Shown piece by piece: positions 1 through 64,000 of a stretch of 64,000 nucleotides of DNA. The stretch comes from Sulfurospirillum multivorans DSM 12446 (lineage in GTDB: Bacteria > Campylobacterota > Campylobacteria > Campylobacterales > Sulfurospirillaceae). Each line of letters starts with the position of its first letter. Position 1 is the stretch's first letter. The notes under the pieces are model-generated. The model ran no database searches, had not been told where the DNA came from, and saw only the letters and a list, made by a program, of their open reading frames with translations. The translations under genes and the position numbers were made by a program. Location of the stretch: positions 1,364,001 through 1,428,000 of the forward strand of contig NZ_CP007201.1 of NCBI RefSeq assembly GCF_000568815.1. The letters are read 5' to 3'.

Positions 1-353
1 TCCAAATGTGTAAAATTTTGCATAGTTTCCGCTTCAAGCAGAGGCATATCGCCATTGAGCACGAGTAATCGCTCATACTTTGGTGTAACCCCACGGATCG
101 CTCCGCCCGTTCCTGGGAAGTTTTGATGATCTTGGATAATGTAATTAATGTTGGAAAAGTAGCGGTTCATACGCTCTTGCACAAGGTCTGCTTGGTGGTA
201 TAAAATGACGTGAATGTCGTCGCTGATCTTTTGAGATTCTTTGATGATGTGGTAGAGCATTTCAAAACCGCTGATCTCGTGAAGAACTTTGGGAAGGGTT
301 GATTTCATGCGCGTGCCTAAGCCCGCCGCCATAATTGCAATCGAAATATTCAT
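1..353 (-). CDS. glmU: GlmU, N-terminal part (runs off the window)
   Basis: Bifunctional GlcNAc-1-phosphate uridyltransferase / glucosamine-1-phosphate acetyltransferase, which makes UDP-GlcNAc for peptidoglycan and LPS in the cytoplasm. Reading the minus strand from the ATG at 353-351 gives about 117 residues starting MNISIAIMAAGLGTRMKS, the nucleotidyltransferase P-loop (AAGLGTRMKS followed by LPKVLH). Further on are QDHQNFPGTGGA and LNGDMPLL, which are typical of the pyrophosphorylase domain. The C-terminal left-handed beta-helix acetyltransferase part lies beyond base 1. It is divergent from fliP with about 115 bases between them. The frame is open to the window edge, so the gene is partial only because of the cut. 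Confidence 0.93.
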   Translation of the reverse strand, partial: MNISIAIMAAGLGTRMKSTLPKVLHEISGFEMLYHIIKESQKISDDIHVILYHQADLVQERMNRYFSNINYIIQDHQNFPGTGGAIRGVTPKYERLLVLNGDMPLLEAETMQNFTHL

Positions 354-468
354 AAAGTGTGTTCCTAACAATCAGATGAAATCTATTTTAACGAAAAGTT
401 GTTTAAAGATTAAATGGTTTTTAACGCAAAACCAACTAAAATCCTACAATACATTCAAAGGAATCGGG

Positions 469-1212
469 TTGAGAAAAATTATAAAGGTGCTCTTTTTATT
501 GATGGTGTTTATGTCACCGCTCGCGTTTGGTGCCGACACGATCCCTACCGTTAACCTCTCTTTAAGTGCGCCCGATACACCCCAACAGCTCGTGACCAGC
601 CTAAACCTTGTTCTTGTTTTAACGATTTTGACCCTCGCACCTTCATTGGTGTTTATGATGACCAGTTTTTTACGTCTTCTCATCGTTTTTTCATTCCTGC
701 GACAAGCACTTGGAACGCAACAGATGCCACCGTCTCAAGTCATGGTCTCTTTGGCGATGATCTTGACCTTTTTCATTATGGAACCCGTGATGAAAGAGTC
801 GTACGACGTGGCGGTCAAACCTTATTTAGAAGAAAAAATGGGCTATCAAGAGGCGTTTGAGAAAGGTGCTGCGCCGTTTAAAGCCTTTATGATTCGCAAT
901 ACCCGTGAGAAAGATTTAGCGCTTTTCTTTCGGATTCGTAACCTTGAAAATCCTAAAAATATCGAAGATGTACCTTTAACCGTAGCGATGCCTGCGTTTA
1001 TGATCAGCGAGCTTAAGACCGCTTTTGAGATCGGCTTTTTGCTCTATCTGCCTTTTTTGGTTATCGACATGGTGGTGAGTTCTGTTTTGATGGCGATGGG
1101 TATGATGATGTTGCCGCCGGTTATGATCTCCTTGCCGTTTAAACTGCTCATTTTTGTATTGGTCGATGGGTGGAATTTGCTGGTGCAACGACTTGTGGAG
1201 AGTTTCCATTAA
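469..1212 (+). CDS. fliP: Flagellar type III export protein FliP
   Basis: Core membrane component of the flagellar type III export gate, acting with FliQ, FliR, FlhA and FlhB. The TTG at 469 is preferred because AAAGGAA lies just upstream and because the resulting 247-residue protein starts with a short basic stretch and a hydrophobic signal-like segment ending near LAFGADT, as FliP normally does. The open frame extends to 289, but that extension overlaps the 5' end of glmU and adds unrelated sequence. Downstream are the two conserved FliP membrane regions (MTSFLRLLIVFSFLRQALG and the C-terminal PFKLLIFVLVDGW). No other flagellar gene is in the window, so this is an isolated fli gene. Its last bases overlap the next gene. 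Confidence 0.93.
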   Translation: MRKIIKVLFLLMVFMSPLAFGADTIPTVNLSLSAPDTPQQLVTSLNLVLVLTILTLAPSLVFMMTSFLRLLIVFSFLRQALGTQQMPPSQVMVSLAMILTFFIMEPVMKESYDVAVKPYLEEKMGYQEAFEKGAAPFKAFMIRNTREKDLALFFRIRNLENPKNIEDVPLTVAMPAFMISELKTAFEIGFLLYLPFLVIDMVVSSVLMAMGMMMLPPVMISLPFKLLIFVLVDGWNLLVQRLVESFH

Positions 1213-2011
1213 CGCGCAATACCTTATCTCAAACGATCTTTTCTTTGAGATTCACCATCCGCTTTTTGATGCGATCCTCCTTAAACAAGGTGCGCAACTC
1301 ATTCACTTTCAACCCAAAGGTGGTGAGCCATTTTTTTGGAGTGCTAAGCGTTCAACGTTTCAAAAAGGCAAAGCATTTCGGGGTGGCATTCCTCTGTGTT
1401 GGCCTTGGTTTGGCAAAATAGGCACGCCTGCACATGGATTTGCGCGCATTGTGGAGTGGGAAATGGCGCAGTATGTTGAAAATGAAGAGGGCGTTCAGCT
1501 GATTTTTGAGTTACGAGATAATGCGTTTACGAGGTCGTTGTGGGATTATGCGTTTAATGCACGGCTTGAGATGAACTTGGGACATGATGTTGAATTGTGT
1601 TTACATGTAAACGCTGAAAAAGAGAGTACGGCGGCACTTCATACGTACCTTACATGTCAAAACATTCATGATGTAACGGTGATGGGGTTGGGTAGCGCCT
1701 ACAACGATGCTTTGCAAGGTGGTGTGGCGTGTGAAACTAAAGAGCCTGTTTTACATGTAACCCATTCCATCGATAGAGTCTACACCATGCCCGAAGCGAC
1801 TACGTTACTTTGCGAAAAGGATCGAATCTTGAGTATCACGCATAAAAATCACAGCGATGTGGTGGTGTGGAATCCTTGGCGTGAGGGCGAAAGCAGTTTT
1901 GCTGATATGAATGAGAATGATTACACACAAATGCTCTGCATCGAGAGTGCTCGCATTTCCAAGCCTTTGGCGTGTGAAGATCGTTTACATGTAAAGATTG
2001 CGTCGCTTTAA
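1193..2011 (+). CDS. D-hexose-6-phosphate mutarotase (YeaD-like aldose 1-epimerase family)
   Basis: Probably interconverts the anomers of glucose-6-phosphate-type sugars in the cytoplasm. Family signs are the aldose-1-epimerase fold signature FRGGIPLCWPWFG, the conserved His in AHGFAR (about residue 80) and a late Glu/Asp-rich segment (VVWNPW). The start is uncertain. TTG 1193 gives about 272 residues; ATG 1166 is also in frame; and ATT 1208 sits six bases after a perfect GGAGAG, so an ATT start is possible. All options overlap or touch the end of fliP, which suggests translational coupling. Three copies of the TTACATGTAA palindrome lie inside it (1601, 1751, 1985), each read as Leu-His-Val. 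Confidence 0.85.
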   Translation: MWRVSINAQYLISNDLFFEIHHPLFDAILLKQGAQLIHFQPKGGEPFFWSAKRSTFQKGKAFRGGIPLCWPWFGKIGTPAHGFARIVEWEMAQYVENEEGVQLIFELRDNAFTRSLWDYAFNARLEMNLGHDVELCLHVNAEKESTAALHTYLTCQNIHDVTVMGLGSAYNDALQGGVACETKEPVLHVTHSIDRVYTMPEATTLLCEKDRILSITHKNHSDVVVWNPWREGESSFADMNENDYTQMLCIESARISKPLACEDRLHVKIASL

Positions 2012-2015
2012 ACGC

Positions 2016-2027
2016 TTTACATGTAAA
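2016..2027. repeat. TTTACATGTAAA palindrome, between convergent genes
   Basis: Perfect 12-base palindrome in the 23-base gap between the stop of the mutarotase gene and the stop of the HxlR gene. A second copy lies only 20 bases upstream inside the mutarotase gene (1984-1995), so two copies form a close pair here. Confidence 0.9.
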
Positions 2028-2034
2028 CTTGGTT

Positions 2035-2412
2035 TCACGCCTTTTTAGAGAGTTTGGGTTCGCACACCGTTCCTTCGCTAAAGGCGCCACACACGGTGAC
2101 ATAATCAATGCCCCAATCAAACATTTCATTGAGCACAGGGCGTAATTTCTCGCCAATTGGGGTGAGTGAATAGACCACTTTGGGTGGAATTTCAGGAAAC
2201 GCTTCACGCGCTATAATACCTTTTTCTTCGAGCTCCCGAAGTTTCACGGTCAGGGTTTTTTGCGTAATCTCACACACCTCTTCAAAAAGCTCTTTGTAAC
2301 GTTTTTCTCCCGAGAGTAGATGCCAAATAATGCCTAGTTTCCATTTATCGTTAAAAATGTCTTGTGCGATGGCAATGGCACAGGTGTACGCTTTTCCATT
2401 AACTAAATACAT
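2035..2412 (-). CDS. HxlR-family winged-helix regulator
   Basis: A 125-residue DNA-binding regulator of the HxlR/MarR-like type. Family features seen: a Cys near the N-terminus (residue 11, in AYTCAIA), FNDKWKLGIIWHLLSGEKRYKEL forming the start of the helix-turn-helix, then LTVKLRELEEKGII with the recognition helix and wing, and YSLTPIGEKLRPVL at the C-terminal helix. In this family the N-terminal Cys can act as a redox or electrophile sensor. It is divergent from a quinone reductase gene with 133 bases between them, the classical arrangement of an HxlR regulator and its target. Its own minus-strand -10 (TATAAT) is at 2442-2437. Confidence 0.9.
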   Translation of the reverse strand: MYLVNGKAYTCAIAIAQDIFNDKWKLGIIWHLLSGEKRYKELFEEVCEITQKTLTVKLRELEEKGIIAREAFPEIPPKVVYSLTPIGEKLRPVLNEMFDWGIDYVTVCGAFSEGTVCEPKLSKKA

Positions 2413-2490
2413 GGTTTATGACCTTTTTTAAAGTCAATTATAGCATAAATATAAAAATATATCATTACACACTAAAAGTATCGTAAGGAT

Positions 2491-2515
2491 ATGTTAAGCA
2501 TGCTAACATTATAAT
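2491..2515 (+). promoter_or_regulatory. Candidate operator palindrome and -10 box upstream of the quinone reductase
   Basis: An imperfect palindrome ATGTTAAGCATGCTAACAT (2491-2509; arms ATGTT and AACAT around AGCATGCT) abuts a consensus -10 box TATAAT (2510-2515) 31 bases before the start of the reductase gene. A repressor bound here would cover the -35/-10 region. The divergent HxlR protein is the obvious candidate, but binding is an inference. Confidence 0.45.
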
Positions 2516-2545
2516 TTTCCAACAATAAACACAAAAGGAAATCAA

Positions 2546-3136
2546 ATGAAAAATGTACTGATTATCAACGGGCATCAAAAATACCCTGTGGTTGCAGAGG
2601 GGAAACTCACACAGTTTTACATCGACACCGCCACAGAGTTTTTTCACAAAGCAGGCTATGCCATCAAACACAGTGAGGTTGAGGGCGATTATGACGTCAA
2701 AGAAGAGGTTGAAAAATTTGCATGGGCCGATATTATCCTCTTTCAATTCCCAACCTACTGGATGGGCGTGCCTTGGCTGGCTAAAAAATACATTGATGAG
2801 ATTTTTTCCACAGGTCAAGGAACCGTCACCTATGAGAACGATGGCAGAACCAGAAGTGACGCAACCAAACGCTACGGAAGCGGTGGCTTGATGCAAGGAA
2901 AACAGTATATGCTCTCCATCACCTACAACTGCCCAACGTCAGAATTTAACGATAAAGAGGGCTTTTTCAGCGGACTCAGCCTTGATGAAGCCAATGTTGC
3001 AACGCATAAAACCTTCCAATTTTGTAGCGCAGAACCGCTTGAAACCTTCTCCGTGCATGACATTTTTAAAGGCGATTTGGATTTGGAAAAAGAGAAAGTA
3101 CGCTTTATGGCTCATTTGGAAAAAACTTTCAAATAA
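2546..3136 (+). CDS. mdaB: NAD(P)H:quinone oxidoreductase, MdaB-like flavodoxin fold
   Basis: A 196-residue FAD/FMN reductase predicted to do two-electron reduction of quinones and so protect against redox cycling. It starts with a flavodoxin-like first strand and loop (KNVLIINGHQKY), has the mid-protein flavin-site segment FQFPTYWMGVPWLAKKYIDE, and the family stretch LQGKQYMLSITYNCP-like around residue 117. AAAGGAA precedes the ATG. It is divergent from the HxlR regulator, with its -10 and a palindrome in the shared promoter region, so it is probably induced by quinone or electrophile stress through that regulator. Confidence 0.88.
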   Translation: MKNVLIINGHQKYPVVAEGKLTQFYIDTATEFFHKAGYAIKHSEVEGDYDVKEEVEKFAWADIILFQFPTYWMGVPWLAKKYIDEIFSTGQGTVTYENDGRTRSDATKRYGSGGLMQGKQYMLSITYNCPTSEFNDKEGFFSGLSLDEANVATHKTFQFCSAEPLETFSVHDIFKGDLDLEKEKVRFMAHLEKTFK

Positions 3137-3143
3137 GCCTCAC

Positions 3144-3165
3144 GGTGGCATGAACTCATGCCACC
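3144..3165. terminator. Hairpin between convergent genes
   Basis: Perfect 9-bp stem GGTGGCATG / CATGCCACC around AACT, eight bases after the quinone reductase stop and followed by ATCTTCTTT on the plus strand. It probably ends transcription from both sides of the convergent pair. A TTTACATGTAAA copy follows at 3172. Confidence 0.75.
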
Positions 3166-3171
3166 ATCTTC

Positions 3172-3183
3172 TTTACATGTAAA
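3172..3183. repeat. TTTACATGTAAA palindrome next to a terminator hairpin
   Basis: Perfect palindrome between the hairpin at 3144-3165 and the stop codon of the convergent M48 gene (3186). It is too short and A/T-rich to act as a terminator itself. Confidence 0.9.
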
Positions 3184-3185
3184 GC

Positions 3186-4196
3186 TTACAAGCTGGATGC
3201 ATCCAAAAAAGGCTGAATGCGTTTGCGCGTTTCAGGATGACTTGCAAAAGGCGTTTTGGATGCATTGGCATCGGGGTCAATGCGCTCTAATATCGTCGCA
3301 AAATAGTGCGGAGAAATCTTCGCTTTTAAAAGTCCTTGAAGCGCAAACGCATCGGCTTCCTCTTCCATTTCCCTAGAATAGCCTTGTTGAATCAGCAACA
3401 GTGGAATGCCTGTCGCAAGGTCTGAAAACGTACTCACATCGCCTGTTATCATCACGATCAAAACACCTGAACCCATCGCTTGAAGTGCCATTTTAAGCGT
3501 ATGTGACGCGTTGATATGCCCTAGTTCATGTGCTAAAACAGCCACAATCTCAGCATCATGTTCTGCTTTTTCAACCAATTGATCAGTCACAACCATACTT
3601 TGACCCGCAAGGGCAAACGCGTTGGCGCCTAAAATTGGGCTACTGCGAAAGAGCAGTTGAAACGGAGCACAGTGAGTTGTGGCGCAAAAACGATTGAGCT
3701 GTTCCGTGATGGCCGTTTGTCGCTCTATCGGTAAAAGCGTCTCTTTGAGATACATCTTATCAAGGAGGGCAAGACTCTCTTTATCCATCATCAGTTTAAT
3801 GTTTTCAGGAACAACGCGCGCAACATAAGCGGCAACGGTGGGAATGCCGTAAAAAAATCCTGCACCCAAAAGAGCAATGGTAAAGACCAACGTCGCGAAC
3901 ACATAACGTAGTTTGCTCTCAAAATAGTGGGCAAGGTATTCAGGTGATTTTTGTTTGAGTTGCTGTTCCAGTGCACGAAGTGCCTCAAGATCATGGCTGT
4001 GTATTTCTTGATGGTGAGGAAGGTAGACGATACTGCTTGCACTGCCCACCATCGGGTCTATTTTGATCTCTTTGAGTGCAAAAGAGGAGTAGCGTGTGGG
4101 CGTGTGCATAAAAAGCTCTGTTTCGCCCACTTCAATGCTGACACTGGTGGGACGAGAAGTTTTGCCATCGAAATACTCTCCTTCAAACGTGATCAT
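3186..4196 (-). CDS. M48-family zinc metallopeptidase, membrane-anchored
   Basis: A 336-residue HtpX/Oma1-like zinc protease. The zinc-binding motif HELGH is at residues 223-227 (VLAHELGHINASH), and the third ligand is expected in EMEEEADAFAL downstream. A cytoplasmic N-terminal domain of about 95 residues precedes one membrane segment (about 99-118, VFATLVFTIALLGAGFFYG), and there may be a second hydrophobic segment after the motif (GSGVLIVMITG). The ATG overlaps the stop of the upstream DUF898 gene as ATGA, so the two are translationally coupled. By analogy with the family it may degrade misfolded membrane proteins; the substrate is unknown. Confidence 0.9.
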   Translation of the reverse strand: MITFEGEYFDGKTSRPTSVSIEVGETELFMHTPTRYSSFALKEIKIDPMVGSASSIVYLPHHQEIHSHDLEALRALEQQLKQKSPEYLAHYFESKLRYVFATLVFTIALLGAGFFYGIPTVAAYVARVVPENIKLMMDKESLALLDKMYLKETLLPIERQTAITEQLNRFCATTHCAPFQLLFRSSPILGANAFALAGQSMVVTDQLVEKAEHDAEIVAVLAHELGHINASHTLKMALQAMGSGVLIVMITGDVSTFSDLATGIPLLLIQQGYSREMEEEADAFALQGLLKAKISPHYFATILERIDPDANASKTPFASHPETRKRIQPFLDASSL

Positions 4197-5233
4197 GCCA
4201 CACCAATATCCATATCAAACAGATCTGATATTTCAGAGCCAACAGCGGTTGTTGTGGCAAACGATTGTACGGCAAATTCATCTAAATTAGCGGCAATGAT
4301 TTCAAGATGAAGTGAGCGATAACGCGCTAAACGCACACTCGCAAATGGGATGTACACTCCAAACGTGATCATAATCAGCAAAAGATTGGTGGCATAAATC
4401 CATAAAACATCACGAACGCGTTGGGTTGAATGAAAACGAACGTCTTCTAAATGCAGATGGTTGTAAAAAAGATTGATCGTTTGTGTTTTGATGATAGCGA
4501 CGGCGATGGGAATCGTGATATAAAAGGCTAAGAGCCCAACTGAGATCGCCAGCCCAATCATCTGTTTGTGTGTCTCAGGTGAAAGGGCAGGATGCGTTAC
4601 CATGTAAGCATAAATCAGTGCCCCTATCATGCCCCAAACCACAGCTAAAAAGGCGAGGGTGAAAAGATAGAGTTTCCAAAAAGGTTTTGATGATCCACTG
4701 TAAGAAGTTGTTGTCGTACCATACGCATAATGAGTGGCTAAAAATTTGAGTTGCGTGTAGGCAACATAAGGCAAAGCAAGTCCAAAGGTGATGATGGTAA
4801 GAACAGGCATTAAAAGGTACACTTTTGCCGCTTCTCCTACCGTTCCCGTAAAATTAAATCGCAACCCTCGATAGGCACTTTGGCGTGCGCCAAAACGAAG
4901 GGCAGCAACAATAATCCATGGTGAAGCGATACCAATGGCGACAATGATAAGCGTACTCACCAGCGGTGCAAATTTGGATGTTCCCACATAAAGAATCAAC
5001 AGTGTTGCCGCAATCAACCTTCCTTTGAGAATTTGCATGGGTGTCGCTAAATACGAAAAGGAGTGGTTATCCAAAAACGTATGCCCATAAAACCAGCGCA
5101 TGGTTCGTACTTTTGCCCACGCAGAGTAAATCCCAAGTGTAATGATGCTCAGCGCAATATTGACAATCCAGATGCGAAAATATTCGCTACCACGTCCCGT
5201 AAAATCCACAGCGTAATGTTTGATTGAATGCAT
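4193..5233 (-). CDS. YjgN/DUF898 multi-pass membrane protein
   Basis: A 346-residue membrane protein of the DUF898 (YjgN) family. The start is set at the ATG at 5233, preceded by AAAGGATTAGG; an upstream in-frame extension exists but begins with unlikely sequence. Family signs are the repeated unit FTGRGSEYFRIWIVNIALSI and FNFTGTVGEAAKVYLL, and the motifs LGIYSAWAKVR and later GVYIPFASVRLARY. Six or so hydrophobic helices are evident. DUF898 genes are commonly followed by an M48 protease gene, as here with a 4-base overlap, suggesting a shared role in the envelope. No biochemical function is known to me. Confidence 0.88.
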   Translation of the reverse strand: MHSIKHYAVDFTGRGSEYFRIWIVNIALSIITLGIYSAWAKVRTMRWFYGHTFLDNHSFSYLATPMQILKGRLIAATLLILYVGTSKFAPLVSTLIIVAIGIASPWIIVAALRFGARQSAYRGLRFNFTGTVGEAAKVYLLMPVLTIITFGLALPYVAYTQLKFLATHYAYGTTTTSYSGSSKPFWKLYLFTLAFLAVVWGMIGALIYAYMVTHPALSPETHKQMIGLAISVGLLAFYITIPIAVAIIKTQTINLFYNHLHLEDVRFHSTQRVRDVLWIYATNLLLIMITFGVYIPFASVRLARYRSLHLEIIAANLDEFAVQSFATTTAVGSEISDLFDMDIGVA

Positions 5234-5405
5234 CCTAATCCTTTGGGTAAACAATGATTTAGAAAAGGCATGGTATTGATTGAGAGGCTTTGTTAACTGA
5301 AAGAGACATACGAACATCACATCATACTTAAAGATAAATTAATGTTATCTTAGAAGCATGATGTGTGGAGTCTGTTTTTAATGCGGAAGGTAGCGTACAA
5401 AATGG

Positions 5406-5417
5406 TTTACATGTAAA
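5406..5417. repeat. TTTACATGTAAA palindrome that supplies a stop codon
   Basis: The palindrome forms the last codons of the minus-strand gene ending at 5407: read on that strand it gives Tyr-Met-stop. The same Leu-Tyr-Met-stop ending, made the same way, occurs at 57466. Confidence 0.9.
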
Positions 5418-5928
5418 GCTCAAAACCTTTTTGTTGCTTTAAGATACTTTCAAAGAGTTTTTGTGTCTCTTTGAGCATTTTTTCATTTTGATTTTCGACT
5501 TTTGCTAAGATTTTATCAAGGCTCGTCAAAATCGAGTCATTGATGTAATTTTGCGTGTTTTCATTACTCGTTTGAGGAAGTGCTGCGTTGACTTCATATG
5601 CGGTGTTGGTCAAGCTTGCAATGTTGGTGTTACTTGCACTCTCTTGTACGTTTTTGAGGTATTCGTCCATCATCGGCTGAATGGTTTCCATCGCCGCATC
5701 AATTTCTTTTTGATCATTGGCGTCAATACCATTACCTTCGTAATGAAAATTATAGCCATACGCGTGTGCAAGTGTGAATGTTGTACTTTGTGAGTTGCCA
5801 TCACTCTCTTGTGAAATCTCTGCGTAGCGCGCGTCATACATGCTCAGATCGATCACATCGCCGCTACTGGTTTGCAGTGAAAAACCAAAGCTATTATAAT
5901 TGTAATTATTGGCTCCGACGGTTTCCAT
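5407..5928 (-). CDS. Uncharacterised soluble protein with coiled-coil C-terminus
   Basis: A 173-residue protein I do not recognise with confidence. It has no signal peptide or membrane segment. The N-terminal half is rich in Asn, Tyr, Ser and Gly, with a beta-like pattern (FGFSLQTSSGDVIDLSMYD and TFTLAHAYGYNFHYEGNG). Next comes an acidic stretch with NGIDANDQKEIDAAM, which resembles a single EF-hand-like loop. The last 50 residues are heptad-like (ILAKVENQNEKMLKETQKLF). The terminal residues ELYM come from a TTTACATGTAAA palindrome. It stands alone between the DUF898 operon and the thiamine-binding gene. The phrase STTFTLAHAYGYNFHY resembles short domains found in Campylobacterota envelope-associated proteins, but I would not assign a function. 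Confidence 0.7.
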   Translation of the reverse strand: METVGANNYNYNSFGFSLQTSSGDVIDLSMYDARYAEISQESDGNSQSTTFTLAHAYGYNFHYEGNGIDANDQKEIDAAMETIQPMMDEYLKNVQESASNTNIASLTNTAYEVNAALPQTSNENTQNYINDSILTSLDKILAKVENQNEKMLKETQKLFESILKQQKGFELYM

Positions 5929-5982
5929 AAAGTTGCCCCCTTATTTAAACATACGAGTAAGATCGGCACCCTGTGAAATTTT

Positions 5983-6294
5983 TTAAATCGTAATCAAACA
6001 ATCCAGCTTGTTTTGCACCGATTCAATTTTTTGGTGCATGCCATCTGTGCGGTTAGGTCGTATGTCAAATTTCAAACACGCATACACACGCCCGCACGCT
6101 TCAAGCAGGGCATAGGCTTGCTCGACCAATTTTAGCGCTTCGCTCATCGTAGGTGTCTCAACCACCGTACTCATGGGAGTCAGTTTATAGCTGTAGCCAT
6201 TCTCATGAATCATCTCGACAATGCGCGCCACATCGGCACTTTTACTGCCTTCACCTTCAAGAGGAAACATACTAAATTCCATTAAAACGCTCAT
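5983..6294 (-). CDS. MTH1187/YkoF-like thiamine-binding protein
   Basis: A 103-residue member of the small MTH1187 (DUF77) family, whose ferredoxin-like beta-alpha-beta fold binds thiamine or related ligands. Recognisable elements are the opening strand VLMEFSMFPLEGEG, the KSADVARIVEMIHENGYSYKLTPMSTVVE segment typical of the family, and the Arg-rich end of the last strand (KFDIRPNRT). It is likely a cytoplasmic homotetramer. It precedes no thiamine gene here and is downstream of a MgtC-like gene, from which a TTTACATGTAAA palindrome separates it. The role (buffering or sensing thiamine) is inferred from family. Confidence 0.85.
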   Translation of the reverse strand: MSVLMEFSMFPLEGEGSKSADVARIVEMIHENGYSYKLTPMSTVVETPTMSEALKLVEQAYALLEACGRVYACLKFDIRPNRTDGMHQKIESVQNKLDCLITI

Positions 6295-6303
6295 TCTTTC
6301 TCC

Positions 6304-6315
6304 TTTACATGTAAA
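6304..6315. repeat. TTTACATGTAAA palindrome upstream of a ribosome binding site
   Basis: Fills almost the whole gap between the stop of the MgtC-like gene (6316) and the Shine-Dalgarno (AGGAGAAAG on the minus strand) of the thiamine-binding gene. Confidence 0.9.
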
Positions 6316-7563
6316 CTACGAGAGTGCATAATAAGCACCACAAAATGTTCCAATCGTCAGCACGAGATAGCCACCAACATACGAGGCAATGCGGCGTGTG
6401 CCCAGTAGAAAAACAATGATACTTTTAAGCAATGAATTGGCGATGATCGCAAGCGTAATAGCGTTTAATGCGGTTGTTGTATCCAGTCCATTGTTGGACA
6501 AGGAGGCAAGGGAGAGTGCTATCGCATCGGTGTCCGTTAGACCTGAAATAAAGGAGATAATATAAACACCTAATTCACCAAAGGAAGTGTTTGCAAATTT
6601 GACTAAAGCGATGACAGCGCCAAATAAAACTCCTAAAATAAGCGCTTCGGAGAGTTGAAACGGGTTTTTAAACACGGTTTCTTGAATGATTTTCTCTTTT
6701 TCTGTGGTAACGTAGATAAATCCAAGATAGAGATACCCCACACCAGAAGCGATCAAAACAGGGTACAAAATCTCATGAGCCAGCGCGGCATTGATGATAA
6801 GAAGCTCGATGTAAATACGAAAAAGCATGATGGAGCAGGCAAGTCCTACCCCAATAGCCAGATTTTTAGAAAGCGAAGGATTCTCTTTGGAACGTCGTGC
6901 AAGGCTGAGTGCTACGGCGGTTGAGGAGACAATACCTCCTAACAGACCTGCTAAACCAATACCATGTTTAGCCCCCACAAGGCGTACGGCGATGTAGCCT
7001 AAAAAAGAGATGCCTGCGACCAAAACGACCATGAGCCAGATATTGTAAAGATTGAAATAGCCCCAAGGATCAAGCGGTTCATCGGGGAAAAGCGGCAAAA
7101 TAACAAAGCTCATCATCAAAAAAAGAATCATCGCGCTCAGATCTTGTTTCTCAATCACTTTTTCATAGGTCTGGATTTTCTCTTTAAGATTGAGGATAAA
7201 AAGGACACTCATAGCAACAAAAACAGCCAGTGCCATTTTCTCATACGCGAGCAGGGCGCCTATGAGAAAAACCACCAACGCTGAAAACTCTGTGGTCATG
7301 CCGTTTTCTGTAGGTGTTCGATTGAGAATATACGCACCCATCAGAAGAGCGCCTAAAACAGATGTAGACGCAATAAGCAGGTAAGGAACAGACGCATTGA
7401 GCCACGCAGAGAGATAGCCAATGAGTGCGATGAGCGCAAAAGTGCGTGCCCCTCCAAAATCTTTCTGGCGGTTGGCATACAAAAGGTTCATTTCACGTTG
7501 CAACCCAATGATCAGCCCAAGAACAATAGCGATAATGATGTTTTGAAAAACAAGCGTATCCAT
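6316..7563 (-). CDS. MgtC/SapB family membrane protein with DUF4010
   Basis: A 415-residue polytopic inner-membrane protein. The N-terminal 140 residues are the MgtC/SapB domain (LGLIIGLQREMNLL, then KDFGGARTFALIALIGYLSAW). The rest is a DUF4010 domain with LLGGIVSSTAVALSLARRS and SFISGLTDTDAIALSLASL, which are its two signature repeats. There are roughly a dozen hydrophobic helices. Function is not established; MgtC proteins affect Mg2+ and pH homeostasis, while this long DUF4010 form has been regarded as a possible transporter. It is on the minus strand between ygiQ and the thiamine-binding gene, spaced so that co-transcription is possible. Confidence 0.87.
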   Translation of the reverse strand: MDTLVFQNIIIAIVLGLIIGLQREMNLLYANRQKDFGGARTFALIALIGYLSAWLNASVPYLLIASTSVLGALLMGAYILNRTPTENGMTTEFSALVVFLIGALLAYEKMALAVFVAMSVLFILNLKEKIQTYEKVIEKQDLSAMILFLMMSFVILPLFPDEPLDPWGYFNLYNIWLMVVLVAGISFLGYIAVRLVGAKHGIGLAGLLGGIVSSTAVALSLARRSKENPSLSKNLAIGVGLACSIMLFRIYIELLIINAALAHEILYPVLIASGVGYLYLGFIYVTTEKEKIIQETVFKNPFQLSEALILGVLFGAVIALVKFANTSFGELGVYIISFISGLTDTDAIALSLASLSNNGLDTTTALNAITLAIIANSLLKSIIVFLLGTRRIASYVGGYLVLTIGTFCGAYYALS

Positions 7564-7604
7564 TGTCGACCTCTTTGGGATTATTTTACCTGAATTTGGC
7601 TAGA

Positions 7605-9320
7605 TCAGCTGTCTAATCCACTGTAGTATTTACGCTCTTTGGAGACAACAATCTCTTTTTGACGCTCTTTTTTCTGCATATCTTTTTCGACAAAAAGCGG
7701 TTTGCGCGTCACAGGATGAAGCCCTGTGTAGTACATCAACGTTGCATACGTTGAAGGGGTTGGCGTAAAGATTTGCGCTTGTTCGGGATTGATTTTGAGC
7801 ACATTGCTTGCAAACTGTTTGAGAGAGTGCATATGCTTCTCCTCACAGCCTGGATGCGCGGCGATAAGGTAGTAGGTGAGAAACTGTTTTTTGCCCGATT
7901 CACGAGAAAGCCGATCGAAGAGCGCTTTAAACTCAACCAACGACTCTTTACCCGGTTTTCCCATCAATGCTAAGATCTCATCATCAATGTGCTCAGGCGC
8001 GATCTTCATCTGCCCACTGAGATGATGCTCCACAATCTCTTTAAGATACTCATAGCCATAGGCTTTATCTTCACTGATCAGATCATACCGAATCCCTGAA
8101 GCGACAAACGCTTTTTTAATGCCTGGAAGGGAGCGTACTTTTCGAAGCAGATCAAGCTGTTTTTTGTGCGTTGGTTTAAGTGCTTTACAGAGCTTTGGAA
8201 ACATACAGCTCTTCTCTTCACAGGTGCCTTTGGTCACTTTCTTATGGCATTCATAGCCGTACATATTCGCCGTTGGTCCTCCAAGATCGGAGATGATGCC
8301 TTTAAAATCTTTATAAGTCGTAAAGTGTTTCGCCTCATTGAGAATAGAGTTTTCACTTCGACTTCGAATGGTTCTGCCTTGATGCACGCTGATCGCGCAA
8401 AAACTACATTCGCCATAGCAGCCTTGGTGCGTTGAGATGGAAAATTTGATCGTTTCAAGCGCTTTCACCGCACCCTCTTTTTTGTGGTACGGATGCACAT
8501 CGCGCATAAAGGGAAGCGCACTGACTTCGTCCATCTCTTCGGTAGTGAGGTAAAGCGCAGGTGGATTTTGGATGAGGTAGCGCGAATCGACTTTTTGACA
8601 GAGTCCTTTGGCGGAGATGGGGTCATTATTGTGGTAGAAAATGTCAAACATATCCATAAATTTGAGTTTATCATCAAGGCACTCTTGATGGCTCGGAAGC
8701 GCTAAAAAAGCCTCGTTTGGCTCTTTGGAAATGTAACATAACCCTTTTACATGTAAAGGCTCAATCTCCTTTTTTAGGGCATCGGCAAACTCGACAATGC
8801 TGTGATCTGACATGCCATAAAGGAGGTAATCGGCTTTGGCATCAAATAAAATGGGTTTGCGAAGTTTATTGCTCCAAAAATCATAGTGTGTGACACGTCG
8901 CAGACTGGCTTCAATGCCACCAAGCATAATAGGAACGGTCTCTTTAAAGTGTTGGCGGATGAGGTTGGTGTAGACCAAACTGGCACGGTCGGGGCGTTTG
9001 TTGTTAATGCCACCAGGTGTGTAGTCATCGCTGTTGCGAAACCGTTTTGTCGCCGTGTAGTTGGACACCATCGAGTCCACACTGCCGCCACTGACACCCC
9101 AAAAAAGCTTTGGTTCTCCAAGGCGTGCAATATCATCTTTACATGTAACATCAGGTTGCCCGATGATGCCGACTTTATACCCCGCCTTTTCTAACACACG
9201 ACCTACAACCGAAACGCCCATATAGGGACTATCAATATAGGCATCGGAGGTGATCAAAATGATGTCGAGTTGTTGCCAACCTCGATCCATCATCTCTTCG
9301 TGTGTGGTGGGTAAAAACAT
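7605..9320 (-). CDS. ygiQ: YgiQ-family radical SAM protein
   Basis: A 571-residue radical SAM protein of the YgiQ (UPF0313) family. Its N-terminal domain resembles a B12-binding fold (IDSPYMGVSVVGRVLEKAGYKVGIIGQPD). The [4Fe-4S]/SAM motif CYGECSFC has its cysteines at residues 301, 305 and 308, followed by GRTIRSRSENSIL. A second Cys group (CHKKVTKGTCEEKSC) and the C-terminal ITPTPST-like end are also family features. The reaction is unknown. Two palindrome copies lie inside the gene (8747 as Leu-His-Val, 9139 as Val-Thr-Cys). Minus strand, divergent from pgi. Confidence 0.92.
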   Translation of the reverse strand: MFLPTTHEEMMDRGWQQLDIILITSDAYIDSPYMGVSVVGRVLEKAGYKVGIIGQPDVTCKDDIARLGEPKLFWGVSGGSVDSMVSNYTATKRFRNSDDYTPGGINNKRPDRASLVYTNLIRQHFKETVPIMLGGIEASLRRVTHYDFWSNKLRKPILFDAKADYLLYGMSDHSIVEFADALKKEIEPLHVKGLCYISKEPNEAFLALPSHQECLDDKLKFMDMFDIFYHNNDPISAKGLCQKVDSRYLIQNPPALYLTTEEMDEVSALPFMRDVHPYHKKEGAVKALETIKFSISTHQGCYGECSFCAISVHQGRTIRSRSENSILNEAKHFTTYKDFKGIISDLGGPTANMYGYECHKKVTKGTCEEKSCMFPKLCKALKPTHKKQLDLLRKVRSLPGIKKAFVASGIRYDLISEDKAYGYEYLKEIVEHHLSGQMKIAPEHIDDEILALMGKPGKESLVEFKALFDRLSRESGKKQFLTYYLIAAHPGCEEKHMHSLKQFASNVLKINPEQAQIFTPTPSTYATLMYYTGLHPVTRKPLFVEKDMQKKERQKEIVVSKERKYYSGLDS

Positions 9321-9432
9321 GCTTTTCCTCTGTGCTTAATATAGGTATTAATATACCACAACGCCTCTATGTTTTGGCTTTTTTAAGATTGTTAGTAGTA
9401 ATATCACACCAATTATCATTTGGAGGATACGT

Positions 9433-10698
9433 TTGAAAAATTCACTCTATTTTAATATTAAAGTAGAAGAGGGCATCTTTGAAAAAATCGTGGCTGAACA
9501 GGACACCATTGGCTATTACGCCTTGCCCGATCAAGAGATTACCGATCTTGTAAATTACCTAGAAGAGTTTAAATCTAAAAATGATTACGATGCGATCAAA
9601 GATATCGCTATTATCGGTATCGGGGGAAGTTCATTAGGGCCTAAAGCGATTTTTAGAGCACTTCAAGGTATTCGTGATTTCGACAAACGATTGCACCTTT
9701 TTGAGAGTACTGATCCTGCGTCTATTCGCTCCACGCTCAATAAACTGGACATCAAAAACACTCACTTTTTTGTCATCAGTAAATCAGGTTCAACGATCGA
9801 GACCATTTCGGTTTACAAATACATTCTTTCCTTGTTAAAAGCCAAAGAGATTTCCCTCGATTATCGCTTCACCTTTGTCACCGATAGTGGCTCAAAACTC
9901 GAAGCCCATGCCAAAACATTGAACTCATTTATTTTACATATTCCTCTCAATGTCGGCGGACGTTTTTCCGTTTTAAGTGCCGCAGGTCTTGCACCATTGC
10001 TTTTGGTGGGTGTGGATATTCAACGCTTACTAGATGGTGCCAAAGCGATTAAAAAAAGCTTCTTTGAAGATGGTTACATCAAAGAGACACTGTTGAAAAA
10101 AGCGACCTACTACGCTAAAAATTCGATGCACTACAACATCAACACCCTTTTTGCGTACTCCGAGAGTTTGGACAGTTTTACCGACTGGTATGTGCAACTT
10201 TGGGGAGAGAGTTTGGGTAAAAAACAAAAACACAGCAGCTTTAACGTGGGTCTTACCCCTGTTGGGCTTATTGGCCCCAAAGATCAACACTCTTTTTTAC
10301 AGCTCATTGTTGAAGGGCTTCGCGATAAAAGTGTGACCGTGCTTAAAATCGAAAACTTTGATGACAAAATCAAGATTCCTTCCATTACACTCAAAGAGCT
10401 TGAGAGCTTGGATTTGATGAATGGTATTGCGTTTTGTGACCTCATTAACATGCAAGCTGATTCAACGATTGAGGCACTTTTGGATAAAAAAGATATTCCA
10501 ATCGACACCATTACCCTTCAACACATTGATGAAGCAAACATTGGAAAGTTAATTTTCTACTATGAGCTTTTAACCTCGCTTGTTGGTCAAATGATGAATG
10601 TCAATACCTACGATCAACCCGGTGTTGAGAGTGGTAAGAAGATATTGGAAGGTAAATTGATCGAAGAGAGAAAGAGTTTTCCTAAAAAAGGAAAATAA
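9433..10698 (+). CDS. pgi: Glucose-6-phosphate isomerase
   Basis: Converts glucose-6-phosphate and fructose-6-phosphate in glycolysis/gluconeogenesis. The TTG at 9433 follows TGGAGGATAC, a strong ribosome binding site; the product is 421 residues, the short PGI form of many bacteria. Seen: the sugar-phosphate segment IGIGGSSLGPKAIF, SKSGSTIET (SIS-domain phosphate loop), VGGRFSVLSAAGL, the catalytic-Glu region LWGESLGKK, and NTYDQPGVESGK near the C-terminus. It stands alone and ends at a strong shared hairpin with the convergent TerB-like gene. A mutarotase for the same substrate class is encoded 7 kb upstream. Confidence 0.94.
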   Translation: MKNSLYFNIKVEEGIFEKIVAEQDTIGYYALPDQEITDLVNYLEEFKSKNDYDAIKDIAIIGIGGSSLGPKAIFRALQGIRDFDKRLHLFESTDPASIRSTLNKLDIKNTHFFVISKSGSTIETISVYKYILSLLKAKEISLDYRFTFVTDSGSKLEAHAKTLNSFILHIPLNVGGRFSVLSAAGLAPLLLVGVDIQRLLDGAKAIKKSFFEDGYIKETLLKKATYYAKNSMHYNINTLFAYSESLDSFTDWYVQLWGESLGKKQKHSSFNVGLTPVGLIGPKDQHSFLQLIVEGLRDKSVTVLKIENFDDKIKIPSITLKELESLDLMNGIAFCDLINMQADSTIEALLDKKDIPIDTITLQHIDEANIGKLIFYYELLTSLVGQMMNVNTYDQPGVESGKKILEGKLIEERKSFPKKGK

Positions 10699-10711
10699 TA
10701 GTGCAAGTCCC

Positions 10712-10737
10712 GTGTAAACGCCCAAAGGCGTTTACAC
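10712..10737. terminator. Bidirectional hairpin between pgi and the TerB-like gene
   Basis: Perfect 11-bp stem GTGTAAACGCC / GGCGTTTACAC with loop CAAA, immediately adjacent to the stop codon of the convergent gene at 10738. Its position suits a terminator for both strands. Confidence 0.85.
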
Positions 10738-11136
10738 TTAATCTGCTGTAAAAACCATCGCTTGTTCGTATAGCGCTGAGCCCATTTTCCCCCACATCGA
10801 AAAAAGGTGCATCTCTCTTTCTGAAATGTTGAAAATATGTGCGATTTTATCCATTGTTTTATGCTCATAAATGCCAAATTTGTCATCAACATGCACCAAC
10901 ACCATTAACGCTAGAATGGTGATTTTTCGGCTTTGCATCGATCTAAAGGTCTCCAACGTCTCTTCTAAATTGAAGGATTCTAAATTAATTTCCATATTTT
11001 CAATGCCCATCTCGGTACAGTATTCATCGACCAATTCGCGCTCTTTGAGCCCATATTCCCCATCGAGTTTCGCAACATACTGTGCGAGTTGTAAAAAAGC
11101 AAATTTTTCTTCAGCTTTTAGTTTCATAAGTAACAA
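10738..11136 (-). CDS. TerB-like (tellurite-resistance fold) small helical protein
   Basis: A 132-residue all-helical protein resembling the TerB/DjlA N-terminal fold: LQLAQYVAKLDGEYGLKERELVDEYCTEMGI, then a second pseudo-repeat LVHVDDKFGIYEHKTMDKIAHIF, each with acidic residues in the inter-helix turn (D-x-x-[YF]-G) that in TerB bind metal. The TTG at 11136 is favoured because AAAGGAG sits six bases upstream; an ATG three codons on is the alternative. It is divergent from the TetR gene. Function is unknown. I rate the fold assignment as probable, the role as open. Confidence 0.6.
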   Translation of the reverse strand: MLLMKLKAEEKFAFLQLAQYVAKLDGEYGLKERELVDEYCTEMGIENMEINLESFNLEETLETFRSMQSRKITILALMVLVHVDDKFGIYEHKTMDKIAHIFNISEREMHLFSMWGKMGSALYEQAMVFTAD

Positions 11137-11183
11137 TTCGTACTCCTTTGAGATTCAATCAGAGAAATTATAGTCAAACATTT

Positions 11184-11193
11184 TAAATGAATA
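11184..11193. promoter_or_regulatory. Half-site TAAATGAATA shared with the hydA promoter
   Basis: The ten bases TAAATGAATA lie 52 bases upstream of the TetR start and are repeated exactly at 14199-14208 upstream of hydA, where they open a full inverted repeat. Here the right arm is degenerate (TTAAT). It could be a weak autoregulatory site for the TetR protein; chance identity in AT-rich DNA is the alternative. Confidence 0.3.
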
Positions 11194-11244
11194 TTAATAA
11201 AGATGGTAAAATAAGCAAAACGACACTTTGGAAGGATCACACAC

Positions 11245-11829
11245 GTGGATAAAAAATTACGCAAAAGTGAAAAGATTTTAGATGCGGCGTTAATGCTCTT
11301 TTCAACACGAGGTTTTTATGCCACAACGATTCCCGACATCGCCAAAGCAATGGGCATGAGTGTGGGGAATATGTATAACTATTTTTCCTCCAAAGAGATG
11401 CTTGCCAAAGAGATCATCAAATACTCTTCCGATATTTTAGGCGCTGAGATCCGCCTCGTTAATGAAGAAGAGGGAAACGCGAAGGAGAAGATTCGAAAGA
11501 TTGTGGCACTCTATTTTGAGATGGCTTCTTCAAAACCACAACACATCAACTACTTTTTACGTGTCTACCTTGCCAATAGGGAAGTCTTCAAAGAGGGATG
11601 CGAAGGGATGCTGTGCGTCTCATCGTTTGTGACCGAACTGATGATCTTTTTTGAAGAGGGAGTGGCGCGTGGGGAACTTCGCAATCAAGATTTTTTCTCT
11701 GCATTTGGGCTGTTTATGGGCTATTTGGGTGGGTTTGTTTTTTTAAGTGGGGAAGGTGTTTTGGAAAAAGATCTTAACCATTATGTCGATGAGATTGCGC
11801 TCAATATCTACAACGCGCTCAAACACTAA
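11245..11829 (+). CDS. TetR/AcrR-family regulator, first gene of a hydrogenase operon
   Basis: A 194-residue repressor-type protein. The N-terminal helix-turn-helix is clear (KILDAALMLFSTRGFYATTI followed by DIAKAMGMSVGNMYNYFSSK). The C-terminal ligand domain begins at about residue 60 and contains three cysteines or so (EGCEGMLCVSSF), which could serve redox or metal sensing. GTG start at 11245 after GAAGGATC. Its stop overlaps the ATG of the hydrogenase small subunit by one base, so the regulator and hydrogenase are made together. Its likely targets are its own operon and the hydABC operon downstream, where a TetR-style palindrome is seen at 14203-14216. Confidence 0.9.
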   Translation: MDKKLRKSEKILDAALMLFSTRGFYATTIPDIAKAMGMSVGNMYNYFSSKEMLAKEIIKYSSDILGAEIRLVNEEEGNAKEKIRKIVALYFEMASSKPQHINYFLRVYLANREVFKEGCEGMLCVSSFVTELMIFFEEGVARGELRNQDFFSAFGLFMGYLGGFVFLSGEGVLEKDLNHYVDEIALNIYNALKH

Positions 11830-12719
11830 TGTCTCAAAAATCCACTATTATCTGGCTTCAAGGTCTTACATGTAATGGTAACAGCCACTCCTTTTTTAAC
11901 TACCCACAGATGCCAAGTTTCGCCGCTTCCTTTGAAATGCTGTATCATCCGCTTTTATGCGGTGCAGAGGATTTTCTAAGCTTCCTTAAGAGCGATACAA
12001 AGTTTGATTTTTTGATATTAGAGGGTGCTTTGAGCCACGATGAGAGGCTTATTGAGCGCTTTGGGATTCCGTTTCATGAAATCCTCGACACTCTTGCCTC
12101 TCGTGCCACGCATATCATCTGCGCAGGTAGTTGTGCGAGTTTTGGCGGTGTTTTTAGACTACGTGATCCACAAAAGATTACAGGCGCACTGTTTAGCGGT
12201 AAAGAAAAAGGCGGTTATTGGCTGGAGAAAAACAATGTCATTAACATCTCCGGCTGTCCCGTACATCCACGCTGGTTGGTGGAGACACTTTTAGCGTTGC
12301 ATGTGGGTGAAAAAGTACTTCTAGATGGCTTCTTGCGCCCCAAAGAGGTCTTCTCTTATCTTGCCCATCATGGGTGTTTGCGCAACGAATATTTTGAATG
12401 GAAGGTCGATAGCAAACAGCTTGGAGAGAGAGAAGGGTGTTTGTTTTACGAACACGGCTGTTTGGGGCCAATGAGCCATGCCAATTGCAATAAGATTTTA
12501 TGGAATGGGGTGAGCTCCAAAACAAGAGCAGGTTCGCCCTGTTTAGGGTGTACAGAGTTTGACTTTCCTAGAGTTGCATTGTATGAAACCCAAAAAAATA
12601 TGTCTTTGCCTCAAACGCCTTTTGGCATCTCAAAGCGTGCGTATTACAGCCTTGCAGGTGTGGCAAAAAGTTTTAAAATCGAGAGACTTGAAAAGAAGCT
12701 GATAGATGAAGATAACTAA
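11829..12719 (+). CDS. Signal-less [NiFe] hydrogenase small subunit (HupS/HupU-like)
   Basis: A 296-residue electron-transfer subunit with three FeS-cluster regions and no Tat signal, so cytoplasmic. Cluster ligands seen: LTCNGNSHS, CAGSCASFGG and ISGCPVHP for the proximal cluster; GCLFYEHGCLGPMSHANC and SPCLGC for the others. The usual proximal CxxC is CNGN here, with Asn replacing the second Cys; as I recall cyanobacterial-type HupS has the same change. The C-terminus lacks a membrane anchor. The ATG overlaps the TetR stop, and the large subunit starts 14 bases before its end. This points to group 2-like uptake or H2-sensing enzymes rather than a respiratory one. One TTACATGTAA copy (11866) encodes the Thr-Cys of the first cluster motif. 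Confidence 0.87.
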   Translation: MSQKSTIIWLQGLTCNGNSHSFFNYPQMPSFAASFEMLYHPLLCGAEDFLSFLKSDTKFDFLILEGALSHDERLIERFGIPFHEILDTLASRATHIICAGSCASFGGVFRLRDPQKITGALFSGKEKGGYWLEKNNVINISGCPVHPRWLVETLLALHVGEKVLLDGFLRPKEVFSYLAHHGCLRNEYFEWKVDSKQLGEREGCLFYEHGCLGPMSHANCNKILWNGVSSKTRAGSPCLGCTEFDFPRVALYETQKNMSLPQTPFGISKRAYYSLAGVAKSFKIERLEKKLIDEDN

Positions 12720-14049
12720 AGAGATTATACAGCGCATAGAGGGCGAAGCGACCTTGGAGTTGGAGTGGGAAGAGCAGAGAGTCAGCTTTGCTCGCATTAA
12801 ATTTTTTAATTACCGTGGCATTGAAGAGATTTTGCAAAAGCGCCCTATTTTAGATGCGTTGGCTTTAACGCCCAGAGTGTGTGGTATCTGTTCTCATTCG
12901 CACGCCATCGCCTCTGTACATGCCATTGAAGCGTGTTATAAAAATGCAGGCGAGCGTTTACATGTAAGCCAAAAAGCCAAAGATATTCGTGAAATCGCCC
13001 TCAATGCTGAGAAGATTCACAACCACATCAAATGGTATTTTTTCACTATTTTACCAGAGCTTAAACGCGTTTCTAACCCAACCTATCACGGCAATGCTTT
13101 TAAAGAGAAGCAGTGGTTCCACGCACAAAATGCGATTATGGAGACGCTTAAAATGAGTGCTCATTTTACAGGGCAGTGGCCGCATGGCTCGTTTGTGATG
13201 GCAGGAGGCGTGACGTGTGATCCCCTTAAAAGTGATGTTCTCAGTGCACTTGGCTGTTTAGATGCGGTGATTGCTTTTTGCGAAGAGCATTTTTACGGGA
13301 TGCGTTTGGAAGAGTTATTGGAGTTTGATTCTGCCTTGCAGGTGATGTCGGCACCTTCAGCGCTCTCTCACGGCATTGATGAGATGCTCAAACACGGTTT
13401 TGATCGTTTAGGACGTAGTTTTGATCGCTTTTTAGCGTTAGGTGAGTCTTACATGTACGAAGGAAGTCTCAAAGCCTCCAAAACAACCGTACTGAGTGCG
13501 GATGTCAAATACGTACATGAGAGTTTGGAACACACTTTTTTTGAAGACAAACACAAAGGCTATACCTATTCCAAAAGTGCGATGTACAAAAAGAGTTTTT
13601 GTGAAGTAGGCCCAATGGCACGTTTAATGGTGGCAAAAGAGCCGCTGATGCGTGATTTTCACCGCAGATTTAAAGACGCATCACTCACACGCGTGGTGGC
13701 ACGTGCCGTTGAATGTGCCCATTTGCTCTGGCGCACCAAGCATCTTTTAGAGCGTTTAAACCTCAAAGAGCCCTCTTTTATTCCACCCAAAAAAGAGATT
13801 CACAGTTTAAGTGGCGAGGGAATGGGCGTGGTCGAAGCACCACGTGGATCACTCATCCATCATGTAAAAGTGCATCAAGGGATGATTCAATCGTATGATA
13901 TTATCACGCCAACGGTTTGGAATTTAGGTAACGGTGATAAGCAAAATCCATCCACGGCACAAAAAGCACTTATTGGTCTACATTCGTTTACCAAAGCCGA
14001 CTTTATCCTCAAAAGTTTTGACGTTTGTTCGGTCTGTACCACCCAATAG
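12706..14049 (+). CDS. [NiFe] hydrogenase large subunit without cleavable C-terminus
   Basis: A 447-residue catalytic subunit. The N-terminal nickel motif RVCGICSHSH is intact (Cys59, Cys62). The C-terminal motif is FDVCSVCTTQ and the protein stops there: the two Cys (441, 444) remain, but the Pro of DPC is Val, the final His is Gln, and no tail follows for a maturation protease to remove. In known H2-sensing hydrogenases the large subunit likewise lacks the tail. It is translationally coupled to the small subunit (14-base overlap). No PAS-type kinase of the HupT/HoxJ kind is nearby; the operon partner is a TetR regulator. It could be a sensor, or a cytoplasmic uptake enzyme assembled without proteolysis. 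Confidence 0.88.
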   Translation: MKITKEIIQRIEGEATLELEWEEQRVSFARIKFFNYRGIEEILQKRPILDALALTPRVCGICSHSHAIASVHAIEACYKNAGERLHVSQKAKDIREIALNAEKIHNHIKWYFFTILPELKRVSNPTYHGNAFKEKQWFHAQNAIMETLKMSAHFTGQWPHGSFVMAGGVTCDPLKSDVLSALGCLDAVIAFCEEHFYGMRLEELLEFDSALQVMSAPSALSHGIDEMLKHGFDRLGRSFDRFLALGESYMYEGSLKASKTTVLSADVKYVHESLEHTFFEDKHKGYTYSKSAMYKKSFCEVGPMARLMVAKEPLMRDFHRRFKDASLTRVVARAVECAHLLWRTKHLLERLNLKEPSFIPPKKEIHSLSGEGMGVVEAPRGSLIHHVKVHQGMIQSYDIITPTVWNLGNGDKQNPSTAQKALIGLHSFTKADFILKSFDVCSVCTTQ

Positions 14050-14198
14050 CAAGATGGTTCCATGTGTGACAATTTAGCCATTTTTAATACAATACACTTT
14101 TTATCTTCTTTTTTTGTTACCTTTCTACTCCGTTGATTTAAAATCTCCTGAATAATGTGCCTTACTAGCATAATATGAAATATTTTTTGATTTAATAC

Positions 14199-14218
14199 TA
14201 AATGAATACTCATTCAGG
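14199..14218. promoter_or_regulatory. Candidate TetR-type operator in the hydA promoter region
   Basis: Inverted repeat TGAAT-ACTC-ATTCA at 14203-14216, 76 bases upstream of the hydA start, in a 242-base gap that otherwise shows AT-rich promoter-like DNA (TTTAATACTAAA just before the repeat). The arms resemble TGAATGA..TCATTCA operators bound by several TetR/AcrR proteins. The TetR gene two genes upstream shares TAAATGAATA in its own promoter. Confidence 0.45.
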
Positions 14219-14291
14219 TAAAGAAAATTTGTCTATTATCTGAATGATACCTTAATGTTTTGATCTTGGAAAATTTACACAGGAGAAATTT

Positions 14292-15449
14292 ATGGAACAC
14301 GCGAAACTGTACGAAAGGCTTGCTGAGAGACTGAGCAATCTTGAGAAGTTCCCCCGTATTAAGGAGGAAAAATCTATTGCGGCACTGATGGAAGAACATG
14401 GCATCAACCGTAGAGATTTTATGAAGTGGGCAGCAGGCGTTACTGCTATGTTGTCGTTACCTTCAACATTTACACCATTGATGGCACAAGCGGCTGAATT
14501 GACGGATCGTTTGCCAGTTATTTGGTTGCATATGGCTGAGTGTACGGGCTGTAGTGAGAGTTTGCTTAGAACGGATGCTCCTACCATTGATAGTTTGATT
14601 TTTGATCACATTTCACTCGAGTACCATGAGACATTGATGGTCGCCTGTGGATGGCAAGCAGAGCACAATTTAGAGAGTGCGATTGAGAAATACAAGGGCA
14701 AATATATTTTAATGGTTGAAGGTGGTATTCCTGCGGGCAGTAGTGAATTCTTCTTAACCGTTGGACCTCATGGTCAAACAGGACAAGCAAGCGCTAAAAA
14801 AGCTTCTGAATCAGCGGCAGCTATTTTTGCCATTGGCTCCTGTTCAAGTTTTGGTGGTATCCAAGCGGCTCATCCAAACCCAACCAATGCACAACCACTG
14901 AGCAAAATTACCAATAAACCCGTTATTAACGTTCCAGGTTGTCCTCCAAGTGAGAAAAATATCGTCGGTAACGTGCTTCATTACATTCTTTTTGGCACAC
15001 TTCCAGCACTCGATGCGTATAACCGTCCAAAATGGGCTTACGGTCTTAGAATTCATGATCTTTGCGAAAGACGCGGTCACTTTGACGCGGGCGAATTCGT
15101 TCAAGAATTCGGTGATGCCGGTGCTAAAAAAGGCTTCTGTCTTTATAAAGTGGGTTGTAAAGGCCCTTATACGTTTAACAACTGTTCACGTGAGAGATTT
15201 AACCAACATACTTCTTGGCCCGTTCAAGCAGGTCATGGCTGTATCGGTTGTTCCGAACCAGGATTTTGGGATAACATGGGACCATTTGAAGAACCTCTAG
15301 GGGATAGACTCTATCATACCGTTTATGGTGAAGGTGCTGATAAAACTGCTGATAAAGTAGGCGTAGCGCTTTTGACAGTAACTGCGGTAGGTATTGCGGC
15401 TCATGCGGCGATTGCTGCGGTTAAGGGCAGTGGAAAAACTGAAGAATAA
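14292..15449 (+). CDS. hydA: Periplasmic membrane-bound [NiFe] uptake hydrogenase, small subunit
   Basis: A 385-residue electron-transfer subunit that passes electrons from H2 through three FeS clusters to cytochrome b (HydC). A long n-region ends in the Tat motif RRDFMK (Arg40-Arg41), followed by a hydrophobic stretch and a probable cleavage site after MAQA. Cluster ligands: ECTGCSES, IGSCSSFGG and VPGCPPSE (proximal), then HDLCERRGHF, GFCLYKVGCKGPYTFNNC and GHGCIGCSEPGFW. The extra cysteines of oxygen-tolerant enzymes next to the proximal cluster are absent, so it should be oxygen-sensitive. A C-terminal hydrophobic helix (about 355-376) anchors it. AGGAG precedes the ATG. First gene of hydABCDE. 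Confidence 0.95.
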   Translation: MEHAKLYERLAERLSNLEKFPRIKEEKSIAALMEEHGINRRDFMKWAAGVTAMLSLPSTFTPLMAQAAELTDRLPVIWLHMAECTGCSESLLRTDAPTIDSLIFDHISLEYHETLMVACGWQAEHNLESAIEKYKGKYILMVEGGIPAGSSEFFLTVGPHGQTGQASAKKASESAAAIFAIGSCSSFGGIQAAHPNPTNAQPLSKITNKPVINVPGCPPSEKNIVGNVLHYILFGTLPALDAYNRPKWAYGLRIHDLCERRGHFDAGEFVQEFGDAGAKKGFCLYKVGCKGPYTFNNCSRERFNQHTSWPVQAGHGCIGCSEPGFWDNMGPFEEPLGDRLYHTVYGEGADKTADKVGVALLTVTAVGIAAHAAIAAVKGSGKTEE

Positions 15450-15464
15450 GAGAAGGATAAGTAA

Positions 15465-17213
15465 ATGAGTAAAAGAATCGTAGTCGATCCAATAACCAGA
15501 ATCGAAGGGCATTTAAGGGTTGAAGTTATCGTTGATGATAACAATGTTGTAACAGAAGCATACTCTTCTTCAACACTTTGGAGAGGTATCGAAACCATTT
15601 TAAAAGGTAGAGATCCAAGAGATGCTGGTTTTATGACCCAAAGAATTTGTGGTGTTTGTACCTACTCACACTACAAAGCAGGCATTGTGGCGGTTGAAGA
15701 TGCGCTTGGAATTGAGCCTCCACTTAATGCAAAATTGACACGCACGTTGATGAACTGTGCGCTTTTTTTACATGACCATCCTGTTCATTTTTATCATCTC
15801 CATGGACTTGACTGGGTCGATGTTGTCTCAGCACTTAAAGCCGATCCACACAAAGCAGCCGCTGAGTCATTTAAATACACCGATGCGCCTATTGCATGTG
15901 GTGCTGATGATCTTGTTGCAACCCAAAAGAGAGTAGCGGAATTTGTTAAAAAAGGTCACCTTGGACCATTCGCAAATGCGTACTGGGGACATGCAACCTA
16001 TAAATTAACACCGGAACAAAATCTTATTGCCGTTTCTCATTACTTAAAAGCACTCGAAATGCAACGTGTTGCGGCACAAATGATGGCAGTATTTGGTGCC
16101 AAACAACCGCATCCACAAAGCTTAACTGTTGGTGGTGTTACCTGTGTTATGGACCTTCAAACCCCTTCACGTTTAGGTGAATTTATGACGAAATTCAAAG
16201 AAATTGCGGATTTTGTGAATCGTGCGTACTATCCTGATCTTGTTATGGCGGGACTTGCCTATGCAGGTGAGCCAAGTGTTACTGGTGGTCTTGGTGTTGC
16301 AAACCTTTGGACGCATCAAGAATTCCAAATTAATGCAAAAGAGTTTTTGTTTGAGAGCGGACTGATGATGGCTGAAGATGTGGTCAATTTAATTACAGGG
16401 AAACCTTTCAAAGTTCAAACACTTGATGAAAGCAAAATTACCGAAGAAGCAACCCACGCATGGTACAAAGACAATGCCGCTTATCATCCGTATGAAGGTC
16501 GTCAAGAGCCTAACTATACAGGCTTTAAAGATGCTCAAACCATTAATGACAAAGGTGTTTTGGCTCCGACTAAAGTTATTGATGAAAAGGGTAAATACAC
16601 ATGGGTGAAAGCACCTCGTTATGATGGTAAACCACTTCAAGTAGGACCATTGGCAAACATTGTTATCAATTATGCGCTTGGCAACAAACGTGTTAAAGCC
16701 GTTGTTGATAAGTTCTTAAAAGATACAGGTCTTCCTATTACTGCCGTTGCATCAACACTCGGTCGTACAGCGTGTCGTATGCTTGAAGCCAAAGTAATTG
16801 CAGATCATGGCTTGGAAGCATTTACCGCATTGATTCAAAACCTTAAAGTCGATGATTCTACATGTACAAGTTACAAGATTGATAAAAACAAAGAGTACAA
16901 AGGTCGTTACATTGGCAACGTGCCAAGAGGTGTTTTGAGTCACTGGGTCAAAATCAAAAATGGTGTGATCGAAAACTATCAAGCCGTTGTTCCAACCACA
17001 TGGAATGCAAGTCCAAAAGATGCAAAAGGTGTTAGAGGTTCATACGAAGAGTCTTTGATCGGCTTAAAGATCACCGATCTTTCTCAACCACTTGAAATCG
17101 TAAGGATTATCCACTCTTATGATCCATGTCTTGCATGTGCAGTACACGTCATGGATACCAAAGGGAATGAGATGAGCAGTTATAAGGTCAATGTTAACGG
17201 TGCGTCTTGCTAA
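15465..17213 (+). CDS. hydB: Membrane-bound [NiFe] uptake hydrogenase, large subunit
   Basis: The 582-residue catalytic subunit that splits H2. Nickel ligands are in RICGVCTYSH (Cys62, Cys65) and DPCLACAVH (Cys555, Cys558). His561 is followed by a 21-residue tail ending NGASC, the part normally cut off by the HydD-type protease after nickel insertion. The N-terminal IEGHLRVEV motif is present. It has no signal of its own and is exported with HydA on that subunit's Tat signal. It is 15 bases after hydA, preceded by GAAGGATA. The contrast with the tail-less large subunit 1.4 kb upstream is notable. Confidence 0.96.
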   Translation: MSKRIVVDPITRIEGHLRVEVIVDDNNVVTEAYSSSTLWRGIETILKGRDPRDAGFMTQRICGVCTYSHYKAGIVAVEDALGIEPPLNAKLTRTLMNCALFLHDHPVHFYHLHGLDWVDVVSALKADPHKAAAESFKYTDAPIACGADDLVATQKRVAEFVKKGHLGPFANAYWGHATYKLTPEQNLIAVSHYLKALEMQRVAAQMMAVFGAKQPHPQSLTVGGVTCVMDLQTPSRLGEFMTKFKEIADFVNRAYYPDLVMAGLAYAGEPSVTGGLGVANLWTHQEFQINAKEFLFESGLMMAEDVVNLITGKPFKVQTLDESKITEEATHAWYKDNAAYHPYEGRQEPNYTGFKDAQTINDKGVLAPTKVIDEKGKYTWVKAPRYDGKPLQVGPLANIVINYALGNKRVKAVVDKFLKDTGLPITAVASTLGRTACRMLEAKVIADHGLEAFTALIQNLKVDDSTCTSYKIDKNKEYKGRYIGNVPRGVLSHWVKIKNGVIENYQAVVPTTWNASPKDAKGVRGSYEESLIGLKITDLSQPLEIVRIIHSYDPCLACAVHVMDTKGNEMSSYKVNVNGASC

Positions 17214-17231
17214 AGAGAAAGGGAGTCTAAG

Positions 17232-17909
17232 ATGAAAAGAGATATAGAATTTGAGTTCTCAGCAGGGCTTCGTTGGACGCACTGGCTTAGAGCAATTGCT
17301 ATTTTTGTATTAACGGTGACAGGGTTTTATTTAACCTATGTGTTCATTGCACCTGAAGCATCAGATGAGCCTATCCTCTTCTTAAATGCAAAATTCAGAA
17401 TGTGGCATGAAATCGCAGGATTTTTACTCATCGCCATTACGCTATTTAAAACATACCTCTTTTTTGCTGATCGTATCAGTTCAAAGGAGAGGGTATCGTT
17501 TTTAGATTTTGTCAGTCCAAAAGTGTGGTTTGGGCAGCTTAAATATTACCTTTTTATGGGGGAACATCCTCAGTTAAGAGGTGTGTATAATCCGTTGCAG
17601 TTTATTGCATACGTAGGTCTGTATACAATGATTTTTATCATTAGCATCACAGGTCTTATTTTGTATGTGCATTCGTATCAAGCAGGCGGTATTGGGGGCT
17701 TTTTATATGACTATATGCGCCCCATTGAAGCGATGCTTGGTGGACTTGCTATGGTAAGAGAGATTCACCATATCGTTATGTGGGGTATCTTGATCTTCTT
17801 ACCGATTCACATCTATATGGCGATCTTTAACTCCATCATGGGAAAAGAAGGTTCAATGGATGCGATTATTAGTGGTTATAAATTTCATAAACAACACCCA
17901 AAACACTAA
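17232..17909 (+). CDS. hydC: Hydrogenase cytochrome b subunit
   Basis: A 225-residue di-heme membrane subunit that takes electrons from HydA and reduces menaquinone. About four to five transmembrane helices are visible. The heme-binding histidines are expected in RWTHWLRAI (first helix), MWHEIAGFLLI, and the pair in EIHHIVMWGILIFLPIHIYMAIF near the C-terminus, as in the HyaC/HydC family. AAAGGGAG precedes the ATG, 18 bases after hydB. Together HydABC form the quinone-reactive complex known from Wolinella succinogenes. Confidence 0.93.
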   Translation: MKRDIEFEFSAGLRWTHWLRAIAIFVLTVTGFYLTYVFIAPEASDEPILFLNAKFRMWHEIAGFLLIAITLFKTYLFFADRISSKERVSFLDFVSPKVWFGQLKYYLFMGEHPQLRGVYNPLQFIAYVGLYTMIFIISITGLILYVHSYQAGGIGGFLYDYMRPIEAMLGGLAMVREIHHIVMWGILIFLPIHIYMAIFNSIMGKEGSMDAIISGYKFHKQHPKH

Positions 17910-17921
17910 GCGAGTTTTGGC

Positions 17922-18461
17922 TTGAAAGTGTTGATTTTAGGCATTGGCAATGTGATGTTCTCCGACGAAGGCGTCGGAGTGCATCTGTGCCGTCTTGTTG
18001 AACAAAAATATCAGTTTTCTTCGCCTGAGCACACGATCACGTTCGTTGATGGTGGCACCCTCGCAGAAAGATTAATCCCCGTTATTGCTGAATATGAATA
18101 CCTTGTCGTTCTTGATTGTGTGGATGCTCATGATGGAAAGATCGGTGATGTCTACTTTTTTGATTTTGACAATGTCCCCAATACCATCACCTGGCAAGGA
18201 AGCGTACATGAAGTTGAGATGCTTCAAACACTCACGATGATGGATCTCGTTGGAGATCGCCCTACCACAAAAATCGTTGGTATTATCCCAGAAGTGGTTG
18301 ATGATACAACACTGGAACTCACACCTGCTGTTTTAAAAGGAAGCGTCGTGATGGAGAGTGTTTTACTGAAACATTTGGTAGAATTAGGCTTTACGTATGA
18401 GCAAATGAGCGATATTGACATCCAAAGTGTAGCCAACCTGTCTTGTCTGGAGGATCGATGA
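17922..18461 (+). CDS. hydD: Hydrogenase large-subunit maturation protease
   Basis: A 179-residue nickel-checking endopeptidase of the HyaD/HybD (M52) family that removes the C-terminal tail of HydB. The opening LILGIGNVMFSDEGVGVHL carries the first metal-binding acidic residue (DEG motif). LVVLDCVDA and SVHEVEML supply the later Asp and His expected to hold nickel. Translation begins at a TTG (17922) or a GTG two codons later, with a weak ribosome binding site. It sits 12 bases after hydC, and the next gene's ATG overlaps its stop. No second such protease is in the window, consistent with the other large subunit needing none. Confidence 0.93.
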   Translation: MKVLILGIGNVMFSDEGVGVHLCRLVEQKYQFSSPEHTITFVDGGTLAERLIPVIAEYEYLVVLDCVDAHDGKIGDVYFFDFDNVPNTITWQGSVHEVEMLQTLTMMDLVGDRPTTKIVGIIPEVVDDTTLELTPAVLKGSVVMESVLLKHLVELGFTYEQMSDIDIQSVANLSCLEDR

Positions 18462-20113
18462 TCTTAGCCTTTGAATTTAACTATGTCTCGCATAATGGAA
18501 TTTTAGAAAATTTACTCAAAAAAATCGCGAGTGATTGTGGGATTATCCATAAAATCATTCGTAAAGAATCGATTGTAACGCTTTTTGTCGAAGCCGAGGA
18601 GACAACGTTAGGCGCGTTTGCCGATACGCTCTCCGCCTCACTACCTCTTTCCATTTTCTTTAAATCCTCCAGTGTTGAAGTTGTGGACGCCATGCCAGAT
18701 GAGGCAGAAATTTTACCTCCTCTATCGTACAACGTGGAATTTACCCCTAAAAATTTAGCGTCGGTTGATTCGCCAAGTTCGCCACAGTATCTCTCACCGA
18801 TTTTGGGTGAAAAAGAGTTACATGTAAGCCTTTTTCAAGATGATAAAGAGCTTTTACATGTAAACACATCGGCGGGTTATAAAACGCTTTATAAAAGCGT
18901 TGCTGAATTGATTTCAAGCGGTGAAAATGTGTCGATTCAAACCAAAAATGGCTCGTTTGTCTTTGGTAAAATTGAAAACAGCACTGAGTGTAAAGCCTTT
19001 GAAGTGATCGCGACCGATTTGTCGGTTGTTGAGCGCATGGTTGTGTGTAGGGAAAATGAGATCAAAGCTTTGGCTTCGTTGGAGCGTCCTGCGATTCGTT
19101 TCAAAGTCAATGCGCTGTTTGCACAAAAAGAGATTATTTCACAAGCGCGCGTGACCTTGCGCCTTGCCGATGATCTTTTCCTTTATCAGCTTTCTAAACA
19201 GCTGTTTGCAAAAGGCATTCAGTTCCTTTTCAAAGCGTCAACCTGCAAAGCACGTTACCGTGTTACATTGAATGTAACACAACAGGCTATAGAACCACTC
19301 ACCATCAGTGTGCTTGAAAATGGGGCGATTCTTATCCTCAAGGGAAGTGATTATGCTTCCACTGCCCTTAAAGCCAGTTTGAAAAAGTTTGATGAGCCTT
19401 CGCATGCAGCGTTTGCGTCCATCATGCAAGAGCATCAACTTTTTGATGCCACAACAAGCTGTTTTTACTTTAGCACCCTTCACAATGATCGCATCATGCA
19501 CTACTCGAAAGAGCATGGTATGCTCAATCTTGTGGAAATTTCACTGCCTTCTTCTTTTGAAGAACTCTTTGCCGAAGTCGAGCGCAGTAGCCCAAGTGCT
19601 GAGCGTTTAGTGGCACATTATAAAGAGCAGTTTCCTGAAATTTACGCCAAAGCAGTTGAAATTACCATTCCAAGCGATACACCAAAAAGTGTCTATTCTC
19701 TTTGGAAAATGATGGCGATAGCGTTAGGATTATGCGATGATTTTGAGCGTGCAGGTGAGCAACTTTTGGAAAATGCAGAAGATTTTGGTGGACTCAAAGG
19801 ACCACGCATTGACTACTTTTTGCAAAAAGAGGACGCTCTTAGTTCCGATCTTGATTACGTCAGAATGCTTCGCAGCGGCATGAGCTTTAAACTTGCAGGT
19901 ACCGATAACACGACGCTGAGTTTTGGGTACATGGAGAGTCTTTCGTATTTTATCTCCGATCTTGCGGATGCGCATAAAGAAAATTTAATGAGCATGAAGA
20001 TTGCATTGTGCGGTTCACTCTTTGGGTATAAACGCTTTTCAGAGATGCTCATCAAAAATCTCAAACCCAATCACACGATCTGTTTGAATAAAGAGTTGCC
20101 GATTGATCAGTAA
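18458..20113 (+). CDS. hydE: HydE, accessory protein of the hydABCDE operon
   Basis: A 551-residue cytoplasmic protein with no membrane segments, matching by position and size the HydE of Wolinella, Helicobacter and Campylobacter hydrogenase operons, needed for active hydrogenase by an unclear mechanism. ATG 18458 overlaps the hydD stop (ATGA) and follows GGAGG; a GTG 15 bases upstream is less likely. The C-terminal half carries LSSDLDYVRMLRSGMSFKLAG and LSFGYMESLSYFISDLA. Two palindrome copies 36 bases apart (18818, 18854) both read Leu-His-Val. It should not be confused with the radical SAM HydE of [FeFe] hydrogenases: no CxxxCxxC motif is seen. Confidence 0.85.
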   Translation: MILAFEFNYVSHNGILENLLKKIASDCGIIHKIIRKESIVTLFVEAEETTLGAFADTLSASLPLSIFFKSSSVEVVDAMPDEAEILPPLSYNVEFTPKNLASVDSPSSPQYLSPILGEKELHVSLFQDDKELLHVNTSAGYKTLYKSVAELISSGENVSIQTKNGSFVFGKIENSTECKAFEVIATDLSVVERMVVCRENEIKALASLERPAIRFKVNALFAQKEIISQARVTLRLADDLFLYQLSKQLFAKGIQFLFKASTCKARYRVTLNVTQQAIEPLTISVLENGAILILKGSDYASTALKASLKKFDEPSHAAFASIMQEHQLFDATTSCFYFSTLHNDRIMHYSKEHGMLNLVEISLPSSFEELFAEVERSSPSAERLVAHYKEQFPEIYAKAVEITIPSDTPKSVYSLWKMMAIALGLCDDFERAGEQLLENAEDFGGLKGPRIDYFLQKEDALSSDLDYVRMLRSGMSFKLAGTDNTTLSFGYMESLSYFISDLADAHKENLMSMKIALCGSLFGYKRFSEMLIKNLKPNHTICLNKELPIDQ

Positions 20114-22322
20114 ATCGCGTCTGATTTATCGTATAGAAGGTATTGTCCAAGGGGTTGGGTTTCGCCCCTTTGTCTATACGTTAGCCTCGCGTTACGCTCT
20201 TAGCGGGTTTGTGTTGAACAACTCTTTGGGTGTTGTTATCGAGATCGAAGGATTTGAAGAGAGCCTTAAAGCGTTTGAACTGGCTTTGTTTAAAGAGCTT
20301 CCACCTCTGGCACGCATCGATATTTACACAAAAGAAATCCTTACATGTAAAGACGATACCACGTTTGAAATCCGCCACAGCGATGAAGCAAGCACAAAAT
20401 CCTCACTGGTACTTCCTGATATGTCAATTTGCGAAGCATGTCTCAAAGAGTTGCACGACCCAACCAATCGACGCTACCACTACTTTTTCACCAACTGCAC
20501 CAATTGTGGGCCTCGCTATTCCATCATTAAAACTGTTCCATACGACCGCCCTTACACGTCGATGCAGCCTTTTGAGATGTGTGACGCGTGCAAAGAGGAA
20601 TACACCAACCCGCTAAACCGTCGTTATCACGCGCAGCCCATCAGCTGTCCAAAATGTGGCCCGACACTCTCACTGCGTTCGATGCACGGTGAATTATTGG
20701 GCGTCAATGAAGCGGCGATTCAAAAACTAGCCGAGCTGATTAACACAGGGCATATCGTTGCGATGAAAGGCATGGGTGGTTTTCATCTGATGTGCGATGC
20801 GACCAATGACGCAGTGATTGAACGTTTAAGAGAACGAAAACACAGACCTTCCAAGCCGTTTGCCGTGATGTTTAAAAGCCTTGATGCTATCAAAGAAGTG
20901 TGTGTATTAAGCCCCAAAGAAGAGGAGGGCATTGTCTCACTGCTTCGTCCAATTGTGCTCGTGAAGCGTCAAACTACCACTTCCAAAATGAGTCCACGGA
21001 TTGCGCCACGTATCGATCGTCTCGGTGTTTTTTTGCCGTACACACCTTTACATGTAATCCTTTTTGAGTACCTCAAAAATCCCATCGTGGCAACCAGTGC
21101 CAATCGTTCGGGTGAGCCAATTATCAGTGAAGCGTCTCTTCTGGTGGAAAAATTAAGCGACGTGGTGGAGTATTATCTGGATTACAATCGCGAAATTGTC
21201 AATTCAAGCGATGACAGCGTTTTACAATACTTGGGCGATAAAACACTCATTATGCGCGCATCGCGAGGTATGGCACCGCAGAGTTTTCGGGTGGACTCAA
21301 AGGATGAACGCAAAATTTTAGCCGTTGGTGCGCATCAAAAAAATGCGATCGCGATTTACCACCACCATCAAATCATCGTCAGCCCCTACATCGGCGATTT
21401 GGATAACATCGCTTCGATTGAACTGTTTGAGAAAATGATAGAGAATTTCGCCCGTTTTTATGACTTTACACCCGATCTTATTGTGGGTGATCTGCATCCC
21501 AATTACGCCTCAACCCAGTGGGCAAAGAAGCAGAAAATTCCTTTTATGCAAGTGCAACACCATTATGCGCATATTCTTTCAACGATGTTTGAGCATCATC
21601 TGAGTCAACCCGTACTGGGCATTGCGTGGGATGGTACGGGGTATGGGGATGATGGTACGATTTGGGGTGGCGAGTTTTTGGTGTGTGATCAAAATAGCTA
21701 TGAGCGTGCTGTCTCGTTTGAGCCTTTTTTACTCTTGGGAGGGGACGCGAGCATCAAAGAGATCAGACGCATTTTAGCCTCTTTGTTGTGGGACGTGTTA
21801 GGCGATGATGCTGATGCGCATCTGCTGGATTATTTCGATGAAAAATCACTCAAACTTCTTAAACAGGTTTATACCAAAAAGATCAATGCCCCACGCTGTT
21901 CTTCTGTAGGAAGACTCTTTGATGCGGTGGCTGTTTTGTGCGGTATGGAAGGCAATGTGAGTTATGATGGCGAGAGTGGTTTGCTTCTTGAAGCGCTGTA
22001 TGATCCTTTAATTACGGAATTCTATGAAGTCGAAATTGACGATAAAATAGTCTATTATAAGCCCATGTTTGCTCAAATGCTAAGAGACCAAGAACCTCGC
22101 TTGATTGCTTCAAAATTTCTCAATACTTTGGTCAAAATTCTCTGTGAGGTGCATTCGCGCTATCCATACCCCGTGGTACTAGGTGGTGGAGTGTTTCAAA
22201 ATCGCACACTTATGGAACTAATTCTTCAAAATGTCACACAAAATCTCTATTTTCCGCTACAATTAGCAATCAATGACGGCGGAATTTGTGTTGGACAGCT
22301 CTCTAAATCCCTTTTAAAATAA
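20103..22322 (+). CDS. hypF: Carbamoyltransferase HypF
   Basis: A 739-residue enzyme that makes the cyanide ligands of the NiFe site from carbamoyl phosphate, delivering thiocarboxamide to HypE. Domains in order: acylphosphatase (YRIEGIVQGVGFRPFVY, about 8-24); two zinc-finger pairs (CEACLKEL...CTNCGPRYS and CDACKEEY...CPKCGP); a YrdC-like nucleotide domain (GHIVAMKGMGGFHLMCDA...KPFAVMF); and a Kae1/TobZ-like carbamoyltransferase domain (VQHHYAHILSTMFEH, GIAWDGTGYGDDGTIWGGEF, VLGGGVFQNRTL). TTG 20103 overlaps hydE by 11 bases. It is separated from hypBCDEA by 5 kb of other genes. Two palindrome copies (20341, 21048). Confidence 0.95.
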   Translation: MISKSRLIYRIEGIVQGVGFRPFVYTLASRYALSGFVLNNSLGVVIEIEGFEESLKAFELALFKELPPLARIDIYTKEILTCKDDTTFEIRHSDEASTKSSLVLPDMSICEACLKELHDPTNRRYHYFFTNCTNCGPRYSIIKTVPYDRPYTSMQPFEMCDACKEEYTNPLNRRYHAQPISCPKCGPTLSLRSMHGELLGVNEAAIQKLAELINTGHIVAMKGMGGFHLMCDATNDAVIERLRERKHRPSKPFAVMFKSLDAIKEVCVLSPKEEEGIVSLLRPIVLVKRQTTTSKMSPRIAPRIDRLGVFLPYTPLHVILFEYLKNPIVATSANRSGEPIISEASLLVEKLSDVVEYYLDYNREIVNSSDDSVLQYLGDKTLIMRASRGMAPQSFRVDSKDERKILAVGAHQKNAIAIYHHHQIIVSPYIGDLDNIASIELFEKMIENFARFYDFTPDLIVGDLHPNYASTQWAKKQKIPFMQVQHHYAHILSTMFEHHLSQPVLGIAWDGTGYGDDGTIWGGEFLVCDQNSYERAVSFEPFLLLGGDASIKEIRRILASLLWDVLGDDADAHLLDYFDEKSLKLLKQVYTKKINAPRCSSVGRLFDAVAVLCGMEGNVSYDGESGLLLEALYDPLITEFYEVEIDDKIVYYKPMFAQMLRDQEPRLIASKFLNTLVKILCEVHSRYPYPVVLGGGVFQNRTLMELILQNVTQNLYFPLQLAINDGGICVGQLSKSLLK

Positions 22323-22324
22323 TA

Positions 22325-22349
22325 TTAATATTTGTACCTTTTAATATTT
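22325..22349. promoter_or_regulatory. Repeated TTAATATTT upstream of nikR
   Basis: Two copies of TTAATATTT (22325-22333 and 22341-22349), 16 bases apart and each containing the palindrome AATATT, lie just after the hypF stop and about 55 bases before nikR. The spacing and AT-rich dyad character are reminiscent of NikR sites in epsilonproteobacteria, so autoregulation is possible. AT-rich chance repeats are a real alternative. Confidence 0.25.
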
Positions 22350-22401
22350 AAAGATTAGTAAGATTAGAATGCAGATGAAGTCTATTAAGAAAGGATATAC
22401 C

Positions 22402-22815
22402 ATGGATAAAATTATTCGTTTTAGTGTTTCATTACCCGAAAAATTGCTAGAAGAACTTGATAAAAAAGTCGATGCACAAGGGTATGCCTCACGCAGTGAA
22501 TTTACCAGAGATCTTATTCGTGAAAAAATCGTTAAAGACGATTGGCAAGACGATAACAGCGATGTCATCGGCGTTTTGACAATGATTTATACCCATCATC
22601 AAAATGAGCTTGTTCAAAAGATTTTAGAGATTCAACACGATGCGAAAGTGAATATTATGTGTAACACACACGTACACGTCAGTCACGAAAACTGTTTAGA
22701 AACCGTTATGGTGACAGGAAAAGTTTCTGAAGTCAAAGACTTTGCACAAAAAATTGCAGGGCTTAAAGGGGTTAAATTCTCCAAACTTGTAGAGGCATCC
22801 ATCCCCGCTTCTTAA
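22402..22815 (+). CDS. nikR: Nickel-responsive regulator NikR
   Basis: A 137-residue ribbon-helix-helix repressor/activator. The start is the ATG at 22402 after AAAGGATATACC; the frame is open 11 codons upstream, but that part is unlikely. [16 protein letters not shown] followed by [11 protein letters not shown] is the DNA-binding domain. The C-terminal ACT-like domain has the four nickel ligands spaced as in E. coli NikR: His79, His90, His92 and Cys98 (IQHD...[10 protein letters not shown]). It lies directly after hypF and convergent with a TonB-dependent receptor. Nickel-dependent control of nickel uptake and of hydrogenase or receptor genes nearby is a reasonable inference. Confidence 0.95.
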
Positions 22816-22830
22816 GCTTTTTTAACGAGA

Positions 22831-22855
22831 GTGAGTAAACGTTTTGTTTACTCAC
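22831..22855. terminator. Hairpin after nikR
   Basis: Perfect 10-bp stem GTGAGTAAAC / GTTTACTCAC around GTTTT, 15 bases after the nikR stop and between convergent genes. A TTTACATGTAAA copy follows at 22861. Confidence 0.8.
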
Positions 22856-22860
22856 GTATC

Positions 22861-22872
22861 TTTACATGTAAA
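22861..22872. repeat. TTTACATGTAAA palindrome after the nikR hairpin
   Basis: Perfect copy five bases after the terminator stem and 19 bases before the stop codon of the convergent receptor gene. This repeats the hairpin-then-palindrome order seen at 3144-3183, 52254-52301 and 55144-55183. Confidence 0.9.
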
Positions 22873-22890
22873 GCATACTCCTACAAAATA

Positions 22891-25032
22891 CTAATACAAT
22901 TCCACTTTATAATTCAAACGAACAATGCGAGGAGACCCCGCCGCAAGGCGCGTGCCACCTGCTGCCCAATACTCTTTATCGGTGACATTATCGACATTGA
23001 TTTGCCAGATGTTTTTCTTACCATAGAGTTTGGTGACATAGCGTCCGCCTACACTGAAAATAGTCACATCATCCAGCCATGCTTGGTTCAGGTCATTCAC
23101 AGGACGACGACCGGTATAGTAAGCCCCTCTGTTAATCGAAAGCCCAGCAACACTGCTTAGGTCATAGCTTAGAAACAGACTCCCTGTGCGACGTGCCGCG
23201 TTTTCAGGCAATTTGCCGTTCAGTGCGGTCGCATCACCCTCCATATCTTCAAAACGAGGATCTAACCATTGTGTGGAAGCAAGCCAACTGAGTTGTTCTG
23301 TCAGTTTTCCCTGAAGCGAGAGCTCAACGCCACTGTAACGTTTATGCCCACCTGCAACATAATAGTTCGCCGCATCGGTGTAGTATCCAGGACTCTCTAT
23401 ATCACACACCGCCGCTGATACTAGTGTTCCCGTTGGCATCAGCCAATGCGCGCCTAACTCGTACTGCTTGCTAATGCCAGGATTTAGACGTTCGGCTTCA
23501 TTTTCGCTTCCTGTTGGTGCCGCTTCGCCTTCTTCCAACCCTTCAGAATACGAAGCATACAACGATACGCTGTCCAAAGGTTTGTAGACAAGGGCTACCA
23601 TCGGCGTGGTTTCGCTCGCCTCATAGCGCGTTACATCTTGATTGCTCTCATATTTGGAATGCCGCAATCCTGCGATCACTTGCCACTGCGGATCAAGTGT
23701 GACACGATCCATCGTATAAAAACCAGTATCTTTCGTGGTATACGAAACGCCTGTGGTCTGTGTGAAAACCGTTGGGGGTGATCGTATGAGGCGTATAGAG
23801 ATTTTGAGCAAGTGTTGAAGAGCTACTGCTTGAAATAGGCTTTTGGTTTTTTCAGTGTAGCTGGTACCAAAGGTGATGTCATGTTGAATATCCCACGTGT
23901 TAACAACGCCATAGAGTTCCGCACGCAACAAATCAGAAGTGTATTCGTACTCTTGATGATTGACTTTGACCGTTCCAGTACCTGTATTGAGCGTGGTTGC
24001 TTGAGGGTTTGAAAAGGTAAAAGTCGCAAGGTTGCGTTCGCGTTCCGTCTTCGCTCGTCCTGCTTCAAGCCCAAGGCTCCACGTATCGCTGAGTGCATAA
24101 TCGGATCTGAGTAAAACATTGGTCGTTTCCGTTTCAAACTTTGTAGAATCTGGTCCAACCAAGGTTTTTGGATCGACGGTGTGGGGTAAGGTGATGACGC
24201 CATTAACCGCTTTTGGAAGAGTAATGCCCGCTTGTTCTGTCACTTTGCGACGATCATGCTCTACATCGGCTTTGATGGTTAAGCGATCATTCACTTGCCA
24301 ATCCAGCGCCATGGAGACGAAGCTACGATTTCCATTGTCCACATCATCCAGATACGATCCCAACGTTCCTCCTGCGGCATTGACGCGTACACCGACTTGT
24401 TTTTCTTCTCCAAAACGTTCACTCACATCTGCGGACGCCACGGCTGAGCCGTAATTATCCATCATCAGACCAACAGTTGCCATAGGATCATTCGTTGGGC
24501 GTTTGGTAACGTAATTAATAATGCCAGCAGGGGAAGTAAACCCATAATAGAGTGCCGATGCACCTTTAAGCACTTCCACGCGCTCTTTGTTTTCCAGTGG
24601 AACTTGGCTAAAGTTCATGAGTGGCAAGGAGCTATTGAGTCGGTAATTGGTACGGTTTTGCACTTCAATGCCCCGAATAACCAGCTGATCCCACGTCTCA
24701 CCACCGTTTTGTTGTTTGGTGACACCTGCGGTATTGCGAACCGCATCATACGTGCCCGTAGCCGCTTGCAAATCCAACGCCTCTTTGGTGATGACATTCA
24801 CGGTTGAGGGCACATCCATAATGTTGGTTCCTCGAAATGAACCCGCTTCAACCGTCTCAGGTCGAAGTCCTTCGGCACGTATATCTTCGACTGTAATGCC
24901 TAAGAGGACTGACGCTTCATTTTTTTCTGTTGTATTATCTATATTTTTTGCAGACTCTGCAAGTGCATTGGCTGCCATTAAGCTCAAAAACACGCTTATT
25001 AGCGCATGTTTTTTGATGCAAACACCGTTCAT
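22891..25032 (-). CDS. TonB-dependent siderophore-type outer membrane receptor (contains a short frame-shifted segment)
   Basis: A 713-residue receptor that imports a metal complex with TonB energy. An N-terminal signal peptide ends near ANALA. The plug domain carries VEDIRAEGLRP, DVPSTVNVITKEAL, VIRGIEVQNR and VEVLKGASALYYG; the barrel ends in RIVRLNYKVELY with a terminal aromatic residue. Between about 23776 and 23831 the reading frame appears displaced: the annotated frame gives AVALQHLLKISIRLIRSPP, whereas the neighbouring frame gives SSSSSTLAQNLYTPHTITP, typical receptor sequence. A one-base loss plus a one-base gain would explain it. Adjacent to nikR, so nickel is one possible substrate; a Fur-like site upstream argues for iron. 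Confidence 0.88.
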   Translation of the reverse strand: MNGVCIKKHALISVFLSLMAANALAESAKNIDNTTEKNEASVLLGITVEDIRAEGLRPETVEAGSFRGTNIMDVPSTVNVITKEALDLQAATGTYDAVRNTAGVTKQQNGGETWDQLVIRGIEVQNRTNYRLNSSLPLMNFSQVPLENKERVEVLKGASALYYGFTSPAGIINYVTKRPTNDPMATVGLMMDNYGSAVASADVSERFGEEKQVGVRVNAAGGTLGSYLDDVDNGNRSFVSMALDWQVNDRLTIKADVEHDRRKVTEQAGITLPKAVNGVITLPHTVDPKTLVGPDSTKFETETTNVLLRSDYALSDTWSLGLEAGRAKTERERNLATFTFSNPQATTLNTGTGTVKVNHQEYEYTSDLLRAELYGVVNTWDIQHDITFGTSYTEKTKSLFQAVALQHLLKISIRLIRSPPTVFTQTTGVSYTTKDTGFYTMDRVTLDPQWQVIAGLRHSKYESNQDVTRYEASETTPMVALVYKPLDSVSLYASYSEGLEEGEAAPTGSENEAERLNPGISKQYELGAHWLMPTGTLVSAAVCDIESPGYYTDAANYYVAGGHKRYSGVELSLQGKLTEQLSWLASTQWLDPRFEDMEGDATALNGKLPENAARRTGSLFLSYDLSSVAGLSINRGAYYTGRRPVNDLNQAWLDDVTIFSVGGRYVTKLYGKKNIWQINVDNVTDKEYWAAGGTRLAAGSPRIVRLNYKVELY

Positions 25033-25105
25033 ACGACTCCTTCATTAATACCTAAATATGCAATTTTTTAACTCGAATTAATCAGAATTTCCGAGAAGAT
25101 TGTGA

Positions 25106-25124
25106 TTAATTGAGAATCATTATA
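25106..25124. promoter_or_regulatory. Fur-box-like site upstream of the TonB-dependent receptor
   Basis: TTAATTGAGAATCATTATA contains GAGAATCATTAT, close to the right half of the Fur consensus (GATAATCATTATC); about 13 of 19 positions agree. It is about 75-90 bases upstream of the receptor start on the minus strand, in a 215-base gap that also holds a palindrome copy at 25232. Confidence 0.4.
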
Positions 25125-25231
25125 TTTATTTATCGTTTAAAGTTCACGTATGTTATGACGTAAAAAAGAATATTTTTAGCTATTTAAAAGGTTTTAAACA
25201 CGGAGGTAATCAAAATTTGAAGATAAAAACC

Positions 25232-25243
25232 TTTACATGTAAA
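25232..25243. repeat. TTTACATGTAAA palindrome at the 3' end of the broken permease
   Basis: Perfect copy four bases beyond the stop of the minus-strand permease pseudogene (25248), in the region between it and the receptor gene. Confidence 0.9.
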
Positions 25244-25247
25244 GCGT

Positions 25248-26438
25248 TTAGCGCAGTACTTTCCACGCTAAAAGAGCAATGATACCAAGCACCATCCAAT
25301 GCGCACTGAAAAGCATACAGGCAAAGACGATCGTTAAAAAAAGTGCAGTGTAGCGAATGGTTTTCGTTGTTGCGAGTTTGTACGCGGCAAGAAGTGCAAT
25401 CGTTGCATTGGCGATAAAAAATCCATCCGCCAAGGCGACTAAGTCTTGCATTGTAAAGACGTTTAAAGAGACTAAGCCTAAAACAATGGCATTGATGGAG
25501 CACAAAAAAAGTGTTGCACCGAGAGGTGCGCCATTTTCAAGTCGCTTGTTTAAAAGACTGCGTATCCCTTTTGACTCAGCGGCCAGTCCACAGATGAGTC
25601 TTGAAACACCACCTACAAAGAGTAAAACCGTGCTCAAACACAGAAGCATCGCTAAAATACCCATAACAAATGCACTGGCTGTTCCAAACAGAGGATAGAT
25701 AAGCTCAGTGATGGCGTTCGTACGGTCTAGAGAAGCACATTGGATGGCGCAGACGACTAAAAGGTAGATGAGCGAGATAATGACAGCGCTGATCTTCACC
25801 GCTTTGGGAATCGTTCGCTTTGGATCATGCACTTCGTTAGAGTAGTTACCCACTACTTCCCAGCCCACAATTGCCCAAAAAGCAAGCAGCAACGCCCGTG
25901 AAATCAGTGTCATATCAAACGGTGAATCCACAGAAAAAGTGGTTTCGTGCCCTATCAAAACAGCAATGCTCCCAAGACTTAAAATAATGCCGATGATCGT
26001 CGTGACGATTAAAGAGAGCGTTCCCAAAAAATGAACAGGCCGCAAAAGGGCAAAAAGCGTGAACAGTAACATCGAAAATGCAAGCGTGTTAACGTTGATG
26101 CCAAGAAGAGGTTGAAGAAAATGAGCGCCTATGAGATAAACGGCAACGGGCCCAAAAAAAACGGCGCTGATCAGATAGTAAGACGTCAGGAATTTGAGTT
26201 TGGTGCTAAAGGCTTCTTGTACCGCGTTCGTCACCCCTTCGTCGCCTGGAAATTTGATGCTTAAATTCCCAAGAACAAGCGCAAATGTAAATCCAAGCGC
26301 TAAGATAATAAATCAAACTAGAATGGAAAGATTGCCCGTGAGATCATAAACAATGGGTGGCAAAAGAATGATACCTGAGCCTAAAATAGGTCCTATCATC
26401 AAACCAGTGAGTGTTACGGTATTGAGCTGTTTTTTCAT
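25248..26438 (-). pseudogene. APC-superfamily amino-acid permease, interrupted by a TGA
   Basis: Reading from the ATG at 26438 gives MKKQLNTVTLTGLMIGPILG and GSGIILLPPIVYDLTG, the typical first helix of a YjeH/APC-type amino-acid transporter. The frame then meets TGA at codon 42 (26315-26313) and continues without further stops for 354 codons to 25248 (FIILALGFTFALVLGNLSIK onward). The context SILV-stop-FIILALG suggests that a TGG Trp codon became TGA. About 11 hydrophobic helices would make a 396-residue protein. The downstream part could restart at GTG 26234, but it would lack the first two helices and be inactive. So this is a recent one-base nonsense mutation, or a sequencing error. Substrate unknown. 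Confidence 0.82.
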
Positions 26439-26525
26439 GGGATTCGCTTTAAAAATAGTAAAAAAAGAGTGTAGTACGCTAGAGCTTTAAGTCCGCTTTT
26501 TAGGTGCTAGATGGGGTTTTAAATG

Positions 26526-26537
26526 TTTACATGTAAA
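26526..26537. repeat. TTTACATGTAAA palindrome after the transposase-like gene
   Basis: Perfect copy 12 bases past the stop codon of the minus-strand gene at 26549. Confidence 0.9.
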
Positions 26538-26548
26538 GAAAAAAGAGG

Positions 26549-27223
26549 CTATTTTTCACGAATCATCTTTTCCAAAATTAGCCTCTGTTCTTCTTGCGTA
26601 TAATTAAATTTAAATTCCGCTTCTTTGAGATAATAGATAAAATTCTCTTTTTTAATCCCTTTGAAATGATCCATCCATCCTTCTAAAAAATACCAAAAAT
26701 CGACTAAGGCGTTGTCAAAACTCTCGTAATGTGCCACTTTATGCTGGTTGAGATAGCGTGCATAGGTCTCTTTTTCGATGGAATCTCCTTCTAAATTTTT
26801 CAGATGGGCGAATTGATCGGGGAGCAGAAGGGTGTGAATGCGTTTGCCATAGAGCATGCCTAAAATGCCGATAGCATCGAAGAGATACGTTGGTTTTCCT
26901 CGTTTACATGTAGGCAGGAAATAGTACTCATCGTACTGTGAAAACGTATCTGTTTGCTCTGCGTAGAGGGCCTCGGAGTGTGCTATGAGCAAAAGGCGCA
27001 ATTTTTGGTAGGTTTTGGTGACGGTGAGATAATTGAGCCCTAAACGTTTTGCACATTCATGGGCACTGTGATTGGCGATAAAAGAGGCGATAATGTCTCT
27101 TTTTTTCTCCTGTTTTGCATGGCTAAAGGTGTGTTTACATGTAACGCAGCGATACTGTGTGGAAGAGACTTTGTAGAGTTTCGTGTGTCCACAAAAAATG
27201 CACGATTTTTCTTCTGTTTTCAT
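26549..27223 (-). CDS. ISXO2/IS1595-transposase-like protein, probably not a mobile element
   Basis: A 224-residue protein starting at ATG 27223 (AGGAAAAA upstream). The N-terminus is a zinc ribbon (CIFCGHTKL...YRCVTCKHTF) followed by a helix-turn-helix (CAKRLGLNYLTVTKTYQKLR), as in IS1595-family transposases. QYDEYYFLP then resembles the first acidic pair of the ISXO2 catalytic domain, and ALVDFWYFLEGWMDHFKGI with YYLKEAEFKFNY matches the conserved C-terminal region. I see no flanking terminal inverted repeats or target duplications. It lies divergently beside hypB. It may be a domesticated regulator or a decayed element. Its Thr-Cys-Lys in the zinc ribbon is spelled by a palindrome copy (27135). 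Confidence 0.7.
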   Translation of the reverse strand: MKTEEKSCIFCGHTKLYKVSSTQYRCVTCKHTFSHAKQEKKRDIIASFIANHSAHECAKRLGLNYLTVTKTYQKLRLLLIAHSEALYAEQTDTFSQYDEYYFLPTCKRGKPTYLFDAIGILGMLYGKRIHTLLLPDQFAHLKNLEGDSIEKETYARYLNQHKVAHYESFDNALVDFWYFLEGWMDHFKGIKKENFIYYLKEAEFKFNYTQEEQRLILEKMIREK

Positions 27224-27288
27224 AGACGTATTTTTCCTAAAAATAACTAAGAAACTTCTTTTTTTAGCTCCCATTTAAAGAGTTGCTC

Positions 27289-27294
27289 TATAAT
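27289..27294 (+). promoter_or_regulatory. -10 box of the hypBCDEA operon
   Basis: Consensus TATAAT 30 bases upstream of the hypB ATG; no good -35 is seen, which is common in Campylobacterota promoters. AAGGA at 27313-27317 is the hypB ribosome binding site. Confidence 0.45.
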
Positions 27295-27323
27295 AGATCA
27301 AAAATATACCCAAGGATTTCAAA

Positions 27324-28172
27324 ATGTGTAAAGATTGCGGTTGTTCAATCACTCCTACTCAATGGTCTGCGCATGCGCACGAGCACACTCACGATGGTCA
27401 TACGCATAGCCATTCACACGATCATGACGATCATACAGAGCACACGCATCCTCATGCGCATGACCACGATCATCATGAGCACAAACATCACGATGAGATT
27501 CACGCCAATCCTCAACTAAACGATAAAAAAACCATCGCAGTCATCACCAAAATATTAGATGCCAATGACAAACAAGCAGGGCACAATCGCAAACATTTTG
27601 AAGAGCATGGTGTTTTGGCGATCAATCTTATGAGCAGCCCAGGAAGCGGAAAAACCACGCTTTTGGAAGCGACGATTGACACGAAGCAAATCAAATTGGC
27701 AGTCATTGAGGGGGATCTTGAGACCAACCAAGATGCCGATCGCATCATCGCAAAAGGGGCATTGGCGCATCAAATCACCACAGGTCAAGCGTGTCATTTG
27801 GATGCGTTTATGGTGCATGAGGGACTTCATCATTTACCAATCGAAGGGCTTGATGTTGTGTTTATTGAAAATGTGGGCAATCTGGTTTGTCCCGCGAGTT
27901 ATGATGTCGGTTCACACCTCAATGTCGTACTTCTCTCCGTGCCAGAAGGCGATGATAAACCCGCAAAATACCCAGTGATGTTTAGAAGTGCAGACCTCTT
28001 TTTAATCACCAAGTGCGATTTGTTGCCTCATTTTGATTTTAGTGTTGAAAAAGCGATACGCGAAGCGCGCAAACTTAACCCAAAAGTCGATGTGATCGAG
28101 ATAGACAGCAAGTCTGGCAAAGGGATTGATCAGTGGATCAATTACCTTAAAATGAAAAAAGCATTGAGATAA
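27324..28172 (+). CDS. hypB: Nickel-inserting GTPase HypB, with a long His-rich tract
   Basis: A 282-residue GTPase that works with HypA to place nickel in the hydrogenase large subunit. It opens MCKDCGCS, the high-affinity nickel motif CxxCGC of E. coli-type HypB. Residues about 18-60 are very rich in His and Asp (HEHTHDGHTHSHSHDHDD and similar), a nickel-storage tract like those of rhizobial HypB. The GTPase domain has the P-loop SSPGSGKTTLL, switch segment EGDLETNQDADRI, and the base-specificity motif TKCDLL. First gene of hypBCDEA; hypC begins two bases after its stop. Confidence 0.96.
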   Translation: MCKDCGCSITPTQWSAHAHEHTHDGHTHSHSHDHDDHTEHTHPHAHDHDHHEHKHHDEIHANPQLNDKKTIAVITKILDANDKQAGHNRKHFEEHGVLAINLMSSPGSGKTTLLEATIDTKQIKLAVIEGDLETNQDADRIIAKGALAHQITTGQACHLDAFMVHEGLHHLPIEGLDVVFIENVGNLVCPASYDVGSHLNVVLLSVPEGDDKPAKYPVMFRSADLFLITKCDLLPHFDFSVEKAIREARKLNPKVDVIEIDSKSGKGIDQWINYLKMKKALR

Positions 28173-28174
28173 CC

Positions 28175-28444
28175 ATGTGCCTGTCCATTCCTTCAAAAGT
28201 CATTGAAATTGACGAAAATAATTATGCAACAGTCGACACCATGGGTGTTAAGCGCAAAGTCACGCTTGATTTGATCGCCGAAAAAGTAAACATTGGCGAT
28301 TATGTGTTGATTCACGTCGGATTTGCGATGAATAAGATCAGCAAAGAGCATGCCGAAGACAGCATCGCTGCGTACAATGAAATCGCAGAAGCGATGCGTG
28401 ATGGTGAGATTAGCGAAGATGAGGGAAACAATAACTATGTCTGA
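28175..28444 (+). CDS. hypC: Hydrogenase chaperone HypC
   Basis: An 89-residue chaperone that carries the Fe(CN)2CO unit with HypD and binds the large-subunit precursor. It begins MCLSIPSKV, with the essential Cys2 of the family, followed by the OB-fold strands (YATVDTMGVKRKVTLDLI and NIGDYVLIHVGFAMNKI). The length and the C-terminal helix (AEDSIAAYNEIAEAM) fit. It overlaps hypD by 8 bases. One HypC serves both hydrogenases here, as no HybG-like second copy is seen. Confidence 0.96.
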   Translation: MCLSIPSKVIEIDENNYATVDTMGVKRKVTLDLIAEKVNIGDYVLIHVGFAMNKISKEHAEDSIAAYNEIAEAMRDGEISEDEGNNNYV

Positions 28445-29561
28445 GGTCGATCTCATCGAGGGATTTCGTGACCCTGAGCATATGAAAGCCTTGGCGGCAC
28501 TGATCAAAAAAGAGTGCAAGTCTAAGATCAACATTATGGAAGTGTGTGGCGGTCATACGCATACGATTATGAAGTTTGGGCTTTCTCAAATTTTGCCAGA
28601 GCTTATTGAATTTGTGCACGGTCCTGGATGTCCTGTGTGTATTATGCCTAAAGAGCGTATTGATCATGCGATTGCTTTGGCTTCGATGCCCAATACGATT
28701 TTAGCCACTCTTGGCGATATGATCCGCGTTCCTGGAAGCAAAACCTCTTTGCAAAAGCTTCGTGCGGAAGGCAAAGATATTCGCTCGTTGTATTCGCCGC
28801 TGGATGTCATCAAAATTGCGCAGGAAAATCCCGATAAAAACGTGGTCTTTTTTGCCATTGGTTTTGAAACCACGACGCCAATGAGTGCGGTTTTAATGCA
28901 ACACGCGATCGAAAATAAACTCACCAATGTCTTTTTCCACATCAACCATGTCACCGTGCCTGAAGCGGTTGAGGCGATTATGAGTAGAGGTGACGCTTTG
29001 ATAGACGCTTTCTTAGGACCTTCACATGTGAGTGTCATCACCGGCTATAAAATCTATGAGCCGATTGCTGAAAAATACCATACACCGATTGTCGTCGCTG
29101 GTTTTGAGCCGACCGATGTGATGGAGTCGGTTTTGCGCATTGTGCGTCAAGTTAATGAGGGTCAAAGTGTTGTTGACAATGAATACGCCAGAGCCGTTTC
29201 GCGTGAGGGAAATCTTAAAGCACAAGCGTTGGTGAACACCTATTTTGAAAAACGAAGTCATTTTAGATGGCGTGGCATTGGCGACATCCCCAACAGTGCA
29301 CTCAAACTCAAAGCCGAATATGCAGCTTATGATGCGGAAATTGTATTTGATGACGTGCTTCCTAAAACGGAGTTGAACGACCATAAAATGTGTATTTGTG
29401 GCGACATCCTCAAAGGTCGTGCTAAACCGTTTGATTGTAAAGTCTTTGGCAAAGCCTGTACCCCAACCAATCCGATGGGATCGTGCATGGTCTCAAGCGA
29501 AGGGGCGTGTTCAGCCTACTTCAAATATGGAAATTTGAACCTCAAAGGAGCCAGAGCGTGA
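28437..29561 (+). CDS. hypD: Iron-cyanide assembly protein HypD
   Basis: A 374-residue [4Fe-4S] scaffold on which the Fe(CN)2CO moiety is built. The ATG at 28437 (eight bases before the end of hypC) gives MSEVDLIEGFRD; longer versions would lie within hypC. Conserved Cys motifs: MEVCGGHTHTI (about residue 37), HGPGCPVC (about 66-69), and the C-terminal cluster region with CICGDILKG, CKVFGKACTP and GSCMVSSEGACSAY. FFAIGFETTTP is also characteristic. It overlaps hypE by four bases (GTGA). Confidence 0.96.
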   Translation: MSEVDLIEGFRDPEHMKALAALIKKECKSKINIMEVCGGHTHTIMKFGLSQILPELIEFVHGPGCPVCIMPKERIDHAIALASMPNTILATLGDMIRVPGSKTSLQKLRAEGKDIRSLYSPLDVIKIAQENPDKNVVFFAIGFETTTPMSAVLMQHAIENKLTNVFFHINHVTVPEAVEAIMSRGDALIDAFLGPSHVSVITGYKIYEPIAEKYHTPIVVAGFEPTDVMESVLRIVRQVNEGQSVVDNEYARAVSREGNLKAQALVNTYFEKRSHFRWRGIGDIPNSALKLKAEYAAYDAEIVFDDVLPKTELNDHKMCICGDILKGRAKPFDCKVFGKACTPTNPMGSCMVSSEGACSAYFKYGNLNLKGARA

Positions 29562-30562
29562 GCAAAAAGATACTTCTCTCTCACGGAGGTGGCGGTGAAG
29601 AGACCCAAAACCTTATTAAAGAACTTTTTTTTAAACATTTTGATAATGAAATTTTACTCCGCATGGAAGATGCCGCAAGTCTGGTGATGCAGAGCACAAA
29701 AATCGCGTTTACGACCGACTCGTTTGTGGTTTCACCGCTTTTCTTTAAAGGTGGAAACATCGGAAAGCTTGCCATTGCTGGAACGGTAAATGATCTTTCG
29801 ATGATGGGTGCAAAACCCAAATACTTGACCTGTTCGTTTATGATCGAAGAGGGATTTGAGTATGCAAAGTTAGAAGAGATCGTTATTAGTATGCGCGATG
29901 AGATGGCAAAAAGTGGTGTTAAAATCGTCGCAGGCGATACGAAAGTTGTACCCAGAGGTGGCGTCGATGGACTGTTTATCAACACCGCTGGCATTGGCGA
30001 AATCCAGTATGAAGGCATTTCAGCGCATAACTTAGCACAGGGTGATGTCATCATTGTCTCCAATGAAGTGGGCAATCATGGTGCGTGCATTTTAGCAACG
30101 CGTGAAGAGATAGAGTTAGAGAGCGATCTTCAAACCGATTGTGCCAGTTTATGGAAGCCCGTGGAAGCGCTTATTAACGCAGGTGTGAAGATACATGCGC
30201 TTCGCGATGCAACCAGAGGAGGGCTGAGTGCCGTTTTGAATGAATGGGCGGAGACATCCAAGGTGTGTATCGAAGTAGACGAGGCGAAAATCCCTGTGGC
30301 GCAAGAAGTCAAAGGGGTATGTGAGCTTCTGGGTTTTGAGCCTTATGAGTTTGCCAATGAAGGAACGATGGTGATTTGTTTGCCTCAAAGCGAAGCAAAA
30401 AAAGCCCTTGACGTGCTTCAAAAATTTCCTGAAACCGCCAAATGTGCGCTCATCGGGAAAGTCACCACTGCCTTTACATGTAAAGTTGTTTTACACACAC
30501 CATGGGGCTCGGAGCGCTTTTTAGAGCCCCCCAAAGGTGAGTTACTTCCAAGGATCTGTTAA
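29558..30562 (+). CDS. hypE: Thiocarboxamide dehydratase HypE
   Basis: A 334-residue ATP-dependent enzyme that dehydrates the carbamoyl group on its own C-terminal Cys to thiocyanate, giving cyanide to HypC-HypD. The GTG start at 29558 follows AAAGGAG and overlaps hypD's stop. Seen: the opening SHGGGGEETQNLI, the PurM-like TDSFVVSPLFFKGGNIGKLA, GDTKVVPRGG, RDATRGGLSAVLNE, and the C-terminal PRIC with the catalytic Cys as last residue. One palindrome copy at 30474 encodes Phe-Thr-Cys-Lys. The hypA ATG overlaps its stop by one base. Confidence 0.96.
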   Translation: MSKKILLSHGGGGEETQNLIKELFFKHFDNEILLRMEDAASLVMQSTKIAFTTDSFVVSPLFFKGGNIGKLAIAGTVNDLSMMGAKPKYLTCSFMIEEGFEYAKLEEIVISMRDEMAKSGVKIVAGDTKVVPRGGVDGLFINTAGIGEIQYEGISAHNLAQGDVIIVSNEVGNHGACILATREEIELESDLQTDCASLWKPVEALINAGVKIHALRDATRGGLSAVLNEWAETSKVCIEVDEAKIPVAQEVKGVCELLGFEPYEFANEGTMVICLPQSEAKKALDVLQKFPETAKCALIGKVTTAFTCKVVLHTPWGSERFLEPPKGELLPRIC

Positions 30563-30903
30563 TGCACGAATTTTCGATTGTCACGGCACTTTTAGAGATG
30601 TGTGAAAAAAATGCTAAAGAAAATAATGCCACTAAAATTACCAAAGTAGAGATCAAAATCGGCAAGCTCAGTGGCGTTGAGCCGTATCTTTTGGAAACTG
30701 CGTTTGATACGTTTAAAGAAGATGGGATTTGTGCAGGGTGTGAATTTATCGTTCATCTGCAAGAGATTGTGGTGCATTGTGAAAGCTGCCACACCGAAGC
30801 AACGCTGACACAAAATGAGTTTGTTTGCCCTACATGTAAAAGTACCGATCTTCGTGTGATTGATGGTGAAGAGATGTACCTGATGCACCTTGAGATGGAG
30901 TAA
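30562..30903 (+). CDS. hypA: Nickel metallochaperone HypA
   Basis: A 113-residue protein that hands nickel to the hydrogenase large subunit with HypB. MHEFSIVTALLEMC supplies the N-terminal Met-His nickel site (His2). The zinc site is CESCHTEATLTQNEFVCPTC, two CxxC pairs about 14 residues apart, as in the family. Last gene of the tightly overlapping hypBCDEA operon. A near-palindrome copy (CTACATGTAA, 30833) lies in the second CxxC. Confidence 0.96.
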   Translation: MHEFSIVTALLEMCEKNAKENNATKITKVEIKIGKLSGVEPYLLETAFDTFKEDGICAGCEFIVHLQEIVVHCESCHTEATLTQNEFVCPTCKSTDLRVIDGEEMYLMHLEME

Positions 30904-30967
30904 AGCGAATCTTATAAATCTGTAATGTATAATCAGTGATTACATTAAAATATGGTTAAGGATGCTA

Positions 30968-31468
30968 ATGCTAAACGAGTTACGACGTGCAACCCTTGAA
31001 GACTTACCCGAGATCATCAAGATCTACAACGAAGCCATAAAAGACGGCATCTCCACGGCAGATAGTAAAATCGTCAGTGTTGAGGATAAATTAGAGTGGT
31101 TTCACGCCCACGACGCATCGCGTCCTATTTTGGTCAAAGAGTATCACGGGCGTATCATTGCGTGGATCAGTTTGCAACCCTTTTATGCCAACCTTTTAGC
31201 GTATGCCAACAGTGCTCGTATCAATATTTACATCGATAAAAACTTCCAAGGTAAAAAATTGGGGCAACAGTTTTTAAGTGAGGCGATTGAGCAAGCCAAA
31301 AGCTATGAGATCAAAACGCTTTTAGCGCTGATCTTCTCAGAAAATGCGCCAAGTCTGAAGCTGTTTAAGAAGCTTGGCTTTAAAGAGTGGGGCAATCTGA
31401 ACCGTGTTGCGACGATTGAGGGTGTGGATAAAGACCTTTTGATTTTAGGTCTTCGCATTGGAGCGTAA
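30968..31468 (+). CDS. GNAT-family N-acetyltransferase (Pat/YncA-like)
   Basis: A 166-residue acetyl-CoA-dependent acetyltransferase resembling phosphinothricin/methionine-sulfone acetyltransferases. The ATG at 30968 is chosen because AAGGA lies five bases upstream; an ATG two codons earlier would sit on that site. Family elements: LEDLPEIIKIYNEAIKDGIST near the start, WISLQPFYA, the acetyl-CoA loop FQGKKLGQQFLSEAI, and the motif-B end ENAPSLKLFKKLGFKEWG. The substrate is unknown. A HAD phosphatase gene begins immediately after its stop. Confidence 0.88.
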   Translation: MLNELRRATLEDLPEIIKIYNEAIKDGISTADSKIVSVEDKLEWFHAHDASRPILVKEYHGRIIAWISLQPFYANLLAYANSARINIYIDKNFQGKKLGQQFLSEAIEQAKSYEIKTLLALIFSENAPSLKLFKKLGFKEWGNLNRVATIEGVDKDLLILGLRIGA

Positions 31469-32104
31469 GTGAGCACAAAAGCGTCGATTATTTTTGATAT
31501 GGATGGCACGCTCATTGATTCGAGTGCTGCCATGACGAACAGTGTTAATTACGTGCGACACAGTTTAGGACTAGAACCCATTGGGCAAAAATATTTAGAG
31601 TATCATATCAACCAACCCGATCAGCATCTGCCGAAGATTTTTTACAATACCGAGGCGTATGACCCCGATCATCGCGCGTTGTTTAAAGAGCATTATATGC
31701 AAAATTCTCCCTCTATGATAGCGCTCTATCCCGATGTTATGGCGATGTTGCAGCTACTTTCCCAAAAGGCACATTTAGCCATTGCGACCAATGCGAGTGA
31801 TTTTTTTGCGCGCCATATGTTGGAGAAAATGGGCATTTTGGACTATTTTTCTGCGATTGTGGGTGCCAATAATGTTGCTGAGCCCAAACCAAGCCCTTTA
31901 ATGGTTCATCATCTTATGCAACTTTTAGAGAGTGAGCCTTCCAAAACGATTTTAGTCGGGGATAGCATCAAAGATGAGGGTGCTGCAAAGAATGCGGGCA
32001 TTGCGTTTATCTTTGCTGGATGGGGTTATGGTACGAGTGAAACAGCAGAGCGAAGAGCGGGGAATATTCATGAACTTTTAGCTCTTCTGAACACGTTTAT
32101 TTAA
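31469..32104 (+). CDS. HAD-superfamily phosphatase (Gph/phosphoglycolate-type)
   Basis: A 211-residue HAD hydrolase. Motif I is IIFDMDGTLIDSS, with nucleophile and acid/base Asp near residues 10 and 12; motif II is IATNAS; the motif III Lys is in EPKPSPLM; motif IV is ILVGDSIKDEGAAKNAG. The insertion cap after motif I is alpha-helical, as in phosphoglycolate phosphatases, which remains the most likely but unproven activity. GTG start directly after the GNAT gene stop, with GGAG upstream. Its end overlaps the end of the convergent AsmA-like gene by 8 bases. Confidence 0.9.
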   Translation: MSTKASIIFDMDGTLIDSSAAMTNSVNYVRHSLGLEPIGQKYLEYHINQPDQHLPKIFYNTEAYDPDHRALFKEHYMQNSPSMIALYPDVMAMLQLLSQKAHLAIATNASDFFARHMLEKMGILDYFSAIVGANNVAEPKPSPLMVHHLMQLLESEPSKTILVGDSIKDEGAAKNAGIAFIFAGWGYGTSETAERRAGNIHELLALLNTFI

Positions 32105-34658
32105 AAAGCTCAAACGGAGCTTCTAGGGTTCGTTTGATGATATTCATCGGCGTCTTGAGTGTGTCTAAAATGAGATGCGTCTCAATCTTTGGATCGCTCA
32201 GAGAGCCTGTGACATCGACATTGGTCGCAATCCGCTTATCTTCCCCTAAAATAATGCCACCCACGATCGGAATCATATCAATCGCGTTACTAAAGCTTTT
32301 GAGCGTCTTGATTTGGAGTTGAAGATTGAGGGTGTCTTTCGCCAAATCCACTCGTCCTTTGCCTAAAATGTCGGCACTTTTACCTCTGAGTTGAAGATCT
32401 GTAATGTTCATCGCCTCTTTAGTTTGGTTAAATTCCACATAGCCATTGTCCACAAAATAGCCCTCTTGATTAAAGCTAGGGTCACTAAAAACAAGCAGCG
32501 AAGGGATGGTGTTGATCGTTGCCATCAGGTTATTGAAAAATTTCAGATCTTTGATGTAGGTTTGGTGCATAATGAACGTGCCTTTCATTGTGTCCGCATC
32601 GGTACCATCAATGTTGAGTGAAAAATCGCCTTTATGAAAGTAGCGTTTGTTAAACAGCGCATTGATCATATCAGCATCAAGCGCCGTTCCATTGATACCA
32701 AGATTGCCCTTGCGTGTTTCATATTCAAATGTCGATTTGCCTCGCTTGGAAGTAAGGTGAAGCTTGTCTTTGAACAGATTCATCGTATAGCGCTCGCTCA
32801 GAAGTGTTTTGTTGCTTTCCATGTCAATAAAAGAGGAGTTTTCGCCAAAAAGAGTCACTTTAATGGGAATATCCAACGGCGCATCATTGTGGGGTATTGA
32901 GATGTTAAGATCTTTTACATGTAAGGTTATCTCTTTGTCCAAATGAAGCGAAAGTTTCGTGTTGGTGGTGCTTGCATCGAGTGTTTTCGTATTGGTCGTG
33001 AGGGCTATATCAAAATTTTGTACAGGCTCACCGTTGTCTAAAAGTGGGGTGGTAACGTTTTGGAGATTGATCTTGGCATCAAAATCTTCAAACGTTTTGG
33101 TTTGGACACTCACAGAGCCTTCAGTGAGATTGGCATCGTGCATCAAAGGTGAAAAAGGAGCGATTTTGGTAAGGTTGCTAAAGAGAAATTGGTTATTCTC
33201 TTTGGAAAATAACAGTGTGGCATCAAGGCTGGGGAGCGTCATTTTAGTGATGTTGTTTTCAATTGCAAATGAAGCGTTAAGATCAGGAAGATTGGCAATG
33301 TTTAGAAGCTGGGTACCGCTAAAATCAAGCAACAAGGCATTGATATCGACCAATCCATCAAAGCGACTCTTCCTTGCATCAAAGAGTCCTGTGGCGTTAA
33401 TATCAAACAGATTTTTATACCGTAAATTTGTATTTTCAAGGGTGATTTTAAAATTATCAAGCCGAATCTCACCATAATTGGTGGACATAGGAACACCGCT
33501 GAGCGTAAAGTCACTTGGGGAGAGTTTAAAGGTTCCTGAGGCATTAAGGTCGTACGGTAAAAAACGAATGTTAAGTTTTATATTTGCATCCGTTTTACCC
33601 GAAGTTTGGGTAATGGGCACATCGATTTTAAACGCATGTAAAATATTATGTATGGGCGCATCGAGTTTGGATGTGGCGTTTAGATCAACAATGATTCCTG
33701 TACCTTTGTTGATCAAATTATAGATAAACACATCGGCTTTTTCAATGGGGCGTTTTTCATAGGTGGGCTCATGAATGTCAAACAGGAGTTTATCCTCTTT
33801 AAATTCGATGCCGACTTCTTTAACAAACCCAGGCGTCACATTGGGTGCAAAAGTGACGGTTGCATTTTTCACCGTTGCTGCCGCGTGGAGTTGCATTGGA
33901 TAATAATCCAGCGTTTCTATATCGAACTTGCCTTCAATGAAATGGAGAAGATACGATTCGCCGACGATGTTTTTATCGATCCAGTCTTTGGCTATCGGGT
34001 CTAGCTCAACCTGTGTGACCACAAAATCCATCAGATCTTTAAGCTCTTTATTGGTAAAAGGTTCGCTTTGGAGATGATAGGTTAAAAGGGTCTCTTTAAG
34101 ATCCAAAAGGGCAATGCCTTTGAGCCCAAATGTCTCAAAATTGCCTTCAAACGTATGGTTTTTGGTCTTAAAATCCATACGCGCTTTTCCGTTTACATGT
34201 AAAGCATAATCTTTCAAAAATGCCTCTTGAATCTCAACCTCGATATTCCACTTCTCAATAGGCGTGATGATCAGATTGACACTTAAATGTTTGCTGTCAA
34301 ATTTAAAGGTGCTCTCTTCGTAATGCAAGGAGAGCGTTTCATTGGCATAATGGATCAGCTCAATGCTGATTTTACTAAAAAATTGGTTCAAATAGGGGAA
34401 GTTTTTAATAAGTTGTGCAATCTCTTCAATCGACGTATCCGTCTGTGTCTCTTTTTGAATATCAAGAGTTTGGATACTAACAATCAATTTTTTATCTAGT
34501 TTAATATATAATTGATCAATTTTTATCGTCGGTAAGCTTATTTTATCGATCGAAATGCCATTTATTAGGGTTGCCATTAATGCTACGAAAAAAAGAACCA
34601 TGAACAGTAAAAATATCCAGATCTTCCTAATCGTATGTGATGTTGCTTTCATAATCAT
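32097..34658 (-). CDS. AsmA/YhdP-like DUF3971 envelope protein
   Basis: An 853-residue protein with one N-terminal membrane helix (IWIFLLFMVLFFVALMATLI) and a long periplasmic part made of repeated beta-strands, as in AsmA-like/YhdP proteins now thought to bridge inner and outer membranes for phospholipid transport. The C-terminal AsmA-like region is visible (VEFNQTKEAMNITDLQLRG, DILGKGRVDLAKDTLNLQLQ, VDVTGSLSDPKIETH). It starts at ATG 34658 or ATG 34652. Its 5' end overlaps the divergent mltG gene by about 59 bases, an unusual head-to-head overlap. Two palindrome copies (32915, 34193), both Leu-His-Val. Confidence 0.85.
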   Translation of the reverse strand: MIMKATSHTIRKIWIFLLFMVLFFVALMATLINGISIDKISLPTIKIDQLYIKLDKKLIVSIQTLDIQKETQTDTSIEEIAQLIKNFPYLNQFFSKISIELIHYANETLSLHYEESTFKFDSKHLSVNLIITPIEKWNIEVEIQEAFLKDYALHVNGKARMDFKTKNHTFEGNFETFGLKGIALLDLKETLLTYHLQSEPFTNKELKDLMDFVVTQVELDPIAKDWIDKNIVGESYLLHFIEGKFDIETLDYYPMQLHAAATVKNATVTFAPNVTPGFVKEVGIEFKEDKLLFDIHEPTYEKRPIEKADVFIYNLINKGTGIIVDLNATSKLDAPIHNILHAFKIDVPITQTSGKTDANIKLNIRFLPYDLNASGTFKLSPSDFTLSGVPMSTNYGEIRLDNFKITLENTNLRYKNLFDINATGLFDARKSRFDGLVDINALLLDFSGTQLLNIANLPDLNASFAIENNITKMTLPSLDATLLFSKENNQFLFSNLTKIAPFSPLMHDANLTEGSVSVQTKTFEDFDAKINLQNVTTPLLDNGEPVQNFDIALTTNTKTLDASTTNTKLSLHLDKEITLHVKDLNISIPHNDAPLDIPIKVTLFGENSSFIDMESNKTLLSERYTMNLFKDKLHLTSKRGKSTFEYETRKGNLGINGTALDADMINALFNKRYFHKGDFSLNIDGTDADTMKGTFIMHQTYIKDLKFFNNLMATINTIPSLLVFSDPSFNQEGYFVDNGYVEFNQTKEAMNITDLQLRGKSADILGKGRVDLAKDTLNLQLQIKTLKSFSNAIDMIPIVGGIILGEDKRIATNVDVTGSLSDPKIETHLILDTLKTPMNIIKRTLEAPFELFK

Positions 34659-35538
34659 CTATTCACTTCTCTTTCACTTGAGCAGACCCATGGTTTCAAG
34701 CTCGGTTGCGTTTGTGCCACAAGGCTCAATAAGCCAAATTATATCATATATGGTTGATAAAAATTTTGACCTCCACGAGAAGGTCGATAAATACATGCTC
34801 TGGATGATTGGCAAGCCTCAATCGGGTTGGGTGAACATCAACCAAAGCCCACTGACACGGGGTGACTTCCTCTACAAGCTATCACACGCAAAGGCACCGC
34901 TTAAGGTGATTACCTATATTCCCGGTGAAACCAAAGAGCTTCTGTTTGTTCAGATCGCTTTGGCATTTGATCTCTCTTACGAAAAACTGATGCAAGAGTA
35001 TGCCCTTGCCACACCGTATGTGGATGGATTTATCGTGCCTGAGACGTATTATATTCCTGTGGGGATTAGCGAAAAGCATTTGGTGCATTTTTTACTCGCG
35101 CATGCTAAAAAGTACCACAAAGATGTGTTTGAGAAGATCTTTGGCGAATTTAATGAAACAAAGTGGCAAAAATTTATCGTGATTGCTTCGATCATTCAAA
35201 AAGAGGCGGCCAATACGGATGAGATGGCTCTGGTATCCTCAGTGATCTACAATCGTTTGAAAAAAGATATGAAGCTTCAGATGGATGGCACGCTCAATTA
35301 CGGGCAGTATTCGCATCTGAAAATTACCCCTCAGCGCATTCGCGAAGACACGTCACCCTATAACACGTACATGTACAAAGGGCTACCGCCCAATCCCGTG
35401 TGTAGTGTGAGTAAAGAGGCGATATTTGCCGCTATTTTTCCAAAAACAACCAATTATCTCTATTTTGTTAAAAATAAGAACGGAACGCATACGTTTTCCC
35501 AAAATTATGAGACGCATTTGGAAAATATAAAAAATTAA
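34600..35538 (+). CDS. mltG: Endolytic murein transglycosylase MltG
   Basis: A 312-residue membrane-anchored lytic transglycosylase thought to end glycan-strand elongation. The ATG at 34600 gives a short N-terminus and one membrane helix (IQIFLIVCDVAFIIIYSLLF). A LysM-like segment then leads to the YceG domain: PETYYIPVG, VIASIIQKEAANTDEM with the presumed catalytic Glu, VSSVIYNRLKKDMKLQMDGT and TYMYKGLPPNPVCS. The 5' end overlaps the divergent AsmA-like gene, so either start may in fact be shorter. In other bacteria the gene sits beside tmk or holB; not so here. Confidence 0.92.
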   Translation: MNSKNIQIFLIVCDVAFIIIYSLLFHLSRPMVSSSVAFVPQGSISQIISYMVDKNFDLHEKVDKYMLWMIGKPQSGWVNINQSPLTRGDFLYKLSHAKAPLKVITYIPGETKELLFVQIALAFDLSYEKLMQEYALATPYVDGFIVPETYYIPVGISEKHLVHFLLAHAKKYHKDVFEKIFGEFNETKWQKFIVIASIIQKEAANTDEMALVSSVIYNRLKKDMKLQMDGTLNYGQYSHLKITPQRIREDTSPYNTYMYKGLPPNPVCSVSKEAIFAAIFPKTTNYLYFVKNKNGTHTFSQNYETHLENIKN

Positions 35539-35574
35539 TAACCTTTATTTAATAAAGCGAAATAAAGAAACTAA

Positions 35575-37857
<2,283 letters not shown>

Positions 37858-37865
37858 TTTTTTGA

Positions 37866-37877
37866 TTTACATGTAAA
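37866..37877. repeat. TTTACATGTAAA palindrome between icd and mdh
   Basis: Perfect copy in the 32-base gap, ending just before the mdh ribosome binding site (AAGGAG). It is the only copy within an otherwise tight metabolic operon. Confidence 0.9.
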
Positions 37878-37889
37878 GAAGGAGTCTCT

Positions 37890-38840
37890 TTGTCACAAGG
37901 GAAAAAAGTTTCGATTATTGGTGCAGGAAATGTCGGTGCAACGGTCTGTTATTGGCTTGCGATGCGCAAACATTGTCGTGAAATTGTGATGATAGACCGT
38001 TATGAGGGTCTTGCCCAAGGCAAGGCTCTCGACATCCTCCAAGCGACCAGTCCTGAGGGGAGCCATACGCAAATTTCAAGCTCTTCTGATTATCACTCGA
38101 TTGCCAACAGTAACATTGTGGTTATCACAGCAGGAAGTCCCAGAAAACCTGGTATGAGCCGAGACGATCTTTTGATGATTAATGCGAACATTACCAAAGA
38201 GATCATTGAAAAAATCACACACTACGCTCCCAATGCCATCATCATTATTGTCTCCAATCCACTGGATGCCATGACCTATGTTGCACTAAAAGTAGGGCAT
38301 TATGCACGCAATCGTGTCATTGGTATGGCGGGAATTTTAGACAGTTCCAGAATGGAAACCTTTATCTCTCAAAAGCTTGGATTTGGTTATGGGCAGGTGA
38401 CGGCAAGTGTGATGGGTGGACATGGTGATGACATGGTTCCACTTCCTCGTTACTCTTCCGTTAATGGTGTGGCGCTTACCGATTTACTCACTGATGTGGA
38501 AATTGAAGAAATTATTGAAAAAACACGTCATGGCGGAGCAGAGATTGTGAGCTATATGGGAACATCTGGGTATTATGCGCCTGCAAATTCTACGGTTAAG
38601 ATGATCGAAGCCATTTTGAGTGACTCTCGCTCCATTTTCCCCTGTGCTGTTTTGTTAGAAGGCGAGTACGGTTACCATGACACGGTAAACGGTGTACCCG
38701 TTGTTTTGGGCGCTAATGGTGTGGAACAAATCGTTGAATTACCCCTCAATGAACATGAGAAAAAGCAATTTTCAAAGAGTGTCGAATCGGTCAATAAATT
38801 ATTAGAAACATTGCATAAAAGTGAGTTTTTTGTTCAGTAG
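37890..38840 (+). CDS. mdh: Malate dehydrogenase
   Basis: A 316-residue NAD-dependent malate dehydrogenase of the LDH-like type (malate and oxaloacetate). TTG start after AAGGAGTCTC. Seen: the dinucleotide motif IIGAGNVGATVCYWL, VITAGSPRKPGMSRDDLL (the substrate-loop Arg pair), IIIVSNPLDAMTYVAL, and the catalytic His region MGGHGDDMVPLPRY. In Campylobacter jejuni, to my knowledge, the next gene is sucC; here an 8.4 kb set of accessory genes intervenes. Confidence 0.95.
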   Translation: MSQGKKVSIIGAGNVGATVCYWLAMRKHCREIVMIDRYEGLAQGKALDILQATSPEGSHTQISSSSDYHSIANSNIVVITAGSPRKPGMSRDDLLMINANITKEIIEKITHYAPNAIIIIVSNPLDAMTYVALKVGHYARNRVIGMAGILDSSRMETFISQKLGFGYGQVTASVMGGHGDDMVPLPRYSSVNGVALTDLLTDVEIEEIIEKTRHGGAEIVSYMGTSGYYAPANSTVKMIEAILSDSRSIFPCAVLLEGEYGYHDTVNGVPVVLGANGVEQIVELPLNEHEKKQFSKSVESVNKLLETLHKSEFFVQ

Positions 38841-38954
38841 ATGTGTTTTTTAGAAACATTTCTATTTTTTAAACTTTATATGTAAGGAATTTGAGAGAAA
38901 GTTAAGAGAAAAATTTTTTACAGTCTAAAAAATAGCATACAAAAAGGGTTTTCT

Positions 38955-39629
38955 TTGACAAATGCACTCTCTTGTAAACAAATGCTTTTCGTAGAAGATG
39001 ATGAAGAATTATCTTACATGATGATACCCATCTTCAAAGTCTGTGTTAAAGAAGTCTTTTATGCTTCGACATTAGAACAAGCACTTACACTATATCATAA
39101 TCAATCAATTGACCTTATTTTTACTGATATTCATCTTCATAATGAAAATGGACTTGATTTTGTTAAACAAGTAAGAAAAAGTAATGAAGAAATTCCTATA
39201 GTCGTTTTAAGCGGCTATAAAGATGAAACATTACTTTTAAAAGCGATTCCTCTTGGTTTAACTGATTATTTAATCAAACCAGTGAATTACACACAACTGA
39301 CACTAGCATTTGAAAAATGTCTTTCAAAATTTTCTAAATCTTCAAGTCAAAGTATCCCATTAAGTAATGGTTTTTTCTATTACAGTGAGGAACAAGTACT
39401 CTTTAAAGATGGGCAATATTATGAACTCAAAAAAAAAGAGATTCTTTTTATGGAGTTATTGAGAAAAAATAAGAATCGCTTGATTACTAAAGATATGATT
39501 CAAGTATCGGTTTGGGAAAATGAAGATATGAGTGATGCAGCTTTATATAATTTTATTATGCGGATTCGTCATCGCTTTGGAAAAGATTTTGTTCATATGG
39601 TTTCAAATTTGGGGTACCGTTTGGGATAA
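38955..39629 (+). CDS. OmpR-type two-component response regulator
   Basis: A 224-residue regulator. The receiver domain has the acidic pocket VEDDEELS (Glu14-Asp16), phospho-acceptor Asp58 (LIFTDIH), the Ser/Thr switch (VVLSGY) and Lys105-like VNYT region (LIKPVNYTQL). The C-terminal winged helix reads YYELKKKEILFMELLRKN through LYNFIMRIRHRFGKDFVHMVSNLGYRLG. TTG start at 38955. Its end overlaps the convergent histidine kinase gene by 74 bases. Local DNA is more AT-rich than the flanking icd-mdh genes. Probable partner of that kinase, controlling the transport and oxidase genes that follow. Confidence 0.88.
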   Translation: MTNALSCKQMLFVEDDEELSYMMIPIFKVCVKEVFYASTLEQALTLYHNQSIDLIFTDIHLHNENGLDFVKQVRKSNEEIPIVVLSGYKDETLLLKAIPLGLTDYLIKPVNYTQLTLAFEKCLSKFSKSSSQSIPLSNGFFYYSEEQVLFKDGQYYELKKKEILFMELLRKNKNRLITKDMIQVSVWENEDMSDAALYNFIMRIRHRFGKDFVHMVSNLGYRLG

Positions 39630-41181
39630 AAGAAATCTTTACATTTAAGCCATTAGGTATCGTATTATAGAGTATTTTTCCACCATGTTTTTTTACTAAC
39701 TCAATACACATATAAATGCCTAATCCCATATCGGACTCGTTAGTTAACGAAGGCATACCTCCAGCATTATCAAAAATATCAATTTCATCGTGAGAAAAAA
39801 TAATTTTAAAATAGGGCAGTTTAACGTTGTTTTTCAAAGCTGCATTAATAGTATTATCAATAAGATTTAGCCAAACGTGTACCCATTGGTTTCTAATACC
39901 TATCATTTTGTGATGATTTTTGCCTTCAATTATAAAGGTCAAATGGCTTCTTTGTATTTTTGGTTCGAGGATACCTCTTGCATGGTTTACAGTTTCAATC
40001 AATAAAAATTCTTCGATATTTTTAGAGGGTTTATAAAATTCCAAAAAATCTTGCATCGTATTAGACATAAAATCAAGTAACTTTCCTATCTCTTCAGACT
40101 GATTTGTAATAAAGGCTCTATCAATTGGTTGATTGTTTTTGAGTTGAACCAATGTAAAAAGATTAAGCGCGCCGATTTTGGCTAATATACCTCGCCATTG
40201 GTGCGATATATTGGCAATAATCCTACCAATCTCGGCTTCTTTAGAGGCTTGAAAAAGTTTGTTTTGAATAGCTTGACTTTTTGCAACTTCTTGTGCAATT
40301 TTTTTTCTTAAGTAAGTATTCCATAGGACAAATGTGGTCAGAACAAAAAAGAAGAGAACGATTCCTAAAATAATGTATTGAATCACATGTTTACTAATAC
40401 CTTTTTCGATAACAATGGAAATATGTTTGTTTACAATAAGTTCTTTCTCTTCCATACTGATGGTTGCGATGGCTTTATTGAGAAGGCTTAAAAGCAATGT
40501 TTCATTATTCGTAATGGAGAGTCGAATGGTATTTTCATGGTATTCAAGATTCCCAGAAATTTTAAGATTGAATAGCCTCTCTTTCTTAATAGCATAGGCA
40601 GCAGCAATCATAGGGTAGATTGTCATATCAGCTTTTTGCATAGAGACCATATTAAGAGCTTCTTCTTTATTACCTACAGGAATAACTGCTAAATTGATGT
40701 ATTCTTTATTGATACGTGAAAATAAATCGGAAATGATTGGGATAACGATACTTTGATCCGTTAATGTGGACAAATTTTCAATATAAGCGTGATCTTCTCG
40801 CGTAATGATGACATTAGGTTCTGTAAAGAGTGGTTCCGAAAAGAGTAACCATTTGTTGTCTTCTTCTGAGGGTGACATAAATGTTAAGATATCACATTGA
40901 CCGGATTTAGCAAGTTTTAGACTATCTTCCCATGTCAGTACGTGCTTAACTTCTAAAGAAAAGCCTATACGCTTAGCAATTTTATAAATCAAATCAGCTG
41001 TGATGCCCTTGTAAATTCCATCGGGAGTAATTTCTTCAAATGGAGCAGATCTCGGGTCAACACATAGTTTAAAAATTTTTTTTTCTTGAAGATAATGAAA
41101 TTCATCGTTTGTAAGCAAAAGAGATGATCCTGCATTTACATATAAACAAAATAGAAACATGTAAAGAAAAAATTTGAACAT
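39556..41181 (-). CDS. Sensor histidine kinase with periplasmic solute-binding domain
   Basis: A 541-residue kinase. After a signal sequence, residues about 30-255 form a SBP_bac_3 domain (FKLCVDPRSAPFEEITPDG, KGITADLIYKIAKRIGF), so it probably senses a small solute in the periplasm directly. One membrane helix follows (about 268-288), then a dimerisation domain with phospho-acceptor His327 in ISHQWRGILAKIGAL, and an ATPase domain with NLIDNTINAALKN, DIFDNAGGMP and MGLGIYMCIELVKKHGGK. The last 24 residues, after ISFIPNG, are encoded opposite the end of the response regulator gene and look like read-through sequence. Divergent from the TAXI gene. Confidence 0.9.
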   Translation of the reverse strand: MFKFFLYMFLFCLYVNAGSSLLLTNDEFHYLQEKKIFKLCVDPRSAPFEEITPDGIYKGITADLIYKIAKRIGFSLEVKHVLTWEDSLKLAKSGQCDILTFMSPSEEDNKWLLFSEPLFTEPNVIITREDHAYIENLSTLTDQSIVIPIISDLFSRINKEYINLAVIPVGNKEEALNMVSMQKADMTIYPMIAAAYAIKKERLFNLKISGNLEYHENTIRLSITNNETLLLSLLNKAIATISMEEKELIVNKHISIVIEKGISKHVIQYIILGIVLFFFVLTTFVLWNTYLRKKIAQEVAKSQAIQNKLFQASKEAEIGRIIANISHQWRGILAKIGALNLFTLVQLKNNQPIDRAFITNQSEEIGKLLDFMSNTMQDFLEFYKPSKNIEEFLLIETVNHARGILEPKIQRSHLTFIIEGKNHHKMIGIRNQWVHVWLNLIDNTINAALKNNVKLPYFKIIFSHDEIDIFDNAGGMPSLTNESDMGLGIYMCIELVKKHGGKILYNTIPNGLNVKISFIPNGTPNLKPYEQNLFQSDDESA

Positions 41182-41287
41182 CTACACTATCCTCTAAAAT
41201 TTTTCAAGCCATATTTATTATAACATCTTCATCTATTTGTTTACTAATGCAACATCTATTTAGAAACTTTTTTTCATTGTTCTATTT

Positions 41288-41319
41288 TTGGCATAAAATG
41301 GCCAAGAGAATTTTATAAT
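41288..41319 (+). promoter_or_regulatory. Inverted repeat and -10 box upstream of the TAXI gene
   Basis: TTGGC-N8-GCCAA (41288-41305) is followed eight bases later by a consensus -10 TATAAT (41314-41319), 27 bases before the TAXI start. The repeat occupies the -35 region, a natural place for the response regulator or another factor to act. Confidence 0.35.
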
Positions 41320-41345
41320 CCATTCTAGACAATGGGAGCAAAGAT

Positions 41346-42359
41346 ATGATTTTAAAGTTTTTATGCACATTTCTATTATTGATATTATCTTTAACCACTA
41401 TCCTCCAAGCCTCTATTAATCCAAAAAAATATGTTATCGCTACTGCTAGTACTGGAGGAACATTTTATCCTGTAGGTGTTGGGCTTGCAAAGCTTTTATC
41501 TTTAAAGTTAAATGAGAAAGAGAGTATGTCTTTTTTAGCAATTAGCAGTGACGGAAGTTTTGATAACGTTAGAATGTTAGAGAATAAAGAGGTGAATTTT
41601 GCAATGATTCAAGGACTTTGTGGCATGATGGCATGGAATGGTACACATGTTTATCATAATAAACCCTACAAAAATCTTCGTTCAGTATCTTTGTTATGGC
41701 AAAATGTAGAACACTTTATGGTACGGAAAGAAATTGCTACCACAGGTAACATACTTGATCTAAAAAACCTCTATGGTCAAAATTTTTCGATGGCAGAAAA
41801 TGATTCTGGTAGTAAAGTTTCAGCTGAAATTATAATGGATACATTAGGGATAGATTATACCAAAATGAATTTGTACTATTTCGGGTATAATCAAAGTGCA
41901 GTTGCATTACAACAAGGTAAAATCAAAGGTATGAATACTCCAGCAGGAGCACCTGTTGCTGCTGTGACATCAGTGTGCAATGCAATGGGTCCACTCAAAG
42001 TATCTTTGTTGGAATTTAGTGATATAGATTTAGAAAAGATTCAAAAACAATTCCCCATTTGGAAACGTTATGTTATCAAAGCGAACACCTATCCTAGGCA
42101 AACCAAAGATATTAATACGATTGCTCAATCTAATCTTCTCATTACCGATGTTGATACTCCTGAGGATATTGTCTACCTTGTGACGAAGACATTATACGAG
42201 AATCTCTCTTTTTTTAATTCTGTTAATAAAGGCACCATCTCTCTTTCACTCCAAAATGCCATAGATGGACTCAATATTCCTTTACACAAGGGAGCTATTC
42301 GTTACTATCAAGAAATGGGTATCACGATACCTTCCCATCTTTTACATGTAAGCCCATAG
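41346..42359 (+). CDS. TAXI-family periplasmic solute-binding protein
   Basis: A 337-residue extracytoplasmic binding protein of the TAXI (TRAP-associated extracytoplasmic immunogenic) family. A signal peptide (FLCTFLLLILSLTTILQAS) precedes KKYVIATASTGGTFYPVGVGLAKLL, the family hallmark. Then come SDGSFDNVRMLENKEVNFAMIQ and the loop LAENDSGS-like SMAENDSGSKVSAEIIM. In classical systems TAXI proteins pair with a fused TRAP DctQM permease; none is here, and the next gene is a DASS-type permease. One palindrome copy (42342) gives Leu-His-Val at the C-terminus. Likely regulated by the adjacent two-component system. Substrate probably an organic anion, by inference only. Confidence 0.9.
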   Translation: MILKFLCTFLLLILSLTTILQASINPKKYVIATASTGGTFYPVGVGLAKLLSLKLNEKESMSFLAISSDGSFDNVRMLENKEVNFAMIQGLCGMMAWNGTHVYHNKPYKNLRSVSLLWQNVEHFMVRKEIATTGNILDLKNLYGQNFSMAENDSGSKVSAEIIMDTLGIDYTKMNLYYFGYNQSAVALQQGKIKGMNTPAGAPVAAVTSVCNAMGPLKVSLLEFSDIDLEKIQKQFPIWKRYVIKANTYPRQTKDINTIAQSNLLITDVDTPEDIVYLVTKTLYENLSFFNSVNKGTISLSLQNAIDGLNIPLHKGAIRYYQEMGITIPSHLLHVSP

Positions 42360-42466
42360 TCTCTTAGAATTCTCTCAAAAAAATGCTTTCTACACTCTTT
42401 TTTTAAGAGATTGTTGATAGAGCAAAACAGTAAACTTTCCTTAGATAAAATTTAACGTAGGAGGTT

Positions 42467-43897
42467 ATGGTGTTTAGTAGAAAGAAAATGGTTTTTATAC
42501 TTCTTGCTTTGGCTGCGATGCTTTCCATGATTTATCTCACTCCCGAAATGGTTGGATTGAGTTATAAAGGAAAAGTAGCGCTTGGGGTTGGCATCTTTGC
42601 CATTATAGTGTGGATTACCCAAGCACTTGATGATGCACAGAGTGGTTTTTTAATCATTACTTTCTTAGTTCTTTTTGGGGCAGGAAAAATGGGAGAAGCA
42701 CTGATTGGTTACTCTTCAACGGGAGTCTGGATTGTCGTGCTTGGCATGATTATGGCTGCTTGTATGGGTGATAGTGGGCTTTCTAAAAGGCTTGCCTTAG
42801 TTGTTGTGAGTAAAATAGGTAAATCGGCGACCAATTTATATTGGGCGATTTCGCTAGTTACGCTTGTTATGACCTTTTTTATCCCTTCCCTTGCAGCGAA
42901 AACCCTTTTAGTTTTGCCAATTGTTACCTCTATGGGATTAGCTTTCGGTGCAGAAAAAGGGGAAAGTTCTTTAGTGAAAGGTTTGATTTATATTGTCACC
43001 ATTGCTGGCACGATGTACTGTATGGGCATCATGACTTCTCACGCCGCAAATCCAATATCTGTAAGTCTTTTAAAGAATGCTACGGGCATTGAAGTAGGTT
43101 GGATGGAATGGTTTAAAATCGGTATGCCTCCTGCATTGCTCATGGGTTTAATTGCAACGTATATTATTATTAAGTTGTTTCCACCAGATATTATAGATAT
43201 ATCCGCTGGTCGTGATGTGATGAAAAAGCAATTGAGTGCTATGGGGAAAATGAGCTCCAAAGAGATTTATGCTTTTATCATTTTTATCGCAACACTTCTT
43301 TTGTGGGCTACAGATAAACTTCATGGATTAGATACTGCTCTTGTTGCTTTGCTTGCCGTTACCGCCATGATAGCACCGGTTCCTGCTCAACTGATGACAT
43401 GGAAGGAAGCCGAGAGAAAAGTTCCTTGGAATGTCTTTATTGTTTACGGTGCGGGTTTATCTATGGGTTCGTTATTGGTTAAAACAGGAGCCGCTACATG
43501 GCTTGCAAGTACATTTTTTCATCCTTTGTTAAATTTGGATGTTAGACTGCAAGTTGTCATTTTCATTTGGCTTATGCTTGCTCTTCAGGTTTTATTTACT
43601 GGTGCTGGTCCAAAAACAACTGCCCTTACACCCGTGGTAATTGCCCATGCGATTGCCATTGCGGCACTTCCAGCCAATGCGGGTATGCAAGTCACAGCGT
43701 TCGTCATTCTAATCAGTATGAATATGCTACATCAATATCTACTCCCTGTCTCCAATCTCCCCAATATCATTGGTCTAGCCACAGGAGAAATCACTTCTAA
43801 TGAGTTGATTAAAGTCGGTGCAGTTATGAGTTTATTTGGTGCTGTGTTTAGTACTATTATGGTCTACACCTATTGGAGTTGGATAGGTTTATTTTAA
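42467..43897 (+). CDS. DASS/SLC13-family anion:sodium symporter-like permease
   Basis: A 476-residue permease with about 11-12 membrane helices, of the divalent anion:Na+ symporter (DASS) family. Typical segments: IIVWITQALDDAQSGFLIIT, STGVWIVVLGMIMAACMGDSGL, LAAKTLLVLPIVTSMGLAFG, SHAANPISVSLL and, at the second pore loop, TGAGPKTTALTPVVIAHA, matching the paired SNT-like loops. TAGGAGG lies only two bases before ATG 42467, so GTG 42470 may be the true start. It is 107 bases after the TAXI gene and probably forms a transport system with it. Di- or monocarboxylates would suit the oxidase genes downstream. Confidence 0.88.
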   Translation: MVFSRKKMVFILLALAAMLSMIYLTPEMVGLSYKGKVALGVGIFAIIVWITQALDDAQSGFLIITFLVLFGAGKMGEALIGYSSTGVWIVVLGMIMAACMGDSGLSKRLALVVVSKIGKSATNLYWAISLVTLVMTFFIPSLAAKTLLVLPIVTSMGLAFGAEKGESSLVKGLIYIVTIAGTMYCMGIMTSHAANPISVSLLKNATGIEVGWMEWFKIGMPPALLMGLIATYIIIKLFPPDIIDISAGRDVMKKQLSAMGKMSSKEIYAFIIFIATLLLWATDKLHGLDTALVALLAVTAMIAPVPAQLMTWKEAERKVPWNVFIVYGAGLSMGSLLVKTGAATWLASTFFHPLLNLDVRLQVVIFIWLMLALQVLFTGAGPKTTALTPVVIAHAIAIAALPANAGMQVTAFVILISMNMLHQYLLPVSNLPNIIGLATGEITSNELIKVGAVMSLFGAVFSTIMVYTYWSWIGLF

Positions 43898-43905
43898 ATC
43901 ATAAA

Positions 43906-44121
43906 ATGAAATTATCAATATTTGTTGCTAAAGAAGATAAAAGGCTAAAAATGTTTAAAGAATTAAGTCTATTAAGGAAGAACGCAAGACATTTTCCATT
44001 AGTTACAGAACTTAGTTTAGGTATGGATAATCTTATTCATACCTTTTTCATTAAATACAAAGAATGTATTATAACAATTTTAAATACTGAAGATAAACGA
44101 CGCTTCAGTAAAACGGTGTAA
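43906..44121 (+). CDS. Small unrecognised ORF between permease and FeS oxidase genes
   Basis: A possible 71-residue protein (MKLSIFVAKEDKRLKMF...) filling the 224-base gap before the (FeS)-binding oxidoreductase; its stop directly abuts the next ATG (TAAATG), as coupled genes often do. No ribosome binding site is visible upstream and the sequence matches no family I know. Basic and charged residues dominate, with no membrane segment. It could be a remnant of a longer gene or non-coding. Low confidence. Confidence 0.3.
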   Translation: MKLSIFVAKEDKRLKMFKELSLLRKNARHFPLVTELSLGMDNLIHTFFIKYKECIITILNTEDKRRFSKTV

Positions 44122-45387
44122 ATGATGTTTAAATTTAACGTAACGAGCGATGCCTGTGTCAAGTGTGGCAAGTGTATACCTGTGTGTACGATTCACGAAG
44201 TTAACCGTGATGAAGTCACGAGCCCTAGAGGTTTTTTAGACCTTTTAGGCGCGTACCAACGAGGTGAACTTGAACTCGACAAAAACGCTAAAAACATTTT
44301 TGAGAGCTGTTTTTTGTGTACTAACTGTGTCGATGTCTGTCCGAACGATCTGCCTGTGGATATGCTCATTGAGCAAGCGCGCAACGACATACGTAAAAAG
44401 TTTGGTCTCGCGTGGTATAAAAAACTCGCCTTTTTCTTACTTCGTAACCGCAACATCATGGACGTTCTCGCACGTTTTGGTTTTATGTTCCAAACCTGTG
44501 GTTTCAAAATGGTGGGAAAACAAAGCTCGATGTATCTCAGAAATTTCCCGATCATCAAGATGGACAGACTTTTCCCAAGTCTTGCCAAAAAGACCTTTTT
44601 GAACTCCCATCCCGATGTTATTCTTAACGGTGGCAAAGGCAAAGTGGGCATCTTCATCGGTTGTTTAGCCAATTACATGTACACCGACATCGGCAAGTCA
44701 TTACTTGAGATATTAAAAGAGTTACAGATAGACGCATACCTCATCAAACAACAAAAATGCTGTGGCGCGCCTCAGTATTTTACGGGCGATTTTGATAGTG
44801 TGGATTTTCTTGCTAAATTTAATATCGAATACATCGAAGGTTTCGTAAACGAACTCGACGCCATCATCATTCCCGAAGCGACCTGTAGTGCTATGATCAA
44901 AGAGGACTACGCGCATTTCTTTCACGATCAACCTGAATGGAAAGGAAGAGCTGAAGCGATCAAACCACACATCTTTATGGCGACGGAATACTTAGAGAAA
45001 AAGACCAACTTAGCGCAAATCCTAGCCACAAAAGCACGTCAAAGTGAAAGCATCACCTACCACGACCCTTGCCACGCACGCAAAATGCAAGGTGTGTGGC
45101 AAGAGCCACGAAACTTACTCTCACAAAATTATGTGATGAAAGAGATGAGCGACCCGAACCGCTGTTGCGGTTTTGGTGGTGTCACCATGCAAACCGAAAA
45201 ATACCGCTTCGCCAAAGCCGCAGGACTCCCAAAAGCGGCAATGATCAAAGAGACGGGTGCAGAGTACGTGAGTGCAGAATGCAGTGCGTGTCGTATGCAA
45301 CTGAGCGACGCCATGCACGGACAAAAAGTTGATGTTGTGTTTAAAAACCCGATTGAATTGATTGCTAAAGCGTTGAGAGAAGGGTAA
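44122..45387 (+). CDS. GlcF/LldE-like two-[4Fe-4S] and CCG-domain oxidoreductase subunit
   Basis: A 421-residue FeS subunit of a 2-hydroxyacid oxidase. Two ferredoxin-type motifs open the protein: CVKCGKCIPVCTIHE and CFLCTNCVDVCPND. Two cysteine-rich CCG domains follow (GCLANYMY...KCCGAPQYF and DPCHARKM...RCCGFGG), as in glycolate oxidase GlcF, lactate oxidase subunits and HdrB. It would pass electrons from the FAD subunit encoded downstream (45619) to the quinone pool or another carrier. No strong ribosome binding site precedes the ATG. A near-palindrome (TTACATGTAC) lies at 44683. The 231-base gap after it shows no gene. Confidence 0.9.
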   Translation: MMFKFNVTSDACVKCGKCIPVCTIHEVNRDEVTSPRGFLDLLGAYQRGELELDKNAKNIFESCFLCTNCVDVCPNDLPVDMLIEQARNDIRKKFGLAWYKKLAFFLLRNRNIMDVLARFGFMFQTCGFKMVGKQSSMYLRNFPIIKMDRLFPSLAKKTFLNSHPDVILNGGKGKVGIFIGCLANYMYTDIGKSLLEILKELQIDAYLIKQQKCCGAPQYFTGDFDSVDFLAKFNIEYIEGFVNELDAIIIPEATCSAMIKEDYAHFFHDQPEWKGRAEAIKPHIFMATEYLEKKTNLAQILATKARQSESITYHDPCHARKMQGVWQEPRNLLSQNYVMKEMSDPNRCCGFGGVTMQTEKYRFAKAAGLPKAAMIKETGAEYVSAECSACRMQLSDAMHGQKVDVVFKNPIELIAKALREG

Positions 45388-45618
45388 TGATAACAACTTA
45401 CATGATAAGAATATTGCATGGTAGGTAGCATTTAGAAATTGAAAATTCGTTTTGTTACGCGTTTCAAACATAATGAGCATTCAATCTTTAAATGTAGTGA
45501 GTGTTAAATTAGAAAAGCATCATGATTTCGTTGGAGTATTTTATAGGCTTCTAAGTAATATGAAATCTATAAATATTTACAAATTCATGTCAATGTTTTA
45601 AAATAAAAAGGATACCTT

Positions 45619-46998
45619 ATGGAAATAAAACATATTGCCTATTTTAAAAACTTTATTGGCGCTGAGAATGTTTATGATGACAAGGCGCATTTGATTGCGT
45701 ATTGCTACGATGCAACCCGCGCACGTTACGAACCCGATGCGGTTTTGTTTCCAAGAGATGAGAGCGATGTCAGTGAGATTTTGAAGTATTGCAATGAACA
45801 CCGCATTATCATCACGCCTCGTGGAGCTGGAAGTGGCTTCACAGGAGGTGCTTTGCCTGCAAACGGTGGCATCATCCTAGCGTTTGAAAAACACATGAAC
45901 AAAATCCTTGAGATCGACATGGAAAACATGGTCGCTGTGGTACAACCTGGCGTCATCAACATGGCATTGCAGCGAGCCGTTGAAGCACGAGGACTTTTTT
46001 ATCCGCCCGATCCTGCCAGTGAAGAGTACTCAACACTGGGTGGCAATGTCAGTGAAAATGCAGGTGGTATGCGAGCAGCAAAGTATGGCATCACGAAAGA
46101 TTACGTGATGGCATTGCGTGCTGTTTTACCCAATGGCGAGATCATTCGTGCGGGAAAACGTACCATTAAAGATGTCGCAGGCTACAACATCGCGGGCATT
46201 CTTATCGCCAGTGAAGGCACGCTTGCTTGCATCACCGAAATCACTTTAAAACTCATCGCTAAACCTAAAATGGCGCAAACGGCTATGGGCGTTTTCCCTA
46301 GCGTAGATGATGCAATGAATGCCGTGTATAAAACAATGGCGGCAGGCGTTACACCTGTTGCGATGGAATTTTTGGACAATCTTTCGATTAACGCGGTTGA
46401 AAAGAAGTTCAACAAAGGCTTGCCAAAAGATGCAGGGGCGATTTTAATCACCGACGTGGATGGCAACACCCAAGAAGAACTCACAGCGCAACTTGACATC
46501 ATCGAGCAAGCGTTTTTGGAAAATGGCTGTAGTGGCTTAAAAAGAGCAACCACGCCTGAAGAGTCTAAAAATCTCTGGTTCGCCAGACGTAATGCCAGTC
46601 AATCCATCACCATTTACGGCAGCAAAAAACTGAACGAAGACATCACCGTTCCTCGCAGTAAACTGCCTGCCCTTCTTAAAGCCATTGGTGAAATTGCGCA
46701 AAAATACAACGTCACCGTGCCATGTTTTGGTCACACAGGTGATGGCAACGTTCACACAAACGTCATGGTCGATGGCAGTGATCCTAAACAGCTTGAGATC
46801 GGGCATCACGCGATCGAAGAGATATTTAAAGCAACTGTAGCCTTGGGTGGCACGCTCAGTGGAGAACACGGCATCGGGCTGAGTAAAGCACCGTTTATGC
46901 ACCTCGCCTTTAGTGAAGGTGAAATGGAGCTTTTCCGCTCGGTCAAAAAAGCGTTTGACCCCAATAATATTTTGAATCCTGCCAAAATGGGACTCTGA
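45619..46998 (+). CDS. GlcD-like FAD-linked 2-hydroxyacid (glycolate/D-lactate) oxidase
   Basis: A 459-residue flavoprotein of the VAO/GlcD family. The FAD PCMH domain has ITPRGAGSGFTGGALPANGG and YPPDPASEEYSTLGGNVSENAGG, which is the diagnostic GlcD/Dld2 segment. The C-terminal cap has FGHTGDGNVHTNV (metal/His site) and LSGEHGIGLSKAPF, and it ends FDPNNILNPAKMGL. It should oxidise D-lactate, glycolate or a similar 2-hydroxyacid, passing electrons to the FeS protein encoded just upstream. AAAAGGATACC precedes the ATG. The pair with the TAXI/DASS genes suggests uptake and oxidation of one organic acid; substrate unproven. Confidence 0.91.
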   Translation: MEIKHIAYFKNFIGAENVYDDKAHLIAYCYDATRARYEPDAVLFPRDESDVSEILKYCNEHRIIITPRGAGSGFTGGALPANGGIILAFEKHMNKILEIDMENMVAVVQPGVINMALQRAVEARGLFYPPDPASEEYSTLGGNVSENAGGMRAAKYGITKDYVMALRAVLPNGEIIRAGKRTIKDVAGYNIAGILIASEGTLACITEITLKLIAKPKMAQTAMGVFPSVDDAMNAVYKTMAAGVTPVAMEFLDNLSINAVEKKFNKGLPKDAGAILITDVDGNTQEELTAQLDIIEQAFLENGCSGLKRATTPEESKNLWFARRNASQSITIYGSKKLNEDITVPRSKLPALLKAIGEIAQKYNVTVPCFGHTGDGNVHTNVMVDGSDPKQLEIGHHAIEEIFKATVALGGTLSGEHGIGLSKAPFMHLAFSEGEMELFRSVKKAFDPNNILNPAKMGL

Positions 46999-47019
46999 TG
47001 TGATCGATTGCAAAGCGTC

Positions 47020-47048
47020 TTGACATCTCTTCTTTTAATGACTATAGT
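47020..47048 (+). promoter_or_regulatory. Sigma70-type promoter upstream of sucC
   Basis: TTGACA (47020-47025), a 17-base spacer and TATAGT (47043-47048) make an unusually canonical promoter for this phylum. It lies 22 bases after the oxidase stop and would give a leader of about 190 bases before sucC, in which I see no gene; the leader is AT-rich. Confidence 0.5.
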
Positions 47049-47244
47049 TATCAGAGCTATTATGGGGTTTTTGATTTAATATATTTTTACTAGAATGTGA
47101 GATTTTTGGTGGATTGGAATGCTACACTATGAAACTTAAAGATGTAACAAAAAAAAGATATAGTTGATATTTTAATTGACTAAAGTATTCGTTTCTCAAT
47201 ACAGTCTTAAAACGCAAATAAAAAAATTCTGAAATGGAGGTTTT

Positions 47245-48414
47245 ATGAATATTCATGAGTATCAGGCCAAAGAGATCTTTAAGAGATACAATGTTCCCAC
47301 GCCAAGTGGCTATGTCGCCTTTAGTGTTGAAGAGGCTGTTGAAAATGCAAAGAAACTGGGTGGCTCTATCTGGGTGGTTAAAGCGCAAATTCACGCAGGT
47401 GGACGCGGTCTTGGTGGTGGCGTAAAACTTGCTCGAAGCTTAGATGAAGTCAAAACACTTGCAAACGAAATTCTTGGTATGACCTTGGTCACTCACCAAA
47501 CTGGACCTGCGGGCAAACTGGTTCAGAAAGTCTATATCGAAGAGGGTGCTGATATTGCAGATGAGCTTTATTTGGGTATTGTTTTAGACCGCGCTCGTGA
47601 AATGCCAGTGATTATGGCATCACGTGAAGGCGGAATGGAGATTGAAAAAGTAGCCGCAGAAGCACCTGAAAAGATCATCAAAGTGGCAGTAGATCCTTTT
47701 ATTGGATTTCAAGCCTTTCATGGTCGTGAGTTAGCGTACGGTCTTGGTCTTGCAAAAGAAGAGATCAGCAGTTTTATTAAATTTGCAGCAGCTTTGTATA
47801 AAGTTTATATGGAAAACGATGCTGAGATGATCGAAATCAACCCACTGGTCAAAACCAAAAGCGGCGCTTTTATAGCCCTCGATGGTAAAATGGGCTTTGA
47901 TGATAACGCACTTTTCCGTCACCCAGACATCGAAGCAATGCGCGATGAGAGTGAAGAAAACCCCATTGAACGTGAAGCTTCAGGCTATGGGCTGAGCTAC
48001 GTCAAACTCGATGGCAATGTTGGCTGTATGGTCAATGGCGCTGGTCTTGCGATGGGTACGATGGATACCATTAATCATGTGGGTGGGAATCCTGCAAACT
48101 TCTTAGACGTGGGCGGCGGAGCCAATGCTCAAACCGTTGCTAAAGGCTTTGAGATTATCCTCAAAGACCCCAACGTCAAATCAATCTTTGTCAATATTTT
48201 TGGTGGAATCGTACGATGTGATCGTATCGCCAATGGCATCTTAGAAGCGACAAAGCTTGTGGATGTGCATGTTCCTGTCATCGTTAGATTGGATGGAACG
48301 AACGCCAAAGAGGCCGCTGAAATTTTGAAAAATGCAAATATTAAAAATATTATTACGGCAAGTGATCTTAACGATGGTGCGATTAAAGCCGTCGCTGCTG
48401 CTAAAGGAAACTAA
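47245..48414 (+). CDS. sucC: Succinyl-CoA synthetase beta subunit
   Basis: A 389-residue ADP/GDP-forming subunit (succinyl-CoA + ADP + Pi to succinate + CoA + ATP). The ATP-grasp domain reads [40 protein letters not shown] and [11 protein letters not shown]; the ligase domain includes [18 protein letters not shown] and [23 protein letters not shown] precedes the ATG. sucD starts two bases after its stop. Works with OorDABC and the TCA enzymes nearby, in either the oxidative or the reductive direction. Confidence 0.97.
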
Positions 48415-48416
48415 TT

Positions 48417-49289
48417 ATGAGCATATTGATTGACAAAAATACAAAAGTAATCGTTCAAGGTTTTACGGGCAAAGAGGGTAGTTTTCATGCGGAACAATGT
48501 TTAGCATACGGTACGAAAATAGTCGGTGGTGTAACACCAGGTAAAGGTGGCACAGAGCATTTGGGTCAACCCGTATTTAATACCGTTCGTGAAGCCGTTG
48601 TGGTAACAGGCGCAACCGTGAGTATGGTATTTGTTCCACCTGCCTTTGTGGGTGATGCTGTCTTAGAAGCAGCCGATGCGGGCATTGAATTGGCGGTAAT
48701 TATTACAGAGGGTTCACCCGTACGTGACATGCAAAGAGCTAAAGCGTACGCCGTTAAAAAAGGGATGAAAACCATTGGACCTAACTGCCCAGGTATTATC
48801 ACTGCAGAAGAGTGTAAGATCGGCATTATGCCAGGCTCCATCTTCAAAAAGGGCAACATCGGACTGATCAGTAAATCAGGCACATTGACCTATGAAGGTG
48901 CGAACCAAGTCTGTAACGAAGGCTTTGGCATTACGACGGCCGTTGGTATTGGAGGCGATCCTATTATTGGACTCTCTTACATTCAACTTCTTGGCATGTT
49001 TGAAGCAGACTCTGAGACTGAAGCGATTGTCATGATCGGTGAAATCGGAGGTGATCTTGAAATCCAAGCTGCCAAATATATTCAAGAGCACATCAAAAAA
49101 CCTGTTGTTGCCTTTATCGCAGGTCAAAGTGCGCCCAAAGGTAAACGTATGGGCCATGCAGGTGCAATTGTGAGTGGCAGTGCAGGAACAGCAGCGGAGA
49201 AGATGGAAGCGCTGAGCAATGCAGGCGTACACGTTGTAAAATCTCCTGCTGAAATTGGAAAAAAGATAGCTGAAGTTTTGAAAAAATAA
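48417..49289 (+). CDS. sucD: Succinyl-CoA synthetase alpha subunit
   Basis: A 290-residue CoA-binding subunit. The N-terminus is [20 protein letters not shown], followed by [14 protein letters not shown] (CoA loop). The phosphorylated histidine is His247 in [14 protein letters not shown], and [20 protein letters not shown] is the typical mid segment. It is tightly coupled to sucC. The oor genes begin 96 bases later, enough for their own ribosome binding site but likely the same transcript. Confidence 0.97.
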
Positions 49290-49385
49290 TAATGATTAAG
49301 TGAGCTAGATGGTGCTCTATTGTACAATCTAGCCACTATTAAAAGATAATTGCAACGAAAAGATTTAGGATAAGGAGAGAGAAGA

Positions 49386-49703
49386 ATGGGTTTAATTACC
49401 GCTCCAAGTAATACACCAGTATGGGTTAATGTCTCCAGGTGTAAAGCTTGTGATATTTGTGTCAGTATGTGTCCAGCAGGTGTTTTAGCAATGGTTCAAG
49501 CACCCAATTCGACACTGGGTTCGATGATAGAGGTTGTTGTTCCAGATGCCTGTATTGGATGTCGGGATTGTGAATTACATTGTCCTGATTTTGCTATTTA
49601 CGTAGCGGATAAAAGCGAATTTAAGTTTGCAAAACTTTCTGAAACCTCTAAAGAGAGAGCCGAGAAAGTCAAACAAAATAAATTTAGAAAACTGAGCGAA
49701 TAA
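49386..49703 (+). CDS. oorD: 2-oxoglutarate:acceptor oxidoreductase delta (ferredoxin) subunit
   Basis: A 105-residue protein with two [4Fe-4S] motifs, CKACDICVSMCPAG and CIGCRDCELHCPDF, which carries electrons from the thiamine-diphosphate centre to ferredoxin, flavodoxin or quinone-linked carriers. GGAGAG precedes the ATG. First of four genes in the order D-A-B-C, the order I recall for Campylobacter and Helicobacter oorDABC. The acceptor is unknown. Confidence 0.95.
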   Translation: MGLITAPSNTPVWVNVSRCKACDICVSMCPAGVLAMVQAPNSTLGSMIEVVVPDACIGCRDCELHCPDFAIYVADKSEFKFAKLSETSKERAEKVKQNKFRKLSE

Positions 49704-49712
49704 GGATCATTG

Positions 49713-50846
49713 ATGGCAAGAGAAGTAATATCAAGCGGCAATGCCTTAGTAGCAAAAGCGGCAGTAGAATGTGGATGTAAATTTTTTGGAGGCTATCCTA
49801 TTACGCCTTCAAGTGAAATTGCAGAGGATTTAAGCAAACTTCTTCCACGTGTGGGTGGAAAGTTTATTCAAATGGAAGATGAAATCGCAGGTATCTGTGT
49901 CGCCCTTGGCGCTTCTATGAGTGGAACAAAGTCGATGACAGCCTCATCAGGTCCTGGTATTTCACTCAAAGCGGAGCAAATTGGTTACAGCTTTATCACC
50001 GAAGTTCCTTTGGTGATCGTCAACGTTATGCGTGGTGGCCCTTCAACGGGTCTTCCAACACGTGTTTCTCAAGCCGACATTGGTCAAGCAAAGTACCCAA
50101 CACACGGTGATTTTGCCTCTATTTCACTCTGTCCAGGCAGTCTTGAAGAAGCGTACACTGAGACGATTAGAGCATTTAATATCGCTGAAAAATACATGAC
50201 TCCCGTTTTTGTTCTTTTAGATGAAACGTTAGGACACATGCACGGAAAAGCGATGCTTCCTGATCTTGCAGAGGTTGAAAAAAGCGTTGTCAAACGTGCT
50301 GAATTTACAGGCGATCCAAAAGACTACAAACCTTATGCCGCAGGCCCAACTGAGCCAGCCGTACTCAATCCTTTCTTTAAAGGGTATCATTACCACGTCA
50401 CAGGTTTGCACCATGGTGAAATGGGCTTTCCAACGGAAGATGGCGCGATTTGTGAGTACAACATCGAGCGTCTGGTCAATAAAATCAATACCAAATCAGA
50501 AGATCTTGTCCATTACGAAGAGTTTATGCTGGATGATGCTGATGTCTGTATTATTGCATACGGAAGCATTAGCCGTGGTGCTAAAGAAGCGGTAATGAAA
50601 CTTCGAAATGATGGCATCAAAGCGGGTCTGTTTAGACCGATTACGCTCTGGCCAAGTCCTGTTGCTAAGCTTCAAGAGATCGGTAAGAAATTTAAGAAGA
50701 TCATGGTAACAGAACTCAATATGGGACAATACTTAGAAGAGATTCAGCGCGTTATGAAACGAGATGATTTTGCGACACTGCACAAAGCAAACGGTCGTCC
50801 AATCGCTCCACTTGAAATGGTTGCTAAAGTTAAGGAGATGATGTAA
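49713..50846 (+). CDS. oorA: 2-oxoglutarate:acceptor oxidoreductase alpha subunit
   Basis: A 377-residue subunit of the CoA-dependent 2-oxoacid:ferredoxin oxidoreductase (2-oxoglutarate + CoA to succinyl-CoA + CO2, reversible). ATG 49713 follows AAGGATC; a TTG one codon earlier is less likely. Signature segments: SSGNALVAKAAVECGCKFFGGYPITPSSEI-type start, TASSGPGISLKAEQIGYSFITEVPLV, MRGGPSTGLPTRVSQADI, and the C-terminal transketolase-like region FRPITLWPSPV. It overlaps oorB by one base (TAATG). Confidence 0.96.
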   Translation: MAREVISSGNALVAKAAVECGCKFFGGYPITPSSEIAEDLSKLLPRVGGKFIQMEDEIAGICVALGASMSGTKSMTASSGPGISLKAEQIGYSFITEVPLVIVNVMRGGPSTGLPTRVSQADIGQAKYPTHGDFASISLCPGSLEEAYTETIRAFNIAEKYMTPVFVLLDETLGHMHGKAMLPDLAEVEKSVVKRAEFTGDPKDYKPYAAGPTEPAVLNPFFKGYHYHVTGLHHGEMGFPTEDGAICEYNIERLVNKINTKSEDLVHYEEFMLDDADVCIIAYGSISRGAKEAVMKLRNDGIKAGLFRPITLWPSPVAKLQEIGKKFKKIMVTELNMGQYLEEIQRVMKRDDFATLHKANGRPIAPLEMVAKVKEMM

Positions 50847-51679
50847 TGGCATTTAATTACGATAAATATCTACGTGTAGATAAAATGCCAACCTTATGGT
50901 GTTGGGGTTGTGGTGATGGTGTTATTTTAAAATCCGTTATTCGTGCCATCGATAAAATGGGTTGGGATATGAACGATGTGTGCATCGTTTCAGGTATTGG
51001 GTGTAGCGGACGTTTTAGCTCTTACATCGACTGTAACACAGTCCATACAACGCATGGTCGCGCGATTGCGTATGCCACAGGTATCAAACTTGCGAACCCT
51101 GAAAAACATGTCATTGTTGTCACAGGCGATGGCGATGGTCTTGCAATCGGTGGTAATCATACGATTCATGGTTGCCGAAGAAATATCGATCTGAATCATA
51201 TTTTGATCAACAACTTTATTTACGGTTTGACCAACTCACAAACCAGCCCAACGACACCACAAGGGTTTTGGACATCAACGGCAAATTACGGTAATGTCGA
51301 TCCAACCTTTGATGCTGCCAAATTAGCCGATGCTGCAGGCGCTACCTTTGTTGCGCGTGAGTCAGTCCTTGATCCACAAAAATTGGAAAAGATGTTTGTT
51401 GCAGGCTTTACGCATAAAGGGTACTCTTTCTTTGATGTGTTCTCAAATTGTCACATCAACCTTGGACGTAAAAATAAAATGGGCGAAGCGGTACAAAACC
51501 TTGAGTGGATTGAAAACCGTATTGTCGGTAAAAATAAATTTGAACTCCTCAGTGAAGAAGAGCGTGTGGATAAATTCCCAACAGGCATCCTCAAGCAAGA
51601 AGAGGGCAAACTCGAATACTGTGAAGCGTATGACAAAGTCATTTATGCTGCACAAAATAAAACAACCGTTGTGCTATAA
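50846..51679 (+). CDS. oorB: 2-oxoglutarate:acceptor oxidoreductase beta subunit
   Basis: A 277-residue thiamine-diphosphate-binding subunit. CWGCGDGVILKS is the conserved Cys cluster and start of the domain; VTGDGDGLAIGGNHTIHGCRRNIDL with NNFIYGLTNSQTSPTTP forms the Mg-TPP motif (GDG...N-x-x-Y-G-x-T-x-x-Q). Length and C-terminus fit 2-oxoglutarate rather than pyruvate enzymes, which usually carry extra ferredoxin domains. Ten bases separate it from oorC. Confidence 0.96.
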   Translation: MAFNYDKYLRVDKMPTLWCWGCGDGVILKSVIRAIDKMGWDMNDVCIVSGIGCSGRFSSYIDCNTVHTTHGRAIAYATGIKLANPEKHVIVVTGDGDGLAIGGNHTIHGCRRNIDLNHILINNFIYGLTNSQTSPTTPQGFWTSTANYGNVDPTFDAAKLADAAGATFVARESVLDPQKLEKMFVAGFTHKGYSFFDVFSNCHINLGRKNKMGEAVQNLEWIENRIVGKNKFELLSEEERVDKFPTGILKQEEGKLEYCEAYDKVIYAAQNKTTVVL

Positions 51680-51689
51680 GGAGCCCCTG

Positions 51690-52247
51690 ATGAGAAGACA
51701 ATTACGTTTCGTAGGTGTAGGTGGTCAGGGTGTTATCTTGGCGGGTGAAATTTTAGCGGTTGCAAAAATCAAAGAGGGCGGTTATGGCGTCAAAGCTTCA
51801 ACCTATACCTCTCAAGTACGCGGAGGTCCAACAAAAGTTGACATTTTACTCGATGAGAGCGAAATCCTTTTTCCTTACGCCAATGAGGGTGAAATTGAGT
51901 TTATGATCGCTACGGCGCAAGTGAGTTTCAATCACTTCAAAAATGGTGTCAAACCCGGTGGTATCATTGTTGTTGAGCCAAACTTGGTAACCGTCAACGA
52001 AGAAGATCGTAAAAAATGGAAGATCATTGAAATTCCTATTATCACGATCGCCAAAGAAGAGGTTGGTAATGTTATCACCCAATCTGTCGTTGCACTTGCC
52101 ATTACAGTCGAGATGACACAAGTACTAGCACACGACTTGGTACGCGAAGTTATGCTCTCCAAAGTGCCTGAAAAAGTTCATGTCGCCAATAATAAAGCGT
52201 ATGAATTGGGTGTCAAATACGCCAAAGAAGCACTCGCTACACTTTAA
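51690..52247 (+). CDS. oorC: 2-oxoglutarate:acceptor oxidoreductase gamma subunit
   Basis: A 185-residue subunit. The ATG at 51690 after AAGGAGCCCC gives MRRQLRFVGVGGQGVILAGEILAVA, the typical GxGGQG start; a longer open frame upstream lies inside oorB and is not coding. YTSQVRGGPTKVDI, a family motif, follows. Last gene of the operon; a strong hairpin follows at 52254-52284. Confidence 0.96.
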   Translation: MRRQLRFVGVGGQGVILAGEILAVAKIKEGGYGVKASTYTSQVRGGPTKVDILLDESEILFPYANEGEIEFMIATAQVSFNHFKNGVKPGGIIVVEPNLVTVNEEDRKKWKIIEIPIITIAKEEVGNVITQSVVALAITVEMTQVLAHDLVREVMLSKVPEKVHVANNKAYELGVKYAKEALATL

Positions 52248-52253
52248 AACTTC

Positions 52254-52284
52254 AAGCTCTTCGGGATCATAACCCGAAGAGCTT
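52254..52284 (+). terminator. Terminator of the sucCD-oorDABC operon
   Basis: Perfect 12-bp stem AAGCTCTTCGGG / CCCGAAGAGCTT with loop ATCATAA, seven bases after the oorC stop. Also suits the convergent membrane-protein gene ending at 52308. Confidence 0.85.
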
Positions 52285-52289
52285 ACTGC

Positions 52290-52301
52290 TTTACATGTAA
52301 A
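52290..52301. repeat. TTTACATGTAAA palindrome after the oor terminator
   Basis: Perfect copy six bases after the hairpin and six bases before the convergent stop codon at 52308. It is the first exact copy after a gap of nearly 10 kb. Confidence 0.9.
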
Positions 52302-52307
52302 ACTATT

Positions 52308-52607
52308 TTAGAAAAATAACCACACGAGTAAAACCACACCAAAGCCAAGATTAAACCAACTCATACCATCTTCAAAGAGATAGATGAGCAGTTCGTAGTT
52401 GTAGCTTTCAAGCGTTGTTGGGTGCATTGATAAACCATTTTGAGCAAAATGGACAATGTCAGTGGCATAAAAATAAGCGATGATCTCAGGAGCGATAAAA
52501 AAGAGTATGACGCCTACAATGCCCCAGAGTGTTTTTTTGGGTTTCATATCCATGAGGGCTTTTTGTGTGGCAGGATGGCGTGCGATTTTTTGGAATTTTT
52601 CTTTCAA
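52308..52607 (-). CDS. Small uncharacterised membrane protein
   Basis: A 99-residue protein predicted to start at TTG 52607, with AAGG five bases upstream; longer versions would run into the tRNA gene. Two hydrophobic segments are clear: LWGIVGVILFFIAPEIIAYFYA and the C-terminal WFNLGFGVVLLVWLFF. The middle (HPTTLESYNYELLIYLFEDG) resembles the periplasmic loop of small conserved Campylobacterota membrane proteins, but I cannot name a family. It starts 16 bases downstream of tRNA-Gly on the same strand, so it probably shares its transcript. Confidence 0.7.
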   Translation of the reverse strand: MKEKFQKIARHPATQKALMDMKPKKTLWGIVGVILFFIAPEIIAYFYATDIVHFAQNGLSMHPTTLESYNYELLIYLFEDGMSWFNLGFGVVLLVWLFF

Positions 52608-52623
52608 AGGAAACCTTGTGATG

Positions 52624-52698
52624 TGGAGCGGGTGACGAGAATCGGACTCGCTACTTTCAGCTTGGGAAGCTAACACTCTACCAATGAGTTACACCCGC
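52624..52698 (-). tRNA. tRNA-Gly, anticodon TCC
   Basis: Minus-strand 75-nt gene including an encoded CCA. The acceptor stem GCGGGTG pairs with CACCCGC, the anticodon stem-loop is TTAGCTTCCCAAGCTGA with TCC in the loop, and the T arm GCGAGTCCGATTCTCGT is canonical. The discriminator is T. It lies directly upstream of the small membrane-protein gene at 52308. Confidence 0.95.
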
Positions 52699-52773
52699 AT
52701 TTTCAAGCAGGCATTATAGCATAGGAAACGCTTAAGAGGAGTATAATTCGGTAGAAAATCCAAAGGAGTCGTG

Positions 52774-53646
52774 ATGGCACATACGTTACATGTAAACAAA
52801 GCATTGAAGCAACAGCAAAATGAGATAGACGATTTTACGATCTATTCAATGCTTTCTCTTTCCGATAAAAATAAATCCAATCAAACCATTTTTCGCAAAA
52901 TTGCCAAAGAAGAGCAAGGGCACTACACGTATCTGAAAACCTACACGCATCAAGAACTTCAACCTCGCCGTTATGTCGTTTTGTTCTATCTTTTCCTTTC
53001 AAAAATTGTGGGCATCTCGTTTACGCTCAAATTTTTAGAGGGACGCGAGGAGGGTGCGAAGGCATTTTACAAAGAGCTCATACTCACTGACCCCAAAGCA
53101 CAAGAGATTTATGAGCAAGAGATTCACCATGAAATAGAGCTTATCGACATGTTGCATGACAAAAAACTGCTTTACGCAGGTGCGATTGTTTTGGGAATGA
53201 ACGATGCCTTAGTCGAACTTACGGGCACGCTGAGCGGCATTGCATTAGCGTTTGATAAAAGCATGGTGGTGGGAGTTACGGGACTTATTATGGGCATTGC
53301 CGCCTCGCTTTCAATGGCTGGGTCTGCTTATTTGGAGTCCAAGGAAAATGTCGGTGATGATGTGAATCCTTTGACCTATTCACTGTACACAGGTGTTTCG
53401 TATATTTTAACAACCGCCATTTTAGTCGCACCTTTTTTCATCTTTGAGAAAATCTCTATTGCCATTATTTGGATGTTTGGTTCCGCACTTGTGGCAATTT
53501 TTCTCTATAATTTTTACATCTCCGTTGCCAAAGATTTGTCCTTTTGGAAACGGGTGCGTGAGATGTCTTACATCACCTTTGGGGTTGCCCTTATCTCGTT
53601 TGGCATCGGTTATGTGGTCAAACATTACTTTGGCATTGAGATCTAA
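52774..53646 (+). CDS. Ferritin-like/VIT1 fusion membrane protein (MbfA/VIT family)
   Basis: A 290-residue fusion. The first 130 residues are ferritin-like (rubrerythrin-type), with the iron-ligand pattern KEEQGHYTYLKTY and later YEQEIHHEIELID. The C-terminal half is a VIT1/CCC1 domain with GMNDALVELTGTLSGIALAF, MGIAASLSMAGSAYLESK and three or four more helices. Such proteins move Fe2+ or Mn2+ across the membrane, and the related MbfA exports iron under stress. ATG 52774 follows AAAGGAG. The palindrome at 52786 encodes Leu-His-Val as codons 5-7. Divergent from tRNA-Gly. Confidence 0.87.
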   Translation: MAHTLHVNKALKQQQNEIDDFTIYSMLSLSDKNKSNQTIFRKIAKEEQGHYTYLKTYTHQELQPRRYVVLFYLFLSKIVGISFTLKFLEGREEGAKAFYKELILTDPKAQEIYEQEIHHEIELIDMLHDKKLLYAGAIVLGMNDALVELTGTLSGIALAFDKSMVVGVTGLIMGIAASLSMAGSAYLESKENVGDDVNPLTYSLYTGVSYILTTAILVAPFFIFEKISIAIIWMFGSALVAIFLYNFYISVAKDLSFWKRVREMSYITFGVALISFGIGYVVKHYFGIEI

Positions 53647-53662
53647 AAAAGCTAGATTAGGT

Positions 53663-53673
53663 TTTACATGTAA
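53663..53673. repeat. TTTACATGTAA palindrome core between the VIT1 fusion and fumC
   Basis: Eleven-base match (one outer base differs) 17 bases after the VIT1-fusion stop. Confidence 0.85.
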
Positions 53674-53741
53674 TTTAAAAAGTGCTATTTTTTTCAAACT
53701 CCGCTGTGCCATAATGAATGAAATGAAATCAAGGAGTCATT

Positions 53742-55133
53742 ATGGATTATAGAATCGAAAAAGACACTATGGGTGAGATCAAAGTTCCCAATGAGCGTTA
53801 CTGGGGAGCTCAAACAGAGCGTAGTTTGGAGAACTTTAAAATCGGCACAGAGAAGATGCCCAAAGAGCTTATTCGCGCCTTTGCACTACTCAAACGCTCT
53901 TTAGCCACGGTCAATCAAAAGCTAAACAAACTCGATGCCAAAAAAGCAGGCGCTATCATCCAAGCATGCGATGAGATTCTTGCAGGTAAATTTGACGGTG
54001 AATTTCCCCTCGCCATCTGGCAAACGGGCAGTGGCACACAGACCAATATGAACCTGAACGAAGTCATTGCTAATCGCGCGACAGAAATATTAGGAGGCGA
54101 TTTTAGAAAAGAGAAACTCATTCACCCCAACGACCATGTCAATATGTCTCAAAGCTCTAACGACACCTTCCCCACAGCCATGCACATCGCCAGTGTCATC
54201 GAAATCGAAGAGCAACTGCTTCCTTCTTTAGAAAAGCTCAAAGAGACACTGGAAGCCAAAGAAAAAGAGTTTGCTGGCATCATCAAAATAGGTCGAACGC
54301 ACCTGCAAGATGCGACACCACTTACATTGGGGCAAGAGTTTAGTGGCTATCGTAGTATGTTGGAGCACTCTTCTTCACACATTCTCTTAGCGCTTCAATC
54401 CTTGCGCGAGCTTGCCATCGGCGGAACGGCTGTGGGCACGGGCATCAACGCGCATCCAAAACTGAGCGAATTTGTCAGTGAAGAGCTTACGAAACTCACA
54501 GGCAAAACCTTTGTCTCTTCTCCCAATAAATTTCACGCCTTAACGTCGCATGATGCGCTCGTTTTTGCCAGTGGTGCAAACAAAGGACTAGCGGCGAACT
54601 TGATGAAAATCGCCAATGACATCAGATGGCTCGCTTCGGGTCCACGGTGTGGCATTGGTGAGCTGAACATTCCTGAGAATGAGCCAGGAAGCTCCATCAT
54701 GCCAGGCAAAGTGAACCCTACGCAAGCCGAAGCAGTGACGATGGTTGCATGCCAAGTGTTTGGTGCCGATACGGCGATTGCATTTGGGGCAAGCCAAGGT
54801 AACTTTGAGCTCAATGTCTTTAAACCCGTCATCATCCTCAATTTCTTGCAACAGGTCAGGCTGTTAGGCGATGTGATGGAGTCGTTTCGGATTCATTGCG
54901 TGGAAGGCATTGAAGCCAACAGTGAGAAGATCGCATCCAACCTTCAAAATTCGTTGATGCTGGTCACGGCACTCAATCCGTACATCGGCTATGAAAACGC
55001 CGCTAAAGTTGCCAAGCTCGCACACAAAGAGCATCTCAGCCTCAAAGAAGCATGCATCAAACTCTCACTTTTAACCTCTGAAGAGTTTGATCGTTATGTG
55101 ATTCCCTCAGAGATGATTCACCCCAAAGCGTAA
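53742..55133 (+). CDS. fumC: Class II fumarate hydratase
   Basis: A 463-residue iron-independent fumarase: fumarate + water to malate. Superfamily signature [15 protein letters not shown] near residue 317. Also visible: [24 protein letters not shown] at the start, [28 protein letters not shown] and [23 protein letters not shown] precedes the ATG. Single gene followed by a hairpin. Completes, with mdh and sucCD, the C4 part of the cycle in this window. Confidence 0.96.
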
Positions 55134-55143
55134 AAATGAGACA

Positions 55144-55170
55144 CGTAGCGATCAAAATGCGGTCGCTACG
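55144..55170 (+). terminator. Hairpin after fumC
   Basis: Stem CGTAGCGA / TCGCTACG with an 11-base loop, ten bases after the fumC stop and followed by CTTTACATGTAACACTTTTG, where a palindrome core takes the place of a plain T-run. Confidence 0.6.
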
Positions 55171-55171
55171 C

Positions 55172-55182
55172 TTTACATGTAA
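55172..55182. repeat. TTTACATGTAA palindrome core after the fumC hairpin
   Basis: One base after the stem at 55144-55170; fourth case of a hairpin followed closely by this palindrome. Confidence 0.85.
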
Positions 55183-55243
55183 CACTTTTGTGACGCATGG
55201 TATGGCTTTTGCATAAACTCCTTAAAATCTTCAAGGAGTTCTC

Positions 55244-55741
55244 TTGGAAACAATCGTTAAAGGTATCAGTAAACCCTTACTTAAAAATGAGCGAAAAATG
55301 GGCACCGAAGCTCCTGCTATCAGCCTTACCATGCAAAGTGGCGAAAGCAAAGTCATCGGTATGTTGGCAACCAAAGTTCAAGTGATGATCACCTTGCCGT
55401 ATCACGATTCTCTAAGCCCCGCACTTTTTGAGATCACACAAAAATACCACGAACAAGCGTTTATCTACTTTATCGGTCCACAGCCGTTAGATCAATCAAT
55501 CAATCCTGCCTGTACTTCGGTTGATTTTGAGGAGTTCACCAAAAAATTTGGTGTCTACATCGATGAAACACTCTGTGCAAAATCTATCTTCATCATCAAT
55601 AAAGATGGTCAATTTGTCTACAAAGAGATCACGAGCGATGTTGAAGATGCGTTTGACCTTGAGATGTTTGAGACGAAGCTTCATGAAGCGATCCATTTTA
55701 AGAAAAAAGGGCATGTGCACGAAAATTGGATGGGCGCATGA
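55244..55741 (+). CDS. Peroxiredoxin-fold (Tpx-like) protein lacking the usual catalytic Cys
   Basis: A 165-residue protein resembling thiol peroxidase Tpx or other redoxins in length and in segments such as KMGTEAPAISLTMQSGESKVIG, the strand FIYFIGPQPLDQSINPACTSVDF, and AKSIFIINKDGQFVYKEI. In place of the peroxidatic T-x-x-C loop it has LPYHDSLSPALFEIT, with no Cys; remaining cysteines lie at TLCAKS (where Tpx has its third segment) and PACTS. So it may bind a partner rather than reduce peroxide. TTG start after AAGGAG. Coupled by a 4-base overlap to an ankyrin protein. Confidence 0.65.
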   Translation: METIVKGISKPLLKNERKMGTEAPAISLTMQSGESKVIGMLATKVQVMITLPYHDSLSPALFEITQKYHEQAFIYFIGPQPLDQSINPACTSVDFEEFTKKFGVYIDETLCAKSIFIINKDGQFVYKEITSDVEDAFDLEMFETKLHEAIHFKKKGHVHENWMGA

Positions 55742-56178
55742 GTGAGCAAACCCTGTTTTGGCTCTCTTCCAATGGGTACGATGCAAATGATCTCAATCTC
55801 GTTGGCAAGTATGGCAATTCTGCCCTGATGAAAGCGGTGCGCGAAGGCAATGCGGCTGTGACTACGGAACTCATTGAAGCAGGTGTGGATCTGGAACTTA
55901 GAAATATCGATGGCAATACCGCCATTTGGAATGCCTGTTTTGGTGGGGATTTTACCTGTGTAGAGCTTTTGGTGAAAGCGGGCATTGAGCTCAACAGCCA
56001 AAATGACAATGGCGTAACGGCGTTAATGTACTGTGCTAGTTCAGGAAAAGAGGCGATGACACGGCTTTTATTAGACTTTCATGCCGATACAACCATCGCT
56101 AATTTGGATGATTTTAAAGCGATCGATCTTGCGAGTACGCCTACTATTTACAAGATGCTCAAAGCAAGCATCTCGTAA
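55738..56178 (+). CDS. Ankyrin-repeat protein
   Basis: A 146-residue protein of about four ankyrin repeats: YGNSALMKAVREGNAAVTTEL, DGNTAIWNACFGGDFTCVELL, NGVTALMYCASSGKEAMTRLL and the partial DFKAIDLASTPTIYKML. No signal peptide, so probably cytoplasmic. ATG 55738 overlaps the redoxin gene's stop (ATGA), so the two are made together. In several bacteria ankyrin proteins accompany catalase or peroxidase genes (KatA-AnkB) and aid the enzyme; here the partner is a cysteine-less redoxin, which is odd. Confidence 0.88.
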   Translation: MSEQTLFWLSSNGYDANDLNLVGKYGNSALMKAVREGNAAVTTELIEAGVDLELRNIDGNTAIWNACFGGDFTCVELLVKAGIELNSQNDNGVTALMYCASSGKEAMTRLLLDFHADTTIANLDDFKAIDLASTPTIYKMLKASIS

Positions 56179-56186
56179 ACAGAGCG

Positions 56187-56197
56187 TTACATGTAAA
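56187..56197. repeat. TTACATGTAAA palindrome between ankyrin gene and marC
   Basis: Eleven-base match in the 21-base gap between convergent genes; no other hairpin is seen there. Confidence 0.85.
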
Positions 56198-56199
56198 GG

Positions 56200-56805
56200 T
56201 TAGTGTAAAAAGTTTTTAATGCCTGTAAAGATGAGTTGCGCCGAAAGTGCTGAGAGCACAAGCCCTGTGACTTTACTAAACACGATCAGTCCTGTTCGCC
56301 CGATCAGTCGTTCGATGTGCCCAGAGAGATAGAGCAACACACCAATGCTAAAAATCGCTCCTAACAGTGCGCTTGAACCAAGCACCAAGTCTTCAATACC
56401 CTCCATATCGGCACCCATAACCATCAGCGCACCCACGGTTCCAGGTCCTACGGTGACGGGAATCGCCAAAGGCACAACGGCATGTTTGAGGATGTCAGCT
56501 TTACATGTAGGCTCAGCATTGACATCTTTTTGCACCAAATCAACAGCGGTAAGAAACAAAAGTGCGCCCGCCCCAATGCGAAACGCATCCAGCGTTATGC
56601 CAAAAAGTTCAAAAATGTATTTGCCAAAAAAGAGAATAATCATACAGCTGATCGCAATCGCCAAGGTTACTTTGATTGCAAGGCGTCTTTTGTCACTTTC
56701 ACTGATCCCTTTGGTCATCGACAAAAAGATGGTCGTGACAAAAAAGGGCGTCATAATAAAAAAGAATTTGACATAAATCGCAAAAAAAGCAGAGAGGTGA
56801 ATCAT
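56200..56805 (-). CDS. MarC-family integral membrane protein
   Basis: A 201-residue MarC/UPF0056 protein with six membrane helices: FFAIYVKFFFIMTPFFVTTI (usually -NPIG- here, but FIMTPF), KVTLAIAISCMIILFFGKYIF, LDAFRIGAGALLFLTAVDLV, VPLAIPVTVGPGTVGALMV (the TPLAxPxxxGPG family motif), and two more. Function unknown despite the historical name. Minus strand, with AGGAGACACC just before the ATG at 56805. A near-palindrome TTACATGTAG lies inside at 56502. Confidence 0.9.
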   Translation of the reverse strand: MIHLSAFFAIYVKFFFIMTPFFVTTIFLSMTKGISESDKRRLAIKVTLAIAISCMIILFFGKYIFELFGITLDAFRIGAGALLFLTAVDLVQKDVNAEPTCKADILKHAVVPLAIPVTVGPGTVGALMVMGADMEGIEDLVLGSSALLGAIFSIGVLLYLSGHIERLIGRTGLIVFSKVTGLVLSALSAQLIFTGIKNFLH

Positions 56806-56870
56806 GGTGTCTCCTTAAAAAGAGTTGGCATTATAGCACTTTTTCAGTTGCGCTTTGGCAGAATGGAGGC

Positions 56871-57476
56871 ATGAAAAAAGAGATCCTTTACCTAACCGAA
56901 TATTTAGCCAAAAGTCAAGGCGAACAAGAACGCGCTTTTTATGAATTACTAGTGCAAAACCTTACTTCCTTAGAGCTTTACACGCCCACTAAATTTACGC
57001 AAGTACAGATCAGCGCTTTAATGTCCCGACAAGGGTTTTGTGCTCCTTCTGGCTTTATTGAGGGAACAAAAGCGCTAGATGCTGCTTTTGAGTCTGCTCT
57101 TCCTAAACCACTGCAAGAAGCTAAGAAAAGCCTTTTTATGACACTGTTAAGCGTCAATTTTCCTAAAAAGAAAGGGTTTTTGAACGTCTCATTAGACCTT
57201 TTTCTTTCCCAACTCGAACCCGTGGAAAAAAGCATCTATGAAAACCTTTTAGCCTATGTGTCAGGACTCAATCGCGCCCTTGCGCTATTTTTTGTCTTAG
57301 GTAAAGAAGATGTGCAAAACTTCACACCAGAGCGGTTAGTGGTTTTTGGAGAATCTTTACATGTGAAGCTTTTGGAATTTCTCTTTAACGAAGAAGAAAA
57401 CGCTTTGCTGAGTCAAGGACTGAAAGAGTTACTTGGGGTTTACCTGAGCCTTTATGGCAAATATCTTTACATGTAA
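56871..57476 (+). CDS. Uncharacterised helical protein
   Basis: A 201-residue cytoplasmic-looking protein, entirely helical by pattern, with no membrane segment, signal peptide or Cys cluster. A Pro/Lys-rich loop sits at NFPKKKGFL (about residue 103). The overall shape recalls TorD-like chaperones, but I see no TorD motif, so I do not assign it. TGGCAGAATGGAGG precedes the ATG. The last residues LYM-stop are spelled by a palindrome copy (57466), as in the gene ending at 5407. It lies between marC and the DUF1847 gene. Confidence 0.65.
   Translation: MKKEILYLTEYLAKSQGEQERAFYELLVQNLTSLELYTPTKFTQVQISALMSRQGFCAPSGFIEGTKALDAAFESALPKPLQEAKKSLFMTLLSVNFPKKKGFLNVSLDLFLSQLEPVEKSIYENLLAYVSGLNRALALFFVLGKEDVQNFTPERLVVFGESLHVKLLEFLFNEEENALLSQGLKELLGVYLSLYGKYLYM
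57466..57476. repeat. TTTACATGTAA palindrome core supplying a stop codon
   Basis: Read on the plus strand as ..TAC-ATG-TAA, it makes the Tyr-Met-stop end of the gene at 56871-57476. Confidence 0.9.
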
Positions 57477-57510
57477 CCCTAAACGGTCAATTTTAGTCTT
57501 TCGTTTACGT

Positions 57511-57516
57511 TATAAT
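57511..57516 (+). promoter_or_regulatory. -10 box upstream of the DUF1847 gene
   Basis: Consensus TATAAT 29 bases before the ATG at 57546, inside TACGTTATAATTGTC. The AAAGGT before the ATG acts as ribosome binding site. Confidence 0.4.
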
Positions 57517-57545
57517 TGTCATTATAAATTCTAAAGGTTTAGACA

Positions 57546-58202
57546 ATGAATAAAGATGAAAAAGAGCTCAGTTGTGCTGAGTGTGGAACGCTGAACTGCC
57601 ATAAACACGAGAGCCGTTACCCTAAGTTTTGTTTGACGACCAATGTTGATGAGGATATGCTCGAAGAGTCTCTTGAGTGCTACCAAGAAGAGGGGATTGA
57701 CCGCAAAATTGCCATGGCGGCGGCTGACATTGAGGGTGAGTATTATGGACAACTCACACGTGTCGAAGAGATACTTGCTTTTGCAAGACGCATTGGTGCT
57801 AAAAAGATTGGCATAGCTTCGTGTGTTGGATTAGCGGCTGAGTCTAAAATTTTTGCTGAGATTCTCAAAGTCAATGGCTTTGATGTTTTTATGGCAATCT
57901 GTAAAGTAGGCTCACGCGATAAATGCGAAATAGGACTCAAAGAAGAGCAAAAAATTCGCCCTAATACGTTTGAGCCGATGTGCAATCCTGTCCTTCAAGC
58001 CAAGTATTTAAACAAAGCCAAGACGGATCTCAATGTCATTATGGGGTTGTGTGTCGGGCACGATTCACTGTTTATCAAATACGCCAAAGCGACGACAACC
58101 TATCTTGTCGTAAAAGATCGTGTTTTAGGGCACAATCCTGTTGCAGCACTCTACACTACAGGTACTTACTATAAAAAGTTACTCAGTCCAAAAGAGTATT
58201 AA
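57546..58202 (+). CDS. DUF1847 cysteine-rich protein
   Basis: A 218-residue protein of the DUF1847 family, thought to bind metal. An N-terminal CAECGTLNCHKHESRYPKFC holds four Cys and a His. Conserved later stretches are RVEEILAFARRIGAKKIGIASCVGLAAES, VGSRDKCEIGL, MCNPVLQAKYLN and IMGLCVGHDSLFIKYAKA with further Cys/His. Cytoplasmic, about the family's usual length. Function unknown; the pattern suggests a FeS or zinc-dependent redox role. A palindrome copy follows its stop (58206). Confidence 0.88.
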   Translation: MNKDEKELSCAECGTLNCHKHESRYPKFCLTTNVDEDMLEESLECYQEEGIDRKIAMAAADIEGEYYGQLTRVEEILAFARRIGAKKIGIASCVGLAAESKIFAEILKVNGFDVFMAICKVGSRDKCEIGLKEEQKIRPNTFEPMCNPVLQAKYLNKAKTDLNVIMGLCVGHDSLFIKYAKATTTYLVVKDRVLGHNPVAALYTTGTYYKKLLSPKEY

Positions 58203-58205
58203 TTT

Positions 58206-58217
58206 TTTACATGTAAA
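58206..58217. repeat. TTTACATGTAAA palindrome after the DUF1847 gene
   Basis: Perfect copy four bases past the stop codon, between this gene and the convergent ferredoxin-type gene ending at 58249. Confidence 0.9.
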
Positions 58218-58248
58218 GAGGAGAGTACCTAGAATTTGTATTCTCTTA

Positions 58249-59523
58249 TTATTTAATATCCGCCAAAAGTTTTGCAAAATAACGCGATTTGATCTGCTCA
58301 CTTGCCATGATCTGTTTGATGGGTGGAAGTTTAAGCAGCACGCCCAAAATTGCTGCCATTGCGCGGTGATTCCAGAGTGCGTGGTTATCAAAAATAAGAT
58401 CTTGCAGTTTCCCTCGCTCTATCGCCATCATCACTGTTTTATGCGCAGCGTTAACGGGGGTAATGATGCGTTTAGCACGCTCTTTTAAAGAGATGACATG
58501 ATCTTTGCATGCAGTAACACAAATACCGCAACCCAAACAGCGACTCTCATCTAACGTAGCTTTTAGTCTCTTTGGCTTTTGCGGATCGTGTGCTGAAACC
58601 ATTGAGATAGCCTCTACGGGACAGGCTTGAGCACATTGGCTACAACCATGACATGTAATAAGATCCATTTGGGGTAAAAAATTGGTGGTTTCTACGGGAT
58701 TTAAAAAGGCAAAACGGCGCGCGGCGGTGAGTGCTTCGCAACAACAGCTGCAACAATTGCAGATAAAATTGACCCCATTTTGTGCATTTTCACCAAATTG
58801 CACCAGTTTATATTCTCTGGCTTGCTCTAAAAGTTCTAACCCTTCGCTTTTTTCTACGAGCCTTGTATAGCCATGTTTGGAGAGCGAGTGTGCTGTGTGA
58901 CCAAACGTCATACAAATCTCCAGCGGAGCATCACAAGCCGTTCCTAAATGTTGCTTTTTATGACGACAATAACAGAGTCCCACACCCATAAATTTAGAAC
59001 TCTCAATGATATGCGAAGCACGCTCATAATCAAGCACATACAGACTGTTTTGAGGCGAGAGCGCATTTTCATTGACAAAAGTACGCCCTGGTTTGGTTTC
59101 ACCCGTAAAGAGCGCTTTGATGAACTCCTCTTCAACACTGAGGTATTGGTAAAAAAGTTCTGAGATCAATTTTTGATCAACATGTCCGCCTGTGCGCATC
59201 AAGCTAAACTCAAAAAAACCAGCCATCGGAGGAGGGAGCACATAGGTAGAACTTCCCTCTTGTTCAATATCGATCAAAAGTGCTTTGGAACAGAGTGTAT
59301 CGAGTATTTTGTGGGCTTCCAAAACACTGACGCTCCAGCTTTGCGCGGCGATTTCTGCTTTAAAAGGTTTGATGGGAAGGAGAGCAACAAGTTCGGCTTC
59401 TTTGGGCGTAAAAAGAAGGCTTAGAATTTTATGGAGGGTTTGAGAGGGAGGCGCACCCAAAGGAAAGTGGTTGAGCCGCTCAATGAGGTGCGTGTAACCT
59501 TCTCGTGAAGTGAGGTGTGACAT
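58249..59523 (-). CDS. Winged-helix and bis-[4Fe-4S] ferredoxin-domain protein
   Basis: A 424-residue protein. The N-terminal third has a helix-turn-helix-like region (LLFTPKEAELVALLPIKPF, AQSWSVSVLEAHKILDTLCSK). The middle has clustered cysteines (GLCYCRHKKQH, CDAPLEICMTFG and CNCCSCCCEAL). The C-terminal part is a two-cluster ferredoxin: CHGCSQCAQACPVEA and CLGCGICVTACKDHV. Proteins of this build are annotated as 4Fe-4S-binding proteins in Campylobacterota and sulfate reducers; their partner is unknown, perhaps a reductase or a redox-sensing regulator. GGAG upstream of ATG 59523. Preceded by the structured leader at 59550-59678. Confidence 0.8.
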   Translation of the reverse strand: MSHLTSREGYTHLIERLNHFPLGAPPSQTLHKILSLLFTPKEAELVALLPIKPFKAEIAAQSWSVSVLEAHKILDTLCSKALLIDIEQEGSSTYVLPPPMAGFFEFSLMRTGGHVDQKLISELFYQYLSVEEEFIKALFTGETKPGRTFVNENALSPQNSLYVLDYERASHIIESSKFMGVGLCYCRHKKQHLGTACDAPLEICMTFGHTAHSLSKHGYTRLVEKSEGLELLEQAREYKLVQFGENAQNGVNFICNCCSCCCEALTAARRFAFLNPVETTNFLPQMDLITCHGCSQCAQACPVEAISMVSAHDPQKPKRLKATLDESRCLGCGICVTACKDHVISLKERAKRIITPVNAAHKTVMMAIERGKLQDLIFDNHALWNHRAMAAILGVLLKLPPIKQIMASEQIKSRYFAKLLADIK

Positions 59524-59549
59524 GTGATCATCTCCTTTAAAAAAGGTAG

Positions 59550-59678
59550 AGAACTTATTTAAATAAAAGCGCCAAGGGTGCGTGAGCTTTCCGCTGAGGA
59601 AAACCCAGTGTTAACGTAGCTTAAGAAGCTTTGCTTTAAAAGCGTGTTAAGAGTTCTGTAAAGAACTCTATTTAAATA
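59550..59678 (-). ncRNA. Unidentified structured leader flanked by direct repeats
   Basis: The 144-base gap between yggS and the ferredoxin-type gene is unusually structured. It is bounded by AGAACTTATTTAAATA (59550-59565) and AGAACTCTATTTAAATA (59662-59678). Inside are the stems AGAGTTC/GAACTCT (59650-59668) and, on the minus strand, GGGT/ACCC enclosing TTTCC/GGAAA (about 59577-59607). The plus strand has GGGTGC....GCTGAGGAAAACCC, like the 5' half of a thiamine-pyrophosphate riboswitch, but the second half is missing and the strand is wrong for the downstream gene. It may be a cis-regulatory RNA, a small RNA or a mobile-element remnant. Confidence 0.35.
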
Positions 59679-60345
59679 GGATACTTCCTAAACGAACCAT
59701 ATTTGACCCACAAGCGATGGCAAGTTCAAAATCCCCACTCATGCCCATAGAACAGTATTTTGCACCATGACCTTGGAGTGATTCAAAAATTTTATGGGTG
59801 GTTTCAAAACTCTTTTGAATGATAGCAGTCTCTTCGCTATGCGCGCCAATGCTCATGACACCTTTAAGTTGAAGGTGTTTACATGTAAGCGCGATTTGTT
59901 CATACACTTCTACTGCCTCTTCAGGCATAACACCCGCTTTTTGCTCTTCATACGCACTGTTGATTTGAAGTAAAACATTCATTGTTTTATTCTTTACATG
60001 TAAACGTTTGTCGATCTCTTGCGCGAGTTCTAAGGAGCTTAGAGAGTGCATTAACGAAGGCTCTAAGTCGATGAGCTGATTGATTTTATTGGTTTGTAAA
60101 CGCCCGATAAAATGCCATTCGAGTGGAAGATGAGCGAGTGCATGAACTTTGTCACTCATGTCTTGGATTTTATTTTCGCCAAAACAGCGTTGCCCTGCGT
60201 TATACATGGCTTCGATCATCGAAGGATCGGCACTTTTACTCGCCGCAACGATCTTCACAATCAGGTGTTGATCGACACTCAAACGCGCTTTTTCAACGCG
60301 TGTGAGAATTTCATCCAGTGTGGTTACGAAATTTTTAGCTTCCAT
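59668..60345 (-). CDS. YggS/PLPBP-family pyridoxal-phosphate homeostasis protein
   Basis: A 225-residue PLP-binding TIM-barrel protein controlling PLP supply and amino-acid balance. PLP Lys37 is in IVAASKSADP. FGENKIQDMSDK, EWHFIGRLQTNK (family signature HFIGxLQxNK), GVMSIGAHSE and CSMGMSGDFELAIACGSNMVRLGS (phosphate-binding loop) are typical. Its ATG lies 11 bases inside the end of rseP, so translation is coupled. Two palindrome copies (59879, 59994). It ends within the second direct repeat described at 59662-59678. Confidence 0.93.
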   Translation of the reverse strand: MEAKNFVTTLDEILTRVEKARLSVDQHLIVKIVAASKSADPSMIEAMYNAGQRCFGENKIQDMSDKVHALAHLPLEWHFIGRLQTNKINQLIDLEPSLMHSLSSLELAQEIDKRLHVKNKTMNVLLQINSAYEEQKAGVMPEEAVEVYEQIALTCKHLQLKGVMSIGAHSEETAIIQKSFETTHKIFESLQGHGAKYCSMGMSGDFELAIACGSNMVRLGSILFK

Positions 60346-61393
60346 TGGTTAGCCTGTAAATATCATTAAAAATGCTCAATGCCATCAGGCTTAAAAGCAA
60401 CATCCATCCCGCGGTTGTCATACTGGTAAGAACCCGCTCGCTCGGTGCTCGTTTAGTAATAAGCTCGTACAGATTGAACATAATGTGCCCGCCATCAAGG
60501 GCAGGAATCGGCAAAAGATTGAGCACGCCAAGGTTGACTGAAATAAGCGCTGTTAACGCAAAAAGTGCGACAAGACCCGCGGCACTCGCTTCAGACGTGA
60601 CTTGAACGATAGAGATGATGCCACCTAACTCTTTGGGAGAGACAACGCCTTCGATCAATTTTTGAAGACTGGTCAAAATAAGCGTGGTTGATTTAACCGT
60701 CTGTTCCCACGCAAAGTTTGGAAGTTCGCTGATGCCATAGACGACTTCCATTGTTTTTCCACTCGGTGCAATGCCGATCATCTTTTTCTGTTTGGTCTCG
60801 CCAAACATATTTTGGTATTCATTGATTTTTGGGGTTAAAAGAAGAGTTTGGACACTGCCTAAACGCTCGATTTTGACTTCGAGTTTGCTCGTGCTCTCTT
60901 GGATCAGCTGACTCACTTCATCCCACGCCTCAATGAGCGTGCCGTTGATCATCACAATGCGGTCATTTTCTTGAAGACCTGCTTCAAGTGCGGGTGAGCT
61001 TGGGCTAATTTGACCAATAATCGGAGCAAATTTGGTAACACCCATGGAGCCAATGGCGATGAAAAGTAAGAAGGCGAGTAAGAAATTTGCAAAGGGACCT
61101 GCAAAAAGGATGATGATGCGCTTCCATGGCGTTTTGGTCGTGTAGCTATCGGCGTCATAACTGATTTTGGTTGGATCGCGATCGTCTTGTCCTTTCATCT
61201 GCACGTAACCGCCTAGAGGAATGAGAGAAAGGCAATACTCCGTCTTTCCAACCACTTTTGTGAAGACTTTTTTGCCAAATCCAATGCTAAAAACTTCGAC
61301 ATGCACGCCAAAAAAACGTGCCGCTAAAAAGTGACCCAATTCGTGGAAAAAAATGAGAAACGAGAGAACCAGAATGGAGGTAAGTGTTCCCAT
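60335..61393 (-). CDS. rseP: Site-2 metalloprotease RseP (M50)
   Basis: A 352-residue intramembrane zinc protease that cleaves membrane-bound signal proteins such as anti-sigma factors. HELGH is at residues 17-21 in the first helix. The second metal-binding motif is NLLPIPALDGGH near residue 300. One PDZ domain lies between (about 120-200; SSPALEAGLQENDRIVMINGT), the usual RseP count being one or two. The C-terminal helix pair ends LLLSLMALSIFNDIYRL. It starts one base overlapping pgsA and ends overlapping yggS, in an operon pgsA-rseP-yggS. Confidence 0.93.
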   Translation of the reverse strand: MGTLTSILVLSFLIFFHELGHFLAARFFGVHVEVFSIGFGKKVFTKVVGKTEYCLSLIPLGGYVQMKGQDDRDPTKISYDADSYTTKTPWKRIIILFAGPFANFLLAFLLFIAIGSMGVTKFAPIIGQISPSSPALEAGLQENDRIVMINGTLIEAWDEVSQLIQESTSKLEVKIERLGSVQTLLLTPKINEYQNMFGETKQKKMIGIAPSGKTMEVVYGISELPNFAWEQTVKSTTLILTSLQKLIEGVVSPKELGGIISIVQVTSEASAAGLVALFALTALISVNLGVLNLLPIPALDGGHIMFNLYELITKRAPSERVLTSMTTAGWMLLLSLMALSIFNDIYRLTNGS

Positions 61394-61935
61394 TAATTGG
61401 TTCCTTTTTTGGTATAGCCGATGATGTATTCATAGCCAGAGTAAAGTGTCAGTGCCACAGCTGCCCACAAAAGGAGGTTCGCATATGGCCAGTTCATCAT
61501 TAAAAAACCAATGGCGATCATCTGAAGAACGGTTTTGACTTTGCCCGCCATACTGGCTGCAATGTCTTTGCCTTCACCCATCGCAGCCACACGAAGTCCT
61601 GTGATGAAAAATTCACGTGTGAGGATGAGAAAAATCGCCCAAGGATTAGCACGATCGATCATCATTAGTCCTAAAAAAGCGGCTAGAGTGAGCATTTTAT
61701 CGGCCAATGGATCTAAAATAGCACCGAGTTGTGTTTTTTGATTCCAATTGCGTGCGATGTAGCCATCAAAAAAGTCCGTCGCACTTGCGATGACAAAAAT
61801 GAGTGTCGCAAAATAGTCTATCCAGCTTACATGTAAACCTGAAAAGAGACTCAAATCGCGATTGACTAAAAAAATAAACATAAGGGGTGCTAAGGCGATC
61901 CTCATGCTTGCAAGTGCGTTAGGTAGGTTCATCAT
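61393..61935 (-). CDS. pgsA: CDP-diacylglycerol-glycerol-3-phosphate 3-phosphatidyltransferase
   Basis: A 180-residue membrane enzyme making phosphatidylglycerol phosphate, precursor of PG and cardiolipin. The CDP-alcohol phosphotransferase motif is complete: DFFDGYIARNWNQKTQLGAI and DPLADK (D-G-x2-A-R-x8-G-x3-D-x3-D). NLPNALASMRIALAPLMF starts the first of about five helices. It overlaps the upstream SDR gene by four bases and rseP by one. A palindrome copy (61827) is read Leu-His-Val. Confidence 0.95.
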   Translation of the reverse strand: MMNLPNALASMRIALAPLMFIFLVNRDLSLFSGLHVSWIDYFATLIFVIASATDFFDGYIARNWNQKTQLGAILDPLADKMLTLAAFLGLMMIDRANPWAIFLILTREFFITGLRVAAMGEGKDIAASMAGKVKTVLQMIAIGFLMMNWPYANLLLWAAVALTLYSGYEYIIGYTKKGTN

Positions 61936-62699
61936 TTAAACGTCGTTCCACCATCAATAAGCATGGTATGCCCTGTGATCCACGAAGCTTTATCTGAACA
62001 GAGAAACAGACATGCACCCGCTAGGTCTTGTGGTTGACCCATGCGTCCCAAAGGAGAGAGTTTTGCGGTAACATCACGTACCTCTTCGTAGTTGGTAAAC
62101 GCTCTCAAAGCATCGGTTTCGATGGGGCCACCGCTGACCGCATTGACACGAATGCCTTTACAGCCAAGTTCCGCTGCGGCGTAACGTACCATCGTCTCAA
62201 CCGCCGCTTTGGCGGTACCATGACCTGCATAGTTTTCGATGTAAACCAGATTGCCCGTAGAGGAGAGAGAGATGATGCTTCCGCCACCCACTTTTTCCAT
62301 ACGTTTGGCGGATTCTTGTGCTCCCACAACAAAAGCATTAACAGTTGCGGTGAAAATGTTGTTAATACCACGAGGTTTGAGTTTCATGAACTTCGTGTAT
62401 CCGCCGACAGCAGGGCGCCCCGAGATGATGGCATTGGAGATAAAATAATCGACACGATCAAACTCTTTATCGATCTCTAAAAAGAGGTCTTTATAGGTCT
62501 CTGGCTCTAAGATATTAAGGGCGTAGGCTCTGGCTTTAATGCCATAGTTTGCCTCCAAATCTTTGACTTGCTCCATTGCAATCTCTTCATTGGAGTTATA
62601 GGTAAACGCAATATTTACACCCGCTCTGGCAAATTCATACACAATAGCTTGTCCGATACCTCTCGTACCGCCACTAATGACAAGTGTTTTTCCCTTCAT
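61932..62699 (-). CDS. SDR-family oxidoreductase, FabL-like enoyl-ACP reductase candidate
   Basis: A 255-residue short-chain dehydrogenase. The NADP loop is SGGTRGIGQAI (about residues 9-19). The catalytic spacing is Tyr157-x6-Lys164 (ENYAGHGTAKAA), as in enoyl-ACP reductases FabL and FabI, rather than the Y-x3-K of ordinary SDRs. SGGPIETDALRAFTNYEEV and LCSDKASWITGHTMLIDGG are also ENR-like. So it may carry out the last step of fatty-acid elongation. A separate FabI may exist elsewhere in the genome. It overlaps dapA by one base and is next to lysine and phospholipid genes, an arrangement I recall in Campylobacter. Confidence 0.8.
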   Translation of the reverse strand: MKGKTLVISGGTRGIGQAIVYEFARAGVNIAFTYNSNEEIAMEQVKDLEANYGIKARAYALNILEPETYKDLFLEIDKEFDRVDYFISNAIISGRPAVGGYTKFMKLKPRGINNIFTATVNAFVVGAQESAKRMEKVGGGSIISLSSTGNLVYIENYAGHGTAKAAVETMVRYAAAELGCKGIRVNAVSGGPIETDALRAFTNYEEVRDVTAKLSPLGRMGQPQDLAGACLFLCSDKASWITGHTMLIDGGTTFK

Positions 62700-63592
62700 T
62701 AAAATCCTTTGATCGTATATTTTTTGAGCGTATTTTCAATACGTTTCATGTTCTCATTACTCGGTGCGCACAGGGGTAAGCGGTACTCTAAGCTCTCCAA
62801 TAATCCTGCAATGTACATCGCCGCTTTAATCGGAATAGGGTTACTCTCACAAAAAAGTGTTTTATTGATCTCATAGAGTGAGTCATTGATGGCTTTTGCA
62901 CCATGAAAATCACCTTTGAGTGCTAAATGCGTGAGCTCTGCAATTTGGTCAGGCAAGATATTGGACGTAACTGAAATAACGCCTGATCCACCATTGGAGA
63001 GAATAGGGTAGTTAATCGCATCTTCACCGCTAAAAACGGAAAGTTTGGGTTGGTGTGCGAGCAAATCAACACAACGATCAATCGAACCTGTGGCTTCTTT
63101 TACCCCGTAAATATTGGGGCAGGCTTCAAAAAGTCTAAAGATGGTATCGGGAAGTAAATCACACCCTGTTCGTCCTGGAACATTGTACAACAGCACAGGA
63201 ATATCTACAGAACCCGAAATCGCTTTGTAGTGCTGAAACAGCCCCTCTTGCGTTGGTTTATTATAGTATGGTGTGACGGAGAGAATGCCGTGTGCGCCAT
63301 GGGCTTGGGCAAATTTTGCCAAACCAATCGCTTCATGCGTTGCATTGCTTCCAGCCCCTGCGAGCACTTTAACATCGCTGTGTGAACAGACATCAACGGC
63401 TATTTCGATACAGCGACGGTGTTCGTCATGATCCAGTGTTGCACTCTCTCCAGTCGTTCCTACAGGAACAACAACGTCGATGCCATTTTTAATCTGTCTT
63501 TCTATCAGTTTTGCGTATTGAACTTCATCGAGTTTTCCATTTTTAAACGGAGTGATAAGCGCGGTCATCGCTCCTAGTAACGCCTGTTGCAT
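62699..63592 (-). CDS. dapA: 4-hydroxy-tetrahydrodipicolinate synthase
   Basis: A 297-residue class I aldolase condensing pyruvate and aspartate semialdehyde, first step of the lysine/diaminopimelate branch. Schiff-base Lys165 is in [10 protein letters not shown]. Tyr136 is in [11 protein letters not shown]. The Thr pair in VPVGTTGES and the loop [13 protein letters not shown] complete the site. Ends in KKYTIKGF; the SDR gene begins one base before its stop. It lies one base downstream of an M16 peptidase gene. Confidence 0.96.
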
Positions 63593-63593
63593 G

Positions 63594-64000
63594 TTAGTAA
63601 TCCTTTCTTAATATCACAGTTGTGGATGATTGTGGAACCAAATAGGTCGTGACAGCTTTGATAATATCCTCTTTTTTCAGCGCATTGATGCCTTCTTCAT
63701 AGGTTAATAATGGGGAGATGTTCCCCTTGGCATAATATGAGCCAAACAACGTTGCAAGCTCGCTTGAACTCTCTAAATTGTGTATGAAATCGGCTCGTGT
63801 GTTGATCTTAATCTTTTCAATATCGCGATCACTCACATCGCCTTTTTTAAGGCTTTCAATGATGTTTAAAATCTCTACTTCAACGCTCTCCGCTTTCACA
63901 CCAGGGTTACAAACGGCTAAAAACAAGAAGACAGAAGGGTCTTTGGCTTCCATCGCATAACCATAGATTTGATTGACCAGTTTTTTTTCATCAACCAAAA
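63594..64000 (-). CDS. M16-family zinc peptidase (pitrilysin/processing peptidase type), C-terminal part
   Basis: Incomplete at the window edge: the minus-strand frame is open through base 64000, so the start and the HxxEH zinc motif lie outside. The visible 134 residues match the C-terminal M16 domain ([20 protein letters not shown]-like region, [19 protein letters not shown], the [19 protein letters not shown] segment and the closing [14 protein letters not shown]). In Campylobacterota such a gene commonly precedes dapA. Possibly exported or periplasmic, which cannot be judged here. Confidence 0.85.

Follow-up and report, generated by a model that had tools for sequence, protein, structure and literature searches.

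The HoxBC pair of Cupriavidus necator pHG1 and the HupUV pair, both of group 2b, are cytoplasmic [NiFe] hydrogenases made of a small and a large subunit and devoid of a Tat signal; in annotated plasmid records, HoxC and HupV stop directly behind the CxxC motif and have no tail to be cleaved, and it has been reported that HoxC is not processed (PMC9100943). The closest solved relatives of the hydrogenase considered here, by sequence as well as by fold, belong to group 2a (Huc), whose small subunit is the best match to HupS (7utd_B, 1.5e-51) and whose proximal-cluster motif, CNGN or CSGN, is the same as in our pair. Nevertheless, the large subunits of group 2a (those of loci L177, L178 and L180) carry a C-terminal tail together with an adjoining gene for a maturation protease, whereas HupL has neither such an extension nor a dedicated protease. 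The cytoplasmic group 2 hydrogenase of Campylobacterota has itself a disputed role, as a sensor or as a ferredoxin-linked uptake enzyme (PMC4584964), and the pair of Sulfurospirillum and Aliarcobacter has been assigned to group 2d under the name HuaSL (PMC12286921).

The window, i.e., the whole stretch of 64,000 nucleotides analyzed from the 3,175,729 bp genome of Sulfurospirillum multivorans, contains one such pair on the forward strand. It is preceded by a gene with a GTG start for a TetR-family regulator of 194 amino acids (11245–11829; TetR_N, 3.8e-17 in Pfam). The small subunit HupS/HuaS (SMUL_1421, 11829–12719; Pfam Oxidored_q6 and NiFe_hyd_SSU_C) presents the CNGN proximal-cluster motif, and the tail-less large subunit HupL/HuaL (SMUL_1422, 12706–14049; Pfam NiFeSe_Hases) presents the ligands C59, C62, C441 and C444. 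Downstream, on the same strand, lie hydA (14292–15449; small subunit of the periplasmic membrane-bound hydrogenase, with TAT_signal and small-subunit domains, TIGR00391), hydB (15465–17213; large subunit with a normal DPCLACAVH motif and a cleavable tail), hydC (17232–17909; cytochrome b subunit, TIGR02125) and hydD (17922–18461; maturation endopeptidase, TIGR00140/HycI), an operon that is the probable target of the regulator. HydD is expected to cut HydB, while HupL offers no tail for cleavage. The layout is that of the original prediction: the three first genes form a single overlapping operon, sharing 1 base between TetR and the small subunit and 14 bases between the two subunits; Pfam finds a Tat domain in HydA and none in HupS; and the hydABC operon, placed about 240 bases downstream, starts 242 bases past the large subunit gene. 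Where HoxBC has an ATP-binding kinase and a sigma-54 regulator as neighbors, HupSL has TetR, and an adjacent PAS histidine kinase with its response regulator was not found, either by domain among seven genes of the window or, in other loci, by similarity to the window proteins.

The large subunit was said to stop at its active-site motif with both Pro and His replaced, and in S. multivorans it indeed ends in SFDVCSVCTTQ, with Val instead of Pro, Gln instead of His and no tail. The same tail-less stop at the CxxC motif occurs in 80 of 80 loci across Campylobacterota, with CSVCTTH (43), CSVCTTQ (22), CAVCVSH (4) and CSVCTTK (3) as the main endings and eight loci with others. Thus, only part of that description is general: the tail is always lost and the Pro is changed to Val or Ile, rarely to other residues, but His is kept more often than not, Gln being mainly a variant of the Sulfurospirillum side and Lys one of a few loci, both lineage-specific. 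In 29 aligned sequences, the four [NiFe] cysteines (two CxxC motifs), E12 and R380 are invariant, and judged from these residues the active site of HupL is intact. A pseudogene or a frameshift as the cause of the absent tail was discarded given the identical end in the 80 loci; by the same comparison, the tail-less end is a fixed character and not a product of decay. In one family (f5, loci L115–L122), the large subunit ends in CAVC..H, and the sole small subunit of that family in the alignment (L116) carries CNGC as the proximal-cluster motif, compared with CNGN in most of the others.

How far the TetR gene accompanies this form of hydrogenase was surveyed in 397 Campylobacterota genomes, with 80 loci compared in detail. 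Of these genomes, 113 have the large subunit, 114 the TetR and 112 both, and the single genome with the large subunit alone has the locus at a contig edge. The order TetR-small-large is kept in the 80 loci, mostly with hydABC next, so that the expected conservation of the regulator with the tail-less form is borne out by a co-occurrence that is close to perfect. Two types of hydA adjoin the unit (about 50% or 65–99% identical) and, among the window proteins, only TetR and the hyd genes recur beside it. Mean pairwise identity descends from TetR (61%) to the small (51%) and large (44%) subunits; TetR distances correlate with those of the small (r 0.82) and large (r 0.84) subunits, and only at 0.50 with those of hydA. 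In the two TetR-only genomes (G347 and G143), the small and large subunit genes are absent and the TetR still stands in front of hydA; a 14-residue match to the large-subunit end after the TetR of G347 (E 0.87) is a hint only.

Some loci lie on plasmids. One plasmid record of Sulfurimonas paralvinellae and one of Sulfurovum mangrovi have TetR and the large subunit close together, and the former (NZ_CP041407.1, 49.8 kb) bears at 10541–25290 the whole TetR-HupSL-hydABC unit plus hyp genes, with an integrase alongside, a location from which hydrogen use may be mobile. Elsewhere, two tandem TetR paralogues, one of which keeps two cysteines, directly follow hydABCDE-like genes (L168 in genome G125, 3891–5088), and plasmid pRUNSL01 of Runella slithyformis (L178, 1–1684) has a group 2a hydrogenase with two annotated TetR genes directly upstream.

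The regulator itself shows the N-terminal TetR helix-turn-helix and an all-helical regulatory domain. Its nearest folds include FadR, and also many other members of the family; FadR of Bacillus is alike in its helix-turn-helix and fold relatives, but it is devoted to fatty-acid genes, whereas the protein described here is associated with hydrogenase genes and has an invariant Cys-x4-Cys. This pair, Cys119 and Cys124 of the regulatory domain, is present in 80 of 80 orthologues and in both genomes that have the TetR alone; most unlinked paralogues lack it. The AlphaFold model has low confidence at 115–121, the stretch that contains Cys119, with Cys124 just beyond, and a redox switch formed by these cysteines would be plausible. 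The persistence of the TetR and its two cysteines where the hydrogenase pair has been lost indicates that the regulator can work without HupSL, which speaks against HupSL as its sensor partner.

Between hupL and hydA lies a palindrome, TAAATGAATACTCATTCA (14199–14216, no strand assigned), the probable TetR operator. The palindrome, with the core TNAATGANTANTCATTNA, was found by matrix scan in 67 of the 68 upstream regions of hydA adjoining the unit, with a mean of 20.9 bits, against a mean of -4.5 and a maximum of 14.1 in 1,360 shuffled controls; the matrix was built from those same 68 regions, the threshold was the 99th percentile of the shuffles, and a few of the 67 sites are weak (11–14 bits). 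Greater weight therefore falls on two comparisons made outside those regions. Independent of motif building are ten genomes in which hydA is remote from the unit, all ten with the palindrome (18.3–25.4 bits); in one of them (G342) the site-bearing hydA is about 753 kb away from TetR. Conversely, 29 of 30 hydA in TetR-less control genomes have no palindrome, although both sets consist of related genomes and the counts are not independent events. The exception (G165, locus L217) has a site of 19.5 bits and no TetR found, and its genus-mate G347 has the TetR without HupSL, a pattern that may show stepwise loss. Two same-genus genomes without the unit also retain a weak site (14.7 bits), and the sites of unit-less genomes are perhaps relics. 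In 968 kb, there are 97 sites of at least 12 bits, 79 of them before hydA and six before tetR, none of these six in a Sulfurospirillum locus.

At the genome scale, the strict palindrome occurs at 18 places in 33 complete genomes, more than half of them before hydA, against two for a reversed control, and only once in the 3.18 Mb of S. multivorans, at hydA; a looser core, TGAATNNNNATTCA, gives four occurrences in this genome against two for the reversed control and is unconvincing by itself. The shuffles, the TetR-less controls and the genome-wide counts led us to reject a chance palindrome in AT-rich DNA. Furthermore, the stretch immediately 5′ of the site is enriched in -10-like hexamers (42% versus about 14%), an arrangement that would suit repression; a scan for promoter consensus in the window alone did little better than shuffles. 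We take the palindrome to resemble the FadR box of Bacillus. Other strict or strong sites are found away from hydA: one precedes a gene for a NapC/NrfH-like cytochrome and a second cytochrome gene (L195, G376:C1:2216993), a possible extra target linking hydrogen to an electron acceptor, and in two loci (L189, G191:C1:2531060, and L125) a 26-bit site stands 220–260 bases after the large subunit gene with no hydA next.

The original prediction saw in the TetR a possible partner of the hydrogenase, in a sensor perhaps controlling hydABC, and the co-occurrence, the gene order and the putative operator, also present at hydA genes hundreds of kilobases away, point in the same direction: control of hydABC by TetR is very probable on these comparative grounds. 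We rather favor, with less assurance, a one-component unit for hydrogen control, in which TetR would bind the 18–20 bp palindrome in the promoter of hydABC, thereby controlling, and most likely repressing, the respiratory uptake hydrogenase HydABC, while the cytoplasmic tail-less HupSL encoded in the same operon would be its sensor partner. Hydrogen would be oxidized at the intact [NiFe] site, changing the redox state of HupSL or its docking on TetR, and the altered HupSL, in physical contact with the regulator, would change how tightly TetR holds its DNA, perhaps by way of the invariant Cys-x4-Cys. The sensor role is suggested because the unit is locked, the tail is missing, the site is intact, soluble hydrogen uptake was not found in Sulfurimonas denitrificans and the TetR cysteines are invariant. 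A more specific version, in which electrons pass from HupSL to a thiol or iron-sulfur switch at Cys119-x4-Cys124 so that the hydABC promoter is released with no kinase involved, is tentative and rather doubtful.

Expression data speak on both sides. The hydB gene of S. multivorans is expressed whatever the conditions and shows no significant change with hydrogen, hupL transcripts are not detected or very low, and the same study considered that a hydrogen sensor might be missing (PMC5357620); moreover, HupSL is absent from the proteomes (PMC5357620, PMC6242987). These observations count against a hydrogen circuit, and can be reconciled with it if scant TetR-HupSL leaves hydABC on in cells that produce hydrogen themselves, as S. 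multivorans does during pyruvate fermentation (PMC6242987). With hydrogen, the two hynAB sets of Aliarcobacter butzleri hDNRA1 go up and its huaSL goes down, in an experiment where the electron donor also changed (PMC12286921); this published expression would fit hydrogen control of hydABC and not simple autorepression. A simple autoregulated repressor is at odds both with the fall of huaSL and with the rarity of sites before tetR, and this rarity led us to discard a TetR acting solely on its own operon. That the TetR gene directly 5′ of hupSL could encode a hupSL repressor had been suggested (Kruse et al. 2017, PMC5357620), and its being the first gene of the operon and the very low hupL transcripts would agree; yet nearly all loci have a site before hydA, the six sites before tetR exclude Sulfurospirillum and the remote hydA copies carry the palindrome, which makes a regulator with no role at hydABC very improbable. 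It is still harder to believe in HupL as a degenerate enzyme, or an inactive one, on its way to being lost: low expression, the changed Pro and His of the S. multivorans protein and the loss of the pair in some relatives could be read in this way, but the frames are open throughout among the matches listed, the metal ligands, Glu and Arg do not vary, and the end is the same across many families.

A more serious contender, unlikely in our view and well ahead of the two preceding ones, keeps TetR at hydABC but has it sense another signal, for instance acyl-CoA like its FadR-like relatives, HupSL being a functional uptake enzyme of the cytoplasm and a source of low-potential electrons (ferredoxin, reductive TCA cycle), a role proposed for Aquifex hydrogenase III, and the shared operon meaning only co-regulation. 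Such a role has been proposed (PMC4584964, PMC2628731, PMC5357620) and would be in line with the classification of the pair in group 2d (PMC12286921), the intact active site, the place of FadR among the many near folds and the retention of TetR without HupSL. Against it stand the soluble fraction of Sulfurimonas denitrificans, where no hydrogen uptake was found (PMC4149538), the single active band of S. multivorans, which is MBH, and the very low expression of HupSL, as well as a large subunit that evolves faster than TetR, a tail that is absent as in sensors, and a neighborhood in which nothing recurs from the window but TetR and the hyd genes. The hydrogen-sensing unit remains the reading that we prefer.

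Should it be true, hydrogen sensors would come in a second design, in which the enzyme acts through a plain DNA-binding regulator instead of a two-component system, in bacteria of importance to vents, sediments and dechlorination. In the more specific version with the Cys119-x4-Cys124 switch, much of Campylobacterota would use a one-component, redox-wired sensor. In any case, a regulator, a putative operator and a target can now be named for the disputed group 2 hydrogenase of this phylum, and the question becomes directly testable.

The likeness to HupUV/HoxBC that had been put forward holds for the absent tail, while the phylogeny leaves it as a functional analogy. In the tree, the large subunits fall together in a single deep clade outside groups 2a and 2b, separated from the latter with 100/100 support, but this tree has long branches and is missing the Aquificota 2d sequences (Aquifex hydrogenase III); a joint tail-less clade with group 2b was rejected (AU p 0.0092). 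The motifs differ as well, DPCMVCTVH in group 2b compared with D(V/I)C(S/A)VC here, and CGGC compared with CNGN at the proximal cluster. Therefore, HupSL may work like a regulatory hydrogenase, and its sequence does not make it a member of the HoxBC/HupUV family. As for group 2d, its proposed function is uptake for biosynthesis, and in the papers found by our literature search neither an operator nor a phylum-wide link to TetR is described. What is new with respect to these known systems is the co-occurrence of TetR with the large subunit, the conserved gene order and the palindrome at hydA.
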